DNA from: a virus | IMG/VR virus record: IMGVR_UViG_3300018071_000003 | Location: 1 to 50,944 of that record | Reading direction: 5' to 3' (one strand) | Length of the DNA stretch: 50,944 nucleotides | Shown here: positions 1 to 50,944 of the stretch, piece by piece | How the letters are laid out: each line of letters begins with the position of its first letter | Position numbering within the stretch: position 1 is the first letter of the stretch | Program-made: the position numbers and the translations under genes | Notes under the pieces: generated by a model | Told to the model about the DNA's origin: nothing | Database searches by the model: none | What the model saw: only the letters and a program-made list of their open reading frames with translations

Positions 1-246
1 GCTGCTGGCTTACGGCATGGGTGGATGGATAAAACTGAGAAAATCAAACCACAGATGGCTTTGTCTGTAGGTTTCCTAATTAAAGATGAACCCGATCATA
101 TCATCATTGCACAAGACACAGATGATGATGGTGGTCACAATGGACGTACTCAAATACCTAGAGGAATGGTAAAGCACATGAAGTTGCTTAGGAAGAAGGA
201 CGAGAAAAAAGAATGTCCCGTAGATATAAAAAACCAGCTCCCCTAG
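1..246 (+). CDS. Phage protein of unknown function, 5' end cut off
   Basis: The reading frame is open from base 1 of the window, so the true start lies outside it; the ATG at 25 is only an internal methionine. About 81 residues are visible, with a strand-rich middle and a basic, lysine-rich tail. It resembles small phage proteins seen near lysis or nucleotide-metabolism genes, but I cannot assign a function. Its last 34 bases overlap the start of the next gene, which is typical of the compact rightward cluster that ends here. Confidence 0.6.
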   Translation, partial: AAGLRHGWMDKTEKIKPQMALSVGFLIKDEPDHIIIAQDTDDDGGHNGRTQIPRGMVKHMKLLRKKDEKKECPVDIKNQLP

Positions 247-422
247 AGATTGTTAAGATCAAAGGACGGAACGGGTTATTTGGGCACAAGGTTATGTGCT
301 GTGATTGTGCTTTAGTACATAAGTTCTTTTATAAAATTATCAATAAAAATTTAATTGAATTTGCTGCGGAACGGGATGCTCGTGCTACTGCGGCAGCTAG
401 GAGAAAACACGGTGAAATTTAA
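213..422 (+). CDS. Small basic phage protein, unknown function
   Basis: A 69-residue protein with a basic N-terminus, a Cys-Cys-x-Cys group near residues 29-32 followed by a histidine, and a charged helical C-terminus. It resembles short phage proteins with a conserved D-C-x-L-x-H segment, but no function is known to me. It overlaps the preceding gene at its start. Its end overlaps the GTG start of the DUF5675 gene, so the three genes are probably translated from one message. Confidence 0.55.
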
Positions 423-834
423 ATTATTGCGAATAGCCTCTGGTGATACTCTTACCAACGGGCAACTGTACATTGAGGAGGAGTTCTTCTGCTTTACTTT
501 AGAAGACAAGGTACGGGAGGAGGATGGAGTAGCTGTTGAGAAATGGAAGGTAAAAGGGGAGACCGCAATACCACGCGGGATATATGATCTGGTGCTTCAA
601 TATAGTCCACGTTTCGGACCACAGACTCCTACACTTTTGAATGTACCAGGATTTGAGGGGATTCGTATTCATGCGGGCAATCGTCCTGAAGATACGGAAG
701 GATGCATCATCGTTGGTTATAAAATAGATACTCGTTCTGGATTAATTGTTCCCGGCACTACACGCTCTTGTGTGACAAACTTAAAGAGACGACTTTCCGA
801 GACTCCGGGCAAACACACTATTCAGATTGTTTAG
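412..834 (+). CDS. DUF5675 family protein, possible cell-wall-active enzyme
   Basis: About 140 residues. I take GTG at 412 as the start because an AGGAGA ribosome site sits at 399-404; an ATG at 355 in the same frame would lie deep inside the preceding gene. The protein matches the phage DUF5675 family: a strand-rich fold ending in the motif I-H-x-G-N, then D-T-E-G-C-I about eight residues later. The His...Gly-Cys pattern is reminiscent of L,D-transpeptidase-like sites, so a role on peptidoglycan is possible but unproven. It is the last gene of the rightward cluster and converges with the late genes, overlapping a small holin-like gene on the other strand by 17 bases. Confidence 0.75.
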
Positions 835-964
835 AATAATACCATTCTTTCCAGAACTTATAACCGTACCAAGCAATCGTAAACAATGCTGCAATGTTAG
901 GCAACAACCCAACTAGTGTTGCTGTTAAACTACCTAGAGCAATTGCATCAATGTATTTCTGCAT
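818..964 (-). CDS. Small single-span membrane protein, holin-like
   Basis: A 48-residue protein. One hydrophobic segment of about 25 residues (roughly residues 8-32) is followed by an aromatic and lysine-rich tail. Its ATG overlaps the stop of the upstream gene in a TAATG arrangement, which argues for translational coupling. It is the last gene of the late leftward cluster, a common place for a holin, and lies tail to tail with the DUF5675 gene, overlapping it by 17 bases. Size and topology suit a small class II or III holin, but no sequence match supports this. Confidence 0.5.
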
Positions 965-1395
965 TATTGGTTTCTCAGAAGTTCTTGTTGATTCTCAATA
1001 CCGACTTGCCTATGTTGGGCCATTTGAGCTTCTATCTGTTGTGTAAACAGCCGTTCTAAATCCATAGGATGAACATTGACTCCTTTTCGTTTTAAATAAG
1101 CATTAAATTGTGCAAGTAAACTTTGATTAGAAGCAGCATTAGTGCTGCCCGGTATTTTGTTCTGCATTTGATCCATCCAATTGGACTGATGTCCTGTTCC
1201 TGGAGTATCCGAATAAATCCATGGATTTCCCATTGATCTTTCTGGGGCATAGTCCCAATCGCCTCTTACTATTCCCTGTGATGGGGGTATAGGAGGACGG
1301 TTTTGAGGAGGCAGTGGTTGTCCATTAATACCAGGAATCGGTTGTTCTTGTCTTTGACGCAGCATCATCATCAAGCGTTGAAGGAAATCATTCAT
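964..1395 (-). CDS. Virion-cluster protein, unknown function
   Basis: A 143-residue, Gln- and Pro-rich protein. A methionine-rich amphipathic N-terminus (residues 1-15) is followed by a proline-rich linker (20-45) and a glutamine-rich helical C-terminus with a basic segment near residues 100-105. It starts four bases inside the end of the giant ejection-type protein gene (ATGA overlap), so it is co-translated with it. It could be a minor virion or ejection-complex component. I recognise no family. Confidence 0.6.
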   Translation of the reverse strand: MNDFLQRLMMMLRQRQEQPIPGINGQPLPPQNRPPIPPSQGIVRGDWDYAPERSMGNPWIYSDTPGTGHQSNWMDQMQNKIPGSTNAASNQSLLAQFNAYLKRKGVNVHPMDLERLFTQQIEAQMAQHRQVGIENQQELLRNQ

Positions 1396-4300
1396 CTTTG
1401 TCCCTTCAGCCTTTGTAGCAAAATTGCCAATTGTTGTTGCTTGGTACTTTGTAGTTTACCCATGGCCCTATAATCGCCTTGAATCAATTGAGATTGAATC
1501 TCATTCATTAAACCTTGTTTAATGTTATCTCCCGAGAATCCACGCTTACCAAGTTCCTGCCAAATCGGTGCCAGATTTTTGTACGACTGAGGATCATTTA
1601 ACATAATATCGACGGCACGATTCATTGATTTGTCGAAGATAGCTTTACGCCCTGCCATATCTTTCTGTGCCGCATAAAATTCACCCTTCGCGGCAGCTTC
1701 TTTATTTGTATAGGTACCAAGCCGTCTAGCTAATTCATCAGCCTTATCCCGAGTGTATGGTCCTGCGCGTCCTGAACTCTCTTGATAGGGCGCTCCGGGA
1801 CGAGTATAGTGTTTCTCAATGTCTCCCCAATTGAGGCCGGGAATAGGAGAGAATCTAGGAGTGATTCCTTTCAAAGCATCTCGTTTTTCAACATTTGTTG
1901 GTTTATTAACTTCTCCAAATAGGCCGGTGGACTTTAATCCTTGCAAACCGATATTAGCTGCATGACCAAGAAGTTGAAGTCCGGGGGCAAAACTTCCAGT
2001 TAACGTAGGAGCATTAAGAGAAGCTCCAATGTTCGCACCAATAGCATCACTCAACACACCGAATCTGACTCTGTTAGATTTGAAATTGGACATCATCCAT
2101 TCAGTACCAGACATTATATTGGTGCCAAGTAATTTATTAGCTATAAAAGCTAGTGCATCCCATTCCTTGATACCAATAATACCCAATACCCCAGAAGTCA
2201 ATAAATTAGATGCCAAGAAAGTACCAAGAGGCAGTTGTTTAGATATAGAACCTTCTTTTAATCCCTGACCACTAAGTTTAACGTCCTCTCGTAACATTCC
2301 AAGCCATGTCATCGAGAAATTTTGTAGTGGGCCAATTGCTTGTCCAACTAATCCAGTACGATTAAATGCATGTGGTTTCTTATAGAACTTGTTTGTAACC
2401 ATATAGTGGTCGGTCATTTCTTTGGCAACGTAATATATTTCATTCTTGTCTTTGGCAATTTTATCGTAATCAAGTTCTCGAAGCATTTCCAAGAACATAT
2501 GTGCCGCTGGCCGACGAACAGCCGCTGCTTCAAGCCATGAGAGTGTCGAAAGACCAGACAAATGAGAGGACATAGTTTGTTTAAAACGAGGATTGGCATC
2601 TCCAGCATACGTAGACCAGTCATATCTAAACTGTGCTTCAAATGCTCCAATAGAATCGAGTATCTGAGCATCTTTTGATCCATTCCATTTCTTATATTCG
2701 ACCAAAGCTTTTCCTAAAGCATTCATTACAATGGCAGGATTCCTACCTTCTTCTGCTGCCATAGCTAATAGTTTAGGAGGCATATAAGTAGGTGCTTGTA
2801 GAAATTGTGCCGCAATTTGAATAGGATGAAAGAATCCGAGAAGCAGGGTAGTCATTACTTTATTGCTTTGTTGCAATAAATCCCGAGTGAATCTTTGAGG
2901 TAAAACCACTGTACCTTTTGTTACAAATTTAACATTTCCTGATACAATAGATGAAAAAGCATTTCCGAGTTTATCCATTATCTCGTTAGACTTTCCTCTG
3001 GCTACATCAATGGATTCCAGAGCATAGGATTTCGTAAAAGGCACATGATCGGCTTCCTTCATATCATTTACATCTTGATACAATTTATCCAGTTTTCTAT
3101 TGGCAATGAAGTCGTAGGCTTGTCGGATGTAGCGTTCTGAAATCTCCTCATAACCTCGCATTCCAGTAATACCACCTTCTGTTCCTTTTGCACCAAGGAC
3201 ACCCGCTCTGCGCATTGTGCGTGCCCCAAACCCCATTCGACGCAAACCCTCGGTTATCGCCTTAGCTGCAGGATCACGCATTTCCTTATTTAACTGACGT
3301 AGAATCCACTCAAATTGTTGCCAATTGACATCTCCACGTAAACCACTGTCTGGAAGTTGAATAGCTTTAACATCGGGTCCAGCTAGTTTCTGTAATTTTG
3401 CCAAATTGGGTTTTAGATAGAAAGCATCAACTTTAACGGTTTCTCCGGTTTTCTCATTAACCCATTTTACCTTAAATGGACCGTCGAATATGGATGGAAA
3501 TCCGTAGTGAGGAAGTTGTTGAATAGGTTCTTTGCCTTCTGCAATGTACACTTTATTAATATCACCAAGAACGTCATTCATTGTCCTATCCCGATCAAGG
3601 AACGCTTGCAATTCTTTTGGAGATAGGTCACGTCCTATAATCTCACGAGCCTTCGCTCTAATACCTTGTTCACCCAATTTAACATCAGAATTACGTAGAG
3701 CCACTACAAGATCAGTTACGGCAACTCTACTTCTCTGTGGGAGTTGTTCCCACATATAGTTGAAAGTACCAACATTGGGCATCTTGCGACTTAGTCCATG
3801 TAGTCTATTGTTGGCATTCTGAATTGATTCATTCTTTGTCCAATTAGTCTGGCTGCTAACCCAAGACAAGAGAGGGTTATCCTTGGCAATGAACCCACCA
3901 GCAAGCATTTTATCAACAGTATTGCGTCCTGCGAATTGGGCAAGTGTATCTTTCTTCATAGCTGCAATTTGTGGTTTAATCTCGTCAATGGTACGACGAT
4001 CCACATATTGACGCTGAAGTTGGTCAATTCCCTTAATCTTGCCAATAACATCAATTGCCGGTTCAGAGGGGTGTGCAAGAGGTTTAGGAGCAGCTCCTTG
4101 ACTTTTATCCCAAACTGCATTAAGTTGTTCGGTAGGGAGAGTTATACCCCTAGCCCTAGCTTCTTTAATAAAGTCATTCCGAGCCGTGGCTTTCTTGTTC
4201 TCAATGGTCATTCCACCAAGTTGCTTTGATGGCCCAACAGGAGTGAGGTCTTTTAGAACCGGGCCTTCTTTGGTGCTAATCTCTACATTAGGAGAAGGCT

Positions 4301-5414
4301 TACCTTGGATCTTGTCAACAGCCTCTTCTAGGAAGCCAGGACGTGGGAACTGTAGACCTTCGGTATTAGGGGTCTGGGTAACCTTCGGCATAGCCGGGTC
4401 TTTGGCCGAAACAGCGGAATAAGGCTGCTTTTGGTTAGAAAACACTCTAGGATCGCGCGTAGGCGTTTCTAGCAAGGGGTCTGGGGTATACCCACTACCT
4501 CGGGCATAAGGCCCGCCAGCGCCTTCAGGTCCAATCCTAGGGGATGTGGCGTCTGGACCGACGCTATCTAGCATATTAAGCCCCGGTTCAAAAGGAATAG
4601 GACCACCTCCTCTCTGTGGAACAGCCATTTCTTCGGGAGTACGAGTACCTGTGTCAAACATGTCAGGTTGCAAGGGGCTAATTTCGCCTCCCGGTCTAAT
4701 GTTACCAGCACCTACTTCTTTACTAGTTGGAGGACCAACCTCCGGTTCAAACATATCAGGTTGTGTCTGCATTTCGTTGGCTTTTGAAGCCTGTTCAGAC
4801 ATCATTTGCTGCTGTAGGGCATCAATGTCTTTTAAAGCTTGGTCCGTACGTGCTTTGGCCTTGGCTTCTTGTTTAGCCCGATATTTGAGACCAGAACCAA
4901 CAAGCCCTCGACCCATTGCGGCTCCTGCTAGCAAATCTGTACCAAATTCACCAACTTGCTGGAATTGTTGTCCTAGTTGTTCATCTCCAATTGCTTCTCC
5001 AACATGTTTACCAATTTGACCAATGCCTTCAGGAATCATTTCAAAGGGCTTCATGGCCCCCTGATAGGCACCTGTTTCCCGATAGGGTTGTAGAGCATCA
5101 ATGTGGGTAAGCGGATTAAACCATTCACCAGTTGCACGGCCAATGTTCTTGGCGGATTCAACAGGTTCGCCTTGAGCAAAGGCTGATACACCTGCTCCTG
5201 CTCCTGCGATCATTCCAGGAATACCGGTCATAAAGTCACCAGCGGCTAGTGCTGCACCTCCAAGGTTCTCCCCATAAGCACCAGCAAATGTATTACCTGC
5301 TGTAGCCGCTCGTCGAAAGTGTTGATCTGAGGCACGAATTTTGGCTACAGTTGATGGTAAGTCTAAGGAGTCATCAATTGTATAGTCAATTCCATCGATG
5401 GAATAGTCAGCCAT
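1392..5414 (-). CDS. Giant internal virion / DNA-ejection-type protein
   Basis: A 1340-residue protein, the largest in the window. The N-terminus (about 40-100) holds Gly/Ala-rich hydrophobic stretches that could enter a membrane. Residues of about 190-470 are low-complexity, proline- and glycine-rich, with repeated Q-P-D-M-F units (twice near 215-255). From about 480 to the end it is long and helical, with a second hydrophobic zone around 1060-1130. It is the third large protein after the tail-hub gene, matching the place of P22 ejection proteins gp7, gp20 and gp16. Ejection into the host envelope is inferred from size, position and composition, not from a recognised domain. Confidence 0.65.
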   Translation of the reverse strand: MADYSIDGIDYTIDDSLDLPSTVAKIRASDQHFRRAATAGNTFAGAYGENLGGAALAAGDFMTGIPGMIAGAGAGVSAFAQGEPVESAKNIGRATGEWFNPLTHIDALQPYRETGAYQGAMKPFEMIPEGIGQIGKHVGEAIGDEQLGQQFQQVGEFGTDLLAGAAMGRGLVGSGLKYRAKQEAKAKARTDQALKDIDALQQQMMSEQASKANEMQTQPDMFEPEVGPPTSKEVGAGNIRPGGEISPLQPDMFDTGTRTPEEMAVPQRGGGPIPFEPGLNMLDSVGPDATSPRIGPEGAGGPYARGSGYTPDPLLETPTRDPRVFSNQKQPYSAVSAKDPAMPKVTQTPNTEGLQFPRPGFLEEAVDKIQGKPSPNVEISTKEGPVLKDLTPVGPSKQLGGMTIENKKATARNDFIKEARARGITLPTEQLNAVWDKSQGAAPKPLAHPSEPAIDVIGKIKGIDQLQRQYVDRRTIDEIKPQIAAMKKDTLAQFAGRNTVDKMLAGGFIAKDNPLLSWVSSQTNWTKNESIQNANNRLHGLSRKMPNVGTFNYMWEQLPQRSRVAVTDLVVALRNSDVKLGEQGIRAKAREIIGRDLSPKELQAFLDRDRTMNDVLGDINKVYIAEGKEPIQQLPHYGFPSIFDGPFKVKWVNEKTGETVKVDAFYLKPNLAKLQKLAGPDVKAIQLPDSGLRGDVNWQQFEWILRQLNKEMRDPAAKAITEGLRRMGFGARTMRRAGVLGAKGTEGGITGMRGYEEISERYIRQAYDFIANRKLDKLYQDVNDMKEADHVPFTKSYALESIDVARGKSNEIMDKLGNAFSSIVSGNVKFVTKGTVVLPQRFTRDLLQQSNKVMTTLLLGFFHPIQIAAQFLQAPTYMPPKLLAMAAEEGRNPAIVMNALGKALVEYKKWNGSKDAQILDSIGAFEAQFRYDWSTYAGDANPRFKQTMSSHLSGLSTLSWLEAAAVRRPAAHMFLEMLRELDYDKIAKDKNEIYYVAKEMTDHYMVTNKFYKKPHAFNRTGLVGQAIGPLQNFSMTWLGMLREDVKLSGQGLKEGSISKQLPLGTFLASNLLTSGVLGIIGIKEWDALAFIANKLLGTNIMSGTEWMMSNFKSNRVRFGVLSDAIGANIGASLNAPTLTGSFAPGLQLLGHAANIGLQGLKSTGLFGEVNKPTNVEKRDALKGITPRFSPIPGLNWGDIEKHYTRPGAPYQESSGRAGPYTRDKADELARRLGTYTNKEAAAKGEFYAAQKDMAGRKAIFDKSMNRAVDIMLNDPQSYKNLAPIWQELGKRGFSGDNIKQGLMNEIQSQLIQGDYRAMGKLQSTKQQQLAILLQRLKGQR

Positions 5415-6421
5415 TATTTTCTAATAACTCCGGGTATTCCTACGTTGCTTTGCGGTTGTTGTCCGCCCGCACCAGGAGTCCACATATTGGGATTGGGTTG
5501 GGTCTGCGGGAGGCCGGGGCCGAGATCATAAGGATTGCGTGATTGGGCTTTAGCCGCTAAATTCTGTTTGGCTTGTGTCATCATAGCAGTTACCATTGCT
5601 CGAACAGATTCGTCTAAATCTGTATTAGCTAAAAGACCAGCACCAATAGATAGCTTATTATTATCATCGCCAGTTAAGAATCTATCAATGGCTTCTTTTT
5701 TCTGTGCTGCCGTGCGTGCTTTAGCAGCTTCCACAGACCACCAACCACTAATGTTGGCTACGTCAGCAGTGCCCGCGTTATGTTGTGCGCCCAGAGCCAT
5801 TTTATTAGCTTGCTCAATTGAATTTTCCAGCTTGGCTCTAATTTGCTTCATGCGCTCGGGACTATATTGCTGTCCAAACGCTTGCTGTGCTTTTTCAGGA
5901 AGTGATTTAATAAAAGAATTATAAGCTTCTTGACCTTGGGTAGAACCCGGCGCTTGTCCGGGAGTTGTATTCTGAAACATTGGTTCTTGCAAATCCAGAT
6001 GATTTAGAAAGGTTTGATATTGTTTGAGTTGATTACCTGCATTCTCTACACCAACCTTTCCACCAACTGTACCAAGAGCAAGTCTACCAGCAGCTTCTTC
6101 TGTACCAAATTTTCCAATGTCTCCTCGAACAGCACTTGGGCCATAGTCAGGAGATTGATTGCGTAGTCGCGCTAGTTGGGCTGCAAGGTCCGCTTCTCCA
6201 ATGCCTTTCGCTCGTTCTGCTGCGCGAAGAGGTTCATCAGCTTTATAAGTTTGAAATTTTGCTTCGGCTTCTCCGACTCCAGCTCGACTAAGTGCATCTT
6301 GCAAAGACATTGCATTTCGATAGTCTTGGTTCTGTTGCCACATAAGACCACCAGCTAGTCCAGATGGAACTTGGCCCAAATCGAGTTTAGTAGCTGCTGG
6401 ATTAAAGTAGGAATCTGGCAT
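5414..6421 (-). CDS. Probable ejection / internal virion protein
   Basis: About 335 residues starting at the ATG at 6421, one base after the stop of the upstream gene; an open frame continues to 6505, but a start there would overlap that gene. The protein is helical and Ala/Gln-rich with no cysteine, typical of proteins that leave the capsid with the DNA. The C-terminal 40 residues are Pro/Gly/Gln-rich. Its last base is shared with the start of the giant downstream protein gene, so the three ejection-type genes are coupled. The role is inferred from position and composition. Confidence 0.65.
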   Translation of the reverse strand: MPDSYFNPAATKLDLGQVPSGLAGGLMWQQNQDYRNAMSLQDALSRAGVGEAEAKFQTYKADEPLRAAERAKGIGEADLAAQLARLRNQSPDYGPSAVRGDIGKFGTEEAAGRLALGTVGGKVGVENAGNQLKQYQTFLNHLDLQEPMFQNTTPGQAPGSTQGQEAYNSFIKSLPEKAQQAFGQQYSPERMKQIRAKLENSIEQANKMALGAQHNAGTADVANISGWWSVEAAKARTAAQKKEAIDRFLTGDDNNKLSIGAGLLANTDLDESVRAMVTAMMTQAKQNLAAKAQSRNPYDLGPGLPQTQPNPNMWTPGAGGQQPQSNVGIPGVIRK

Positions 6422-6422
6422 G

Positions 6423-7685
6423 TTATAGTCCGAAATATTGTAAGAGGTTTTGGTTCGGTGGAGTACCAGTCCTCTGTTGATTAGAAGTTGGTTGCTGTCC
6501 TCCAAGGATAGAACCTAGACCATAACCAAGAGAGTTGTTTTGACCAACTTGAGATTGCATAATTCCTGGAGTCATACTAGCAATGGTTGATCCAACTCCA
6601 CCATTACCACGAGCATATGGGCCAATGGCATTCATGTAATCGACAGTTCCTCTATTCAAGTCTTGTCCCAGTTGACTAATTTGATTGCCACTCATGTTGT
6701 AGCCCATAGAAGCCATTTTACGAGTAGAGGCATCTGCAATAGATTGTCCATATGGAGTGTTGCCAATTCCTTGTGTAGCGGCCTGATAAGCAGGTTCAAA
6801 GTATTTGGGTTGTTCGGTACGGAATAGATCTGAGTTAATGGCCTTGTCCATCAGCCGTTCTTGGGTGGCTTGTCCTTGTCGATTGCTCAGATAACCAAGT
6901 CCTGCATTAAGTATATCCCCATATGGAAATTGATATTGTCCAGGAACTTGTGGACCACCTGTAGCACCTCCTGTAGGAGCCAATCCTGGAATTCCAAGAG
7001 CCTTCAATACAGAATTAATATTGGAAGGGTTCTTGAGCCAATCAGGTAGGCCACCAGTTCCAAATGGATTATCAGCAGTTCCACCAAAAATAGTAGAGTT
7101 GCTGCCAGGACCAGACATTGATCCAAATTGATCGAAGGCACCAGCATCTCCTACCCCAGGAGTAGAAGCTTGTCCAGCTTCCCCAGCACCACCAAAGTCA
7201 TAATTATCTAACCAATCCCATTCACCCATTGTTCCCCCTTGTGGAACTGTTCCTGCACCAAATCCTGTATCTGATACTCCACCCGCAGTTGGAAGTGCCC
7301 ATGATGGTGTATTAATATCTCCACCAACTCCGCCAGCAGATCCACCAGCCCCTCCGAGAGGTCCAAATCCTGCCGCGCCCATTCCAATAAAACTAGCCAT
7401 TGCAGGAACCACATATTTCTCAAAACCCCAATCTGATGATGGATTAGTTCCTTGTGTGGCGAGCGCCATTTCCCATGGACTATGTGTTCCACCTCCCTCT
7501 GAATCGACATTCGCATAGATAGGATTATGCCCCTCGTTGATAGCATCCTGCCAAGGTATATATTTTCCATCACCTCCAAGTGCAACTCGAACGGGTGTTC
7601 CTGAAGAGGTGTCATAATACGCCGGATTTTGCGTACTGCGATCCGCCACAATATTATTACCAAATTGTGTTGGTGAGAATGTCAT
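6423..7685 (-). CDS. Gly-rich internal virion / ejection-type protein
   Basis: About 420 residues from the ATG at 7685, which lies one base after the upstream stop; an upstream in-frame start at 7718 would overlap the neighbour. Residues of about 95-190 are extremely glycine-rich and flexible. The C-terminal third is helical, with a segment resembling podovirus internal proteins: a repeated Gly-Tyr-x-x-Ser-Gly-x-x type motif near residues 330-345, followed by a long amphipathic helix. It is the first of three consecutive large proteins after the gp10-like gene, the place of P22 gp7. I infer a role in genome ejection. Confidence 0.6.
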   Translation of the reverse strand: MTFSPTQFGNNIVADRSTQNPAYYDTSSGTPVRVALGGDGKYIPWQDAINEGHNPIYANVDSEGGGTHSPWEMALATQGTNPSSDWGFEKYVVPAMASFIGMGAAGFGPLGGAGGSAGGVGGDINTPSWALPTAGGVSDTGFGAGTVPQGGTMGEWDWLDNYDFGGAGEAGQASTPGVGDAGAFDQFGSMSGPGSNSTIFGGTADNPFGTGGLPDWLKNPSNINSVLKALGIPGLAPTGGATGGPQVPGQYQFPYGDILNAGLGYLSNRQGQATQERLMDKAINSDLFRTEQPKYFEPAYQAATQGIGNTPYGQSIADASTRKMASMGYNMSGNQISQLGQDLNRGTVDYMNAIGPYARGNGGVGSTIASMTPGIMQSQVGQNNSLGYGLGSILGGQQPTSNQQRTGTPPNQNLLQYFGL

Positions 7686-7686
7686 A

Positions 7687-8064
7687 TTAAACGATCCTCT
7701 CCCATCCATTATTACCATTGCTAATTACAAGAGCTTTGGACCATTGGGCAGCAAGAGCCACTGTTGCTGCTCCTTGTATAGTATCTGAGCCAGCCGCAGC
7801 AACCGTAACAGCATTGCCGGAAGCATCTATTTTGGTCACGAGTATTTGTCGTCCTTCCCTTGTTAAGGCTGCTGGCAGAGTAACAGTTCGAGCGCCGCCC
7901 GTTGCATCTTCTCGAACATGAAATACGTTGTCTGCCACAGTGTATGCTGCTGTTTGGGTGACAATTGCGGTGCGACGTTTAATTGCTCTGTAGATACTCT
8001 GGAACCATCCCTTCATTCCATAAGTTTCTTTACTTTCATAAACAGGAGGTTCTTGAATATCCAT
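7687..8064 (-). CDS. Small virion protein with beta-rich C-terminus
   Basis: A 125-residue protein. The N-terminal 30 residues are charged and aromatic. The remainder reads as a beta-rich domain: a run around residues 36-110 with Val-Thr-Leu-Pro and Val-Thr-Val-x-Ala-Ala-Gly-x-Asp segments, as found in phage tail or fibre head-binding proteins. It lies between the gp10-like tail-hub gene and the first ejection gene, with immediate stop-start junctions on both sides. The exact role is unknown. Confidence 0.6.
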   Translation of the reverse strand: MDIQEPPVYESKETYGMKGWFQSIYRAIKRRTAIVTQTAAYTVADNVFHVREDATGGARTVTLPAALTREGRQILVTKIDASGNAVTVAAAGSDTIQGAATVALAAQWSKALVISNGNNGWERIV

Positions 8065-9588
8065 TTAATGTATGTTTTTGTCAATGAAAAACTCAAGAGC
8101 TTCTAGACGAATAGGCAAAGCCGAAGTTTCTGTCATAAAGAACGCACGCCGTCTAAACTGTCCACAATTTGTAAGATACTTCGTTTGTTTATTCAGATCA
8201 ATGTTACGAACTGTGGAATATGTGGTATAATCATTATCAGACCAACTAACACCTAAATTCGTAGTGCTAGTTGATGTATCTCCAATGATTGTAAATCTAC
8301 GAAGTCGTTTCCGATAATCCAAACCAAGGTCAACATGAGAAGTTTGAATTGTCATAACATATAAGTTGCCGTCATCAGAGTACACTGGACTAACTAGACT
8401 AATCTTATATACTTTGCCGCTTGTCGAATCACGACTGATACTAAATAAAGCACTCGTAGAAGATGCCGAAGCAGCGAATTTATGCCATAATATATCGGTG
8501 GCCGGTGCCCATTCGTGCCACATTTTATTTTCGACGCAATAAATATATGTTTTCTTGTTAAATTGTACAAAGATAAGTGTTTGTCCGTTTAACTTCGCAC
8601 ACGTAAGATAAATCGGAGTATCCCCACGTTGGGCGATAAAGGCATCAATTGTATTGTCAGACACACGGACTGGTTTATATCCGTCAAGAATATAGACACT
8701 TTCCGTACCTGTATCAGAACCCGCTACCCAAGCAATGTTATCTTCAAATGAAGTTATTGCTGTATGTGAAATACAACCAATTTTAATTGTTGCTTCTTTA
8801 ACTTTCTCAAGAGGGCTGCCTGTAGGATTACCTACGTTACGGAAAAATTCGATACTTTCTTTGCCGAAAGCTACAATTAGTTCTTTATATCTAGCAAGAC
8901 CAACACCTCTATCAGGATACATGTTAGCTTGAATAAAAGACAAAGCACTCCACGATGAAAGTGAATTTAAATCAGAATTATATATACTACCATCAGTTGC
9001 CATGATGAACATATAGCCATCCATATGTACTGCATTCCCGGTAATTGTTTTACCAGCTACTCCGGGAAAGTCACCATCCGTAATTTCGGTTAAAGCTCCG
9101 CCATCTGGATAAAAGTATGCTTTATTTCCATTACTGATAAAAGTTAAGTTAGCAGTAGTTCCAACGAATGTTTCTTGAATATCATACACAACTCCTGTCA
9201 CAGCTCCAAGAGAAGAAGTTCCATTGTACACTGTACTGTTCGTGGCACCAAATGCAGTAATAATTTCATTTGTCTTACCAGTCCAAATCTTAATTGCTGT
9301 ACCAATGTTACCAGCGGATGGAGTATTATTTGTCGCAAATCCAGGGCGTTTATAAACATAATATTTGGTTTGGTTTGTAATTGGATTTATGTTTACTTCA
9401 GGAATAACATTGACAAAACGCTGATCTTTAGATACCGAACTTGGTGCTGATCCAATGATAAATTGTCCGATAATACCTATACCAATTGTACCAGAGGTTC
9501 CATCTGAAGCACCGTAAAACAAACGAGTATTGTATGAACCTATTATAGGAATTCTAATTGGATCATTTACTGGTTTAAGATTAGCCAA
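8065..9588 (-). CDS. P22 gp10-like tail-hub / packaged-DNA stabilisation protein
   Basis: A 507-residue protein resembling the P22 gp10 family, which plugs the portal after packaging and links it to the tail needle. The N-terminus carries the Q-R-F-V-N-x-x-P-E-x-N segment near residues 56-66, a signature of this family. The rest is beta-rich and propeller-like, with recurring short repeats and Trp pairs (for example M-W-H-E-W near 370). Its start overlaps the end of the polyglycine protein gene by eight bases. Together with the gp4-like gene at 11747 it defines a podovirus-type head-to-tail connector. Confidence 0.8.
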   Translation of the reverse strand: MANLKPVNDPIRIPIIGSYNTRLFYGASDGTSGTIGIGIIGQFIIGSAPSSVSKDQRFVNVIPEVNINPITNQTKYYVYKRPGFATNNTPSAGNIGTAIKIWTGKTNEIITAFGATNSTVYNGTSSLGAVTGVVYDIQETFVGTTANLTFISNGNKAYFYPDGGALTEITDGDFPGVAGKTITGNAVHMDGYMFIMATDGSIYNSDLNSLSSWSALSFIQANMYPDRGVGLARYKELIVAFGKESIEFFRNVGNPTGSPLEKVKEATIKIGCISHTAITSFEDNIAWVAGSDTGTESVYILDGYKPVRVSDNTIDAFIAQRGDTPIYLTCAKLNGQTLIFVQFNKKTYIYCVENKMWHEWAPATDILWHKFAASASSTSALFSISRDSTSGKVYKISLVSPVYSDDGNLYVMTIQTSHVDLGLDYRKRLRRFTIIGDTSTSTTNLGVSWSDNDYTTYSTVRNIDLNKQTKYLTNCGQFRRRAFFMTETSALPIRLEALEFFIDKNIH

Positions 9589-10447
9589 AAATAAATCCTT
9601 GATTACCCGACGCCATAAGCGGTATGTATGTTATAACAATGATCCCATCAGTTCCATTCCCGCCTTGTCCACCTGGTATAACCCCACAAGTCGTCTTTGC
9701 AGCTCCTCCGCCGCCTCCACCACCAGCACCATAGTTACCACCTCCTCCAGCAACTTCTGGCTGTCCATCTAGTCCTACTCCGCCAGTTCCTCCTCCACCC
9801 CCACCTCCTGAACCTGCGCCACCACCAATTTCGCTTCCAGCAGAACCTACTGCTCCCGGAGAATCTCCGGCACCACCGGCACCGCCCGTTCCTGCATCCC
9901 CTGAACCTCCATTTCCGGGAGTCGAACTTGATCCAGATGTACCAACATTACCTGCACCATTCTTCCCGCCACCTCCGCCCCCTCCACCGCCACCGCCTCC
10001 ACTGGGATTGCCAGCGCCCCCGCCATTACCGCCATCTCCGCCATTCTGAGCACCTGTACTCGGTGTGCAGGATGAACCAAGTCCACCGATTCCTTTATTA
10101 GTAGGAAATCCAATACCAGAAGTACCTAATCCTCCACCTTTAGCAACTAATACTGATGTAAAAGTAGTGTCAGTACCAGCAGTTCCATTGGTATTACTAG
10201 AACCGTGATTGCCTTTGACTCCTACCACAAATGACGCGGTACCACTTAACGTAGTGTTAATTGCCTTCGCATACGCACCAGCACCCGCACCGCCTCCGCC
10301 GTTTCCGGCCGAGGATGTGCCTCCAGCCTTACCACCACCTCCGCCCCCTCCAGCTCCAATTCCCTCAATAGTATTGTTAGCATTGTTCCAATTGCTTGGA
10401 ACAGTCCAAGGGGAAGATGATGCAGTTGTGAGGACTACAACAGTCAT
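9581..10447 (-). CDS. Polyglycine tail fibre / adhesin-like protein
   Basis: A 288-residue protein with an N-terminal beta segment (W-T-V-P-S-N-W-N near 14-21) and then dozens of Gly runs, including a stretch of more than ten consecutive glycines around residue 160. It matches the glycine-rich domain class found in phage tail tips. Known adhesins of this kind, such as the gp38 adhesin of Salmonella phage S16, fold as packed polyglycine II helices with receptor-binding loops. The end overlaps the gp10-like gene by eight bases and the start overlaps the cupin gene by four. Receptor binding is inferred from composition. Confidence 0.65.
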   Translation of the reverse strand: MTVVVLTTASSSPWTVPSNWNNANNTIEGIGAGGGGGGGKAGGTSSAGNGGGGAGAGAYAKAINTTLSGTASFVVGVKGNHGSSNTNGTAGTDTTFTSVLVAKGGGLGTSGIGFPTNKGIGGLGSSCTPSTGAQNGGDGGNGGGAGNPSGGGGGGGGGGGGKNGAGNVGTSGSSSTPGNGGSGDAGTGGAGGAGDSPGAVGSAGSEIGGGAGSGGGGGGGTGGVGLDGQPEVAGGGGNYGAGGGGGGGAAKTTCGVIPGGQGGNGTDGIIVITYIPLMASGNQGFIFG

Positions 10448-10713
10448 AGCGGATGCACCGTTACGACTATAGCATCGGTGAGAGCCTCGAAGTTATGCAG
10501 CGCGCCAGTCGGAAAGTGAACTGTGTCCGGTGCCGTGAGATCCTTGCAGATCGGTCCGATTTGTACACGCACGATACCTTGCGAAATAAACATATCATGG
10601 GCATACAACTGGTGCTGATGTTCGGACACGCCTTCCCCCGAGCGAAGATGGAAAACCTGGATCTCATGCTTCGTGTCATAAGTCCGAAAAGGGACCGGAG
10701 ACTTGATTTCCAT
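10444..10713 (-). CDS. Small cupin-fold protein
   Basis: An 89-residue single-domain cupin. The first cupin motif is visible as E-H-Q-H-Q-L-Y-A-H-D-M-F at residues 36-47, giving the metal-binding H-x-H, followed by the strand G-I-V-R-V-Q-I-G. The second motif is P-T-G-A-L-H-N-F near 68-75, with its histidine. It sits inside the fibre genes, overlapping the polyglycine gene by four bases. Small phage cupins may bind a sugar or metal or act as structural caps. The substrate is unknown. Confidence 0.7.
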   Translation of the reverse strand: MEIKSPVPFRTYDTKHEIQVFHLRSGEGVSEHQHQLYAHDMFISQGIVRVQIGPICKDLTAPDTVHFPTGALHNFEALTDAIVVTVHPL

Positions 10714-11529
10714 TTAAGTTTTCGTCACTTTCAATGTGAGAACTGCACGTTGAATGGTTGTGATTGAATCAATATTAAACCGCAATGTGTCTCCTGCTGC
10801 AATTGTCGTAGTCCAACCAGTGAGCGTGGTATCCTCAGATTTGGTGGCTGTGGTAATTGTCGGTTTAGCACTTGCTGTAATTGTGTCTGCAACAGTCGGA
10901 GGATAGTTAGCATATGTATCTTTCCATATATCCACCACAATAGAGCCACTCTGATCTGCGAGAAGTCGATTGCCTGTAATTGTACAAGCAAAAGGAATAG
11001 ACAAGTCTCCTTTAATACCTGTTGTCAGAACAGATCCACCTCCATCAAATACATAAGTAATTGCTGCTTTATTCGCAATGGTTCCTATTGCATCTGCATA
11101 AGCAGTCGTAGCATAAAATGAAGCTCCTCTGAAATAGGACAAACATCTTACATTACCACCACCATCTCCTCTAAATACAGCAATATCTCCGGCAGCAGTT
11201 GTAATGTTTGCAGCACCTGGTAGGATAAGGGATGTGCCATTATGCGTAAGAGTTAAGATACCATCAAAAACTACAGTTCGCTCATCCCCAGACGACAAGG
11301 TAATTGCTGTAATTGTAGTTACGCCCGTAATGTGTACAAAATCTCCGGTTGCATTTGATAAATCAACAGTTGCACCAGATGCCTTGTCTGCACCCTTAAT
11401 CTTTAAGGCATCAAGAGCGGCAATGGCTGTAGCAGGATCGCCAAAAATTGTATAATGAAGTCGGTTTACATCATTAAACCAATCAGAATCTGAAAGGGTA
11501 ACTCCGTTGGTAAATGCAGTATCGCTCAA
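10714..11529 (-). CDS. Tail fibre-type virion protein
   Basis: A 271-residue, Thr/Ala/Gly-rich beta protein. The N-terminus (1-35) looks like a short attachment module. The C-terminal 110 residues match a domain found at the end of many phage fibre proteins, with the segment V-V-D-I-W-K-D-T-Y-A-N near 205-215 and a closing V-L-T-L-K-V-T-K strand. No enzymatic motif is visible. It probably forms part of a tail fibre or decorates the tail. One base separates its end from the cupin gene. Confidence 0.65.
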   Translation of the reverse strand: MSDTAFTNGVTLSDSDWFNDVNRLHYTIFGDPATAIAALDALKIKGADKASGATVDLSNATGDFVHITGVTTITAITLSSGDERTVVFDGILTLTHNGTSLILPGAANITTAAGDIAVFRGDGGGNVRCLSYFRGASFYATTAYADAIGTIANKAAITYVFDGGGSVLTTGIKGDLSIPFACTITGNRLLADQSGSIVVDIWKDTYANYPPTVADTITASAKPTITTATKSEDTTLTGWTTTIAAGDTLRFNIDSITTIQRAVLTLKVTKT

Positions 11530-11539
11530 GTGGCTTTCC

Positions 11540-11746
11540 TTATATAATATCTATTGGAATAATCGTATTCACAGCATCTCTAGCATCTTGTTGTTCTTGC
11601 TGCAAAATTGAATCTTTAATTCTATTAATAATAAATGTTCGTGATTCTTGTAAAGTCGCAGGACGCCCCAAAGCTAGGAGTCGCCCAATTGCTTGTTGTA
11701 CTCGAGTTGCTTGTGTTGCTGTTAAATCAATAGTAATTGTTGGCAT
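11540..11746 (-). CDS. Small helical virion-cluster protein
   Basis: A 68-residue protein starting M-P-T-I-T-I-D-L-T, followed by a helix rich in Gln and Arg and a hydrophobic C-terminus. Similar short proteins occur beside fibre genes in other phages, without known function. Its start directly follows the stop of the gp4-like gene. Confidence 0.55.
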   Translation of the reverse strand: MPTITIDLTATQATRVQQAIGRLLALGRPATLQESRTFIINRIKDSILQQEQQDARDAVNTIIPIDII

Positions 11747-12706
11747 TTAGGCTCTATCGAAATTAGGTTGAATTTGGAAACTACCTTCTGGATATATGGT
11801 AGTTAATGCTTCTGAACGGTACATCGCGGCTTCTGCTATAAGTTGCTTACGTTCGTCTAGAGCCACTCCAGACTTAGCTCCAAGCAAACTTGCCAATTCC
11901 AACATAAGGGGCAGATAGAATGCTTGAGGGAAATCGGGAGTATCTGAGGAAGCATTAAAGTCTTGGAAAGGACGATGATATGTGAATTCAATTACAGAGT
12001 CTCCATTACTAAATCTAGGATATATAAAAATCTGACCATTTAAATCAGGGTTTGTAATTGTACTTGCCGGATCATAGTAAATAAGTACCGGGGTTCCGGT
12101 AGTTGTTCTGCTACCTAAACTGAAATAGTCAGAACGATCTTCTACTTCAATGTCCCAACTAGAGTTTGAAAGTACACTAAGCATGTTAGCTTCAATGATA
12201 CGAAGGGGTTTCTGTATACGATCTGAGGAAGCTGTGTAAACATATACATTAGTACCCGCTGAAACAGCGTTTGTTAAAGTGGCAGTAAGTGTAACCGTAG
12301 TTCCAACCGGCGCTCCATTTACTGTGGTCCATTGGATTGAAGTGCCTTGTTCAATTGCAATTTGATCTCCACTTAAGATTCCTGTTGCAGAGGTTACAAC
12401 AATTGTAGATGTCCCACTAGCTGCTGCCGCTGAAACAGTTGTATGCCTATACGTAGTTACCACATGACTATCTGTAGCGACTGAACTAATTCCAGTGACA
12501 GGAAGTAAAGTTCCTCGTTTCAAGGCCCACAAAGGCATACCATCAGCTTCACGAAGCTTAACAATCATGTTAAGCAATTTAGAAGCCTCTGTTATTTGTG
12601 AAGCATTTGCAGTTTCTCCTTCACCAACATCTCCAATGTGTTGATAAGCTAGGTCAATGATATTGTCTCTGGAAAGTGAGAAGTCGTAGCTGTTACTCGT
12701 CGTCAA
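11747..12706 (-). CDS. P22 gp4-like head-completion / tail adaptor protein
   Basis: A 319-residue protein of the P22 gp4-type family that seals the portal ring. Family features are the N-terminal helix region with D-I-I-D-L-A-Y-Q-H-I-G near 14-24, then S-K-L-L-N-M-I-V-K near 42-50. Near the C-terminus is D-F-P-Q-A-F-Y-L-P-L-M-L-E-L-A. A beta insertion (about 88-160) with an I-Q-W-T-T-V-N-G segment occurs in many phage homologues. The start overlaps the zinc-ribbon gene by four bases. It would work directly on top of the portal and below the gp10-like protein. Confidence 0.75.
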   Translation of the reverse strand: MTTSNSYDFSLSRDNIIDLAYQHIGDVGEGETANASQITEASKLLNMIVKLREADGMPLWALKRGTLLPVTGISSVATDSHVVTTYRHTTVSAAAASGTSTIVVTSATGILSGDQIAIEQGTSIQWTTVNGAPVGTTVTLTATLTNAVSAGTNVYVYTASSDRIQKPLRIIEANMLSVLSNSSWDIEVEDRSDYFSLGSRTTTGTPVLIYYDPASTITNPDLNGQIFIYPRFSNGDSVIEFTYHRPFQDFNASSDTPDFPQAFYLPLMLELASLLGAKSGVALDERKQLIAEAAMYRSEALTTIYPEGSFQIQPNFDRA

Positions 12707-13023
12707 AGAGTGCTCCCATTACCCGGTGTTCCGGGTGGAATTGTTCGTTCTTGTACACCAACAGATGCGGCTATATAAGTGGGTTGCATGTCAACAAGAG
12801 GTTGTCCGTTGGAATCTAAATCATTGTCAGGCCGAACCCAAGCAACATCTTGCTTATCTGGAACAGCCCTTAGAAAATCTTGAGGATGGCGGTGTTCAAA
12901 GTCCTTTTCACAAACCATCAAATTGTCCCACCGTTTGCGAAGTTCAGAGGCTTTGTACTTAAAGCCACAAACATCACAAATGGCGTTCCAGTCAGAAATT
13001 TTTAAATAGTCTCTGTCACCCAT
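12703..13023 (-). CDS. Virion-cluster protein with one zinc-knuckle
   Basis: A 106-residue protein. C-D-V-C-G-F at residues 16-21 followed by M-V-C-E-K-D-F-E-H-R-H at 36-46 gives a likely Cys/His metal site. The segment H-P-Q-D-F-L-R is conserved in similar proteins encoded next to gp4-like genes in other podoviruses. The C-terminus is proline-rich. Function unknown; it may be a minor head-tail component. Confidence 0.65.
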   Translation of the reverse strand: MGDRDYLKISDWNAICDVCGFKYKASELRKRWDNLMVCEKDFEHRHPQDFLRAVPDKQDVAWVRPDNDLDSNGQPLVDMQPTYIAASVGVQERTIPPGTPGNGSTL

Positions 13024-13024
13024 T

Positions 13025-13546
13025 CTATCCTGCTCCTAATAACATAAAATTTTGTCGTCCTTCTCCTGGAGGCGGTGGTGGACCTCCAACGGTAACATCT
13101 GGAACATTTCCTTGAAAAACAATTGCTCCATTTGTACTAGATAGTGCTAGAGACAAAGATGGCGTCTGTCCTGATAAGATCTCCGAACCACTCGAAGGAC
13201 CAAATACAAAGGATAAACTCGCTGTTTGACCGGATACAACTACCGCGCCGCTTGATGGCGCAAAGACCTTTGTAATTGTTGGAGTCTGTCCTCCGAGAAC
13301 AATTTGCCCTGCTGTCGGAACTAATGTATTCGAAAGTGCTGGCGCATTACCACTCTTGACCACCGAGCCATTCGAAACGGCCAAACTCTGTGTAATGCTT
13401 GGACTATTGCCTGCAAGGACAACTGATCCAGGCGTAGGTGCAAGTGTAAGGACAAGTGCTGCAACTATTCCGGCAAATACAACTGAACCAGAACTAGGTG
13501 CTAATGTATTTGTACTTCCACCTCCTGCTGTGAGAAGCAGTGACAC
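13025..13546 (-). CDS. Virion protein made of seven 20-residue repeats
   Basis: A 173-residue protein. After 14 residues it consists of seven consecutive units of exactly 20 residues (residues 15-154), each close to hydrophobic-x-P-S-x-G-x-V-V-x-x-G-x-x-P/A-x-hydrophobic. A proline run (P5) and a short C-terminal tail follow. The strict period suggests a repeating beta fold such as a short solenoid or fibre shaft. It lies among the fibre or decoration genes. No named family is recognised with certainty. Confidence 0.65.
   Translation of the reverse strand: MSLLLTAGGGSTNTLAPSSGSVVFAGIVAALVLTLAPTPGSVVLAGNSPSITQSLAVSNGSVVKSGNAPALSNTLVPTAGQIVLGGQTPTITKVFAPSSGAVVVSGQTASLSFVFGPSSGSEILSGQTPSLSLALSSTNGAIVFQGNVPDVTVGGPPPPPGEGRQNFMLLGAG
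13085..13504 (-). repeat. Seven tandem 60-bp coding repeats
   Basis: These bases encode the seven 20-residue units of the protein at 13025-13546. The protein period is exact with no insertion, while the DNA copies have diverged at many third positions, so the repeats are old and held by selection on the protein rather than by recent duplication. Confidence 0.7.
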
Positions 13547-13549
13547 ATT

Positions 13550-14209
13550 TTACCTCTCAAACCAATACATATTCCAAGAGTAAGTCCAAGTAGCAGTTGC
13601 CGGACAAGTAGCCTGCGTCCGCAAAGCTATACCATCCCCTGCTGCTAATTCGATAGGCGTAGCAAATTCTGCTATCCACTCCATTCCATTAATTTGGGTC
13701 AAACTAGTCGCCGAAGGAGTACCTTGGATAACTGGAATCTGTGTGCTACATATAATATCACCGAAGGTTGGCGCCCCAGTTAGAGCGGCATTTAAATCAC
13801 GAATATCAGTCATATCTGATGCACTACCCTTGGTCGCACTGGAACGTGCTGCTGTACGAGCATTGCCTCCAGTCGGGGTTACGGCTGTAAACCGCATGAA
13901 GGAAAGAACACCGGAGTTGACAGGTGTTACTACGCCCGTTACAGGAAAAAGTAGAACCCTCAACCGTGTAATATATGCTTTGCGAGCAGAGCCAACTACC
14001 AGACGGGCAGACATCAACAGCGTGTTCGTAGCGAGGGCGGCGGCAACAACTGCCGGAGTTGCGGGCGTACCTGCCGCTGCGGACCATCCCGAGGAACTAT
14101 AAAACCCGCCTGCGGCGGGATAACCAGGTATTGTCTGTGCGATTTGGAGATTTCGAGCTTCATCTACTTCAAGTACAACACCTGCATTCCCTGCGATTTG
14201 TACACTCAT
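13550..14209 (-). CDS. Virion / fibre protein, unknown function
   Basis: A 219-residue Ala/Thr-rich beta protein ending in an aromatic tail (W-T-Y-S-W-N-M-Y-W). Similar proteins appear in fibre or decoration regions of other phages. The G+C content here is visibly higher than in the portal and capsid genes, hinting at separate acquisition. Only one base separates it from the preceding gene. Confidence 0.55.
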   Translation of the reverse strand: MSVQIAGNAGVVLEVDEARNLQIAQTIPGYPAAGGFYSSSGWSAAAGTPATPAVVAAALATNTLLMSARLVVGSARKAYITRLRVLLFPVTGVVTPVNSGVLSFMRFTAVTPTGGNARTAARSSATKGSASDMTDIRDLNAALTGAPTFGDIICSTQIPVIQGTPSATSLTQINGMEWIAEFATPIELAAGDGIALRTQATCPATATWTYSWNMYWFER

Positions 14210-14210
14210 G

Positions 14211-14543
14211 TTAGTTCCATGCCCATCCTAAGTTATATTCTCCGTATAGACGTTGTGCTTGCGCTCCCGGATTCTTAGTATCATAATTGACATCTTTCCA
14301 TGCAGGAGAAGCATTATCATATGCGACAAGACGTAGTGTATCATTTACAAACCAAAATCCGATTACTCTGATGCGTTCGATCTTATTCTCGTCTGCTGTG
14401 TGTGTAGCGGTATCAACGGGAAGAACCCATCCCTCAACTTCGCTAGTAACCACGAGTCCAGTTTGTCCTGCAACGTCCACGGATGCTTCACTGGTGCCGG
14501 GAAAGGCACCGAAGTTGACAGTTGTTTGTCCATTGGCGCTCAT
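14211..14543 (-). CDS. Small virion protein, unknown function
   Basis: A 110-residue protein with an N-terminal beta segment T-V-N-F-G-A-F-P-G-T, then W-V-L-P and A-T-H-T-A-D-E near residues 38-51. This pattern recurs in short phage structural proteins. It ends in a Trp-rich strand (G-W-A-W-N). It overlaps the downstream end of the next-upstream gene by four bases. No function is known. Confidence 0.6.
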   Translation of the reverse strand: MSANGQTTVNFGAFPGTSEASVDVAGQTGLVVTSEVEGWVLPVDTATHTADENKIERIRVIGFWFVNDTLRLVAYDNASPAWKDVNYDTKNPGAQAQRLYGEYNLGWAWN

Positions 14544-15007
14544 GTTCTTGTATCCGTAAACCAGCCATTAGCGGGAGTTGTCACTTGCAGCGAATTACCT
14601 GCTGCTGTAAGTGGAATATCTGCTGGTGCAGAGTCTCCTGTGAAAACACCCAACAGCGGACTAGTAAATCCCCACAGTGAACCGACCACGTAGATGACGC
14701 CATAGCGCCATGCTGGAATGCCGGAACCGCTTGCAGTCCACAGAGCATTGCCTGTCGAGAACTTATAGCCGGTGGTCGAAAAATCAGCGATGGTCGGAGA
14801 GGCTAGCGCCACGCCTCCGGTTGTATATCCATTTCCATTAGCCAGTTCATTGGTGATGTCGGCAAGCACCGAATGCCCGACATTATCAGTATCGGGCACA
14901 TAGGTTGAAGTGGTGAGCAACATCTTAATCGTCGCACTAGTGAGGTCTGTGAGTTTCATCACATTCAACACTTCTGCATAACATTGAATTGCACTAGGAG
15001 CTGACAT
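14540..15007 (-). CDS. Virion protein of a common phage structural family
   Basis: A 155-residue protein. The segment A-T-I-K-M-L-L-T-T-S-T-Y-V-P-D near residues 25-39, and W-R-Y-G-V-I-Y-V near 100-107, match a widespread family of small phage structural proteins of unknown role. It overlaps both neighbours by one to four bases, so it is co-translated with them. G+C is raised relative to the capsid genes. Confidence 0.65.
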   Translation of the reverse strand: MSAPSAIQCYAEVLNVMKLTDLTSATIKMLLTTSTYVPDTDNVGHSVLADITNELANGNGYTTGGVALASPTIADFSTTGYKFSTGNALWTASGSGIPAWRYGVIYVVGSLWGFTSPLLGVFTGDSAPADIPLTAAGNSLQVTTPANGWFTDTRT

Positions 15008-15384
15008 TATTTATAATCCAAATTAACAATTATTTCATTAGCCGCCACTGCTCCTGTATCCGAATCTGGAGCACCCGTAGTTAATGCAAAACTAATACCA
15101 ACTAGAAATGCCACTCCAACTGGGAATGCAATGACTGCTCCCGCACCGGCAGTATTACCGGGAATAGTAATTACTTTAACAGGAACATCTGATCCAACAC
15201 TAGGTGCTGTAGCCTTATCATAAAATTTCAAATATCGAACAGCAGCATTAGTATTTATAACTTGTACTCCATAGATAGTTCCAAGTGAAGCTTTAACATT
15301 GGTACCATTAGTAGTTGCAGCCGATATAAGTTTGAACGGAATTGCACCAGTTGTAATACTGCCGCTAATTGTAACGCGACCCAC
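15007..15384 (-). CDS. Small beta-rich virion protein
   Basis: A 125-residue protein with alternating Val/Thr strands and the segment V-R-Y-L-K-F-Y-D-K-A near 49-58, which recurs in phage decoration-type proteins. It shares one base with the next gene and abuts the previous one. The function is probably structural. Confidence 0.6.
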   Translation of the reverse strand: MGRVTISGSITTGAIPFKLISAATTNGTNVKASLGTIYGVQVINTNAAVRYLKFYDKATAPSVGSDVPVKVITIPGNTAGAGAVIAFPVGVAFLVGISFALTTGAPDSDTGAVAANEIIVNLDYK

Positions 15385-15771
15385 TTAATATTTCTTCCGT
15401 AGAAAGAGAATGATGGAACCTGAGTCTCCGACAGTATCTCCAGAAGAAGTAAGTGTAATGTTTCCAGTGCCTCCAGACGAACCCGGATCAACAAAACCTT
15501 GATGTATTCCATCATTTGTCAAATCCATGAATCCCTGCCCGGCTATCTCAACAATTTTATCGTCAGTGTCATGGTCAAATTCTAAAAGAACACTTAAACC
15601 ATCTAAAGACCATTCAATGCGTTCTACTACCAATCGTCCCACAATTGATAAAGCAGATTTATCCACAAGAACTACGTCGGTACCTGTAACACCATCCACA
15701 AGTAAGTTGCACATTACAACGAGTTTTCTACTGGATGTTTGAAGAACAGTGTTGGTGGAAGTTAAGGCCAC
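15385..15771 (-). CDS. Small virion protein, unknown function
   Basis: A 128-residue beta-rich protein. It has a central acidic segment (E-F-D-H-D-T-D-D-K) and a Gly/Ser/Thr-rich C-terminal part ending in R-K-K-Y. It overlaps the coiled-coil gene upstream by one base. I recognise no family beyond its likeness to neighbouring virion proteins. Confidence 0.55.
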   Translation of the reverse strand: MALTSTNTVLQTSSRKLVVMCNLLVDGVTGTDVVLVDKSALSIVGRLVVERIEWSLDGLSVLLEFDHDTDDKIVEIAGQGFMDLTNDGIHQGFVDPGSSGGTGNITLTSSGDTVGDSGSIILFLRKKY

Positions 15772-16247
15772 TAGCTGCCCATTACTTTACGAAGACCCTC
15801 TACCTTAGTATAATATTCTTCTTTAAGTTTACCAAGTTCTATTTCTTGTAGTTTCAACTTTTCCATAATAGAGGCAACCCATTCTTCTTTTTTAGCAGTT
15901 TCATGCCTAAGTCTACGGGATTCTCTATGCAATTCTTCTACTTGATTTGTTCTAAGTAGAAACTCACTTTCTTTCTTAGCAAAAGCAACTTCTTTTTCAT
16001 TAACTTTAACTAACCTAGCTGCTGCTTCTTCTTCTGCTTTTTCAATTAGTTTCTTTGCGGTTGTATTCGCAACTTCTAATGCTTTCTTTGCTTTTTCTAC
16101 TTCTCTATTAGCAACTTCTACGGTTGCCACAATTAGTTTTTGTTCCTTGAATTTCTCTGATTCAATACGAAACTTATCGAGACGTTCATTATATAGTTTC
16201 TCATTTCTAATGACATCTAATATGCCAAGAAGCTCTACACTATCCAT
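15771..16247 (-). CDS. Coiled-coil protein, unknown function
   Basis: A 158-residue protein that is almost entirely a charged coiled coil: Glu, Lys and Ala heptads run from about residue 15 to 150, with only one Gly before the C-terminus and no Cys or Pro. Such proteins can be fibre shafts, chaperones or assembly factors. It sits between the lectin-like protein gene and a small virion gene, so assisting fibre assembly is one possibility. Confidence 0.6.
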   Translation of the reverse strand: MDSVELLGILDVIRNEKLYNERLDKFRIESEKFKEQKLIVATVEVANREVEKAKKALEVANTTAKKLIEKAEEEAAARLVKVNEKEVAFAKKESEFLLRTNQVEELHRESRRLRHETAKKEEWVASIMEKLKLQEIELGKLKEEYYTKVEGLRKVMGS

Positions 16248-16264
16248 ATTATCCTCTAAATAAA

Positions 16265-17710
16265 TTATCTACTACGAGTTCGCAATGATGCTTGAAAACT
16301 AGGAGTATTTCTTGTTCTCGTTATGGAAAAAATTTTAATATCAGACCCATCAATACCTTCAACTTTCGAGGCACTTCCGCCAGCGGCAGGTATCCACATA
16401 TTACTAGTAGTAAGAATTGCATTAAAATGATTGGTACTAGTATCAACTGCCGTCGTTCCAGTTCCTTCACTAAATGGAATTCGCAATATCGTGTTGCCAT
16501 CGGCGGTGGGCAGCACGTCTAGCGCAGAGTTGGCGCTGATGAAGGTCTGATCCTTGGCCACGTTCCAGACCATCCAGCCGCTCATAGCTCCGTGCAACCA
16601 CGAGGTTGGTTCCGCTCCAAGCTGGTTTGTAATGAACATTTGCTGGCCTGCCGAGACAATCGAAAGTCCACCGAGAGTGTTCTTCACAACTGTTAGAGTT
16701 TCCAAAAGAGCATTGAGATATATCTTGACCCCCGCTGCCGTACCGGAGCCGTCATAAGTGACGAATACCGTGCGCCAGTGACTGTCAATAATGCCGGTGC
16801 TACCTGCAACCTCAATGTACTGATTCGCGTTAAAGTCGTGAATGATTCTGACAATTAAAACGCCGCGAGTATCCCAAAAAAGTTCCCAGCAAGCGAAAGC
16901 CCCGTCGTTCTTTGCATTGCTCCAAATGAGACTGAATCCTGGGTTGGCGTCAGCTCTCAAGGCGACACGAGCGCTCCACGGTTGTGTGTATTCAAGATTC
17001 ATTACGTCAACTGTAAGCGTCGCTTTCTGATTTGAGATCCCTTGGATCCAGACGGACGGCAGGACGACGGGTACAACCGGGTAAGTTACGATGAGGCACG
17101 TAGGATTCGAGCCGTTGCCGTGAGTGATCGTCAACGTCTGTGCCGCAGTTCCGCTGTTGATGATCCTGTGTCCAACGACAGTGTTGACACCTGTTGCACC
17201 AGGATTCAGGCTTTCAGTATTCTGATCGGTAATCCACGCGACATCGAGAGTCAGCCCGTCCACTCCTAGTTCCGCATCCGTCCCGACACCTAGTGCGAAT
17301 TGACCAGAAGATGATTGCAGCACGGGAGTAGTGCAAGTAAGCCCAGCAGCACTCGCTTTTTGGTCATAACCACCCGCTGAAGCTAGCCCGGACACTTCAG
17401 TCACCGTGAGAGACATATAAGCATTCACAGTTACCGTGAGCGTTGCGATGTATCCGACCTTTGCAATGATGTTGGCTTTGCTGAAAACGTAGGTTATTGT
17501 CGCGGTCGCTGCTTGAACGGCATTTTGACCGAAAGCGTTTGCACTCCCATCGTTGTCTGCAAAGCTCGTCAGCAACGCGCCGGCATTAGTGACGAATGCA
17601 CCGACACCAATGAGCGTGTTTCCGGCAGTCGTAGTGATGGAATTGGTGGATGCCACAGCACCTGTGTTGTCCACCCGACCCTTGGCGCTCTGGACGTAGA
17701 CGATAGCCAT
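16265..17710 (-). CDS. Fibre-type protein with laminin-G/concanavalin-like domain
   Basis: A 481-residue protein. The first 210 residues are Thr/Val-rich beta sandwich-like. From about residue 215 to 430 the pattern is that of a LamG/concanavalin A-like jelly roll (a central W-R-T-V-F-V-T-Y-D-G-S-G strand, then I-Y-L-N, and G-x-M-S-G-W-M-V-W-N). Such domains bind sugars on virion surfaces. Base composition rises abruptly near 16495: one 60-base line in the gene (16501-16560) has 38 G or C. The tail of the gene is AT-rich like the rest. This suggests a mosaic fibre gene with an imported body. Confidence 0.6.
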   Translation of the reverse strand: MAIVYVQSAKGRVDNTGAVASTNSITTTAGNTLIGVGAFVTNAGALLTSFADNDGSANAFGQNAVQAATATITYVFSKANIIAKVGYIATLTVTVNAYMSLTVTEVSGLASAGGYDQKASAAGLTCTTPVLQSSSGQFALGVGTDAELGVDGLTLDVAWITDQNTESLNPGATGVNTVVGHRIINSGTAAQTLTITHGNGSNPTCLIVTYPVVPVVLPSVWIQGISNQKATLTVDVMNLEYTQPWSARVALRADANPGFSLIWSNAKNDGAFACWELFWDTRGVLIVRIIHDFNANQYIEVAGSTGIIDSHWRTVFVTYDGSGTAAGVKIYLNALLETLTVVKNTLGGLSIVSAGQQMFITNQLGAEPTSWLHGAMSGWMVWNVAKDQTFISANSALDVLPTADGNTILRIPFSEGTGTTAVDTSTNHFNAILTTSNMWIPAAGGSASKVEGIDGSDIKIFSITRTRNTPSFQASLRTRSR

Positions 17711-17919
17711 TACTGCTTCTCTCGGATGGAGAACAGGTACTTCAGGTTTGGAGATGCGAGATAGATATTGGAGTCGATTGCCTTTGATTTGGCTATAACA
17801 TCAGGCTGCATAACGCAGCCCCACTGATCAGCCAATCTGTCTGGACGTGATACACCAATAACGGTTGCCCACGTTGTCCCACCATCCATCGAATAAATAC
17901 CTTCTAGATCTTTACTCAT
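17710..17919 (-). CDS. Small protein beside the lectin-like gene
   Basis: A 69-residue protein. The ATG at 17919 is preferred over the TTG codon directly before it. It contains the segment S-M-D-G-G-T-T-W, which resembles an Asp-box of beta-propeller proteins (S-x-D-x-G-x-T-W), but a single box is too short for a propeller. It overlaps the lectin-like gene by one base. Function unknown. Confidence 0.5.
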   Translation of the reverse strand: MSKDLEGIYSMDGGTTWATVIGVSRPDRLADQWGCVMQPDVIAKSKAIDSNIYLASPNLKYLFSIREKQ

Positions 17920-17924
17920 CAACT

Positions 17925-18362
17925 TTATTCCAGACTTTTCTTGATTTCCAACACCATTGTTCCTATTGAACCATCAGGAGCAAATCCACTAGTGGATAAA
18001 AGAATTTTTCCAGTGCGGTCTGTTCCTTTAGATGTTTGTGGATCGATAAGTCTATTGGCTAATCCCCCAAAATAACGAAAATCAACATGATTTTCTTGAT
18101 CTCGTGGTAATGCCCAACATGGAACAGGAGCATTTACATCAAATGAAATAAGTCCATCAAACCAATTAAAACTATACCAAACTTGCATAAGTGTAAGTTT
18201 CATACCTGGTTTGATAATGTCAGGAGTAATCACTCCATCATAGAACTCTGGATCAGCTAGAACAAAATTATTAAGTTCTCCTTCAGAACCATTACTTTCC
18301 AGATAGACGTGAAGTAACAGGTTTCTAGAACCATTGTTTAAAACTGTACGAGTAACTGCCAT
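17925..18362 (-). CDS. Virion protein, unknown function
   Basis: A 145-residue beta-rich protein with several Trp residues (V-W-Y-S-F-N-W-F-D near 61-69) and a basic, lysine-ending C-terminus. It belongs to the run of small structural genes after the capsid gene. A perfect 7-bp hairpin lies just upstream of its start. Confidence 0.55.
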   Translation of the reverse strand: MAVTRTVLNNGSRNLLLHVYLESNGSEGELNNFVLADPEFYDGVITPDIIKPGMKLTLMQVWYSFNWFDGLISFDVNAPVPCWALPRDQENHVDFRYFGGLANRLIDPQTSKGTDRTGKILLSTSGFAPDGSIGTMVLEIKKSLE

Positions 18363-18382
18363 AATTTTACCTCATGAGAAAT

Positions 18383-18404
18383 ACACGGGCCTTTCGACCC
18401 GTGT
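18383..18404 (-). terminator. Intergenic hairpin between virion genes
   Basis: ACACGGG and CCCGTGT form a 7-bp stem around an 8-base loop in the short gap between two virion genes. No T-run follows on the minus strand, so it is more likely an attenuator or mRNA-end stabiliser than a full terminator. Confidence 0.45.
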
Positions 18405-18424
18405 AAACATTCACAATTTCCTGC

Positions 18425-18937
18425 TTACGCCGGAACTTCAACCCACAGGAATGAACCAATTCCAGTAGCTACTGTAGTAATATGCGAGAACATCACGTAA
18501 TTACCTTGCCCGACGATAAAACCACCTTCCGGTAGTTTGGTAAGGTCAGCGGATGCAGTAGTTGAAGAAGCTACCGACAAAGGACAAACATACACATTAA
18601 CGACGTTTAGAGTTGCAACAGTGAAAACTCGTGCAGCAGAAGTTGTGGAAACACCAGAACCATCCGCAGCCCAAATAACATCTGCCGTACCAGCCGGAGT
18701 AGCCGCTACTGACGGAGTGTTGCCCGTCGATAGCATAACTGCACCAGCAGCAGTAGGCACCGCACTAAATGCAAAACGTGCATCAACAACAATTAGTTTC
18801 TTGTTACTTCCCCATGGATTATGCAGAATAAGTCCCGTGGCTGTAGTAGAAAGAGCCGTTGTTGCTTTGTTCGCCTGATTGCAGGCAAAGTACATTTTTC
18901 CTTGCCTGTTATAACTTGCTACGTCCATATTAGACAT
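18425..18937 (-). CDS. Virion / decoration-type protein
   Basis: A 170-residue Ala/Thr/Ser-rich beta protein with the segment I-L-H-N-P-W-G-S-N-K-K-L near 36-47, shared by a family of small phage structural proteins. It is flanked on both sides by intergenic hairpins, an arrangement that sets transcript levels in many phage capsid operons. Probably a capsid-surface or tail-associated protein. Confidence 0.6.
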   Translation of the reverse strand: MSNMDVASYNRQGKMYFACNQANKATTALSTTATGLILHNPWGSNKKLIVVDARFAFSAVPTAAGAVMLSTGNTPSVAATPAGTADVIWAADGSGVSTTSAARVFTVATLNVVNVYVCPLSVASSTTASADLTKLPEGGFIVGQGNYVMFSHITTVATGIGSFLWVEVPA

Positions 18938-18951
18938 TTTATTTCCTTTGT

Positions 18952-18981
18952 GGTTGGGCGGGAGGTTTTATCCTCCCAACC
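18952..18981 (-). terminator. Intergenic hairpin before the decoration-type gene's partner
   Basis: GGGAGG pairs with CCTCCC, with a second short GGTT/AACC helix outside it, in the 48-base gap between genes. No T-run follows on the minus strand. It is the second of three such hairpins downstream of the capsid gene. Confidence 0.45.
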
Positions 18982-18985
18982 TTTA

Positions 18986-19984
18986 TTACACTGCCGCCGG
19001 ATTAATCAGCGCTGATTTATCAGCAGCGCCAGTAATCATGGCGTAGTTGTTAATAAAACTAGCTTTTGAACCTGTATTCATAAGCAATCCAGTTGCGCCA
19101 GATAATTGACCAGCAAAATTCTCCGCAACCATAGTGCCTAACCAACTAGTACCTGAGTTACTAATCATAAGCGGATTAGAAGCATCAGTATTAGGACGAA
19201 CAACAATATTTCTCTGAATCAAACTATTGGCAATGTTAGTTGCACCAGCAGCAATAAGAACTGCTGTAGCCGCCAAAAGAACTTGATGACTGCAATAGTT
19301 ATTCGTAATTGTCCATCTCACTGCATCGCTAGCCGTTACAATGGCTGTAGTAGCAGCAGTTGGTGTACCCATTTTACCAATTACCCTGTTGTTGTTAAAC
19401 GTCAAACCATCTGAAATATTAGCAGTTGTTCCAATTACCAAAACAGACACAAAATTTAAGGTAGTGGAAGTATCTCTGAATTCACAACTGTCAATGGTTA
19501 GATCATTTGCAACTTGAGCATTGGCAATGTTAAATACAGTCGCACAGGCTGCCACAGTAGACAAAAACAACAAATTGGAAACTGTAACATTATTAGCTGT
19601 AACAGTGACGCTGGCGGTAGAAGCTGTACTTAATGTAACAGTAGGACGAGTAGAACCAGAGCCAAGACCAATAATTGCTACACCAGCGGTACTTAGAACT
19701 AAACCTGCTGCCGCTGTAATAGTTTCGGCATGTCCTGGTTTAACAAATATGATGTCACCTTTACCAGCACGAGCAGATGTAACTGCAAATTGAATGGTAG
19801 CAAAAGGAGCATCAAAAGTACCCTTGTTAGCATTAGAACCATTTTTAGCGTGATCTAAGTTACCCAATGTACTGTTGTCTACCCACCATACACGACCAGG
19901 ATGTGTTTGCAAAATTGGTACACCACGAATGGTAATACCAGAAGGAAACCCACCTGGGTAATTCGATAAATTATAATTCGCCAT
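18986..19984 (-). CDS. Right-handed beta-helix virion protein
   Basis: A 332-residue protein. The N-terminus (1-70) has a Trp pair (R-V-W-W-V-D) and the sequence F-D-A-P-F-A-T-I-Q-F-A, as in beta-helix proteins of the pectate-lyase fold. From about residue 75 on, repeated Val/Thr/Ile/Asn strands with N-N-x-V/I units form the coils of a solenoid. Catalytic residues of sugar-degrading enzymes cannot be pinned down. It lies directly downstream of the capsid gene and is probably highly expressed as a capsid- or fibre-associated structural protein. Confidence 0.6.
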   Translation of the reverse strand: MANYNLSNYPGGFPSGITIRGVPILQTHPGRVWWVDNSTLGNLDHAKNGSNANKGTFDAPFATIQFAVTSARAGKGDIIFVKPGHAETITAAAGLVLSTAGVAIIGLGSGSTRPTVTLSTASTASVTVTANNVTVSNLLFLSTVAACATVFNIANAQVANDLTIDSCEFRDTSTTLNFVSVLVIGTTANISDGLTFNNNRVIGKMGTPTAATTAIVTASDAVRWTITNNYCSHQVLLAATAVLIAAGATNIANSLIQRNIVVRPNTDASNPLMISNSGTSWLGTMVAENFAGQLSGATGLLMNTGSKASFINNYAMITGAADKSALINPAAV

Positions 19985-20012
19985 TTTAACTCTCCTTTAA
20001 ATAGGGAAATGT

Positions 20013-20036
20013 GGGAGCAGCATGGCTGCTGCTCCC
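20013..20036 (-). terminator. Strong hairpin after the capsid gene
   Basis: GGGAGCAGCA and TGCTGCTCCC form a perfect 10-bp stem with a 4-base loop, in the 60-base gap after the capsid gene. There is no T-run on either side, so a partial terminator or RNA-stability hairpin that boosts capsid mRNA over downstream mRNA is likely. Confidence 0.6.
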
Positions 20037-20044
20037 AACAAGTT

Positions 20045-20950
20045 TTAAGCTCCAGCCGTCAGGTAAATAGCCCGCGCATCGGTCCAGCCGAAGCTGTAAC
20101 GAGACGTAGCCTTATACTTGGCGTTATCAGTATCAAAGTCGTTGTCGTTGGCGAAATCGTCAGCGCGACGCTCAAAATACTTCAGGCCGTTATCAACATT
20201 AGTGCGAATAAACCAAGCATCAACGTCCGTCAAATAGTGATTTACCGTCACACCCATTGGAAGGCGAGAACGAACCACGTTTACCGTGTTATTCGCTGTA
20301 TCCACTTGGTATTCAGTCTTCAAAATCTTGTTGGCCTCAAAATCAAGGTCAACAGGGACAATGAGAGACTGCGGCATCACACTAATTTTCATACCGCGAT
20401 CATCAGTGTACTTCGCAATGTCGATCACTGCTTGTTCCAAAGACGCTTCGGAAAGATCAACAGGCACGGACGGAAGGTTAGACCAAGTTCCACCCGCCAC
20501 GTTTACGTGGGAAGCAGAGCCAAGGGATACCGCATCCCCACCAACGTAGCTGCTGTTAAACGCCCTATTATAGACGTTGGCCCCTACTGTTTCTTTCGTT
20601 TGCCTTAAGGAACGGGCAAGACCTTTTGCTTTACGTTCTCCAACTAATGCATATTGGTCATCTTCCACCATGTTGCGGGTGATGATGAAACCAAGGGCAT
20701 ATTCAACGTGTGTGTAGCGAGAGACGAACCCTTGAATTTCGGTGTCGTACGCAACTGGAGCGCCTTCACCTTTTTGCTGAGCAAGTCCAAAACTCGAAAT
20801 CAGCACATCTTCTTCCCATGCTTTGTTGGATTTGTACGTATCAAATAACTTCGTATACTCGACAGGGTATTCGCTATAGCCTTTACCATACCAAGCATTT
20901 ACGCCGGGCCAGAGGGCCTTAGCGAAATTACCAGTTGTGATAATAGCCAT
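20045..20950 (-). CDS. Major capsid protein
   Basis: A 301-residue protein resembling Mu-type (gpT-like) HK97-fold capsid proteins of podoviruses. Family features are the N-terminal G-N-F-A-K-A-L-W-P-G, the E-Y-A-L-G-F-I-I-T-R-N-M-V-E-D-D segment near 82-97, a region with S-S-Y-V-G-G-D near 132-138, and a C-terminal Y-S-F-G-W-T-D-A-R-A-I strand. The position after scaffold and decoration genes and before a strong hairpin supports the call. Confidence 0.85.
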   Translation of the reverse strand: MAIITTGNFAKALWPGVNAWYGKGYSEYPVEYTKLFDTYKSNKAWEEDVLISSFGLAQQKGEGAPVAYDTEIQGFVSRYTHVEYALGFIITRNMVEDDQYALVGERKAKGLARSLRQTKETVGANVYNRAFNSSYVGGDAVSLGSASHVNVAGGTWSNLPSVPVDLSEASLEQAVIDIAKYTDDRGMKISVMPQSLIVPVDLDFEANKILKTEYQVDTANNTVNVVRSRLPMGVTVNHYLTDVDAWFIRTNVDNGLKYFERRADDFANDNDFDTDNAKYKATSRYSFGWTDARAIYLTAGA

Positions 20951-20951
20951 A

Positions 20952-21548
20952 TTAAGCTCCTGTAGTCGATTTCAGATCGTGTTCATTGATCATGACAAGA
21001 ATCTTGGCCAACGCACCAATTGCGTTGTCAGGTCTCTTAACAAGAGAAAGAATACGAATCTGAGCGGTAGCCGTCTTGTGATCACTGGAATCAAGCATCA
21101 TTCCAGATTGACCAGTTGTGGTGGAACCCGCATTGACGATGATATCAGCATTTTCACCGAAATCAACGGCAGCGAGAGCAGCACCAAGACTATCCTCTTG
21201 AACTTCAAAAATTGCGTTCGGCGAGTCACACACCAACGCTACTCTGTTGGTAGAAGCAACTCGGTGAAGCACTGTTAGATCAGATTGCAAAGGCAAGAAA
21301 CCAACCACCACGCCTCGCAGTTGATCCCCTGCAGCGGCCTGAATAACAGTTGGCACACCTTCCATATCTTGACCATTTACCGTAACGCCAGCAGCACCAG
21401 TGGTACCTCCAGCCTTCACTGCGTCACCAACAAACAATGCCGTGCCATCAGCCGCGGGCACGAGATATTGGTTTACAGCACCATTAGGAGAAGCACCATC
21501 AGCCATACCGACGAAACGGAACCCGTTAGGTCTATTTGTATTAGCCAA
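20952..21548 (-). CDS. Head decoration-type protein
   Basis: A 198-residue Ala/Gly/Val-rich protein starting M-A-N-T-N-R-P-N-G-F-R. It closely resembles proteins encoded next to this type of capsid gene in other podoviruses. It is likely a capsid-surface or cement protein. It ends two bases before the capsid gene start, consistent with co-translation at high level. Confidence 0.7.
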   Translation of the reverse strand: MANTNRPNGFRFVGMADGASPNGAVNQYLVPAADGTALFVGDAVKAGGTTGAAGVTVNGQDMEGVPTVIQAAAGDQLRGVVVGFLPLQSDLTVLHRVASTNRVALVCDSPNAIFEVQEDSLGAALAAVDFGENADIIVNAGSTTTGQSGMMLDSSDHKTATAQIRILSLVKRPDNAIGALAKILVMINEHDLKSTTGA

Positions 21549-21609
21549 AGTAAATTACCTCATAAATAAAAGTTAAACAAAAGTATGAGTAGACCCAACG
21601 AAAGCAAAC

Positions 21610-21999
21610 CTACTTCTTACGGCTAATCTTTAAAGTACCGTAATCTTTTGCAGCTTCAGCAGAAGCTCTCATTGTGGCTTCCAAGGCATCAATTTCGTCT
21701 TGTTTAGCCTTTTGATCTTCGTCATACCATTCCTTCGGGATTCTCATAAGAACTAGGGTGGAACTCCCTCGGGTCTGAGTATAAGCAGATGCCAATCTAG
21801 TACCCTTATCTACAGCGGGTTGACCAACTTCATGGTCTCTGACGACGACTTCATAGCCGCCCTGCTTAAATATATCAATACGGCCTATATCGTCTCTTAC
21901 CCATCTGTACGAATAATTTGGATCTAAATCAGGAACACTCAGAATGCTCCTAGGCCCACCTACGGGGATTCTTTCGACACGTTGTTCACGTTTAGTCAT
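21610..21999 (-). CDS. Conserved phage protein of the capsid module
   Basis: A 129-residue protein with the segment Y-S-Y-R-W-V-R-D-D near 29-37 and a C-terminal helix carrying W-Y-D-E-D-Q-x-A-K near 91-99. Proteins of this family sit between scaffold and capsid genes in related phages, role unknown. It starts right after the scaffold-type gene. The 61 bases between it and the decoration gene hold no clear hairpin. Confidence 0.65.
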   Translation of the reverse strand: MTKREQRVERIPVGGPRSILSVPDLDPNYSYRWVRDDIGRIDIFKQGGYEVVVRDHEVGQPAVDKGTRLASAYTQTRGSSTLVLMRIPKEWYDEDQKAKQDEIDALEATMRASAEAAKDYGTLKISRKK

Positions 22000-22001
22000 G
22001 A

Positions 22002-22823
22002 TTATTTACCTCTCGCTTTTTTGAGATCCTCTTTGTATTTCTCTTCTGTGAGAACTCCCTGTCTAACCAGGGTCTTCATAATTTCAACTTCCATCTCATC
22101 TAACACAACTTCATCCTTTTTCTGGACTTGACGACTAGCTGTTTTATCAACTACCGTTGTTGGATTAGAAGCAACTCTTTTTACCCCAAACTTATCGGGA
22201 AACTGTTTTCTAAGTTTTTGATCAATGTATCGAAGTACATCATCCGGCTTTGCATTTGGGGTTTTTGACATATAGATAAACCCAGTAGCATCCGCATATT
22301 CTCGTAAATCTGAGTCAGTATCATACCATCTATTATCAGCTTTCCATGCCTCAAATTCAGGTGGTGCTGAAGCTTGTGCTTGTTGAGCAGCTTGGACCAT
22401 ATTATCACGGTCTTTCTGGAACTGAGTTTTAACTTCCTCAATTTCCTCATCAATAGCATTTACTCTATCGAGGTCTTCTGATCTAAGCGCTTCGCGCTTT
22501 TCCTTCTTCAAATCAGTGACAGCTTGTTGATGAGCTTTTTCAAACACATATTGATGGTGTCGTTGCAGTGCCGTAAGAGCAGCTTGGGTTTGTTTAAGGT
22601 CTCGCTTCGTTTGATGAATTGTCTTGAACAATTCACCACGATCTACGAACTCCTTGGCTGGTCTCCATTCATCAAGACTTTTGCCTTCAGCTTCCCACTT
22701 GTCTTTCGGCATCCAACCTTGTTCGGCTGCTTGTATTTCAACCTCGGTTGGTTCAACAACTTTTACTTCCTCTTTTATTTCTTCTTTCTTTTCTTCTTTT
22801 ACTTCCTTAACCTCTTCAGTCAT
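22002..22823 (-). CDS. Scaffold-type protein
   Basis: A 273-residue, highly charged and helical protein. After a Glu/Lys-rich N-terminus it has the segment A-E-Q-G-W-M-P-K-D-K-W near 33-43 and E-W-R-P-A-K-E-F-V-D-R-G near 52-63, a signature of this family of podovirus scaffolds. A long coiled coil (about 65-150) and a basic C-terminal helix follow, as expected for a scaffold that binds capsid protein. It overlaps the chaperonin gene by eight bases. Confidence 0.75.
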   Translation of the reverse strand: MTEEVKEVKEEKKEEIKEEVKVVEPTEVEIQAAEQGWMPKDKWEAEGKSLDEWRPAKEFVDRGELFKTIHQTKRDLKQTQAALTALQRHHQYVFEKAHQQAVTDLKKEKREALRSEDLDRVNAIDEEIEEVKTQFQKDRDNMVQAAQQAQASAPPEFEAWKADNRWYDTDSDLREYADATGFIYMSKTPNAKPDDVLRYIDQKLRKQFPDKFGVKRVASNPTTVVDKTASRQVQKKDEVVLDEMEVEIMKTLVRQGVLTEEKYKEDLKKARGK

Positions 22824-23115
22824 CTGTATACCCCACTAGGATATCCTTGTCATTACAAATGATAAGGAACTCGTCACCTACTTTAATTGTTTTAGCCCCA
22901 TAATGAGAGTAAAACACCTTGTCACCTACTTTAAGGTCTGGTTTCTGTGGCAAATCATACCAAGCGGCTGGACCAATCATAAATATTTCTCCGCGATCTG
23001 TATTAATCGCTTGTGTCCTGTCGTCTCTTGCTATGACAATACCACCCTTACTTACTTTCTCAATTAGGGGTTTGAGAAGTACCCGTTCAGCTAGCGTCTC
23101 CGCTTGAAACTTCAT
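22816..23115 (-). CDS. GroES-like co-chaperonin (Cpn10)
   Basis: About 99 residues from the ATG at 23115, which follows a GAGGGAGA ribosome site; an ATG at 23142 in frame is a less likely start. The Cpn10 pattern is clear: an N-terminal A-E-R-V-L-L-K-P strand, K-G-G-I-V-I near 24-29, and the segment L-K-V-G-D-K-V-F-Y-S-H-Y-G-A with the C-terminal D-I-L-V-G-Y-T-D-D. Phage co-chaperonins such as T4 gp31 replace host GroES for capsid folding. It lies just upstream of scaffold and capsid genes, so it probably serves capsid protein folding with host GroEL. Confidence 0.8.
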   Translation of the reverse strand: MKFQAETLAERVLLKPLIEKVSKGGIVIARDDRTQAINTDRGEIFMIGPAAWYDLPQKPDLKVGDKVFYSHYGAKTIKVGDEFLIICNDKDILVGYTDD

Positions 23116-23329
23116 CTTCTGGTTCTCCCTCTTGGTAGTCAAACTCTGGTTCCCACGCTGCCATTTCTCGGAATGCGTGTATCATGCCCTTAAGAAAACG
23201 ATCAAATTCTGCATCACTGGAATCGACGATTTGACCCATCGCCTCATCCATCCGTTCATTTAGAACTTCCTTTAGAACTTCCGTTACCGGATGATTTTGC
23301 CACTCCACCACTTGCTCTTTGCTTAGCAC
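23087..23329 (-). CDS. Small acidic phage protein
   Basis: About 80 residues from GTG at 23329, chosen because AGGAGG lies six bases upstream; an ATG further upstream at 23374 has no such site. The protein is acidic with a helical middle and an L-S-K-E-Q-V-V-E-W N-terminus, like short proteins found after portal genes in related phages. Its first 74 bases lie inside the end of the LAGLIDADG gene, suggesting that gene was inserted upstream and extended into this one. Confidence 0.6.
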   Translation of the reverse strand: MLSKEQVVEWQNHPVTEVLKEVLNERMDEAMGQIVDSSDAEFDRFLKGMIHAFREMAAWEPEFDYQEGEPEDEVSSGDAS

Positions 23330-23699
23330 TCGCTGCCTCCTTTCGCTTTCTCCAAAACTCTTTTTGCCATCCACCGCGCCCCGGTTTTATCTTCCAAGCT
23401 GCAATTACTTCTTCTATTTTAGAACGCCGTCTAATTCCCAACATTGTATATAATGTAAACATCCAACTAATAGCTTTTTTACCAAATATTTGTGCACAAT
23501 ATTGGGTTTTACGATTATTTTCTTTTTCACGATTATATGTATAATATGAAATTTTCCAATATTTAGATAATCGTTCAATAATATCTTTATCTGTCATTCT
23601 AACAACAATACATGGACTACCTTGGCGACCTACACCTTGAATACAACCTTCACCTTCCACAATTCCTGCAATCCAATTAAGATTTGGAACCGTTACCAT
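23256..23699 (-). CDS. LAGLIDADG homing endonuclease
   Basis: A 147-residue protein with one LAGLIDADG-type motif at the N-terminus: W-I-A-G-I-V-E-G-E-G-C-I near residues 9-20, including the acidic metal-binding Glu. Single-motif members act as homodimers that cut long DNA sites. The C-terminal 45 residues are basic and Gly/Ser/Lys-rich. The gene starts inside the last 23 bases of the portal gene and ends inside the next gene, and its own body is AT-rich. No intron is apparent, so it is a free-standing homing gene wedged between portal and a small virion gene. Confidence 0.75.
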   Translation of the reverse strand: MVTVPNLNWIAGIVEGEGCIQGVGRQGSPCIVVRMTDKDIIERLSKYWKISYYTYNREKENNRKTQYCAQIFGKKAISWMFTLYTMLGIRRRSKIEEVIAAWKIKPGRGGWQKEFWRKRKEAASAKQRASGGVAKSSGNGSSKGSSK

Positions 23700-25800
23700 T
23701 TTTTGATTTTATATTTTGTTGTTCTTTAAGCTGTTTCATCTTCTGTTGATGCTGTGCTTCATTCTGCTGTAACTTCTGTTGATGTTGTGTTGCACCTTGA
23801 GTTAATTGTTGTCTATGCTCAACATTACCCATTGCCATTTCCCTAGCCAACGTCATTGCATCAAGATTGTCTTGACGAACTTGGTGCTCTGCATCCATTT
23901 TAAATTTCATATCTTCAAATTGCAACTTCATCTGTGCTGATGCTGCATCAAACTTCTGCTGCATCATTTCTTCTTGTTGCTTAAACTGGAGTTTCATTTG
24001 CTCTCCAGCCATATCCATCTGATGAGATTCTTTGTCCATTTGCATCTTGGCCTGCATCTGTGCCACCTTTGGATCAGGAGGAGGAGCAGGTTGTTGCATC
24101 AAGACTTCAATGTTTGGTTGTTCTTGAGCTTCTAAACTACGCTTGGTTACTTCCATTACATTCAATGTACCGAGCTGCATGAGCTGCATTAACCCTTCAA
24201 CCTTCAAAAGCTTCTGGGTGGAACTCACTGCAGTTGGATCCGCTGTAGGACACACATCATAACTCTTCATATCATAGTCTTGAATCGTAATTGGAGCATC
24301 AAGAATATGCAGGGCTTTTTCAATATTCTCAGCATAAATCGAGTTAAGTCGAAAGAGTTTCTCAAATTCTTTACTCAGACTCCGATAAACACGTTTGTAA
24401 ATGGCCGTGAAAACCTTCATTCCTTGCTCAATTGTAGCCATTGTCGTAGTTGCCGGAGTATTCTGTCCGGGCATCTTACCAACGAAAATCTCAGCTACTG
24501 AAGCAAGTTTCTCACTAGATTCGATTACTAAACCAAGTAATTTGAACAAAACCTCAGACGGCTCCTTCACGGGAATCGGGAAAATCTGTTTCTTAATGTC
24601 GTCACCAGTTGCGGGCACACTCTTCCACTCTCCAGGCTGGAATCGATTGTCCCCCATTTTCAACTTAAGTCCCTTACCTATAAAACCTGATTGAAGATTA
24701 GCAAGAGTACCAGCGTCAATAAGTTGATTAATAATAGTGTTGGCTGATTCGTTAAGAGGGCCAAGTAAATGCCCAAACCCAACGCTATAAAAGCCCCCGT
24801 CAGGATTAGGAATGAAATCATACTTAGTATAATATTCTACAGGCTCAATACAGACAAGCTTACCATCAGCAGTAGTAACAATACCATCTGAATCGAAACG
24901 TGCGACGATACGTAAAACCTGCTTTGAGTCTTCCTCAATAGTGATAATGTAGGGTTCAGCATATCCATCCTCATCCATGTCCCAATAGGTATGTTGTTCT
25001 AGAATAACATATGGAGTTGTTTCATCTGTCCGAGAAGGCGACACAGCTTTATGCACATCTGCTTTGGAAGGCAAAGCTGGATTCGACTTGGGCTCAGGTA
25101 ATTCACATTCACAATACAAACCTGCATTCTGCATCGACTTGATTTGATTCTTCGTCATCGGAATGATTTCCGTCTTCCGATAGGCGCTCTCTAATCCAGA
25201 TGCCCAATAGTTGACTACCAAATCTTTTGGACCAAGAAGCTTGCTACAATTTTTCTTCCTAATTGAGTCCCAATAGGTCTTCTTAAACAAGCATCCTACA
25301 ATTGGTAGTTGAATAAGAAGTTTATCCATATCTTCTTCCCAACCTGACATATCCTTTAAAATCTGGTAATTCATGTGTTGTGCAAGACGCTCGGCTTTAG
25401 CGGCCTTTTGTCCTTGCTGATCCACACCAATTACTTTCATCTGTACAACTTTACCATCAGCCGGTACGAGAGCTGGATAAGCTCTAGCTGCAAATTGCAT
25501 AGCCGCTGTACTGAGAAGAGGATACTTAACGTTCGCAGCTTTGGGCCACGGCCAGGACTTTTCTTCCTTTATCTGGGCTGCCAACTTCACCCAGACATCT
25601 ACCAATTTATCCCACTCCTGTTTAGAGTCCAAATCAAGTTTGTAACCATTATAAACTATATCGCTGATTTCTTCTAGTTTATCTTCATCTAGATGTTCAG
25701 CAATGTTGGCTTCTTCAAGAAGCCGGTTTAAACTGGTATCAGTAGCCGGTTGTTGCTGACCGGCCTGATTCAAAGAGTCCGCTGGATTGTAAGTCGGCAT
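23677..25800 (-). CDS. Portal protein, P22-like
   Basis: A 707-residue protein of the P22-type portal family. Family features are K-S-W-P-W-P-K-A-A-N-V-K-Y-P-L near 81-95, and A-A-R-A-Y-P-A-L-V near 104-112. The C-terminal 140 residues are a Gln/Met/His-rich coiled coil, fitting the barrel of P22-like portals. Twelve copies would form the vertex through which DNA enters. The gene begins 62 bases inside the large terminase gene and its last bases encode the start of the LAGLIDADG nuclease in another frame. Confidence 0.88.
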   Translation of the reverse strand: MPTYNPADSLNQAGQQQPATDTSLNRLLEEANIAEHLDEDKLEEISDIVYNGYKLDLDSKQEWDKLVDVWVKLAAQIKEEKSWPWPKAANVKYPLLSTAAMQFAARAYPALVPADGKVVQMKVIGVDQQGQKAAKAERLAQHMNYQILKDMSGWEEDMDKLLIQLPIVGCLFKKTYWDSIRKKNCSKLLGPKDLVVNYWASGLESAYRKTEIIPMTKNQIKSMQNAGLYCECELPEPKSNPALPSKADVHKAVSPSRTDETTPYVILEQHTYWDMDEDGYAEPYIITIEEDSKQVLRIVARFDSDGIVTTADGKLVCIEPVEYYTKYDFIPNPDGGFYSVGFGHLLGPLNESANTIINQLIDAGTLANLQSGFIGKGLKLKMGDNRFQPGEWKSVPATGDDIKKQIFPIPVKEPSEVLFKLLGLVIESSEKLASVAEIFVGKMPGQNTPATTTMATIEQGMKVFTAIYKRVYRSLSKEFEKLFRLNSIYAENIEKALHILDAPITIQDYDMKSYDVCPTADPTAVSSTQKLLKVEGLMQLMQLGTLNVMEVTKRSLEAQEQPNIEVLMQQPAPPPDPKVAQMQAKMQMDKESHQMDMAGEQMKLQFKQQEEMMQQKFDAASAQMKLQFEDMKFKMDAEHQVRQDNLDAMTLAREMAMGNVEHRQQLTQGATQHQQKLQQNEAQHQQKMKQLKEQQNIKSKNGNGSKS

Positions 25801-27250
25801 TATAGATTTCGTCGTTTATCTCTTCTTTAGTTGGTGCTTCAACCATCTTATTCAATATCAACCCAAGATATGCAAAAGCATCAACTTGGTCATCATGCTT
25901 GTCCCGAGGGAATCTTATCAACTCCTCTTGAAAAATCTGGAACCAATCTCCATCTTTCTCGAAGCGTATCGCGCGAGCACGCATTCTTGCCTGTATACTT
26001 CGTGCTCGTTGCATCTTATCCGTCGAAGGTTTCATCCCAAGCATGTTAGGATAAATACCTCGTTTAATCATTTCTTCGTGAAGAAAAGGTCCAATTGCCT
26101 TACTAATCTGCCCCTCTTCAATTGCAAACACTTCTGGTTTGTACAAGTTCTCAAGAGCAAACATACAATCTACAATTTCCAAACCATTCATTCGTTCTCT
26201 TACGACATTAACAATGTGCAAGATACCAAGTTCATCTAATCCACCAATTACGAAGGCGGTGTAGTCGGCTCTATCTCTTTCACTGACTGCCAAATCACAG
26301 GCGATGTAATAACGTAACGCTTTCTTTCTGTCTTCCTCAAGGCGTGGTATAAAGTCATTTCTTTTGAAATATGCGGTGGACTCGTCGATTGGTATGTTAA
26401 GGTATTCCTGGGAGTAAATCTCGGGCAAACCTTGTGCAACATATTTATCATACTCTGCTCGAAGCCATGCTTCATCGCGCTTATCAGCCCAGAGAAGATG
26501 TTCAAAGGTTTCGTCATGGGCTTTATACTTTACAGACAACCACGGGAGTCGGAACTTGGTAGATGTCTTGAGTGGTTCGACAACCAGTTCTTTCGGACGA
26601 CGACGTTCGGAAAGTTGATACTCCGGCATCAGTCTCTCCAACAGGCTGTCCATGTGTAAAATCGTACCAACCACCCGGACTAGTCCATTGTCTGAACGCA
26701 ACGGGAGCAAAGCTCCGAAAAACCATTTCCGGAATTTCTCCCGCCTGTCTTTGTTTATTACGCATTCATCCTCTTCAATGTCATCACAAACAATTAAATC
26801 AGGTCTTTTAGCTGCCCACTTCGCACCACGAAGTTGCTGCTCAGCCCCCTTAGCCATAACCCTAAATCTATGTCCATCGGGCATTTCCACAATTATGTCT
26901 GTCTCAGCATCTTTTAAGAACTTAGGAATACCAAACAATAGATGTATATTAGTATTGTCTTTAAGTTCATTCTTCAAATCATTAAGAAACAAAATGGCTT
27001 GTGCCTCAGTGCCTGAGATTAGGAGTATAAACTTGCGTTCTCTAAAGAGGGCACAAGCCAGCACATAACTGTGTGTAATTGCAGTTGACTTGGCAAATCC
27101 TCTAGGTGCAGCTATCGCTACAAACGGATTCTTAGAACAGCACAAACTCCACATCTCTCGATGGAAGTCGGGAATTGGAGCCGGTTGATCAAACTTCTTA
27201 AGAAGGACCGAACCTACAAATCCCTCTACAGTTTCACTAGTAATACTCAC
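25739..27250 (-). CDS. terL: Terminase large subunit
   Basis: A 503-residue packaging motor. The ATPase domain has Walker A A-P-R-G-F-A-K-S-T near residues 48-56 and Walker B L-I-V-C-D-D-I-E-E-D near 152-161. The nuclease domain shows I-A-C-D-L-A near 318-323 and the final metal-binding D-D-Q-V-D-A-F near 459-465. It starts at GTG, overlapping the stop of the small upstream gene as GTGA. It would pair with the small terminase at 27809 and dock on the portal encoded next. Confidence 0.92.
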   Translation of the reverse strand: MSITSETVEGFVGSVLLKKFDQPAPIPDFHREMWSLCCSKNPFVAIAAPRGFAKSTAITHSYVLACALFRERKFILLISGTEAQAILFLNDLKNELKDNTNIHLLFGIPKFLKDAETDIIVEMPDGHRFRVMAKGAEQQLRGAKWAAKRPDLIVCDDIEEDECVINKDRREKFRKWFFGALLPLRSDNGLVRVVGTILHMDSLLERLMPEYQLSERRRPKELVVEPLKTSTKFRLPWLSVKYKAHDETFEHLLWADKRDEAWLRAEYDKYVAQGLPEIYSQEYLNIPIDESTAYFKRNDFIPRLEEDRKKALRYYIACDLAVSERDRADYTAFVIGGLDELGILHIVNVVRERMNGLEIVDCMFALENLYKPEVFAIEEGQISKAIGPFLHEEMIKRGIYPNMLGMKPSTDKMQRARSIQARMRARAIRFEKDGDWFQIFQEELIRFPRDKHDDQVDAFAYLGLILNKMVEAPTKEEINDEIYNADLQSSGLFESGRSATTGY

Positions 27251-27402
27251 TTCTTATTCTTATGTGGCCCGCTTGCCCTTGGTTTCTGTTCAACATGTTG
27301 AGGCAATTTACCTTGAGACGGATATTCCTTATCCCATCGCTTTGCAATGTCAGGATGATTGATATGCATGAAAGCTGCTTGAGCCTTACTTTTGTACGGC
27401 AT
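27247..27402 (-). CDS. Short basic protein upstream of terminase
   Basis: A 51-residue protein beginning M-P-Y-K-S-K-A-Q and containing H-P-D-I-A-K-R-W-D. This is a recurrent tiny phage protein family with the start pattern P-x-K-S-x-A-Q-x-x-F-M. Function unknown. Its ATG lies inside the end of the lipoprotein gene and its stop overlaps the terminase GTG, so the three genes are translationally coupled. Confidence 0.65.
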   Translation of the reverse strand: MPYKSKAQAAFMHINHPDIAKRWDKEYPSQGKLPQHVEQKPRASGPHKNKK

Positions 27403-27565
27403 TAGGCACCCTACACTCAAAATATTGCCCCGGAGTAATATCCCATTTATATTGAATCATTGCAGTTTCACAATCTGTCTTAGATGTATATTGTCCATAT
27501 TCTTTTACGAGAGGATCAGAACAACTCATAAGTGTTACAATGATTAACGTCCACATTGGAGCCAT
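27386..27565 (-). CDS. Tiny lipoprotein
   Basis: A 59-residue protein from ATG 27565 (a second ATG at 27556 is possible). The N-terminus is a short signal peptide ending in a lipobox, L-M-S-C, with the lipidated Cys at residue 15. The mature part is about 44 residues with two further Cys residues that could form a disulfide. It lies between a HNH gene and the terminase genes on the late strand. An outer-membrane spanin or an exclusion lipoprotein are both conceivable; neither is shown. Confidence 0.55.
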   Translation of the reverse strand: MAPMWTLIIVTLMSCSDPLVKEYGQYTSKTDCETAMIQYKWDITPGQYFECRVPNAVQK

Positions 27566-27570
27566 AGCAA

Positions 27571-27846
27571 CTATTTCATCCTGGCATTCTTAGTTCTATT
27601 AAAAGATCTATTCCTATGAGCAGAAATAGCACGAGTATTCCCAAGGACATTAGAACCCCCTTTAATAAGAGGATTAATATGATCAACATCGGTTGACCCA
27701 GATAGATTCCCATGAACTGACTCATACTTACGTCGTGCCTGATTTCTTAACGAACGATTGTGTATCTGTTTAGGCTTCCCTTGGTAGTTCAGATACTCCC
27801 GCTTATAATTACGTGTTTGTGTCTTGTGTGACCGGCTCTGCGGCAT
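27571..27846 (-). CDS. Small HNH endonuclease
   Basis: A 91-residue, strongly basic protein. The HNH core is D-V-D-H-I-N-P-L near 53-60, followed by G-G-S-N, N-T-R and H-R-N-R-S-F-N-R near 76-83. Similar small HNH nucleases lie beside terminase genes in many phages and can assist packaging or act as homing enzymes. Its start overlaps the end of the small terminase gene by 38 bases. Confidence 0.7.
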   Translation of the reverse strand: MPQSRSHKTQTRNYKREYLNYQGKPKQIHNRSLRNQARRKYESVHGNLSGSTDVDHINPLIKGGSNVLGNTRAISAHRNRSFNRTKNARMK

Positions 27847-28330
27847 CTGTTATGTCCTTCATTCTTTTCTTAGCCATTTGTTCAAACTCCTTGGCTAAGT
27901 TCTTCAAAATATCTGCGACGGCTTCTTGACTCTGTGCATCCTTGGGCTGCTTACGCAGCAACAAGCGTTTGTCCACCATGTCTACCATAACCTTGTTAGT
28001 ATCTTTCATACCAACAGGTTTACGGATGAAGGTACCTGTTTTGGGGTCATACAGGAAATCCCCATTCTCCAACCTGTCCCAAATTACATCCAGAGCCTTA
28101 TCTATTCGTTTAGAGAGTTTGGTGTCTAGTTGTTGATCAGTTTCCGTTTGAACCGAAATTTCAATTTCTTTCCACCAAGGTTGGGTACGCCATTGACGAA
28201 TGGTACCTTCTGGTACATTCGTACACCCAGACGTAAGAACAATGTTTCCAAGAGCCAACCAAGTGGTGACCACCTCGATTCGCTTCTTGTCAGACCACCA
28301 TTCACCTTCTTTGTGATTTCCGTCACTCAT
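27809..28330 (-). CDS. terS: Terminase small subunit
   Basis: A 173-residue protein. The N-terminal 60 residues have a helix-turn-helix pattern with L-G-N-I-V-L-T-S-G and P-E-G-T-I-R-Q-W-R near 27-49, which would bind the packaging site. Next is a D-R-L-E-N-G-D-F segment near 85-92 typical of this family, then a basic helical C-terminus for contact with the large subunit. It lies upstream of the large terminase, separated by a HNH gene and two tiny genes. Confidence 0.75.
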   Translation of the reverse strand: MSDGNHKEGEWWSDKKRIEVVTTWLALGNIVLTSGCTNVPEGTIRQWRTQPWWKEIEISVQTETDQQLDTKLSKRIDKALDVIWDRLENGDFLYDPKTGTFIRKPVGMKDTNKVMVDMVDKRLLLRKQPKDAQSQEAVADILKNLAKEFEQMAKKRMKDITDAAEPVTQDTNT

Positions 28331-28425
28331 GACTTAGGTTCTCTGTAATTGTGGGTCTTGCCAATCTTGAGGGTTACGGGGAGGATCATCTGTACGCGGT
28401 TCCCATTCCCCTTTAGGTTCCGAAA

Positions 28426-28740
28426 CTACTTTGGGGATAGTGGGAGCATTCCCAAATCACCGCTGTCATCAACTATAAAGGTTGCTTCCCCAGATTCCGA
28501 GTCTTTGTAACAAAACTGTCGTTTTGGAGAAGCGTCAGTAAACACCACTTCTCCAGCTTTCATAACTTCTACAATTGGTTTTGGTACACCAACTCTAGAA
28601 GCAATGGATAAGACTTCCTTATTCTTGCAAGGAGTATCATAGAATGTAGCTGTGAAGGTGTCTTCTTTAATTACTCGGACAACTTTAGGAGAACAGGCAA
28701 CTAGGAATAGAGATAGGATAAGAAGAAGGGCTAGTCTCAT
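28426..28740 (-). CDS. Phage lipoprotein, first gene of the leftward cluster
   Basis: A 104-residue protein with a classic lipoprotein signal: a basic start, a hydrophobic core and the lipobox L-V-A-C with the modified Cys at residue 16. The mature domain has two more Cys residues, about 40 residues apart, and mixed strands. It is the promoter-proximal leftward gene, with a GAGG ribosome site before ATG and a promoter at 28789-28817. This early placement suits a superinfection-exclusion or envelope-modifying protein better than a late lysis protein, but that is inference. The 95 bases between it and the small terminase gene hold no convincing start-to-stop frame. Confidence 0.65.
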   Translation of the reverse strand: MRLALLLILSLFLVACSPKVVRVIKEDTFTATFYDTPCKNKEVLSIASRVGVPKPIVEVMKAGEVVFTDASPKRQFCYKDSESGEATFIVDDSGDLGMLPLSPK

Positions 28741-28788
28741 AAGACCTCAAGGTTAGATGAAAATTACAAATACTTACTCTATATCTAC

Positions 28789-28817
28789 ATTATAGCATAA
28801 ATTATTATAATATGCAA
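28789..28817 (-). promoter_or_regulatory. Leftward sigma-70 promoter
   Basis: On the minus strand a perfect -10 TATAAT (28789-28794) lies 17 bases from a weaker -35, TTGCAT (28812-28817). It would transcribe the lipoprotein and probably the whole virion cluster. It is back to back with the rightward promoter at 28826, nine bases apart. Confidence 0.65.
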
Positions 28818-28825
28818 GAAATAAC

Positions 28826-28854
28826 TTGACAAGATGTCATTTTCGTGATATAAT
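28826..28854 (+). promoter_or_regulatory. Rightward consensus sigma-70 promoter
   Basis: TTGACA (28826-28831), a 17-base spacer and TATAAT (28849-28854): both hexamers match consensus fully. Transcription would begin near 28861 and cover the HTH-HNH gene. Confidence 0.9.
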
Positions 28855-28883
28855 AGATGTGTGTCAAATATAAAGGAGAGATA

Positions 28884-29366
28884 ATGACTCATACTGAAAG
28901 ACAACAAGTAATACAGAAGTTAATTACAAAAGGATGTACAATGAAAGAAATTGGTAGAGCTATTGGTGGTGTATCAAGACAACGTGTGTATCAATTACTT
29001 ACAAAATATAATATACCAATACTAAATCGGAAAAACCATGGATTTTGGAAACAACAACCTATTCAAGCCAAATGGCTTTGGAAAATTATATGTAGTAAAA
29101 AATTAGAGAAACATATTAAATGGGAACTCTTTCAATATTTAAGTTCTAAATTTCCAACACATTGTCCAATTTTTAATTTAGAATTAGATTATTCTAATGG
29201 TACCAAAACTCGCAGAGATAATAGTCCCTCTATAGACCGAATAGATTCATTTAAACCTTATAGTGTAACTAATGTTCATATTATTAGTTGGAGAGCTAAT
29301 AGAATCAAAAATGATGGAACATCCGAAGAACATAGACGCATTGCTGACTACCTCTTGTCACAATAA
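28884..29366 (+). CDS. HTH plus HNH-type endonuclease
   Basis: About 160 residues from ATG 28884, which has AAGGAGAG just upstream; an in-frame GTG at 28857 has no ribosome site and overlaps the predicted transcription start. Residues 5-45 form a helix-turn-helix of the resolvase type (M-K-E-I-G-R-A-I-G, then S-R-Q-R-V-Y-Q-L-L). The C-terminal part has S-I-D-R-I-D-S, a following N-V-H-I-I-S-W and A-N-R-I-K-N-D, the pattern of small phage HNH nucleases. It is the first rightward gene and AT-rich. It may be a homing enzyme whose HTH also lets it bind phage DNA. Confidence 0.7.
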   Translation: MTHTERQQVIQKLITKGCTMKEIGRAIGGVSRQRVYQLLTKYNIPILNRKNHGFWKQQPIQAKWLWKIICSKKLEKHIKWELFQYLSSKFPTHCPIFNLELDYSNGTKTRRDNSPSIDRIDSFKPYSVTNVHIISWRANRIKNDGTSEEHRRIADYLLSQ

Positions 29367-29368
29367 AT

Positions 29369-29397
29369 TTGACAACTATAATAAAAAGGAGTATAAT
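29369..29397 (+). promoter_or_regulatory. Second rightward consensus sigma-70 promoter
   Basis: TTGACA (29369-29374), 17 bases, TATAAT (29392-29397), both perfect. It starts two bases after the stop codon of the HTH-HNH gene and fires into the long non-coding stretch ahead of the GC-rich gene. Confidence 0.9.
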
Positions 29398-29412
29398 GTA
29401 GTTATAACAGGG

Positions 29413-29442
29413 CAAAGATATATAACAAAGAACAAAGATATA
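29413..29442. repeat. Two CAAAGATATA direct repeats, 20 bases apart
   Basis: CAAAGATATA occurs at 29413-29422 and 29433-29442, so the two copies are offset by 20 bases, about two helical turns, within very AT-rich DNA. This could be a small iteron pair or a protein-binding site; two copies alone are weak evidence. Confidence 0.4.
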
Positions 29443-29890
29443 ATATATAATATAGTTGTAGTTGTTTTATGTTTATACCGTCTTAAGATGGTGGCAAACG
29501 GCCCACCCCAAACCCCTTCTCGTAACCCCTCCATTAGACGCTTTCATTAATCCTGTGCGAGCTGCGGTTGCTTCCTAGCGAGCACAAAAGTTCCGTTCAG
29601 TTCAATATAATGTATATATTAAATAAATTAATATTATAAGAGATACTCCCCTAAGTTTAAAAATAGCTCAAACTATTGTTTACATGTATGAACCAAATTC
29701 CCATGGGGCCAATTTTCCCCCCATCCCCCCTTGAGAAAGGGAAAAAGAAAATCTGCCCTCTGGGCAATTACCTAGATGAGAATGATTCTCATTACCTCGA
29801 CGAAGATCATGCTGCGGTATTCACACTCCATCCATTCAATACCTTACAACTATGTCAGGCTACCAGAATGCCCTTGTAACAGAGCGCCTG

Positions 29891-29904
29891 GTCATACGTA
29901 TGAC
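29891..29904. promoter_or_regulatory. Palindromic operator-like site 1
   Basis: GTCATACGTATGAC is a perfect 14-bp palindrome. Near-copies occur at 30999-31012 and 31124-31137, all followed by ACAA-type flanks, so this is probably a binding site for a dimeric regulator or nuclease. Confidence 0.65.
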
Positions 29905-29945
29905 AAGGTCACAGCCTACGACAACTTCATCCCAGGCCAAACCCA

Positions 29946-30006
29946 TTCCTGAAAAGGGAAGATGAACAGAAACACACGCTCTCTATTGAACTTTCCTGAA
30001 AAGGGA
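29946..30006. repeat. 14-bp direct repeat
   Basis: TTCCTGAAAAGGGA occurs at 29946-29959 and again at 29993-30006, 47 bases apart, upstream of the GC-rich gene. The two copies are identical. Purpose unknown. Confidence 0.55.
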
Positions 30007-30223
30007 GTATCATACGGGTAGTGGGTAGATAAGCAGGTTCACGGGCAAGGCTGGCGCGGGATACGTAGCTACTCTCGCGGGAAGTCCCCAGCGATGCCCC
30101 TACTCCGAAGCAAGCCTTGGCCCATGCGCATCCGCACGCAGGCACGCTACCATCTGCCTCTGCTCCCATCCTCGCGCTATCCCGGTCAACCAAGGTCAAC
30201 CCTCACAATCAAAGGTGAACACA

Positions 30224-30913
30224 ATGGCGAAAGCCAACAGGAAACAGAAAGCGCAGGAACAGCCCGAGGTGAACGTGCTTCAGGCTGCGCTACAGCAGGC
30301 CCTAGACGCTCCAGCTACGGTCAAGGCTGCCCCAGTAGTCAACATGCAGCCTCAGCCCGATCTGCAAGCCGTGAACGTGTTCGTAGTGGTTGGCGGAACG
30401 TCGTCCAAGCCTGTTCTCACGGACGCGAAAGTTCATCCCGCCATCACGGCGGAGCAGCTCAAGAAGTACGGCGCAAGCCGCAAAGATGTGACGCAAGGTC
30501 TTTCCCTGAACTTGATGGCTGGTACGAAGTTGGAGTCCTCCATCCTGAACAGGGATAACGACCTCTGGGCGGAGCGTAGTCTGCGGACGGACAAGGCCGC
30601 GTTCTTTCACTTGACCGAATCCGAAGGCGGGAGCAAGATGTTCTGCACCGCGTGGGCACTCGACATCGCCGAACGCAAGCGCTACGACGCGCCGACTCTC
30701 CAGACTCTCTGGCGCGCAGTAAGGCGCTACAAGGTCGCAGGCGGAGAGATGGAAGCCCGTCTCAGCCCGATGGAGAAGTTCGCCCGTGCGCTGCTTGAAG
30801 TGATCGACAATCCCGACATGCAGTCGGGCGCGAAAATCGCTTCTCTCAGACAGAGCGTGTTTGCGAAAGCGAATATCGAAGGGGTTGTCATCCCCATCGC
30901 CAAGCAGGCGTGA
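30224..30913 (+). CDS. GC-rich orphan gene, unknown function
   Basis: About 229 residues from ATG 30224, which follows an AAAGGTG ribosome site; a GTG nine bases upstream is possible. The first 45 residues are Ala/Gln/Pro-rich. The rest is a folded mixed domain with W-A-L-D-I-A-E-R-K-R-Y-D near 145-156 and a helical C-terminus. I recognise no family. Codon use is strongly G/C-ending, unlike all neighbours: one line (30601-30660) has 34 G or C of 60, against 23 of 60 just downstream (31021-31080). It has its own terminator and is bracketed by palindromes, like an acquired cargo gene. Confidence 0.7.
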   Translation: MAKANRKQKAQEQPEVNVLQAALQQALDAPATVKAAPVVNMQPQPDLQAVNVFVVVGGTSSKPVLTDAKVHPAITAEQLKKYGASRKDVTQGLSLNLMAGTKLESSILNRDNDLWAERSLRTDKAAFFHLTESEGGSKMFCTAWALDIAERKRYDAPTLQTLWRAVRRYKVAGGEMEARLSPMEKFARALLEVIDNPDMQSGAKIASLRQSVFAKANIEGVVIPIAKQA

Positions 30914-30920
30914 CCCTTCA

Positions 30921-30951
30921 AAGCCTACCCTAACCCGGTAGGCTTTTTTTT
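30921..30951 (+). terminator. Rho-independent terminator
   Basis: AAGCCTACC and GGTAGGCTT form a 9-bp stem with a 7-base loop, followed by a run of eight T residues. It closes the GC-rich gene eight bases after its stop codon. Confidence 0.92.
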
Positions 30952-30961
30952 GTCCTCAAAA

Positions 30962-30980
30962 CCCCTATTCCCAATAGGGG
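30962..30980. terminator. Second hairpin, possibly a minus-strand terminator
   Basis: CCCCTATT and AATAGGGG form an 8-bp stem around a 3-base loop. On the minus strand it is followed by TTTT, so it may stop leftward transcription or back up the terminator next to it. Confidence 0.55.
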
Positions 30981-30998
30981 CATAAAACTACTCATCAT

Positions 30999-31012
30999 GT
31001 CATAAGTATGAC
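30999..31012. promoter_or_regulatory. Palindromic operator-like site 2
   Basis: GTCATAAGTATGAC differs from site 1 by one central base. It lies 32 bases upstream of the -35 element of the promoter at 31045-31073. Confidence 0.65.
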
Positions 31013-31044
31013 AAAAATCATCAATCCCTAACTCATTGATACTA

Positions 31045-31073
31045 TTGACTTTCTTCCAAAAGTGTGCTATAAT
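31045..31073 (+). promoter_or_regulatory. Rightward sigma-70 promoter between two operators
   Basis: TTGACT (31045-31050, one mismatch), 17 bases, TATAAT (31068-31073, perfect). It would transcribe the hairpin-rich stretch and the small-protein and amidoligase genes. Operator-like sites flank it, centred about 125 bases apart. Confidence 0.85.
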
Positions 31074-31123
31074 GGGGGACATAATAGGATGATATTGTCT
31101 TATTGTGGCCGAATTGTCATTGT

Positions 31124-31137
31124 GGCATAAGTATGAC
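31124..31137. promoter_or_regulatory. Palindromic operator-like site 3
   Basis: GGCATAAGTATGAC matches site 2 except for one base. It is about 50 bases after the predicted transcription start, so together with site 2 it could close a repression loop. Confidence 0.6.
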
Positions 31138-31202
31138 AAATTTCGGGTGCTCTCTAAAAACTCGGGTCTATTCCAGGTTAAACTAGGGATAGACAACAAA
31201 GC

Positions 31203-31378
31203 CCTTACGCGCAATCCGTAAGGCGTCAAGTAGGACGGCTAATAGTCGGCCCCAAGCCGATGTATAGGCCAGCTATACTTGTCGTGATCCGGTGCTGGAA
31301 ATCCTCCCCACATCGCCAAAACCTAGGTGTAATTCCCTAACAATCGAAAGAATTGGAATTAGGGTTATAATTCCTAGG
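31203..31378 (+). other. Hairpin-rich leader or non-coding RNA candidate
   Basis: Four stem-loops follow one another downstream of the operator-flanked promoter: CCTTAC/GTAAGG (31203-31223), TCGGC/GCCGA (31246-31260), GTATAG/CTATAC (31262-31278), and a larger one in which CCTAGG at 31322-31327 faces CCTAGG at 31373-31378, with CCCTAA/TTAGGG and CAAT/ATTG nested inside. About 700 bases separate the promoter from the first well-supported gene at 31790. The remainder, 31380-31789, holds a 12-bp palindrome CCCAAGCTTGGG (31708-31719) but no strong gene. No known riboswitch or tRNA pattern is recognised. Confidence 0.5.
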
Positions 31379-31615
31379 CAATAGCCGACAAGCTACGTAG
31401 CAGCCTCCCCCTCGCCCGATTACCGGCCCACGTACCTTGACTAAGTCTAAACAGGCAATCCCGCCAACGATAGATAACGGGATAACGGGCCTCCAAAACC
31501 CAATTGCGAATGTCTTGTTTAAGACCCATCCCGCTAACACCCACACAGGACTGGAAACAATCCAGCGCGGAATCCGTCTATTCGGAAAAGCACCTAGGCA
31601 AATGAAAGGAAAATT

Positions 31616-31705
31616 ATGAGCACAATCGGTTTTATCTATTATCGTAAGCGTGGCTGGTCGAGAGCAAAGATTCATCCTGTCTGCCGCGGTATCTGGCAAC
31701 GGTAG
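31616..31705 (+). CDS. Possible 29-residue basic peptide
   Basis: ATG at 31616 follows an AAAGGAAAA ribosome-like site and opens a 29-residue frame rich in Arg, Tyr and Trp, with one Cys. It is in the right direction for the rightward transcript, but its short length makes chance plausible. Confidence 0.3.
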   Translation: MSTIGFIYYRKRGWSRAKIHPVCRGIWQR

Positions 31706-31789
31706 TTCCCAAGCTTGGGTGCTTCTCCGAGTAGACCAAAAGGAGCTCAATTTGGAGCGACACTTGTTTACTCGTTTTAAGGAGGTTTT

Positions 31790-31987
31790 ATGCATCCAGA
31801 AATTGAAGCAATGTTAGATGATTTGCAGGCTTTATGCGCAAGGCATAACCTGCATTGGGCGCACATGGTAGATCCTGACACAGGTAAGACCGGCGTACTC
31901 CTCGCCCACGCCAAGTCTGTCCCTTCCATGAAATATATGGAATTGTTGGGCCTCATTGATCCAATTGCTCCACAGGAACTTCAATGA
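31790..31987 (+). CDS. Small protein, unknown function
   Basis: A 65-residue protein with a strong AAGGAGG ribosome site. The sequence has an acidic helical N-terminus, then A-R-H-N-L-H-W-A-H-M-V-D-P-D-T-G-K-T. It ends in a second short helix. No family is recognised. It is the first well-supported gene after the operator-flanked promoter and overlaps the next gene as ATGA, so it starts the block of small genes. Confidence 0.65.
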   Translation: MHPEIEAMLDDLQALCARHNLHWAHMVDPDTGKTGVLLAHAKSVPSMKYMELLGLIDPIAPQELQ

Positions 31988-32271
31988 ATAACTCCAACGG
32001 AATTGAAGTTGGTGATTTAGTTGTAGTTTATAAGTTGCCTTCGTGTAAATGTCCACAGTCTCTTGGTCTCTTTGGCCAGGTACTTGCCTTACGACATGTA
32101 GGAAAAGCCTCCTGTGCTCATTGTGGTGCCGAGCGAGAACCGGCTTTAGTGGCGTTTGGAATAACCGAGGATGGTTGTGGAATTGAGGCATATCGCCTCA
32201 AAAAAATCCCTCCCATCGAAGTTCTTGATGAACTCATTTTAGAAGAGGAGTTTTACGACGAAAATGTATAA
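31984..32271 (+). CDS. Small Cys-rich protein
   Basis: A 95-residue protein with C-K-C near residues 21-23 and C-A-H-C-G near 44-48, which together could bind zinc. The C-terminus is acidic. It begins with a beta segment I-E-V-G-D-L-V-V-V-Y, as in small KOW or SH3-like domains. Four-base overlap with the previous gene and eight with the next show tight coupling. Confidence 0.6.
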   Translation: MNNSNGIEVGDLVVVYKLPSCKCPQSLGLFGQVLALRHVGKASCAHCGAEREPALVAFGITEDGCGIEAYRLKKIPPIEVLDELILEEEFYDENV

Positions 32272-32458
32272 ACTTGAAGTAGTGCCACATCAAAGTGGTT
32301 CATTTAGATATAGTGTGTGTTATTGCCCTAACGATAACTTGGAAATTGAGGTTTCAAGTGGATTTCGTTCTTCTGAAGCACAGGCGCACCGTGACGGTGC
32401 TGAGGAATTGAAGTTTGCTAAATTGTTCAATTTAGGAAAAGAATACTCCCGTGAATAA
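32264..32458 (+). CDS. Small protein, unknown function
   Basis: A 64-residue protein: a short beta-rich N-terminal half with C-Y-C near residues 19-21, then a helix beginning at the conserved-looking S-E-A-Q-A-H-R-D-G-A segment. No family is recognised. It overlaps both neighbours by eight bases. Confidence 0.55.
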   Translation: MYKLEVVPHQSGSFRYSVCYCPNDNLEIEVSSGFRSSEAQAHRDGAEELKFAKLFNLGKEYSRE

Positions 32459-32852
32459 AACATTCGCCAAGCAAGCCCATCTGTTCGCTCATCGTAAGGC
32501 AGGAGCGCAGCACAGATTCGAGAAGCTATATGTCGAGTTGAAAGCACAGGTTGAAATGGCTTGGACTTCGGATTTGATGAAGCTTGAGGCAGAATTCAAA
32601 CTTACCTCGAAATCCAATCAGGCTTTGGCTTTCACCAAGACCAATCGTATCCGCGAAATGGCGGAGAAAACTGCTCGTGAAGTTATGCGGACAGTGTTCA
32701 ACGAGTGGCGTCAAGAAATTAACCGCATTGTTTCAGACCTAGGCGGTTATCCCCAAGAGGATGGCAACATTCTCTTTCCAGATGCATCCATTGCCAAGAT
32801 GCCTAAAGGTTTGTGGATTGCACCAGAAAATCTTCTTAAATTAGCAGCATGA
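32451..32852 (+). CDS. Helical protein, unknown function
   Basis: A 133-residue protein starting at GTG 32451. It is mostly helical, with many Lys, Glu and Ala residues up to about 95, then a short Gly/Pro-rich segment. No domain is recognised. The overlap with the next ATG (membrane protein) is four bases. Confidence 0.6.
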   Translation: MNKTFAKQAHLFAHRKAGAQHRFEKLYVELKAQVEMAWTSDLMKLEAEFKLTSKSNQALAFTKTNRIREMAEKTAREVMRTVFNEWRQEINRIVSDLGGYPQEDGNILFPDASIAKMPKGLWIAPENLLKLAA

Positions 32853-33001
32853 TTTCCGTTTTAAGTTTTGTTATGTATTTTATTGCAGGTGTCCTTATTG
32901 GTTTTATCGCTCCATCAGCATTTGGAAGCGAAGGATGGAAATTTTGGTGTGGAATATTAGCATGTGTATTAGTGCTGTTTGCTAAGAAGTTGGCAGCATG
33001 A
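32849..33001 (+). CDS. Small two-span membrane protein
   Basis: A 50-residue protein: two hydrophobic segments (about 3-22 and 32-46) separated by S-E-G-W-K-F-W. It overlaps both neighbouring genes by four bases (ATGA), which supports real translation. Small early phage membrane proteins often target host envelope functions or exclude other phages; no specific role can be assigned. Confidence 0.6.
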   Translation: MISVLSFVMYFIAGVLIGFIAPSAFGSEGWKFWCGILACVLVLFAKKLAA

Positions 33002-33171
33002 AGTGTGTGGCTTGTGGTACATTAATGTTAAATGATTTTTGGTGTTCTGAATGTGGTTATGATCAAGGAATTACAGTAAAATTAGAGCCTAGAAATCAAC
33101 AATGTAATTATCCTGAATGTGAATGTAATTCTGCTTGTTTAGGCTTGTTGGATGATTCAAAAGGTGGGTAA
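32998..33171 (+). CDS. Small zinc-ribbon protein
   Basis: A 57-residue protein. C-V-A-C-G near residues 3-7 and C-S-E-C-G near 16-20 form a classic zinc ribbon. Four more Cys residues follow (C-N-Y-P-E-C-E-C, and a later C) near 36-47, possibly a second site. It could contact nucleic acid or another protein. It overlaps the preceding membrane protein gene as ATGA. Confidence 0.6.
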   Translation: MKCVACGTLMLNDFWCSECGYDQGITVKLEPRNQQCNYPECECNSACLGLLDDSKGG

Positions 33172-33194
33172 AAAAGCCACTTGTCCGATTAAAA

Positions 33195-33557
33195 ATGTCT
33201 TACTCTGTCTTGAAGGGTAAAGTAACACCATCTGACGTTGCTCCTCCAGAAGAAAAACCAGAAGCGGAGCCTTCTAGCGGAAAATGTCCTCACGGCTATT
33301 ACCTCCAAACTGCCTGTTGGCATTGCCAACCCCAACTTGATACACTACTTTATGCTGATATTCCGGCGTACTCAGCCTTGAAAGTTGGCGATGTAGTATG
33401 TCGTCGTATTAGACCTGATGAACGTGGTGTTGTGTCATCCATTGTTTATAAATGGACAGATTCAGTTCATATGAAAGATATTTGGGTAGATTTTTGTAAT
33501 AGAGGAAGATCAACACCTTACACGCCCGATGAACTACTGAAGGTAAAAGTACAATGA
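33195..33557 (+). CDS. Small Cys/His-containing protein
   Basis: A 120-residue protein. After an acidic Pro-rich N-terminus, C-P-H-G-Y-Y-L-Q-T-A-C-W-H-C near residues 31-44 has the spacing of a zinc knuckle. The C-terminal half is a beta domain beginning L-K-V-G-D-V-V-C-R-R. It overlaps the next gene as ATGA. Function unknown. Confidence 0.6.
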   Translation: MSYSVLKGKVTPSDVAPPEEKPEAEPSSGKCPHGYYLQTACWHCQPQLDTLLYADIPAYSALKVGDVVCRRIRPDERGVVSSIVYKWTDSVHMKDIWVDFCNRGRSTPYTPDELLKVKVQ

Positions 33558-33754
33558 TGCAGCATAATACACACGTCGTAATTAAGACATTGCCAGATTC
33601 TGTTATGGATGTGTTCTGGGGCATAGGATGGGACAATTGGAGTAGATGTCGTCTTATCTCAAGTCCGAAGCCAGACTTTGTGCATATGGCTGGTATTAAG
33701 CTACCATTTTACGTTCGCATTGCACTTGCTCGTTATCTGAGGTTAGATAAATGA
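33554..33754 (+). CDS. Small protein, unknown function
   Basis: A 66-residue protein rich in Trp (V-F-W-G-I-G-W-D-N-W near 20-29) with a basic C-terminal helix. ATG overlaps the preceding stop and its own stop overlaps the next ATG. No family is recognised. Confidence 0.55.
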   Translation: MMQHNTHVVIKTLPDSVMDVFWGIGWDNWSRCRLISSPKPDFVHMAGIKLPFYVRIALARYLRLDK

Positions 33755-33993
33755 AACCCTCTTGTTTAAACTTAGATGCTAAACAAACAAACGTTTTGAA
33801 AAAGTTTGTTAAATCTTTGAATAAACATAAATTAGCAGAATTATATGAAGAAACTTGTTCGATGGATGGACCAGTATTCCATTGTTATTCATCAGGACTG
33901 GGTGATGTTATATATGTAGAAATCTTAGGAAGGATTTGTCATTTAGAATATGATGATGATGGTAGAATAATCGGTGAAGTAAACTATGCGTAA
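33751..33993 (+). CDS. Small protein, unknown function
   Basis: An 80-residue protein: a basic helical N-terminal half (Lys-rich, about 10-30), then a beta-rich acidic C-terminus with two short hydrophobic strands. Four Cys residues are present but not in a zinc pattern. It is coupled by four-base overlaps to the gene before and overlaps the next by eight. Confidence 0.55.
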   Translation: MKPSCLNLDAKQTNVLKKFVKSLNKHKLAELYEETCSMDGPVFHCYSSGLGDVIYVEILGRICHLEYDDDGRIIGEVNYA

Positions 33994-34330
33994 ACTATAT
34001 TTAGTTTTAGAAACAACTAAGCTTGCTGTTCCTCCTGTGCCACATCCTCGCGCACCAAGAGCCCCGGAGGAGCAGGCTATTCGTCCACGCGCTGCTGATC
34101 GTCAAAGGCAGCCTGAGCCTGATGACGAACGATTTGAAATACATCAAAATGTTGACATAATCGTTTGCTATTCGATGCCTGAAGCTGAAGAATACATTGA
34201 TCAGCAACTTGAGCGACAGCCTCAATATAAGTTTATAATTTTTGAATCAATTGCTTTCCTTGAGACTGTTGCCTCTCCCACAATTCGTAAACTTTGGGAT
34301 GCCAACGGCCAACTAGTGGAGACAAGATAA
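33986..34330 (+). CDS. Protein with Pro-rich linker, unknown function
   Basis: A 114-residue protein. A short N-terminal strand is followed by a Pro/Arg/Glu-rich linker (about 15-45) and a folded C-terminal domain with I-I-V-C-Y-S-M-P-E-A-E-E-Y-I and K-F-I-I-F-E-S-I-A. The linker contrasts in composition with its AT-rich neighbours. It directly precedes the amidoligase cluster and may belong to it. Confidence 0.55.
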   Translation: MRKLYLVLETTKLAVPPVPHPRAPRAPEEQAIRPRAADRQRQPEPDDERFEIHQNVDIIVCYSMPEAEEYIDQQLERQPQYKFIIFESIAFLETVASPTIRKLWDANGQLVETR

Positions 34331-35065
34331 TTGGGACATGATTTTTGTCGTGCGCATTATCGAATTAAACATGAACAAGAAGACTCATGGCTTCAACCTC
34401 ATACCCAGTCTTGTTATTCTGAAGTTCGTGTCAATTATAATGCTGTTGCAATTCGGGTTAAATATATTCCAACTTTTAAGGGGACACCGGGGACACGTGG
34501 TAGTATATATCCGTGCCAGTTAACTCCTGCTAAAGCCGAAAGATTTATTAGTGATGTCTTGGAAATTTGTCCGGGAGTAGCAACTCGCGTAGATGAATAT
34601 GTGTTTGAATTTCCTCTCGGCACTTGGCCAAACTATTGGAAGTTTCTTGGGGTTGCTTCCCTTTTACGTTATATTGAAGAGTGGTGGATGTGGGTTGATC
34701 ATTATTTTGAAATGGTTGACAGCGGAATTCCAAAAGATGTTGCTGCAATTTGTATGGGACTTTATGATAAAGACAGTGTGGTGCTTTATTGTGGACACGC
34801 ATTTAATGGAACCTTGTCTGATTTAGCAAGTTTGAAAGATTTTAATTTAAAAGATGTATTCTTAAAATCTTGTGAAACTGCAACATCGCACTCAACTATA
34901 TGGCACCTGTTAAACCAACGTCCTTGGTTTACTGTTGGTGAGTACAATTTCGCCGACTGGTTCAAAATGACACCACAAATATATAAAATCTTTGTGAATG
35001 ACTCTTCGATTAAAGAAAAACAACAAGCACTTGGTATGCTTCATGTATACAAGGCACTTTTATGA
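34331..35065 (+). CDS. Unknown protein leading the amidoligase cluster
   Basis: About 244 residues starting at TTG 34331, immediately after the previous stop; GGAG sits about ten bases upstream. The sequence is rich in Trp, Tyr and His, with W-W-M-W-V-D-H-Y-F near 118-126 and L-Y-C-G-H-A-F near 152-158. I recognise no domain. The stop overlaps the ATG of the glutamine amidotransferase gene by four bases, so it is co-translated with it and may be a partner subunit or substrate-binding protein. Confidence 0.6.
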   Translation: MGHDFCRAHYRIKHEQEDSWLQPHTQSCYSEVRVNYNAVAIRVKYIPTFKGTPGTRGSIYPCQLTPAKAERFISDVLEICPGVATRVDEYVFEFPLGTWPNYWKFLGVASLLRYIEEWWMWVDHYFEMVDSGIPKDVAAICMGLYDKDSVVLYCGHAFNGTLSDLASLKDFNLKDVFLKSCETATSHSTIWHLLNQRPWFTVGEYNFADWFKMTPQIYKIFVNDSSIKEKQQALGMLHVYKALL

Positions 35066-35742
35066 AACTAGTCAGTGCAATTTATAAAGACTGGTATCCA
35101 TTTGATAAGATGTTTCAACAACTAAAAGTTGGATTCCATCCCATCCAACTTGACGGAGCTTCGGCGTTGTTGTTGTGGGGTGGCGAAGACATTAGCCCAT
35201 CTATTTATAGACAGAAGTGTCCGAAAATTGTTTATTCCGGTCCAGACGAGCCATCTGTTCGTGACTTAATAGAAATTGCTTTAGCCAAAGAAGCGATCCG
35301 TCTCGGCATTCCAATCATTGCAATTTGTCGAGGCGCACAACTCATGTGTGCATTATCGGGCGGAAGTTTATTCCAGCATGTGACACATCATGACGGTCCA
35401 TCTCATGTCTGTCAAACCGATGAAGGAGGAGAAATTGTGTCTAATTCAGTGCATCATCAGATGATGAATGTGGAGAAAACAAACTATCATCGAATCGCGT
35501 GGATTGAGCCTGGCATCAGTAGCGTGTACATAAATGGGGATGGGCCTATTGAGGATCATCCTAAGTTTGAACCTGAAATTGTCTATTTTCCCGAGACAAA
35601 AGCCCTTTGTATTCAAGGGCATCCAGAGTATATGGAAGAAAAGAATCCATTCGTGAAATATTGCTTAGAACTAGTTGATAAATATGTTCTGTCGAACGTA
35701 GTCTTAAACAAGACAGATGAAAATGAACACCATCGGAGCTGA
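35062..35742 (+). CDS. Class-I glutamine amidotransferase / gamma-glutamyl hydrolase
   Basis: A 226-residue protein of the class-I amidotransferase superfamily, closest in pattern to the PuuD/peptidase C26 type. The nucleophile is the Cys in I-A-I-C-R-G-A-Q-L near residue 91. The catalytic His and Glu lie in I-Q-G-H-P-E-Y near 186-192. The oxyanion region is L-L-W-G-G-E-D near 37-43. It would release ammonia from glutamine or cut gamma-glutamyl bonds. Its gene overlaps both neighbours and leads into two amidoligases, an organisation described for phages in the amidoligase survey of Iyer and colleagues (2009). Confidence 0.85.
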   Translation: MKLVSAIYKDWYPFDKMFQQLKVGFHPIQLDGASALLLWGGEDISPSIYRQKCPKIVYSGPDEPSVRDLIEIALAKEAIRLGIPIIAICRGAQLMCALSGGSLFQHVTHHDGPSHVCQTDEGGEIVSNSVHHQMMNVEKTNYHRIAWIEPGISSVYINGDGPIEDHPKFEPEIVYFPETKALCIQGHPEYMEEKNPFVKYCLELVDKYVLSNVVLNKTDENEHHRS

Positions 35743-36487
35743 TCCCGAGCTGTTCTTGCAAGATAAGTCAGGTAAGTTTATATCGGCAGTTGGGAAATTC
35801 GGCGGCACAAAAGAACAACCACGCCCGCTGCTTAACATTCCCGGTTATATGGTGCAGGAAGATAATGTAGCGGTGGAGTTTAATATTCCACCTTGTGAAA
35901 TTGGAAACTCTCACAACTTTTCCCAGTCAATTGCAATTGCGATGAATGCACTTGAGCAAGAAGCACATGCGCTCAAGCTTAAGCTTGTTGTTGTAGCATC
36001 TGCTGAGTTCGAAGCTGATCAACTTGTAGCCCCACAAGCTAGGCGATTTGGGTGTGATCCTGATTTCAATGTGTGGTCGTTGAAGGTAAATCCTCCGCCT
36101 CGTGCAAAGAACAAAGCACTACGTTCTTGCGGCGGACATGTCCACTTTGGAGGAAGGTTTACAGATAAAATTGGTTTTGGTCGGGCGTGTGATTTATTTA
36201 TGGGATGCCCAAGTATTTTATTTGACCCAGATCAAAATAGACGACTCTTGTATGGTAAAGCTGGAGCAATTAGATACAAACCATACGGAATTGAGTATAG
36301 AACCCTATCCAATTTTTGGGTTAAATCAGAGGAATTGTCTGCTATGATTCACGATCAAGCAGTGAAGGTCTTTAATTTCAGGAAGGTAATTCCTGATGAG
36401 GATGGGCGTGCAATTATTAAGTGCATCAATGAAATGGATCAAAATTTACTACGAGAACTCACTGAAAAATATGGATTAATTTATTGA
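35717..36487 (+). CDS. Phage-type COOH-NH2 ligase (amidoligase)
   Basis: A 256-residue protein matching the phage-type COOH-NH2 ligase family (Pfam COOH-NH2_ligase_2), which has the glutamine-synthetase fold. Signature parts are I-G-A-D-P-E-L-F near 6-13, V-A-V-E-F-N near 51-56, F-G-C-D-P-D-F near 112-118, G-G-H-V-H-F-G near 138-144, and L-Y-G-K-A-G-A-x-R-Y-K-P-Y-G-x-E-Y-R-T-L-S near 175-195. These would bind ATP and metal to activate a carboxylate and join it to an amine. The start overlaps the amidotransferase gene by 26 bases; a Met three codons on is an alternative. Confidence 0.85.
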   Translation: MKMNTIGADPELFLQDKSGKFISAVGKFGGTKEQPRPLLNIPGYMVQEDNVAVEFNIPPCEIGNSHNFSQSIAIAMNALEQEAHALKLKLVVVASAEFEADQLVAPQARRFGCDPDFNVWSLKVNPPPRAKNKALRSCGGHVHFGGRFTDKIGFGRACDLFMGCPSILFDPDQNRRLLYGKAGAIRYKPYGIEYRTLSNFWVKSEELSAMIHDQAVKVFNFRKVIPDEDGRAIIKCINEMDQNLLRELTEKYGLIY

Positions 36488-37117
36488 ATGGATAACCTCG
36501 AAGATTTTCATCAGAAATATCACAACACTTGGGTTCAATATCGTTCTGATGGTGTGTTGTCTCCAGCTCTAATTGAATTGATACAATTTGGTGAAAAATT
36601 AATATATATTCGTAGTTTGGAACTTGGAATAGTGTCGATTAAATATACAGAAAACCAATTGAAAGAGAAATTAGAACTATCACCGCCCCAAACCGGGTAT
36701 TTCAATTATAATGGGCACGCACTTGTCTTATTCAAGATTCCCGTAAGACAGTGGCGTGTCGGGCTTTGTCATGAAAATCATGAAATATACAATCCTTTCA
36801 AATACCTGTTGAATTCCGGAGTTTATCGTCCAACCTTCGGAGAAAGAACAGTAAGCGCTTTATTCAATCCAGCTTACATTCCTGACCCTCAAATAGCTTA
36901 TTCTATGTTTAATAAGAGCACTCATTCCGTTGCTCTTTCATGCCATCTTATGATTTCTAAATCACCTACAGAGAAACATTCAGGGCCACTTATCTGGTTT
37001 GATTGTAATCCATGTGGATTTATCCAAAGATCAAAATTTGTAGTCGAGGATGAATTATTTCGACAGGAAATTGAAGATGAATTACATCGCCTTGGACAAG
37101 AGAAATGGATTTTTTAG
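36488..37117 (+). CDS. Unknown protein inside the amidoligase cluster
   Basis: A 209-residue protein starting directly after the previous stop. It contains Y-F-N-Y-N-G-H-A-L-V near 71-80, W-R-V-G-L-C-H-E-N-H near 89-98 and W-F-D-C-N-P-C-G near 175-182. I recognise no family. Two ligase genes enclose it and its end overlaps the next gene by 13 bases, so it is likely a subunit or acceptor for the same reaction. Confidence 0.6.
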   Translation: MDNLEDFHQKYHNTWVQYRSDGVLSPALIELIQFGEKLIYIRSLELGIVSIKYTENQLKEKLELSPPQTGYFNYNGHALVLFKIPVRQWRVGLCHENHEIYNPFKYLLNSGVYRPTFGERTVSALFNPAYIPDPQIAYSMFNKSTHSVALSCHLMISKSPTEKHSGPLIWFDCNPCGFIQRSKFVVEDELFRQEIEDELHRLGQEKWIF

Positions 37118-38133
37118 CACACCTTGTTAAAGATTATGGAGGTCGTTGGAATGATCTTGCCCGGCTAAGTTATCCATTTGAAGATTATATGAAAGCAATT
37201 CCAGTTGCTAGCTATAAACCATTTGAAATGGTGCGTCCTCGTTTGAAAATAGGTATTGAAGTAGAAGTAGAAAAGGTAGCTCATCATCTAGGTGTGAATA
37301 TGGCCAATGAAATGTGGATGACACGAGAGGATGGTTCTCTCAGACAAGGTGGAATCGAATTCGTCTCTATTCCAATTGCAGATCAACAAATTCCTTGGGC
37401 CATTCACTATTTATTCGATCAATATTTACCTAAAGACGCTGATTTCTCAGCCCGCACATCTATTCACGTCCACGTGAATGTCCGTAATTGGTCATGTAAG
37501 GAGATTTTGAATTTGATTTTGTTATACATTGTGTTTGAACGGTTGTTATATCGTTTTGCAGGACCACAACGCTATCAAAACATTTTCTGTGTGCCTATTC
37601 GAGAAACAAAACTGCCAATTGTATTATCAAATTATTTAGCAAATGGAAATTTTCAAGGTTTGCTAGAATCTTGGACTAAATATAGTGGACTTAATTTAGT
37701 ACCTATTCGTAAATTTGGGACAGTTGAATACAGGCATATGCGTGGACACCGTAACACTGAATATCTTTTAAATTGGATTAATGTTATTCAGCAACTTCAC
37801 AAAACAGCATGTAACGTAGATTTTATTGAATTATTTGATGAAATTAAAATGTTAAATACAACTTCTTCGTATGAACAATTTCTTATGAATACATTCAAAG
37901 ATCAATCTGTGTTTCTACTTGGTAAATGTAGTTTACAACGAGAAATGGAATACGGAGTTTCTATAGTAAAAAGTATTCAACCACCATCGCAATTTATTAA
38001 AAAACTACTTAATGACATTTCAAATGAATCCGACTTGCTTCAAAGTTTGAAAATAATTGATAAACAAACTAAAAAAGATATTAATTACTATGCCCCTGGG
38101 GTTTGGGATGTCATTGATGGAGTAGTAAGATAA
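37105..38133 (+). CDS. Amidoligase (Amidoligase_2 type)
   Basis: A 342-residue protein of the amidoligase superfamily. Signature parts are the G-I-E-V-E-V-E strand near 50-56, R-E-D-G-S-L-R near 74-80, G-I-E-F-V-S-I-P near 83-90, and S-I-H-V-H-V-N-V-R near 119-127, followed by F-G-T-V-E-Y-R-H-M-R-G-H near 205-216. These resemble the ATP- and metal-binding sites of glutamine-synthetase-like ligases. It is a second, distinct ligase in the cluster, so two successive amide bonds could be formed. It overlaps the preceding gene by 13 bases. Confidence 0.8.
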   Translation: MDFLAHLVKDYGGRWNDLARLSYPFEDYMKAIPVASYKPFEMVRPRLKIGIEVEVEKVAHHLGVNMANEMWMTREDGSLRQGGIEFVSIPIADQQIPWAIHYLFDQYLPKDADFSARTSIHVHVNVRNWSCKEILNLILLYIVFERLLYRFAGPQRYQNIFCVPIRETKLPIVLSNYLANGNFQGLLESWTKYSGLNLVPIRKFGTVEYRHMRGHRNTEYLLNWINVIQQLHKTACNVDFIELFDEIKMLNTTSSYEQFLMNTFKDQSVFLLGKCSLQREMEYGVSIVKSIQPPSQFIKKLLNDISNESDLLQSLKIIDKQTKKDINYYAPGVWDVIDGVVR

Positions 38134-39570
38134 ATGTGTGGAATTGTAGGGCTTGTAACTAAATCAACTAATGGTTGTACTGCTTTTCAGCAGGAACTAT
38201 TTGCTGAAATGTTAGTGTGTGATGCAATTCGTGGAGAGGATTCCACAGGTATTTTCGCAGTTAATAATTCCGGAAACGTCACTTACATTAAACTTGCAAG
38301 TCATCCTTTTAATCTTCTTAAGACCAGCGAATATCTAACATTAAAACAGGATTCTTGGAACTCTGGACGTATCTTGGTTGGTCACAATCGGAAGGCATCA
38401 AGTGGAGCAATTTCTAACGAAAATGCACACCCATTTGCATTTGGGCCTATTGTTCTTGTTCATAATGGGTTCATTGATAATTTTCGTAGTCTCGTTCATC
38501 ACAAAGAACGTGAGAAGAACAATATTGAAGTAGATTCTCATGCATTAACGTCTTTGTTGGCGCGCAATGATCCAATGAAAATTATTCCTGAATTGAAGGG
38601 AGCTTTCGTTATCATATGGTATAACGCAACAGAGAAAAAACTATATTTTGTTCGCAACACAGAACGTCCGTTTTCTTTAGTAGATATAAATGATGGAATT
38701 TATTTTGCGTCGGAAAAAGGAATGCTTCGATGGCTCTTGCATCGTCATCAAGCTAAAGCCGAAATTGCAGAAATAAAACCCGGTGTCTTACTTTCCTTAG
38801 ATGAGAATAATGTTTGGGAAAACAGGCCCGTTAAGCTTTATGAGAAACCTGCGGTGTTTGTTCCTAAAGAATATGCTCCACCAGCAACAAATGGAGAGAT
38901 AGTTTATCTCCCTAACCAAATTAAGCAAGTTCCCAAAACAATTGACATGAAACTTGAGGAATCATTTAATATCCATTATGGTGATGATCATGATGTTGAT
39001 TTGACTAATGCACCACCCTTTCCACAAATTGTATTCTCTGTTGACGACTACAAGAAAGTCTCTGAAGACCACGTAAATCCTCCTGTATGGAGACTGTGGG
39101 GCAAGGCACTAGACTCGGAACAAATTGATGTCTATTGTCAATTTAGAGGAACAGAAACACAATGTGACGAATATGCCTATCAGGCATTTTTAACAGGGCA
39201 CATTAGTAGGGTCTCCGATAGAATTATCAATAATCAACAGGGTCAGGCTGTTTACTGTCTGCATCCGAAACTATGCGAAATTACAGCAACGTCAGATAAT
39301 TTCGCAATTACCACAGAGCATTTAGCATATTTGCAGAATAAATCTAAATGCACTTGTGGGCATGTGGAAATTTCGACTATGAATGATGAAGACAAGGTAG
39401 TTATGAGACTTGGATTTGAAACTCAGATAACCTGTAAATGGTGTTTAGTAAATACTCCAGAGTGTAAAGAATTGTGTAAAGAGCCAGGGCAATGTCAATA
39501 TTGTGTGGGTGAAAAACAAAAGGAAGAAGGTGAAAAGCTTAAGAATATTGCCGTACAAGCCAGGAAGTAA
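38134..39570 (+). CDS. Class-II glutamine amidotransferase
   Basis: A 478-residue protein. It begins M-C-G-I-V-G-L-V, so removal of Met exposes the Cys nucleophile at residue 2 of Ntn-type amidotransferases. Further family parts are R-G-E-D-S-T-G near 33-39, G-H-N-R-K-A-S near 84-90, H-P-F-A-F-G near 99-104 and V-H-N-G-F-I-D near 108-114. The N-terminal 250 residues are the amidotransferase; the rest has no clear domain but ends with many Cys (C-T-C-G, C-K-W-C, C-K-E-L-C, C-Q-Y-C), likely zinc sites. It would give ammonia to a ligase. It begins right after the amidoligase and overlaps the ATP-grasp gene. Confidence 0.85.
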   Translation: MCGIVGLVTKSTNGCTAFQQELFAEMLVCDAIRGEDSTGIFAVNNSGNVTYIKLASHPFNLLKTSEYLTLKQDSWNSGRILVGHNRKASSGAISNENAHPFAFGPIVLVHNGFIDNFRSLVHHKEREKNNIEVDSHALTSLLARNDPMKIIPELKGAFVIIWYNATEKKLYFVRNTERPFSLVDINDGIYFASEKGMLRWLLHRHQAKAEIAEIKPGVLLSLDENNVWENRPVKLYEKPAVFVPKEYAPPATNGEIVYLPNQIKQVPKTIDMKLEESFNIHYGDDHDVDLTNAPPFPQIVFSVDDYKKVSEDHVNPPVWRLWGKALDSEQIDVYCQFRGTETQCDEYAYQAFLTGHISRVSDRIINNQQGQAVYCLHPKLCEITATSDNFAITTEHLAYLQNKSKCTCGHVEISTMNDEDKVVMRLGFETQITCKWCLVNTPECKELCKEPGQCQYCVGEKQKEEGEKLKNIAVQARK

Positions 39571-40369
39571 GTCCGCTAGAGCCATTGCTAAGGCGCTCAA
39601 TGGATTGAGAGTTAGATTCAATGGTTTGTTCCGCCCAAAACTTAAACATCTTGTGGTCAATTGGGGTAAGGTAGCCAAGCCTAGGTGGTGGATTACCGGA
39701 TTGAATGATCCTGCGAAAGTGCAACTATCATCAAACAAGCTAACGGCATTGTCGTGTTTAAGACAAGCAGGAGTTTCCACACCGGAGTTTACTGATGACA
39801 TTCAAACAGCGCGTCAATGGTGGTTGTCCGGATCAGTTGTTGTCGGACGACAGATTTTAAATGGTCACGGAGGTATAGGATGTATTATTTTTCATAAAGA
39901 TCGAGACGACGTTGACGGTGGGTTTGACGGAGAACCACGAGATTGTCCTTTGTATACTAAACACCTACGTCATAAACGTGAATTCCGCATTCATGTCTTT
40001 AAAGGACAAATAATTGACCAAGTTGAAAAGCTCAAAAAGAAAGGATTTGAAAACCGTAACTCATGGATCAGGAACTACAATAATGGATATGTCTTTGTAC
40101 GTGGCGGTGTTGTCATTCCCAAATGCGTACGAATGGAAGCACTTCAAGCTGTCCAAGCCCTACAGCTTGACTTCGGGGCAGTCGATGTGGCGTATCGTGA
40201 AAAAGAAGACAAAGCCTACGTGCTAGAGTGCAACACAGCACCGGGTATTGAAGGGCAAACAATTAGGAGCTACATTGAAGCAATTAGACAAGAACTTCAA
40301 AGGAAGGTAAAATCCAATCATGGTAACCACTTTATTCATCTTCTTAGTATTCAACGGAGAAAAAAATAA
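39530..40369 (+). CDS. ATP-grasp ligase
   Basis: About 279 residues from GTG 39530, preferred over GTGs at 39503 and 39509 because of the AGGA sequence at 39521. The fold pattern is that of ATP-grasp enzymes of the phage or YheC/D-like type: a Gly-rich N-G-H-G-G-I-G loop, K-R-E-F-R-I-H-V-F, and the C-terminal V-D-V-A-Y then V-L-E-C-N-T-A-P-G, giving the Mg-binding Asp, Glu and Asn. Such enzymes form peptide or amide bonds through an acylphosphate. It closes the cluster and overlaps the class-II amidotransferase gene by 41 bases. Confidence 0.82.
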   Translation: MKSLRILPYKPGSKSARAIAKALNGLRVRFNGLFRPKLKHLVVNWGKVAKPRWWITGLNDPAKVQLSSNKLTALSCLRQAGVSTPEFTDDIQTARQWWLSGSVVVGRQILNGHGGIGCIIFHKDRDDVDGGFDGEPRDCPLYTKHLRHKREFRIHVFKGQIIDQVEKLKKKGFENRNSWIRNYNNGYVFVRGGVVIPKCVRMEALQAVQALQLDFGAVDVAYREKEDKAYVLECNTAPGIEGQTIRSYIEAIRQELQRKVKSNHGNHFIHLLSIQRRKK

Positions 40370-40392
40370 ATGACTCGTATTATAGAGGATGT

Positions 40393-40617
40393 ATGCGCTG
40401 CGTAGCTTGTGACTGTGAATTGAAAGAGCATGAATCCAAACGAAAAGGATTGTTCAGCCGTGAATACATTGATCTGTGTGACGCCTGTTTCGTAACAATT
40501 GCCGATGATTTTCCTCTGGCCACTGGCAATGATGCAGTGGATGACGATTTACGGAAAGAATATTCCAACCCCACCAGCCCCACTTGGGAAGATGACAGCA
40601 ACGAAAATTTCGATTAA
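40393..40617 (+). CDS. Small zinc-ribbon protein
   Basis: A 74-residue protein starting after a TAGAGG site. C-V-A-C-D-C near residues 3-8 and C-D-A-C near 29-32 give a zinc-ribbon pattern. The C-terminal half is acidic, like single-strand-binding-protein tails. Similar short proteins are found next to phage replication genes. It overlaps the next gene by 26 bases. Confidence 0.65.
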   Translation: MRCVACDCELKEHESKRKGLFSREYIDLCDACFVTIADDFPLATGNDAVDDDLRKEYSNPTSPTWEDDSNENFD

Positions 40618-40888
40618 ATGTCGAAAATGTGACAAAGAGATTTATTTCAGCAGCTTTCAATATAATGCAAAAGCCTGCAATAGGAAGAAGTGTTGGATTA
40701 GAACACAGAAGGCTCGCAATGAAGCAGCTCTTTTGAAAGGATGCAACGCTGATGATTTTCTGTTTCCACTTACAGGTAAAATTGTAATAGTTGAAGAAAC
40801 CAAAGTAGTCAATGAGAATCGATATGCAGAAGGTAAAATAATGAGGGATGGAAAGTGGGTCTATCCTGTTGATTATTATGGTGATTAA
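40592..40888 (+). CDS. Small Cys-rich protein before primase
   Basis: About 98 residues from ATG 40592 (GGGAAG ribosome-like site), rather than an upstream ATG at 40499 that overlaps most of the previous gene. C-R-K-C near 10-13 and C-N-R-K-K-C near 29-34 could bind zinc. The basic first half contrasts with an acidic, aromatic C-terminus. Its last base is the first base of the primase ATG. A replication accessory role is a guess from location. Confidence 0.6.
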   Translation: MTATKISIKCRKCDKEIYFSSFQYNAKACNRKKCWIRTQKARNEAALLKGCNADDFLFPLTGKIVIVEETKVVNENRYAEGKIMRDGKWVYPVDYYGD

Positions 40889-41607
40889 TGAGCGAATTTG
40901 TCAGACATGAAAACTGCCCCTATTGTAACAGCCGCGATAATTTGGCTCGTTACGATGATGGTCACGGCTATTGTTTTGGCTGCCATTACACTGAACCAGC
41001 TACCGAAAAATGGTTAGGTCACAAACCCGTCTTAAAGGTGCTAACAACCCTTCGGGCATTGCCAGACGACGCAAAGCCTCAAATCGGGGCAACCGGGTGG
41101 ATGTGGCTCAAGAAGTATGGTATAATCGAAACCGAGACCTCGGGCTTTCTCTGGAGCGACTCAAAGCAATGGCTGATTTTTACCTTCAAAGATGGTAATG
41201 GAACTATCATCGCTTGGCAAGCTCGTAACTTCAACAAAGATCGTCCTAAACCCAAGTACCTTAGCTACGGCCCCATTGGCGACATCTTGGTGGAGTTTGG
41301 GGAAGGCAATTGTTGTGTACTTACCGAAGACGTAATTTCTGCAATAAAGGTAGGTAGAAGCACTGGGGTAGTTGGGGTACCTCTCTTTGGCTCAGGAATA
41401 CCCCTAAAACTGCTCACAAGGCTCTACAGGCTCTTTAAAACAGTGGGTATATGGCTAGATAGCGACAAGACTAGAGAATCGCTCCTAGCGCGTTCTAGAG
41501 CCAACCAATATTTCCCTCACGTATTTACCATATTAACTGAGAAAGACCCCAAGGAGTACAGCGATGAGGCAATTAACGAGAAAATATGTAATTCTATGGA
41601 AATTTAG
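40888..41607 (+). CDS. DNA primase, zinc finger plus Toprim
   Basis: A 239-residue primase similar to the N-terminal half of T7 gp4. The zinc finger is C-P-Y-C near residues 10-13 and C-F-G-C-H near 29-33, separated by R-Y-D-D-G-H-G-Y. The Toprim core shows V-L-T-E-D-V-I-S-A near 144-152 and G-I-W-L-D-S-D near 187-193, which hold the metal-binding acidic residues. The helicase is encoded separately downstream, unlike in T7 where both are fused. Confidence 0.85.
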   Translation: MSEFVRHENCPYCNSRDNLARYDDGHGYCFGCHYTEPATEKWLGHKPVLKVLTTLRALPDDAKPQIGATGWMWLKKYGIIETETSGFLWSDSKQWLIFTFKDGNGTIIAWQARNFNKDRPKPKYLSYGPIGDILVEFGEGNCCVLTEDVISAIKVGRSTGVVGVPLFGSGIPLKLLTRLYRLFKTVGIWLDSDKTRESLLARSRANQYFPHVFTILTEKDPKEYSDEAINEKICNSMEI

Positions 41608-41610
41608 TTC

Positions 41611-41639
41611 TTGACAGTCTTTTAAATATATGTTATAAT
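41611..41639 (+). promoter_or_regulatory. Consensus sigma-70 promoter before helicase
   Basis: TTGACA (41611-41616), 17 bases, TATAAT (41634-41639), both perfect. It begins four bases after the primase stop and would give the helicase and polymerase genes their own transcript. The 100 bases after it are AT-rich with a TATATATATATATA run. Confidence 0.9.
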
Positions 41640-41744
41640 TATATTATGAAAAGGGCGAAGGTAAATGAAATGAAAGGGCTCTGGTAATAGTATATATATA
41701 TATAATAAAGAAGTGCGAGCTGTCCGAGCACGGAGGTAATAACA

Positions 41745-42986
41745 ATAATCCCTGAAATAGCATTCTTCAAGCTTCTCCTCACCGTCGAAGGTTACAAGCG
41801 GTGGTATTCCCTTATCAATGTGGATAAATATCAATACAAAGAAATTAGTGTCTTATATAAGACACTTAAGATTTACTTTGATAAATATCCAGATCAGGAT
41901 TCAACAATTGATGAATTCTCATCATTCTTTTTTAATTACTACGTTAGACTCAAGAAAGAGGACATAGATGCGTACCAGATCATCTTCAAGCAAATTAAGG
42001 AATCGGACGTATCTCCAGACAAAGCACAGGATTTACTTCAAAACATAGAAGCACGTCGTACAGCAATTGAAATCGCAGAGTGTGCCTTGTCTTTCTCCGA
42101 GGGAAAGACTTCTGAGGATAAGTTTCGGGAAAGCTTTCAACATTTTCAAACTCGGGATGTTGAGACAGAATCTACGCAGTTTATCACGGACGATTTAGAT
42201 GAAATACTCAACCAAACGTACCTCAAACCGGGACTTCGATGGAGGCTCGGAACTCTTAACCGTGCTTTGGGATCATTACGTCGAGGAGATTTCGGATTTG
42301 TGTTCGCCCGCCCGGAGACTGGAAAGACTACATTTCTTGCTTCGGAAGTTACGTACTTTGCAACACAAACAGATAAGCCAATTATATGGTTCAACAACGA
42401 AGAACAAGGACAAAAGGTAAAGGTAAGATGCTACCAAGCAGCACTAGGTTGTACCCGTGAATACCTCATCTCAAACAGAAAAAAATGTTATGAAGACTTT
42501 ATCAGACTCACAAAAGGCAACATTAAGCTATCTGACTCAGGCACACTCTTTCGCGCGGACGTTGAGCGCATTGTCGATGGAGTTGGCCCAGGACTTATCA
42601 TATTTGATCAAATTGACAAGATTGGAGGGTTCTCTGCCGACCGAAACGACCTTGTTATGGGAGCGATCTACCAATGGGCTAGAAACCTTGCTAAAGAAGT
42701 TGCACCAGTCATTGGAATCTGTCAAGCTGATGGCTCAGGGGACGGACAGAAATGGCTAACCATGAACAACGTAGCGGAAGCTAAGACAGCCAAGCAAGCA
42801 GAGGCCGATTGGATTTTGGGCATAGGGAAAACTTACTCTGATGATATGGAATATATTAGACACTTTCATCTAAGCAAGAACAAATTAGCAGGAGATGGTG
42901 ACTCAGACCCAACATGGAGACACGCAAAATGGGACGTGCTGTTGCAACCAGAACTAGCGAGGTATAAAGACCTTGGAAACGATTGA
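41745..42986 (+). CDS. DnaB-like replicative helicase, probable AUA start
   Basis: About 413 residues. Walker A is A-R-P-E-T-G-K-T-T near 188-196 and Walker B L-I-I-F-D-Q-I-D near 283-290; the segment F-N-N-E-E-Q-G follows Walker A. This matches the DnaB-like ATPase family of phages such as LUZ24 and PaP3. The frame has no ATG, GTG or TTG before GTG 41820, yet 25 helicase-like residues (I-P-E-I-A-F-F-K-L-L-L-T) precede it. A GGAGG site (41732-41736) lies eight bases before ATA 41745, so AUA is the likely start; GTG 41820 is the fallback. Confidence 0.78.
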   Translation: MIPEIAFFKLLLTVEGYKRWYSLINVDKYQYKEISVLYKTLKIYFDKYPDQDSTIDEFSSFFFNYYVRLKKEDIDAYQIIFKQIKESDVSPDKAQDLLQNIEARRTAIEIAECALSFSEGKTSEDKFRESFQHFQTRDVETESTQFITDDLDEILNQTYLKPGLRWRLGTLNRALGSLRRGDFGFVFARPETGKTTFLASEVTYFATQTDKPIIWFNNEEQGQKVKVRCYQAALGCTREYLISNRKKCYEDFIRLTKGNIKLSDSGTLFRADVERIVDGVGPGLIIFDQIDKIGGFSADRNDLVMGAIYQWARNLAKEVAPVIGICQADGSGDGQKWLTMNNVAEAKTAKQAEADWILGIGKTYSDDMEYIRHFHLSKNKLAGDGDSDPTWRHAKWDVLLQPELARYKDLGND

Positions 42987-43024
42987 GCTAGTTGTAATTC
43001 TCGTTACTTTAATGAGTGTCAAGA

Positions 43025-43396
43025 ATGATTGAAGCTGCTCTCCTCTGCCTAGCCCTCAATTTATATCATGAGGGCGCGAAGGAGGAGCCATTACCCGGAC
43101 TATTTGCCATTGCTCAAGTAACTCTCAATAGGGCACAGCGTAATCCAGATAAAGTCTGTGAGGTGGTACAGGAATATAAGCAATTCTCATGGACATTGCG
43201 TCCTCCCAAGGTAGAAGAAGGTCCAGCATGGAGGCGTGCGCAGGATGTAGCTAAGTTATCTTTAAGTACGAATGATTTTACTGGAGGAGCAACCCACTTC
43301 GCAGCAATTTATGTAAATCCCTATTGGAAATCTGATATGACAATTCTTGGACAATGGGGATCTCACATCTTTTATAAACAGAAAAGAAAAAAATGA
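43025..43396 (+). CDS. SleB-like cell wall hydrolase
   Basis: About 123 residues from ATG 43025; a GTG nine bases upstream is possible. It matches the Hydrolase_2/SleB family, which cuts peptidoglycan glycan strands: L-Y-H-E-G near 13-17 with the likely catalytic Glu, I-A-Q-V-T-L-N-R near 28-35, Q-F-S-W-T near 53-57, and G-A-T-H-F near 87-91. It lacks an obvious signal peptide. Phage members act as endolysins or virion lysins. Its position in the replication block is unusual for an endolysin. Confidence 0.8.
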   Translation: MIEAALLCLALNLYHEGAKEEPLPGLFAIAQVTLNRAQRNPDKVCEVVQEYKQFSWTLRPPKVEEGPAWRRAQDVAKLSLSTNDFTGGATHFAAIYVNPYWKSDMTILGQWGSHIFYKQKRKK

Positions 43397-44019
43397 GGCT
43401 TGTAATTATCAGTGATACCCACTGCACTCAGCCAAACGTACCCGACGGTGATGTTCTAATTCATTGTGGGGATTTTACATTTCATGGTAGGGCGTTTGAG
43501 ACAAAAGATTCACTTGAATGGTTTAACAGCCTTCCACACAAGCATAAACTATTCACTGCTGGAAACCATGAACTTGGATGGGAAGATGAGGTTAAGCGGA
43601 ATGTTTATCTTGATTGGGCTTCAAAATGTACTTACCTGCATGCAACGGGCGTAGAAATTGATGGCGTAAAGTTTTGGGGTAGTCCTTTTCAACCGGACTT
43701 TATGGGATGGGCATTTCAACTTCCGAGAGGCAACCGCTTAAAGGAACATTGGAGTTTAATTCCAGATGATACCGACGTGCTAATTACACATGGTCCACCT
43801 TACGGATTTGGCGATACTAACGGCGATCCTCGGGACTTTCGTTTTGGAGATAAAGACCTGTTAGCTCGTGTCTTAGAAGTTAAACCCGATGTTCACTGTT
43901 ATGGTCACGCCCATGGCGGATATGGTCAATGGTTCTTTGAAGGCATTCACTTTATCAACGCAGCATTATTAAACGAGAGCTATATGCTCGCAAACCAACC
44001 TGTCGTGGTGGATTTATGA
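43393..44019 (+). CDS. Calcineurin-like metallophosphoesterase
   Basis: A 208-residue metallophosphoesterase. All metal-binding motifs are visible: S-D-T-H near 7-10, H-C-G-D-F near 24-28, G-N-H-E near 57-60, H-G-P-P near 129-132 and G-H-A-H near 169-172. The pattern resembles the MPPED-like phosphodiesterase group. The substrate is unknown; candidates are nucleic-acid ends, cyclic nucleotides or signalling nucleotides of the host. It overlaps both neighbours by four bases. Confidence 0.82.
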   Translation: MRLVIISDTHCTQPNVPDGDVLIHCGDFTFHGRAFETKDSLEWFNSLPHKHKLFTAGNHELGWEDEVKRNVYLDWASKCTYLHATGVEIDGVKFWGSPFQPDFMGWAFQLPRGNRLKEHWSLIPDDTDVLITHGPPYGFGDTNGDPRDFRFGDKDLLARVLEVKPDVHCYGHAHGGYGQWFFEGIHFINAALLNESYMLANQPVVVDL

Positions 44020-44363
44020 GAAAACTATTGTTGCTGTTGGTGTGTGTACCATCGTTTGCATTTGCACAAGGAATAGATTTTACACGTCCTCCTGCTCCAG
44101 ACTGGCCCAATCTTGAGATTGTCAAACACTATGGAAACATTACAATTTGTACGCAGCCTTTAGGTATTACAACAATTGCTTGTGCTACACCTGATTTTAA
44201 GAATAATAAGTGCGATGTCTACCTTCCGTCTGCACCTGTCTTACGTTGGATTGTTCAACACGAAGAAGCCCATTGCCAAGGATATGATCATTATGAAGAC
44301 TCGGTAATGCACGATGCTTGGGAAAATTACAAAAAGGATCATAATGAAGAAGGGGAAGAATGA
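44016..44363 (+). CDS. Small secreted protein with metzincin-type motif
   Basis: A 115-residue protein with a signal peptide (residues 1-17, cleavage likely after A-F-A) and no lipobox. The segment H-E-E-A-H-C-Q-G-Y-D-H near 82-92 is an exact H-E-x-x-H-x-x-G-x-x-H motif, the zinc-binding and catalytic signature of metzincin proteases. Four Cys residues could form disulfides in the periplasm. The length is far below usual metzincins. Possible roles are cleavage of a host envelope protein or immunity-type inactivation. Similar short HExxH proteins occur in phage genomes without known function. Confidence 0.6.
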   Translation: MRKLLLLLVCVPSFAFAQGIDFTRPPAPDWPNLEIVKHYGNITICTQPLGITTIACATPDFKNNKCDVYLPSAPVLRWIVQHEEAHCQGYDHYEDSVMHDAWENYKKDHNEEGEE

Positions 44364-44366
44364 GGA

Positions 44367-45062
44367 ATGAAGCTCTGTGTTGACACCGAAATTACCACCT
44401 ACGCGACAGGTAATGCTTTTAGCCGTCGTAACCATTTGTGCTGTGTTTCTGTTCGTTCGGACAACGACGGGGTTACTAGGTGCATCAAATGGGAGCATAA
44501 CGGAGAGCCAGTATCAGCAGATAATGTCTCATATCTACAGGATGCCTTAAACCGTGCCTTATTGGTCATTGGCTTTGCCATCAAATTTGACTTGCATTGG
44601 CTTCGCCGTTGTGGTATAATAGAGGGGTATTCTTTTGAAAACTTACAGATTTGGGACTGCCAACTCGCACAGTTTGTCATTCAATGTCAGTCGGAACGAT
44701 ATCCGTCACTCGACAAGTCGTGCGCTTATTTTAACCTTGGCCAGAAATCGACGATCATTGAGAAAGAATATTGGGATCGTGGAATTGATACGGACCAAGT
44801 ACCTTGGGAAATCTTAGAAGAGTATGCTAATCGGGACGTAGATTTGACGTGGGAGTTGTATCAAGCACAACAGAAATACTTGACCGACAAACCGGCCTTA
44901 CTACGTCTAATTAAACTGAGTTGCATGGACACACTTGTACTTGCGGAAATGGAATATAATGGTTTGAAATATGATGTAGAAGAATCTCTGAAAAGAGCAG
45001 CACAAAAACAACAGGAGATTGACGAAATTGAGAGGCAAGTTAAAAGCATCTGTCGTATTTAA
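44367..45062 (+). CDS. DNA polymerase A, part 1: exonuclease domain
   Basis: A 231-residue segment with the 3'-5' proofreading domain of family-A polymerases. Exo I is C-V-D-T-E near 4-8, Exo II is I-G-F-A-I-K-F-D near 68-75 and Exo III is Y-A-N-R-D-V-D-L near 152-159. The frame ends at a stop after residue 231, in the middle of the polymerase thumb. The continuation is found in another frame from 45040 on, so a single-base deletion or sequencing error in an A run (45041-45044) or T run (45057-45059) is likely. The start has GAGGA upstream. Confidence 0.8.
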   Translation: MKLCVDTEITTYATGNAFSRRNHLCCVSVRSDNDGVTRCIKWEHNGEPVSADNVSYLQDALNRALLVIGFAIKFDLHWLRRCGIIEGYSFENLQIWDCQLAQFVIQCQSERYPSLDKSCAYFNLGQKSTIIEKEYWDRGIDTDQVPWEILEEYANRDVDLTWELYQAQQKYLTDKPALLRLIKLSCMDTLVLAEMEYNGLKYDVEESLKRAAQKQQEIDEIERQVKSICRI

Positions 45063-45067
45063 GACTG

Positions 45068-45565
45068 ATGAATAATGCAGGTTTTAGCTTTAACAGTGGA
45101 GAGCATCTTTCCGCTCTTTTGTATGGTGGTGTTGTGCGTTTTGTTGAATCAACTCCTTATCTGCATACGTTCAAGACTGGGCCACTAGCAGGCCAAACGA
45201 AGGAACGATTCATTAAAAAGAAGATAGAGACTACTCTACCTCGCCTTGTCGAACCGTTACCCAAAACCGAGTTGAAGAAACTAGGTTATTGGTCTACGGA
45301 CGCATCAGTGCTAAGTCGGTTAAAAGCCAAAGGCACTGCTCGACGAGTCGTTGAGCTTATAAAACGAAGAAACGAACTCGAACGACTTGTTTCTACCTAC
45401 TATCATGGAATACCGAAAACCATTGAAGAGAAAGATTGGGAACCCGGATGGCTACACGGCCAGTTCAACCAAGTTACTGTTGTCACTGGCAGAACTTCGT
45501 CTAGTAGTCCTAATTTGCAAAACATGGCATCAGAGGTGGACGAATTAATAAAAACAAGGTTCTAA
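45068..45565 (+). CDS. DNA polymerase A, part 2: thumb and palm start
   Basis: A 165-residue segment in the -1 frame relative to part 1. F-N-S-G-E-H-L-S-A-L-L-Y-G-G near 8-21 is the thumb-region motif of phage family-A polymerases. V-V-T-G-R-T-S-S-S-S-P-N-L-Q-N near 137-151 is the strongly conserved segment before motif A. An ATG at 45068 could start it as a separate chain, or it is fused to part 1 in an undamaged genome. It stops 20 residues after the T-G-R-T segment, where the methyltransferase and HNH genes interrupt the polymerase. Confidence 0.8.
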   Translation: MNNAGFSFNSGEHLSALLYGGVVRFVESTPYLHTFKTGPLAGQTKERFIKKKIETTLPRLVEPLPKTELKKLGYWSTDASVLSRLKAKGTARRVVELIKRRNELERLVSTYYHGIPKTIEEKDWEPGWLHGQFNQVTVVTGRTSSSSPNLQNMASEVDELIKTRF

Positions 45566-46131
45566 TAGCCTGTGAATTTAGTGGCATTGTGCGCGAAGCC
45601 TTTAGAGTACGCGGCCATTCGGCATTATCGTGTGATCTGCTGCCTTGCGAGAGGGGACCAGAGCATCATTTACAGCAAGATATTTGTGACCTATTTGGTA
45701 CCATCCGCCGTTCGCTCGGTGACGGTTGGGAGCCTGATTTAATTATCGCTTTCCCTCCTTGTACGCATTTATCCGTAAGCGGGGCACGATGGTTCAAAGA
45801 TAAGCTTATAGAACAGGAAGAAGCTGTGAAATTTTTTATGGAAATGATAAATGCGCCAGCATTAAAAGTTGCGGTAGAGAATCCCATTGGCATCATGTCT
45901 ACTAGGTATCGTAAGCCAGATCAGATTATCCAGCCGTGGCAATTCGGACATCCTGAGACAAAGGCTACGTGTTTATGGCTAAAGAATCTGCCAAAACTAC
46001 AACCTACAAATGTTGTAGTTGGTCGTGAGGGACGGGTATGGAAACTAGGCCCATCCCCTAATCGATGGAAAGATCGTTCCAGAACTTACCAAGGAATTGC
46101 TGATGCAATGGCGGAACAATGGACTCATTAA
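45544..46131 (+). CDS. Cytosine-C5-type DNA methyltransferase-like protein, AUU start likely
   Basis: About 195 residues. Family features are V-L-I-A-C-E-F-S-G near 6-14 (AdoMet-binding motif I), I-I-A-F-P-P-C-T-H near 72-80 with the catalytic-type Pro-Cys, and V-E-N-P-I-G near 111-116. The GTG at 45589 would delete motif I, and no ATG, GTG or TTG lies upstream in frame. ATT 45544 has GAGG seven to ten bases upstream and is the best start. It overlaps the end of polymerase part 2 and the start of the HNH gene. The protein is short and lacks a clear target-recognition domain, so activity is uncertain. Confidence 0.7.
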   Translation: MNKNKVLIACEFSGIVREAFRVRGHSALSCDLLPCERGPEHHLQQDICDLFGTIRRSLGDGWEPDLIIAFPPCTHLSVSGARWFKDKLIEQEEAVKFFMEMINAPALKVAVENPIGIMSTRYRKPDQIIQPWQFGHPETKATCLWLKNLPKLQPTNVVVGREGRVWKLGPSPNRWKDRSRTYQGIADAMAEQWTH

Positions 46132-46493
46132 AATTCGCTTTGAATAAAAAAGAATATTATAAAGAATATTACCGTAGGAATAAATGGCGTTGGATTGAAC
46201 GTTATCATATTCTTACCGGAGAAGGTTCGGGAAGTAAAAAAGATTTAAAGGCATCTAATTATAAACATGGTCGAAGTTGTTTTCGTCGTTGGGCAAAGGA
46301 ACGCAAATTAAAACTACAACAATGTGAACGCTGTCAATGTAGTTTACTAAATGTTACATCATATCAATGGGCAGGACATCATAAAGATCACAATTCTACT
46401 AATAATACAATTATAAATTTAGAAGTATTGTGCAAGCGATGTCATCAAATAGAACACAAATGTTGGAAACAATTAAATGTTACTACAAGGTGA
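46119..46493 (+). CDS. HNH homing-type endonuclease
   Basis: A 124-residue basic protein. C-E-R-C near residues 68-71 and C-K-R-C-H near 108-112 form the zinc clasp, and G-H-H-K-D-H-N-S near 88-95 is the HNH core. It is more AT-rich than the methyltransferase gene. It overlaps that gene at its start and polymerase part 3 at its end, so the pair is wedged exactly between two polymerase segments. Such insertions at conserved polymerase sites are typical of homing endonucleases. Confidence 0.8.
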   Translation: MDSLKFALNKKEYYKEYYRRNKWRWIERYHILTGEGSGSKKDLKASNYKHGRSCFRRWAKERKLKLQQCERCQCSLLNVTSYQWAGHHKDHNSTNNTIINLEVLCKRCHQIEHKCWKQLNVTTR

Positions 46494-47217
46494 TATTAAG
46501 AGTTTGGAAATTGTAGCTGCGGCTTATTTAAGCCAAGATATCATCTTACAAGATGAAGTAAAACAAGGAAAGGATTTCCATAGTGATAATCAAAGGCGAT
46601 TTAAATTACCAGATCGTGTTACAGCAAAACGATTCGTCTTTAAGCTCATCTACGGAGCGTCTGCTTACGGATATGCAAATGACGGCGACTTCCAGACTAT
46701 TGGGTTTTCACAACGTCAATGGCAAGGAGTAATTGATGAATACTACGAGAAGTATAAAGGTATTCGACAGTGGCACCAAAACTTGGTGCGAAGCGTTCTT
46801 GAAACCGGATGCTACGTTTCTCCTACTGGTAGACGGTACGAGTACCCCTCTAAAGATGTTGCTTCAAGAGAGTGGTTCTGGAGACCTAGGATACTTAACT
46901 ATCCCGTTCAAGGACTTGGAGCAGATTTAGTGATGTTGGCTCGTATTAGTATGTGGAGACGAATACAAAGACTTGGTTTTTATGAAGTTCCTCCTGTTTC
47001 CAGTGTTCATGATTCGATTGTTCTAGACGTTCCGTCTGATAAATCTCTTGACATGAAGAAAGGATTGTGTTATACTATTGGTAAGATGTTGCGTAAATGT
47101 GTACAAGATGTTCCAATTAATTTCGAGAGGCAATTCGGCCAACCTTTCGACCTACCTTTAGATTGTGAAGTAAAGGTAGGACTTAACCTTGGGTCGATGG
47201 AGAAAATTGAATGCTAA
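46477..47217 (+). CDS. DNA polymerase A, part 3: palm and fingers
   Basis: A 246-residue segment with all polymerase catalytic motifs: motif A Q-G-D-I-K-S-L-E near 4-11, motif B R-V-T-A-K-R-F-V-F-K-L-I-Y-G near 47-60, and motif C V-H-D-S-I-V near 188-193. Its ATG 46477 directly follows an in-frame stop and lies in the end of the HNH gene, so it may be made as a separate chain that pairs with parts 1 and 2, or be joined to them by RNA splicing. It begins just where motif A should follow part 2. Confidence 0.85.
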   Translation: MLLQGDIKSLEIVAAAYLSQDIILQDEVKQGKDFHSDNQRRFKLPDRVTAKRFVFKLIYGASAYGYANDGDFQTIGFSQRQWQGVIDEYYEKYKGIRQWHQNLVRSVLETGCYVSPTGRRYEYPSKDVASREWFWRPRILNYPVQGLGADLVMLARISMWRRIQRLGFYEVPPVSSVHDSIVLDVPSDKSLDMKKGLCYTIGKMLRKCVQDVPINFERQFGQPFDLPLDCEVKVGLNLGSMEKIEC

Positions 47218-47708
47218 TATCAATTCAATCAGTAAACGTCACTCGTGCTCCTAAAGGGTATTCCATCGCAGAAGTAACATATCTGCGTGAGGGACGCGAA
47301 GAAGCTCGTAAGGTAATGTCATTTGTCAATGAAGGTGTATTTAAAACGGTTTCTGAATTTAAAGTTTTTCCAGTTGATGTTAATGTAACTCTTGCCAAAG
47401 AACGTGGTAAAGATGGAAAAGACTATTGGCAATGGAAGGCAATTGAACAGGGACAAACAGTGCAAAATGACGTTACGGCAAAAGCAGTAGATCCGAAGAT
47501 TCAAGGCGGCAAAGTTTATAGCTCCAATTATGAAACACCCACAGAGCGGGCTAAGAGACAAGTTTACATCGTACGTCAATCTAGCTTGTCAAACGCTATT
47601 GCACTTATGGCAGCACGTAGTCCAAAAGGTGCAGAAGTGAATGTTGAAAGTGTCATTGAAGTGGCGAAACAATTTGAAGAATATGTTCTCAACGTGGAGG
47701 TTGTATGA
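47211..47708 (+). CDS. Replication-region protein, possibly ssDNA-binding
   Basis: A 165-residue protein. The N-terminal 85 residues are beta-rich, with V-T-L-A-K-E-R-G-K-D-G-K-D-Y-W-Q-W-K near 59-76. That resembles OB-fold-type domains of phage replication proteins. The C-terminal 70 residues are a charged helical segment, without the usual acidic tail. Location directly after the polymerase suits a single-strand-binding or processivity role, but I cannot assign a family. Confidence 0.5.
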   Translation: MLISIQSVNVTRAPKGYSIAEVTYLREGREEARKVMSFVNEGVFKTVSEFKVFPVDVNVTLAKERGKDGKDYWQWKAIEQGQTVQNDVTAKAVDPKIQGGKVYSSNYETPTERAKRQVYIVRQSSLSNAIALMAARSPKGAEVNVESVIEVAKQFEEYVLNVEVV

Positions 47709-47887
47709 TTAGAGAAGCATTTAAAGTGCATGTAGACGATTTTGGACCAGGTATTGAAAAAGTGGATATTACAGATCAGGATGGTATTAGTTGGCGCTCG
47801 GCTAAGAAACAACTTAGACAATGGTATTTAGATCAAGCAAAAAAACTTCGTGATGTAACTCAAAAAGACTATTTCCCACATGCTTAA
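47705..47887 (+). CDS. Small replication-region protein
   Basis: A 60-residue protein. An acidic N-terminal half (V-D-D-F-G-P-G-I-E) is followed by a basic helix (R-S-A-K-K-Q-L-R-Q-W-Y). It overlaps both neighbours by four to eight bases. Unknown function. Confidence 0.55.
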   Translation: MIREAFKVHVDDFGPGIEKVDITDQDGISWRSAKKQLRQWYLDQAKKLRDVTQKDYFPHA

Positions 47888-48095
47888 AAGTTTGTTTCAA
47901 CCTGATGTTGATTCAATACTTGAAGAGTTTCATAAAGTAATTAAACGGCTGGATACAGCAGTTGAGTTTTATAATTCTGAAGCCGCAAGACAACTTGATT
48001 TGATGGCACAAGCTCAAAATGCGAAGCAATTTGCCGAGGATGAAGGTAAACGTGCATTGCGTATTGCCGGTCAACTTTCTGAACTACTCAGGTAA
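47880..48095 (+). CDS. Small coiled-coil protein
   Basis: A 71-residue, almost fully helical protein with Ala/Gln/Leu heptads between residues 15 and 68. Similar short coiled-coil proteins lie between polymerase and exonuclease genes in other podoviruses. It overlaps the previous gene by eight bases. Function unknown. Confidence 0.6.
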   Translation: MLKSLFQPDVDSILEEFHKVIKRLDTAVEFYNSEAARQLDLMAQAQNAKQFAEDEGKRALRIAGQLSELLR

Positions 48096-48097
48096 GG

Positions 48098-48841
48098 GTG
48101 AAGGCACTTGTGAAGGCACTCATTGATGGCGACATCATTGCGTATCGCTGTGCGGTGTCAGCGGAACAAGAAGATCAAGCTTTTATCCCTATCTCGCGTT
48201 GTGAGAATCTTGTCGAAGAAATTCTCGAAGCTACTGAAGCAAATCTGCACGAGATTTTTATCAGCGGTCCGGGAAATTTTCGTAGAGAAATCTACCCGGC
48301 GTACAAAGTTAACAGGAAGCAACCACCGCCGAAATGGTTAGAAACTTGTGAGAGGTATTTAATTGACGAATGGAATGCGACCGTTACTGACGGATGTGAA
48401 GCTGACGATGCGTTGGGTGTTGCCCAAATGGAAGGAATTTATTTTGACGATCCTGAAATTCCATTTGGTCTATATACAGTTATTTGTTCCATTGATAAAG
48501 ACCTTCTTCAGATTCCCGGAAAGCATTATAACTTTGTTAAACGGGAGTTTCAGGAAATCTCCTATGCCCGAGGAATGCGAGAGTTTTACTTAAGTATGCT
48601 CATTGGCGACGCCACAGATAACATCAAAGGTTTGAAAAATGTTGGAAAATCTAAAGCGCCTAGACTTTTAGAAGGTTGTTCAACCGAAGATGAATTATTT
48701 AATACTTGTCGTGAATTATATAATGATGACGAGTACATGCTGCTAACAGGACGACTCTTATGGATATGGCGTCAAACAAATGGAGATTGGTTAAATACGC
48801 ATTACGGTCAAATATTAAATGAAGCAATGCACAAAGTGTAA
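48098..48841 (+). CDS. 5'-3' exonuclease (flap nuclease type)
   Basis: A 247-residue protein starting at GTG 48098; a duplicated GTGAAGGCACT makes GTG 48110 an alternative. The family parts are I-D-G-D near 9-12, Y-P-A-Y-K-V-N-R near 67-74, D-G-C-E-A-D-D near 97-103, S-I-D-K-D-L near 129-134 and G-D-A-T-D-N-I-K-G near 169-177. These acidic clusters bind the two metal ions. It resembles the T5/T7-type exonucleases that remove primers and degrade host DNA. It lies in the replication block after the polymerase. Confidence 0.85.
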   Translation: MKALVKALIDGDIIAYRCAVSAEQEDQAFIPISRCENLVEEILEATEANLHEIFISGPGNFRREIYPAYKVNRKQPPPKWLETCERYLIDEWNATVTDGCEADDALGVAQMEGIYFDDPEIPFGLYTVICSIDKDLLQIPGKHYNFVKREFQEISYARGMREFYLSMLIGDATDNIKGLKNVGKSKAPRLLEGCSTEDELFNTCRELYNDDEYMLLTGRLLWIWRQTNGDWLNTHYGQILNEAMHKV

Positions 48842-48865
48842 AGTTAGCTATAAGGAAAAAAATAT

Positions 48866-49063
48866 TTGGAACCCGGTACAATTACAAAAACAAGAAGCGG
48901 GGCCGCAGTGAGAATCTATTGTGTAGATGCTGGAGGTAGACATCCTATTCATGGAGCCTATTGGAACGCAATTGAAATGTGTTGGACGCCTTCCAGTTGG
49001 GACAAAGACGGATGTTTCGTAGGGGCTAAATGGCCCCGATCGGTTGATCTTGTCCAAGAATGA
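48866..49063 (+). CDS. Small phage protein, unknown function
   Basis: A 65-residue protein starting at TTG 48866 with AAGGAAA upstream. The parts G-A-A-V-R-I-Y-C-V-D-A-G-G and H-P-I-H-G-A-Y-W resemble a recurrent small phage beta-domain family. No function is known. It overlaps the start of the next HNH gene by 20 bases. Confidence 0.55.
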   Translation: MEPGTITKTRSGAAVRIYCVDAGGRHPIHGAYWNAIEMCWTPSSWDKDGCFVGAKWPRSVDLVQE

Positions 49064-49415
49064 ACATACCCGGAATGGAGGCACTTGGACGGAAGGACGA
49101 TTCCGTGGATTCATTACTAGTGCTCTTAGAGGGGCTTTTAGACGTTGGCAACCAAAGTATACAACACTTGCGAACAGTTGTGTCGGACGTAAGAAGAATA
49201 AACAATCAGGTAGGCTCGCAAAGCATTATAGATGCGCTATATGTAATGGAGCGTTCCCACAAACCGGAGTACAGGTGGATCATAAACTTCCTATCGGCAG
49301 TACGAAAAGCTGGAATGAGTTTATAGAAAAGCTATTTTGTGAATCAAACAACCTACAGGTTTTGTGCAAATTGTGTCATAAGAAAAAGACAAAGAAGGAA
49401 CAAGTGTGCAAATAA
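49044..49415 (+). CDS. HNH endonuclease with zinc clasp
   Basis: About 123 residues; TTG 49044 and TTG 49050 are both possible starts and neither has a clear ribosome site. H-T-R-N-G-G-T-W-T-E-G-R-F near 8-20, then H-Y-R-C-A-I-C near 61-67, V-D-H-K-L-P near 78-83 and L-Q-V-L-C-K-L-C-H-K-K-K near 103-114 match a widespread phage HNH family often found with replication genes. It may be a recombination or homing nuclease. Confidence 0.75.
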   Translation: MILSKNEHTRNGGTWTEGRFRGFITSALRGAFRRWQPKYTTLANSCVGRKKNKQSGRLAKHYRCAICNGAFPQTGVQVDHKLPIGSTKSWNEFIEKLFCESNNLQVLCKLCHKKKTKKEQVCK

Positions 49416-49618
49416 ACTTTGAAGAACCAACTCCAAATGGGATAGCACAATTTAGTGGAGAACTTACCAAAGAAGAAGTTGACTTCCTTCTGCGTTTCGC
49501 ACTACTTAGCTTACTTACACGTGGAATGCTTCCACAAACAATTGTAGTTAAGTACCCGAATGAAGATGAAGATATTATTGATGCGGAAATTATTCCGGAC
49601 AAGAAGGATATGAATTGA
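49406..49618 (+). CDS. Small acidic protein, unknown function
   Basis: A 70-residue protein from GTG 49406. It has a beta N-terminus, a hydrophobic helix (F-L-L-R-F-A-L-L-S-L-L) near 27-37 and an acidic C-terminus. No family is recognised. It overlaps the HNH gene before it and the phosphoesterase start after it. Confidence 0.5.
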   Translation: MQINFEEPTPNGIAQFSGELTKEEVDFLLRFALLSLLTRGMLPQTIVVKYPNEDEDIIDAEIIPDKKDMN

Positions 49619-50418
49619 AGCACCTTGTCATTCCAGATGCACAGTGTAAGCCCGGTGTACCTCTAGAGCACCTTACTTGGGCCGGTAAGTACATTGTCGA
49701 AAAGAAACCTGATACAATTATCTGCATTGGTGACTTTGCAGATATGGAATCCCTTTCGATGTACGATGTAGGCAAGAAAAGTTTTGAGGGCCGACGATAT
49801 CAGTCTGACATTAAGTGTGCTCACGAATCAATGGAATTGTTACTTAGTCCTATATGGGATTTTAATGAGAAAGCTGCTCGAAATCATGAGAAACAATATT
49901 TTCCTAGGATGGTTCTTACCTTAGGGAACCATGAGGATAGAATTTCTAGATGTGTAGATGCTGACCCTAAACTAGATGGAGTCTTGTCTCTAAAGGATTT
50001 AAAGTATGAAGACTATGGTTGGGAAGTTTTCCCTTACCTCGAACCCATTATTATTGACGGAGTGGCTTACTGTCACTTCTTTACTTCTGGAGTGTTGGGG
50101 AAACCTGTCACAAGCGCAGCGGCGCTCCTTACTAAGAAGCACCAGAGTTGTGCTATGGGACACGTTCAGGGAAGGCAAATTGCATATGGAACAAGAGCCG
50201 ATGGTACGCAAATTACTGGACTTTTTGTGGGAGGTTTCTACCAACACGATGAAGCCTACCTTAGATGGCAAGGAAACAAGCACTGGCGCGGCTTGTGGGT
50301 CTTGCACCAGGTCCGAGAAGGAAGTTTCGATGAAATGCCAGTGAGTTTAGAATATTTAGGGATGAAATATGGTGGAAAACCACAAGATTGGTATGACAAA
50401 AAAGTGTCCAACGTGTAA
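49615..50418 (+). CDS. Phage metallophosphoesterase
   Basis: A 267-residue protein starting at TTG 49615, overlapping the preceding stop. Metal-site motifs are I-P-D-A-Q near 6-10, I-G-D-F-A-D near 38-43, L-G-N-H-E-D-R near 102-108 and G-H-V-Q near 181-184, typical of phage calcineurin-like phosphoesterases. It differs from the smaller enzyme at 43393 in length and motifs, so the phage carries two types. Substrate unknown; a DNA-end or nucleotide-processing role would fit the nuclease-rich surroundings. Confidence 0.8.
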   Translation: MKHLVIPDAQCKPGVPLEHLTWAGKYIVEKKPDTIICIGDFADMESLSMYDVGKKSFEGRRYQSDIKCAHESMELLLSPIWDFNEKAARNHEKQYFPRMVLTLGNHEDRISRCVDADPKLDGVLSLKDLKYEDYGWEVFPYLEPIIIDGVAYCHFFTSGVLGKPVTSAAALLTKKHQSCAMGHVQGRQIAYGTRADGTQITGLFVGGFYQHDEAYLRWQGNKHWRGLWVLHQVREGSFDEMPVSLEYLGMKYGGKPQDWYDKKVSNV

Positions 50419-50836
50419 TACCGTTAAGTCCATTGAGGCTTTTCAAAAAAATCGATGTGCACCTGATGGACTACAATGGCATTGCAAATTGTGCAGAAAA
50501 GTTATTGATTCTCGTCCTGAGAAACGTGCACAAGATCGTGCGCGTTATCATACAAATAAAGATCAATGGTTAGATCTCCATTTGAAAAACATGTATGGGA
50601 TTTCATTGTTTGAGTATAAACAAGTAGAAACACGTCAAAATGGTGTTTGTGCTATTTGTCAAAAAATATGTGCTTCTGGAAGAAAATTAGCTGTAGATCA
50701 TTGTCATGCAACAGGGAGATTCCGTGGACTTCTGTGTGGCAAATGTAATCAAGGAATTGGGCTTCTTCAAGAAAGTTCAGAACTTATGAAAAGAGCAATC
50801 AACTATTTGAAAAGTAAGTATGCCACTGCCAACTGA
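50393..50836 (+). CDS. Endonuclease VII-like recombination nuclease
   Basis: About 147 residues from ATG 50393. A zinc pair is C-P-T-C near residues 5-8 and C-K-L-C near 31-34, and the Endonuclease VII core is C-A-I-C-Q-K-I-C, then V-D-H-C-H-A-T-G-R-F-R-G-L-L-C-G-K-C-N near 111-129. T4 endonuclease VII resolves branched DNA before packaging. Members in other phages may act as HNH homing enzymes. The gene overlaps the phosphoesterase at its start and the next gene at its end. Confidence 0.82.
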   Translation: MTKKCPTCNTVKSIEAFQKNRCAPDGLQWHCKLCRKVIDSRPEKRAQDRARYHTNKDQWLDLHLKNMYGISLFEYKQVETRQNGVCAICQKICASGRKLAVDHCHATGRFRGLLCGKCNQGIGLLQESSELMKRAINYLKSKYATAN

Positions 50837-50944
50837 TCCAAAGGAACGAAAGAATGTTCCTATTGCTCGCGGTCTTCTTGATTACTTCCCTGATGCTTGC
50901 TGTGCAGTTGCTGAACTTAGCCGTATTGGTAATGATCAGCATAA
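50820..50944 (+). CDS. Conserved phage protein, 3' end cut off (DUF5664-like start)
   Basis: Only 41 residues are inside the window. L-L-D-Y-F-P-D-A-C-C-A-V-A-E-L-S near 19-34 followed by G-N-D-Q-H matches the start of a phage family related to dATP/dGTP diphosphohydrolases (DUF5664 type), in which the next residues are usually N-P-G-Q-P-L-H-W. Nucleotide-pool control is the likely role of that family. It overlaps the Endonuclease VII-like gene by 17 bases. The frame does not continue sensibly into base 1 of this window. Confidence 0.55.
   Translation, partial: MPLPTDPKERKNVPIARGLLDYFPDACCAVAELSRIGNDQH

Follow-up and report, generated by a model that had tools for sequence, protein, structure and literature searches.

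A viral amidoligase, ATP-grasp, and glutamine amidotransferase gene cluster as a new member of the podovirus 'peptidoglycan modification' cassette, with possible gamma-glutamyl chemistry

Several podoviruses encode a gene set that has been named the 'peptidoglycan modification cassette', with published members in RIO-1, PSA-HP1, LUZ24, PaP3, tf, phiEco32, 7-11, PA11, and CW02 (PMC5498523, PMC11945000). Modified peptidoglycan as its product is a hypothesis of that literature, in which host peptidoglycan precursors would have their peptide side chains rebuilt through three unusual linkages, the purpose being either a block on superinfection or the readying of target sites for lysis. This view has been stated for RIO-1-like phages and for a LUZ24-like phage, in accounts of the cassette that report no cell-wall measurement (PMC5498523, PMC11945000). 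For phiEco32 it is credited to Iyer et al. (2009), to whom later papers trace the proposal of a cell-wall modification that blocks superinfection. An earlier note on the DNA studied here had rightly drawn a link to the same work, though it missed that this cassette had been published.

Other described systems share parts of this enzymology. The gamma-glutamyl ligase and hydrolase pairs of the Puu pathway, of butirosin biosynthesis (BtrJ/BtrG), and of ergothioneine biosynthesis (EgtA/EgtC) all act on small molecules.

We analyzed positions 1 to 50,944 of the virus record IMGVR_UViG_3300018071_000003 (hereafter 'the window', a stretch of 50,944 nucleotides). The cluster of interest, at 34331-40369, comprises seven open reading frames (ORFs), all on the + strand, each of which overlaps or abuts its neighbour. 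These are listed below together with a small downstream protein, Z; the longest ORF for G spans 39503-40369.

Protein A, 34331..35065, + strand, 244 aa: TTG start, no family; probably outside the conserved module
Protein B, 35062..35742, + strand, 226 aa: C26-type gamma-glutamyl hydrolase-like protein with a class-I glutamine amidotransferase (GATase) fold; C89/H187/E189
Protein C, 35717..36487, + strand, 256 aa: COOH-NH2 ligase type 2 (PF14395, 2.8e-11; phrog_3815, 1.5e-67)
Protein D, 36488..37117, + strand, 209 aa: core component between ligases C and E
Protein E, 37105..38133, + strand, 342 aa: Amidoligase_2 (PF12224, 1.2e-7; phrog_7469, 1.6e-45)
Protein F, 38134..39570, + strand, 478 aa: class-II glutaminase domain (PF13522, 5.8e-16) followed by a distinct C-terminal domain
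Protein G, 39530..40369, + strand, 279 aa: RimK-like ATP-grasp ligase (phrog_2599, 6e-68); longest ORF from 39503
Protein Z, 40393..40617, + strand, 74 aa: two CxxC motifs and an acidic tail; between G and the primase

Like the published cassette, the window combines a COOH-NH2 ligase type 2, an Amidoligase_2 protein, a class-II GATase, an ATP-grasp ligase, and D, compactly and on one strand, with replication genes directly after it (primase at 40888, helicase at 41820), as in relatives. It differs in having the C26 protein B where the RIO-1-like version has a gamma-glutamyl cyclotransferase (GGCT); no PF06094 (GGCT) match was found in the window record. Since GGCT is absent from many relatives, we did not take it as defining the cassette, and the predicted gene content indicates that the window is a new member of the podovirus cassette. 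PA11, counted as a member in the literature, has a B-type (C26) locus like that of the window. Relative to published descriptions other than Iyer et al. (2009), the apparent novelties are D as a core part, an exchange of B and GGCT, and a core of E-F-G or E-G. As to chemistry, the sequences suggest, with a probability of roughly 0.55, that this member of the cassette makes and breaks gamma-glutamyl amide bonds.

That the seven ORFs are real and intact, as the earlier note had claimed, was confirmed by ORF calling: the cassette strand has seven open frames that reach 200 codons or more, whereas 200 shuffles of the region gave none. Pfam and PHROGs agreed on the five enzymes that it had recognized (B, C, E, F, and G), and family alignments bore out that the expected catalytic residues are kept in all five. 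Its claim of a single translational unit held, but this does not set the cassette apart, genes upstream of it (33751-34330) being equally tightly packed. The best two sigma-70-like matches on the + strand (31045 and 41611) both lie outside the cassette, in a scan that as a whole did no better than chance. Of the two unknown proteins that the note had counted, D proved to be a conserved core part; A lacked conservation. Protein A matched no Pfam, PHROGs, or NCBIfam family; 50,697 phage records contained no relative of it, and the collected loci gave only two weak matches. It therefore probably lies outside the conserved module and was rejected as a member.

Each ligase and F carry the hallmarks of their families. 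Protein C scored 43.6 bits against PF14395 (cut-off 25) and has the conserved acidic, His, and Arg residues, invariant at D9, E11, D49, E54, H141, H143, R186, K188, E193, and R195; family assignment predicts a fold like that of glutamine synthetase and gamma-glutamylcysteine synthetase. Protein E scored 32.3 bits against PF12224 (cut-off 22) and conserves ExExE, HxH, and ExR, with invariant E52, E54, E56, D76, E85, H121, H123, E145, R156, E208, and R210. A single-sequence search of viral contigs found no relatives of E, for which alignments were needed, and sequence searches found no solved structure for C or E. The start of G is more likely the GTG at 39530 than 39503, since a AAGGAAGAAG ribosome-binding site precedes that GTG. 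G scored 17.5 against PF08443, under the cut-off of 21; its phrog_2599 match supports a RimK-like ATP-grasp assignment, and the family profile matched RimK structures at 4e-11. Its relatives in the PDB are RimK (5zct/4iwx) and alpha-L-glutamate ligases (7qyr/7qys), and its Mg/ATP residues D228, E242, and N244 are invariant (numbered from 39503).

Protein F is related to the glutaminase domains of GlmS and PurF, with an N-terminal Cys (C2), glutamine-binding Arg and Asp (R86, D134), and an Asn-Gly oxyanion pair (N111, G112). Its predicted model has domains at about 1-240 and 296-448, the C-terminal one with a conserved Cys cluster; among the best 50 matches listed, all to the glutaminase domain, none was to a synthase of SIS, PRTase, or AsnB type. 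A role for F as nitrogen supplier is suggested by its glutaminase domain only. Ergothioneine biosynthesis likewise pairs a gamma-glutamylcysteine-synthetase-like ligase with a hydrolase of class-II GATase fold, and F matched EgtC weakly in NCBIfam (1.3e-6) but scored better against the GlmS and PurF glutaminase domains. Longer versions of E, F, and G in other phages had no extra Pfam domain, and no ORF in the collected loci matched two families, so that no fusion names a partner.

Protein B matched the C26 profile (PF07722, 2.1e-18) at 67 bits against a cut-off of 20.5, and carries a C-H-E triad along with ICRGxQ and HHQ motifs. Its solved relatives are Lin1909 (3fij), probable GATase chains (7d4r, 7d50, 7d53), and PuuD (6vtv), and its top NCBIfam models are PuuD and gamma-glutamyl-CDP-amidate hydrolase. 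Because B scored far under the equivalog cut-offs (30.6 bits against 266 for PuuD), it may act on a different substrate from PuuD. The Puu pathway (PuuA/PuuD) and polyamine catabolism in P. aeruginosa resemble the cassette in pairing an ATP-dependent ligase with a gamma-glutamyl hydrolase of the PuuD/C26 family to which B belongs. They differ in their ligase, since PuuA is truly related to glutamine synthetase whereas the cassette has a COOH-NH2 ligase, and neither a polyamine oxidase nor a transporter is encoded in the cassette. The fold of B is also common to true glutamine amidotransferases.

Matching cassette genes were identified in more than 300 phage records, with the order kept in Kuravirus, LUZ24-like, Zobellviridae, Grimontviridae, and Rhizobium phages; a crAss-like phage has the majority of them. 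In all 107 dereplicated loci that were scored, the cassette lies on one strand (median span 4.7 kb). This compactness supports the earlier claim that the genes act together; the scattered, independent genes that had been named as its refutation were not encountered in the neighbourhood search. A scan of 84,980 species genomes with two short patterns returned 14 related loci, which are probably phage contigs because all lie on MAG contigs under 50 kb, mostly in phage gene order; a bacterial origin of the cassette was therefore rejected. The cassette had no match to PADLOC models, and we rejected it as an anti-phage defence system.

Protein D was found in 94 of the 101 loci with C, and the order C-D-E is kept in 93 of the 98 dereplicated loci that have D. 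Its AlphaFold2 model (pLDDT 93.6) has an SH3/Tudor-like N-terminal barrel; no PDB match was found at E<=0.001, and its matches in BFVD are uncharacterized phage proteins only. D is thus a core part of the cassette with a confidently predicted fold and no solved full-length relative.

Ligase C was nearly always accompanied by a putative cleaver. Among 101 dereplicated loci with C, B occurs alone in 62, GGCT alone in 18, and both in 20, the last of which suggest that the two are perhaps not fully equivalent; the single locus with neither, that of Privateer, belongs to a genome with GGCT elsewhere. In whole records, the B family, GGCT, or both occur in 54/54 with C (counting one with divergent ligases) versus 1/19 without C, many of the latter being contig fragments (Fisher 3e-16, kinship ignored). 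Corrected for kinship, the comparisons of C with cleaver (2-3 independent pairs) and of B with GGCT (1-4 pairs) went in the expected direction wherever pairs differed and were underpowered (p=0.25 or more). C, D, and the cleaver were lost jointly in two supported clades, and an E-F-G or E-G core persists in phages without them.

These patterns bear on the earlier proposal of two ammonia sources, in which the glutaminases B and F would feed three ligases, so that a protein or nucleotide would receive a tag bearing an amide or glutamine. The class-I GATase fold and triad of B and the intact glutaminase site of F are as that proposal expects, and it is in part supported. Nevertheless, the nearest curated models and solved structures of B are largely gamma-glutamyl hydrolases, GGCT, which yields no ammonia, replaces B in the 18 loci above, and B disappears along with C, not with E or G, making such a tag unlikely. 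Because of this exchange and joint loss, we set B aside as an ammonia source; its sequence more likely indicates a PuuD/SpuA-like gamma-glutamyl hydrolase. A tag on a virion protein is less likely since the cassette genes of PaP3 are expressed together with genes of DNA replication rather than with structural genes: ORF32-48 are middle genes, among which C (p48), D (p47), and the ATP-grasp ligase (p43) can be placed by the annotation of tf.

In the gamma-glutamyl chemistry that we favour, ligase C, with D as partner, would couple a glutamyl group (or another amine or carboxylate) at the expense of ATP, giving a gamma-glutamyl-type amide, to which E and G would add further amide bonds. F might hydrolyze glutamine to supply nitrogen for the E or G step, or might itself be a gamma-glutamyl hydrolase. 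B would then cut the gamma-glutamyl bond, freeing a protecting group or correcting side products, a step that GGCT would perform in other phages. A more specific and tentative version has two parts, an E-F-G core and a removable protecting block (C, the adaptor D, and a C26 or GGCT cleaver) whose gamma-glutamyl group is added and then removed while an amide compound, soluble or bound to a carrier, is built; the outcome need not be a change of the cell wall. The gamma-glutamyl protecting-group chemistry of butirosin (BtrJ/BtrG) offers a precedent, with an ATP-grasp ligase and an AIG2-type GGCT, as in related cassettes; it differs in that the cassette lacks an acyl carrier protein and aminoglycoside genes, and the window has C26 rather than GGCT. 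Hundreds of phages, well-studied ones of Pseudomonas and E. coli among them, retain a compact set with as many as three ATP-dependent ligases, and the co-occurrence makes a vague idea testable: should B and GGCT each cleave what C makes, the linkage would be settled and a search by mass for the substrate would become possible.

The product could also be a soluble metabolite or modified amino acid (a defence antagonist, or a redox or polyamine compound), possibly built on a small carrier such as Z in the manner of LysW. The ligase and hydrolase pairs introduced above serve small molecules, the GGCT of tf is annotated as BtrG-like, and Z, with its zinc-ribbon-like start and acidic tail near a RimK-like ATP-grasp ligase, recalls LysW/LysX. 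However, Z lacks the conserved C-terminal EDWGE, the cassette has no lysine or arginine enzymes, and the Z family occurs in only about half of the loci (49/107, between cassette and replication genes) and also in an OM43 phage without C. The C-terminus is not conserved among these 49 sequences, the conserved C-terminal Glu tail motif of LysW is absent, and no NCBIfam model, LysW included, matched. Z was rejected as a LysW-like carrier on these grounds; it is associated with the cassette, with uncertain membership of the module. We consider such a metabolite improbable; if real, it might serve the phage in host takeover or counter-defence.

The D-Glu of peptidoglycan is gamma-linked, which is why rebuilt host precursors would suit gamma-glutamyl enzymes, and both RimK and D-Ala-D-Ala ligases are among the relatives of G. 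Against this, the module contains no transport, membrane, or Mur-type protein, and the endolysin of the window is a SleB-like Hydrolase_2, SleB being an enzyme that acts on glycan rather than peptide. We regard the cell-wall product as possible yet doubtful; if true, it would bear on superinfection and lysis.

A cassette that modifies phage nucleotides or DNA is a reading that we consider very unlikely. Such a role would fit the expression of the PaP3 genes at the replication stage and the position next to primase and helicase genes in almost every genome seen. None of the cassette families, however, is a known nucleotide-modifying enzyme, and a replication-gene neighbourhood is a layout common to many middle genes.

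The cluster lies at 34331-40369 on the plus strand of the window, which is a single viral record in IMG/VR (50,944 bases). The minus strand of this record encodes terminase, portal, and further virion proteins; primase, helicase, polymerase parts, and exonuclease are encoded by the plus strand. The earlier note had described seven genes running in one direction here, and an ORF check recovered all seven at the following positions:

34331-35065, +, protein A: no family assigned (Pfam, PHROGs)
35062-35742, +, protein B: peptidase C26/glutamine amidotransferase (GATase) (PF07722, 2e-18)
35717-36487, +, protein C: COOH-NH2 ligase type 2 (phrog_3815, 1.5e-67)
36488-37117, +, protein D: no family assigned (Pfam, PHROGs)
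37105-38133, +, protein E: Amidoligase_2 (phrog_7469, 1.6e-45)
38134-39570, +, protein F: class-II GATase domain (PF13522, 6e-16)
39503-40369, +, protein G: RimK-like ATP-grasp (phrog_2599, 6e-68)

The cluster is beyond chance, because seven frames in the region stay open for 200 codons or more whereas 200 shuffles yielded none. For protein G the likelier start codon is GTG 39530, which is preceded by AAGGAAGAAG. The intact active sites that the earlier note had attributed to five enzymes were confirmed in family alignments, where the window proteins hold all conserved residues.

A cassette of this kind has been described as a 'peptidoglycan modification' module that is thought to make three unusual linkages in peptide side chains, with superinfection exclusion or lysis as its proposed purpose and with gamma-glutamyl cyclotransferase (GGCT, PF06094) named as a degrading enzyme (PMC5498523, PMC11945000). 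Because the cassette is already published, that of the window is a further member of a known module. Authors studying OM43 phages attribute this idea to Iyer 2009. The searchable literature yielded no experiment on the cassette.

Matches to E and to G were each found in more than 300 of 50,697 phage records. Across the survey as a whole, many viral records are fragments, and profile searches overlook diverged family members. The same genes form a group in phiEco32, tf, RIO-1, Rhizobium N3_13, HTN1, Klebsiella Asterion, Proteus Privateer, Aeromonas 4_4572, Vibrio 1.262, Pseudomonas HHBS10_2, oyster-associated T2S1, and Alcaligenes QDWS535. Stenotrophomonas StenR_269 has the set with divergent ligases where C would be, the Manatee Spring podovirus has all but G within its annotated stretch, and B, C, E, F, and G occur in a crAss-like phage. 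Three alignment-based viral-contig scans, named phages, and bacterial contigs together gave 206 dereplicated loci, 107 of which contained both E and G, flanked on each side by 3 kb or more, and were scored. The cassette genes shared one strand in all 107 (median span 4.7 kb), and the commonest order was the window's own, B C D E F G. A scan of 84,980 bacterial and archaeal genomes returned 14 related loci; since these lie in MAG contigs shorter than 50 kb and mostly keep phage gene order, the cassette appears, within reach of that scan, to be mainly a phage system.

Among solved structures, the B family is closest to Lin1909, 7d4r/7d50/7d53, and PuuD, with carbamoyl-phosphate synthase only after these. 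The three 7d entries are titled P. aeruginosa 'probable glutamine amidotransferase', and we take them to be SpuA, a gamma-glutamylpolyamine hydrolase. The two best NCBIfam models for B are gamma-glutamyl-GABA hydrolase and gamma-glutamyl-CDP-amidate hydrolase, B scoring far under both cut-offs. Of 101 loci with C, 62 had B without GGCT and 18 had GGCT without B; 20 had the two together, and one had neither locally. This last is Privateer, which encodes GGCT elsewhere in its genome. In 50 whole records with C (the window and 49 others, StenR_269 being counted although two divergent ligases replace C), the C26 family of B occurred alone in 35, GGCT alone in nine, and both in six, with none lacking a cleaving enzyme. 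Across 23 further records, one or the other was present in 4 of 4 with C versus 1 of 19 without, the single exception having a lone G and a distant GGCT. The association of C with a cleaving enzyme on whole records (Fisher p = 3e-16) overstates independence, as the rows are related. On a tree of G, two clades, of 12 and 4 rows, clearly show joint loss of C and the cleaving enzyme; the two to three independent pairs all run in the same direction, short of significance, and C26 versus GGCT gives one to four. Collectively, the exchange of two unrelated gamma-glutamyl-cutting folds within one cassette, tied to C, points to B as a putative gamma-glutamyl hydrolase that would act on the product of C.

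The presence of protein D also tracks that of C: 94 of the 101 C-bearing loci have it versus one of six without C, and that one carries divergent ligases. In 93 of the 98 dereplicated loci that carry D, its immediate neighbours are C on one side and E on the other. Sequence links within the D family are weak, yet chain together. An AlphaFold2 model built with 60 relatives was confident (pLDDT 93.6, pTM 0.88); Foldseek found no full-length solved relative, its top matches being Tudor/SH3-like barrels of ~55 residues (E near 0.1), and significant BFVD matches were uncharacterised phage proteins. D may serve the ligases as a binding partner or scaffold.

Clusters without C and a cleaving enzyme retain E-F-G, E or F being too diverged in some for the profiles used. 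In the complete circular genome of OM43 phage MEP402, a short F adjoins the amidoligase-like gp06 (Amidoligase_2, 19.6 bits, under the 22-bit cut-off), and searches for B, C, D, G, and GGCT gave no match. F has a complete glutaminase site and a separate C-terminal domain (model residues 296-448); among the matches listed, structural similarity covers the glutaminase domain only. F may be an ammonia source for E or G, or may itself be an EgtC-type hydrolase.

On the best reading, C together with D would form a gamma-glutamyl amide, E and G would add further amide bonds, F would supply nitrogen, and B or GGCT would take the gamma-glutamyl group off. The annotation of its relatives identifies PaP3 p48 as C, p47 as D, and p43 as the ATP-grasp protein. 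PaP3 ORFs 32-48 are middle genes expressed alongside replication genes, and the product would therefore act ahead of assembly. The literature searched, with Iyer 2009 and Hardies 2013 outside it, made no mention of the C26/GGCT exchange, the coupling of C, D, and a cleaving enzyme, the E-F-G core, or the D model, and we claim no priority for them.

Several loci depart from the common arrangement. Five (L145, L150, L172, L107, and L098) share the order (B) C G GGCT F E F, in which F occurs twice and D is not recognisable; a C-G gap of ~0.8 kb may hold a diverged D. Rhizobium phage RHph_N3_13 has two class-II GATase genes (3464-4600 and 10041-11177 of locus L007) plus the full cassette. The StenR_269 paralogues that replace the COOH-NH2 ligase (6105-6992 and 7966-8973 of locus L013) have ligase-like motifs ExE, HxN, and ExK and no Pfam match. 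Bacillus subtilis phage 031MP002 has a family-E amidoligase and a nearby GGCT (6003-6869 and 7971-8411 of locus L269), the remaining cassette genes not being seen within the stretch read.

Elsewhere in the window, a protein of 74 aa (40393-40617, +) is encoded between the ATP-grasp gene and the primase gene; it combines two CxxC motifs with a tail that is strongly acidic and variable. About half of related loci carry a member of its family, which matched no Pfam or NCBIfam model. For a 1340-aa late-region protein (1392-5414, -), PHROGs gave no match and Pfam none of significance. Just upstream of the helicase gene stands a perfect sigma-70-like promoter (TTGACA-17-TATAAT, extended -10; 41611-41639, +), with a second strong match (11/12) at 31045 (+), such sites being no more numerous over the whole region than in shuffles. 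The DNA polymerase is apparently divided among three or more ORFs (44367-45062, 45068-45565, and 46477-47217, +), amid which sits a DNA methyltransferase gene (45589-46131, +). Replication genes, and not the late genes, surround the gene for a SleB-like cell wall hydrolase (Hydrolase_2; 43016-43396, +), and two separate metallophosphoesterase genes occupy 43393-44019 and 49615-50418 (+).

Follow-up and report, generated by a model that had tools for sequence, protein, structure and literature searches.

The polymerase locus and its parts

The window analysed here was the whole 50,944-nt IMG/VR record IMGVR_UViG_3300018071_000003, which is linear and may be incomplete. Positions 44367-47217 on the forward strand were occupied by a family-A DNA polymerase locus, the features of which were as follows.

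44367..45062, +, first part of the N chain, 3'-5' exonuclease domain, 231 aa (PF01612, E=2.8e-10; phrog_9556, E=1e-31)
45060..45070, +, change of frame where the exonuclease gives way to the thumb: TAA, then ATG 5 nt later in the -1 frame
45068..45565, +, second part of the N chain, thumb and TGRTSSSSPNLQN segment, 165 aa (PF00476, E=1.4e-15)
45533..45538, +, Shine-Dalgarno-like GAGGTG upstream of the ATT at which the methyltransferase presumably starts, a 6-base SD match with a putative function
45544..46131, +, orphan DNA methyltransferase with FPPC and ENP motifs (phrog_757, E=2.9e-72)
46119..46493, +, HNH endonuclease, GHHKDHN...LCKRCHQIEH (phrog_25862, E=7e-25, and alignment)
46477..47217, +, C chain, palm and fingers with motifs A, B and C, 246 aa, starting MLLQGDIKSLE (PF00476, E=7e-27)
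46642..46647, +, motif B site FVFK^LIYG, uninterrupted in the window; in relatives the site of a group I intron with an HNH homolog

This anatomy was established directly. Consistent with the first-pass annotation, which had placed a family-A polymerase in parts at this locus, the ORFs, the PF01612 match, the two PF00476 halves and the structural comparison all agreed. The methyltransferase, HNH and C genes overlapped one another, and the methyltransferase gene also overlapped the end of the N chain. Both PF00476 halves scored above the cut-off in the profile search, with profile positions 48-137 in 45068-45565 and positions 154-377 in 46477-47217; since the two pieces lie end to end, nothing large has been lost between the polymerase halves.

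The C part had the features of a family-A DNA polymerase, namely the PF00476 domain, motifs A, B and C and a fold match with a Z score of 23, and every residue checked among those invariant in motifs A, B and C of the relatives was retained. In the exonuclease part the Exo I DTE, the Exo III YxxxD and the Exo II Asp were present. The Exo II Asn, which was invariant in 28/28 relatives, was replaced by Ala (codon 44577-44579). The earlier statement that all exonuclease and polymerase motifs are present was therefore correct for the polymerase residues checked, but not for this Asn.

The AlphaFold2 model of the C chain had a mean pLDDT of 92.4, with its opening strand at residues 2-7, and was superimposed on residues 648-876 of Bst Pol I (Z 23.2, rmsd 2.2, 218 residues). 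The N chain model of a relative, L021 (pLDDT 90.2), matched Bst Pol I residues 313-646, so that the N chain of the relative and the C chain of the window tile one Klenow-type polymerase. The division lay 5 residues N-terminal to the catalytic Asp in motif A, and comparison with E. coli Pol I put it in the same place. With TGRTSSSSPNLQN in the N chain, this position is in agreement with the proposal that the interruption lies between a TGRTxSS segment and motif A. The first-pass reading also depended on there being no other polymerase gene in the genome; no second PolA, PolB or PolC gene was found in the 50.9-kb record, linear and perhaps incomplete as it is. The neighbouring primase, DnaB helicase and 5'-3' exonuclease genes appeared to be intact.

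The split site in relatives

A first single-sequence search for close relatives of the window returned none, and the relatives that were found all had about 50% identity to it or less. The nearest annotated phages, with 40-45% identity in the C part, were the Methylophilales phages MEP402 and MEP401 and two Manatee Spring genomes, followed by Alcaligenes phage QDWS535 (33% identity in the C part). The polymerase was encoded by two ORFs in each of these genomes, and also in ICP2 and its kin. In addition, 80 IMG/VR loci were collected and assigned to types by means of exonuclease, thumb and C-part profiles.

The loci of the window clade were divided at an identical residue, with an N ORF that ended in SRY, SRF or TRF and a C ORF that began with MLLQAD or similar; more than 50 relatives were split at the same residue as the window. 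The window, whose N chain ends ...IKTRF* and whose C chain starts in the M[LI][LI]Q pattern at that residue, had the same arrangement as the MEP401-type split polymerases. HMO-2011-like loci (L071 onward) had a fused polymerase. A tree of 81 rows placed every one of the 57 split rows on one side of a branch with a support of 99; the window was on a long branch and its exact place was unsure. The common split site was observed directly, and the division goes back to the common ancestor of a large clade, the MEP401-type phages among its members.

The distance between the stop codon of the N part and the start of the C part ranged from -17 to 3,601 nt in the relatives split at this residue. In 15 of the 47 loci measured it was 60 nt or less, overlaps being common (-17, -14, -4 and -1), and 12 of these 15 were out of frame. 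Gaps this small, or overlaps, leave no room for an intron, and where the halves are out of frame neither splicing nor readthrough can join them. In 47/56 split loci, compared to 0/27 fused loci, the C part had an ATG at its first aligned residue, and an SD match of at least 4 bases preceded this ATG in 35/48, compared to 28% for random ATG codons.

Strains of ICP2 and its kin provided alleles with and without an insert. In the empty alleles (Haiti, Saratov-12 and Rostov-5342) the N stop was followed by a 9-nt spacer, GGAATTACT, and an ATG. ICP2, 2006_A, 2011_A and JPW carried one HNH gene immediately after that N stop, and MJW carried an unrelated HNH gene immediately after the same stop; the HNH families of these inserts, phrog_2081 and phrog_7545, were unlike that of the window. 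The depositors of two ICP2 records annotated a joined polymerase CDS. A literature search for introns in ICP2 polymerase genes found none.

The window differed from its relatives in the break near 45060. In all 58 split loci with both parts the exonuclease and thumb were in one ORF, and the window alone was broken. This departure from the MEP401-type pattern was not counted as disqualifying, because the break may be a sequence error. No slippery heptamer suited to a programmed frameshift was present at 45060, and this option was rejected. A sequence error or a recent mutation is the more probable explanation. The alternative is a three-chain enzyme, made of an exonuclease (44367-45062), a thumb chain (45068-45565) translated by re-initiation after the TAA, and the C chain. 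The next ATG follows the stop codon at a distance of 5 nt, the break is at a domain boundary, the other large ORFs of the record appear to be intact, and separate exonuclease genes in LUZ24 and in the HMO-2011-like loci L088, L094 and L096 make a real third subunit possible. However, the single ORF in the 58 split loci and the lack of a good ribosome-binding site ahead of 45068 argue against three chains, and the same picture would result from one wrong base in a metagenome contig; we regard this alternative as possible, but doubtful.

Genes at the junction and the search for an intron

Homology, a SAM motif and the FPPC and ENP motifs identified the methyltransferase (phrog_757) as a common phage orphan enzyme. 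The start listed for its ORF, a GTG at 45589, would remove the SAM-binding motif. The frame was open upstream as far as an ATT at 45544, which lies behind the GAGGTG sequence. Among 75 homologs, 57 started at residue 4 with ATG or GTG; this start was absent from the window, where the corresponding codon at 45553 was AAC rather than ATG, GTG or TTG. The gene probably starts at the ATT at 45544 and would be expressed from there.

The missing start codon, together with the frame break, the change of the Exo II Asn to Ala and the interruption by two genes, could also mean that the polymerase of this genome is a decaying pseudogene and that another enzyme carries out replication. This explanation is improbable: all of the polymerase motif residues checked in the C chain were intact, no other polymerase was found in the record, and the primase, helicase and 5'-3' exonuclease genes beside it showed no sign of damage.

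With an overlap of 13 nt, the methyltransferase and HNH genes are probably translated together, which would suit a restriction-modification-like or self-protecting mobile cassette that was inserted as a unit. However, this methyltransferase was not found within 3.5 kb of the HNH gene in any of 68 HNH-family loci, the HNH family of the window was present at 0/80 methyltransferase loci, and the two genes differed in GC content (45% for the methyltransferase, 32% for the HNH gene). A recurrent cassette was rejected on these counts, and insertion as a unit is highly improbable. Since the pair was not seen at other loci, the two genes are probably neighbours by chance rather than a mobile unit. The same counts support the earlier remark that a methyltransferase accompanied by an HNH enzyme inside a polymerase gene is unusual.

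The HNH protein was 47-52% identical to the HNH proteins of L061, L064 and L065, with the motif residues in common; its HNH motif and its homology to intron-encoded members place it in the phrog_25862 family of PolA introns. PolA parts lay beside the HNH gene in 47/68 IMG/VR loci that carried relatives of the window HNH, and in 17 of those 47 the C part was interrupted at the same motif B codon. GATATAGTC and ACAATCCCGAGCCAAGC are examples of the conserved group I core sequences in these 17 loci. This usual place of the HNH family was a direct observation. The window HNH gene had no ribozyme, and its stop codon was 151 nt upstream of the intron-free motif B site. As the family is usually borne by introns at motif B and the motif B of the window is uninterrupted, the gene encodes an intron-type endonuclease without its intron.

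By analogy with its family, the most likely mode of spread of this HNH gene is intronless homing, in which the endonuclease would cut intron-free polymerase genes near motif B and would be copied together with its flanks; both the cleavage and its site are predicted. The first 58 codons of the C part had a lower GC3 than the rest (0.26 compared to 0.35). Values as extreme were found in 3/54 relatives and in 37/209 other gene windows, so that a co-conversion tract from the HNH gene to motif B is only suggested by the base composition.

The junction held different genes in the relatives. In 23 loci the gap contained small ORFs of 56-128 aa, mostly acidic, that formed one cluster and had no PHROG match where tested; this ORF was not found in the window. 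At least three other groups of HNH genes were present in the gap (L012/L054/L057/L068, L009/L067 and L052/L056), although in L068 the HNH gene belongs to an intron in the N chain. Some loci had nothing in the gap. One junction is therefore colonised by several unrelated endonuclease families, as read from these gene contents. Since the cargo at the same site is unrelated or missing, the site has been invaded recurrently and the split is older than the cargo of the window. This result does not support the earlier claim that a methyltransferase-HNH cassette split the gene.

Introns were searched for with Rfam and with two covariance models, R1 and R2, built from 12 introns of relatives. The Rfam gathering thresholds missed the introns of L061, L064, L065, Escherichia phage 4HA13 and LUZ24 and were too strict to serve as evidence; permissive thresholds and the models built here were relied on instead. 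At the permissive threshold RF00028 was detected in L061 and L064 (E=6e-5 and 1e-4). Held-out introns, including that of 4HA13, scored 34-89 bits with R1 and 39-89 bits with R2, with one weak R2 match of 25 bits. Near the window cassette R1 reached at most 13.5 bits and R2 5.5 bits, and the permissive Rfam search of 44300-47300 (E up to 10) gave no group I match. The conserved catalytic core (P3-P8) was thus not detected in the window by searches in which the positive controls worked, and the lack of a detectable intron was observed directly. For group II introns, Rfam alone, used without a positive control, gave no match in the window at E up to 10. The covariance-model search proposed in the first-pass annotation therefore found no group I intron in the window while it recovered introns in relatives. 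As the methyltransferase, HNH and C genes overlap, the halves of a ribozyme would have no space, and a group I intron in the window was rejected.

A probable two-chain polymerase and known systems

The split at one residue, the gaps without introns, the ATG of the C part and the negative intron searches together point to a polymerase that is very probably translated as two chains, with a repeatedly invaded junction between their genes. Short of experiment, this comparative evidence settles the intron question. Of the two options in the first-pass annotation, two chains were well supported by the gaps, the ATG and the empty alleles; splicing in the window is unlikely, no intron having been found. 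A self-splicing group I or II intron that comprises the methyltransferase-HNH segment and restores one polymerase mRNA is extremely improbable: the HNH family is mostly intron-encoded, introns do exist in the clade (in L061, L064 and L065 and in the N chain of L068) and ICP2 depositors annotated a joined CDS, but models that detect real introns found no group I core in the window, the genes overlap and no space remains between them, an ATG of its own heads the C part throughout the clade, and relatives free of inserts are still split. Stop-codon readthrough was rejected because the frames are unsuitable in most of the close-spaced relatives, although in the ICP2 alleles that lack an insert the halves share a frame. 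Slippage by -1 near 45550, from the N chain into the frame of the methyltransferase, was not adopted; the run of five A at this position is weak.

In the two-chain arrangement an N chain of exonuclease and thumb and a C chain of palm and fingers would assemble non-covalently into an enzyme that is presumably active. The space between their genes would be a tolerated insertion site, which in the window holds an orphan DNA methyltransferase gene and an HNH homing endonuclease gene. Taken as a whole, a two-chain polymerase with an ancestral split, an invaded junction and an HNH gene that spreads by intronless homing is highly likely to be the best explanation. A bolder version, in which the replicase has three chains, the HNH gene, next to its own target site, is the free-standing source of the endonuclease of the motif B introns or an escapee from them, and the acidic protein of the relatives holds the split polymerase together as an additional subunit, is unlikely.

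Among the closest known cases is that of the OM43 phages MEP401 and MEP402 (Zobellviridae) and their metagenomic relatives, in which a family-A polymerase is divided at the same residue as in the window, into an exonuclease-thumb ORF and a palm-fingers ORF (PMC10580990). The authors of that study noted the small ORF in the gap and called it unknown whether this ORF represents a self-splicing intron (PMC10580990). The MEP phages have this one small ORF, shown here to belong to the conserved acidic family, whereas the window has a methyltransferase, an HNH gene and an additional break. The split had therefore already been noticed in MEP401-type phages, with the choice between intron and split left open; what is new is the cargo of a divergent member, an HNH gene without its intron and the comparative evidence on the intron question, which was answered with alleles that lack the insert. 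ICP2 and its kin have a two-ORF PolA like that of the window; in some strains HNH genes separate the halves, and in others there is no insert. The ICP2 split, however, follows PNLQNISN, about 15 residues nearer the N terminus, and the HNH genes belong to other families (phrog_2081 and phrog_7545).

LUZ24 had been offered as a parallel. Its endonuclease VII gene has been described as residing in a group I intron within its polymerase gene (PMC6083498), and in its record the exonuclease has a gene of its own and pieces of the polymerase flank the endonuclease VII gene. The parallel holds for the separate pieces around an endonuclease and for the described intron; the gene order of LUZ24 differs from that of the window, and LUZ24 was not among the matches listed.

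Split gene 43 of the T4-like Aeromonas phages 25 and 44RR, and nrdA of Aeh1, which is split by mobE, are similar to the window in that an essential phage enzyme is made as two chains with a homing endonuclease gene or a spacer between them (PMC2988022). In phage 25 the split polymerase, and in Aeh1 the split NrdA, were reported to be active (PMC2988022). Those enzymes are a family-B polymerase and a ribonucleotide reductase; that of the window belongs to family A, and its clade-wide split predates the HNH gene. A replicative polymerase whose active site is built from two chains throughout a clade would bear on how essential genes become divided and remain so.

The nicking HNH enzymes I-HmuI, I-BasI and I-PfoP3I are encoded in group I introns of PolA genes (PMC3428280) and resemble the window HNH in this link with PolA. 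Homologs of the window HNH are also found in PolA group I introns, at motif B, but the window itself, unlike these three systems, has no intron. F-CphI, MobE and SegG are free-standing homing endonucleases (PMC6083498, PMC2988022), and the cutting of intron sites by such enzymes and their exchange with introns are known ideas, as in collaborative homing (PMC6083498, PMC2988022). Like them, the window HNH is encoded by an intron-less gene that adjoins its presumed target, and F-CphI cuts an intron insertion site. F-CphI, however, is of the Endo VII type and has an intron in its genome, whereas the window HNH is of an intron-encoded family in a genome without one. An HNH gene without an intron, next to the intron site of its own family, makes the proposed routes between free-standing and intron-encoded endonucleases testable within one gene.

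Alleles of the polymerase junction and further endonuclease-like genes

Comparison of strains of the Vibrio phage ICP2 revealed that the junction between the genes for the two halves of the family-A polymerase exists as both empty (L010, L011 and L016) and filled (L009, L012, L014, L015 and L017) alleles, and that the filled alleles carry one or the other of two unrelated HNH genes. The flanks of the junction were recoded in the same comparison; together with the empty and filled alleles, this is the pattern that homing would leave. Four more endonuclease-like genes were found in the window in addition to the HNH gene at its junction:

23256-23699, minus strand, phrog_5046
27571-27846, minus strand, phrog_4590, weak HNH match
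49044-49415, plus strand, phrog_3106
50369-50836, plus strand, endonuclease VII

Group I introns in related polymerase genes

Group I introns were located in the polymerase genes of five related loci:

L061, L064, L065: motif B of the C part
L068, 2951-3617: N chain, 3' of SSSKP
L121: two introns in a single C part

In a single relative, L046, the C part was interrupted by an in-frame stop at 688-690.

Small junction ORFs

Small ORFs of one cluster (56-128 aa), the majority of them acidic, were present between the polymerase halves at 23 loci, for example:

L003, 3766-3999
L021, 7798-8001

A search with three members yielded no PHROG family match. These ORFs possibly encode an additional polymerase subunit.

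Exonuclease motif and likeness to LUZ24

The window encodes Ala at 44577-44579, where all 28 relatives included in the motif check retain the Exo II Asn, a substitution that may weaken proofreading. Among the HMO-2011-like polymerases, the exonuclease of L088, L094 and L096 is a separate ORF. Elsewhere in the window, the gene run at 35062-40369 resembles the cluster of amidotransferase and ligase genes in the LUZ24 annotation.
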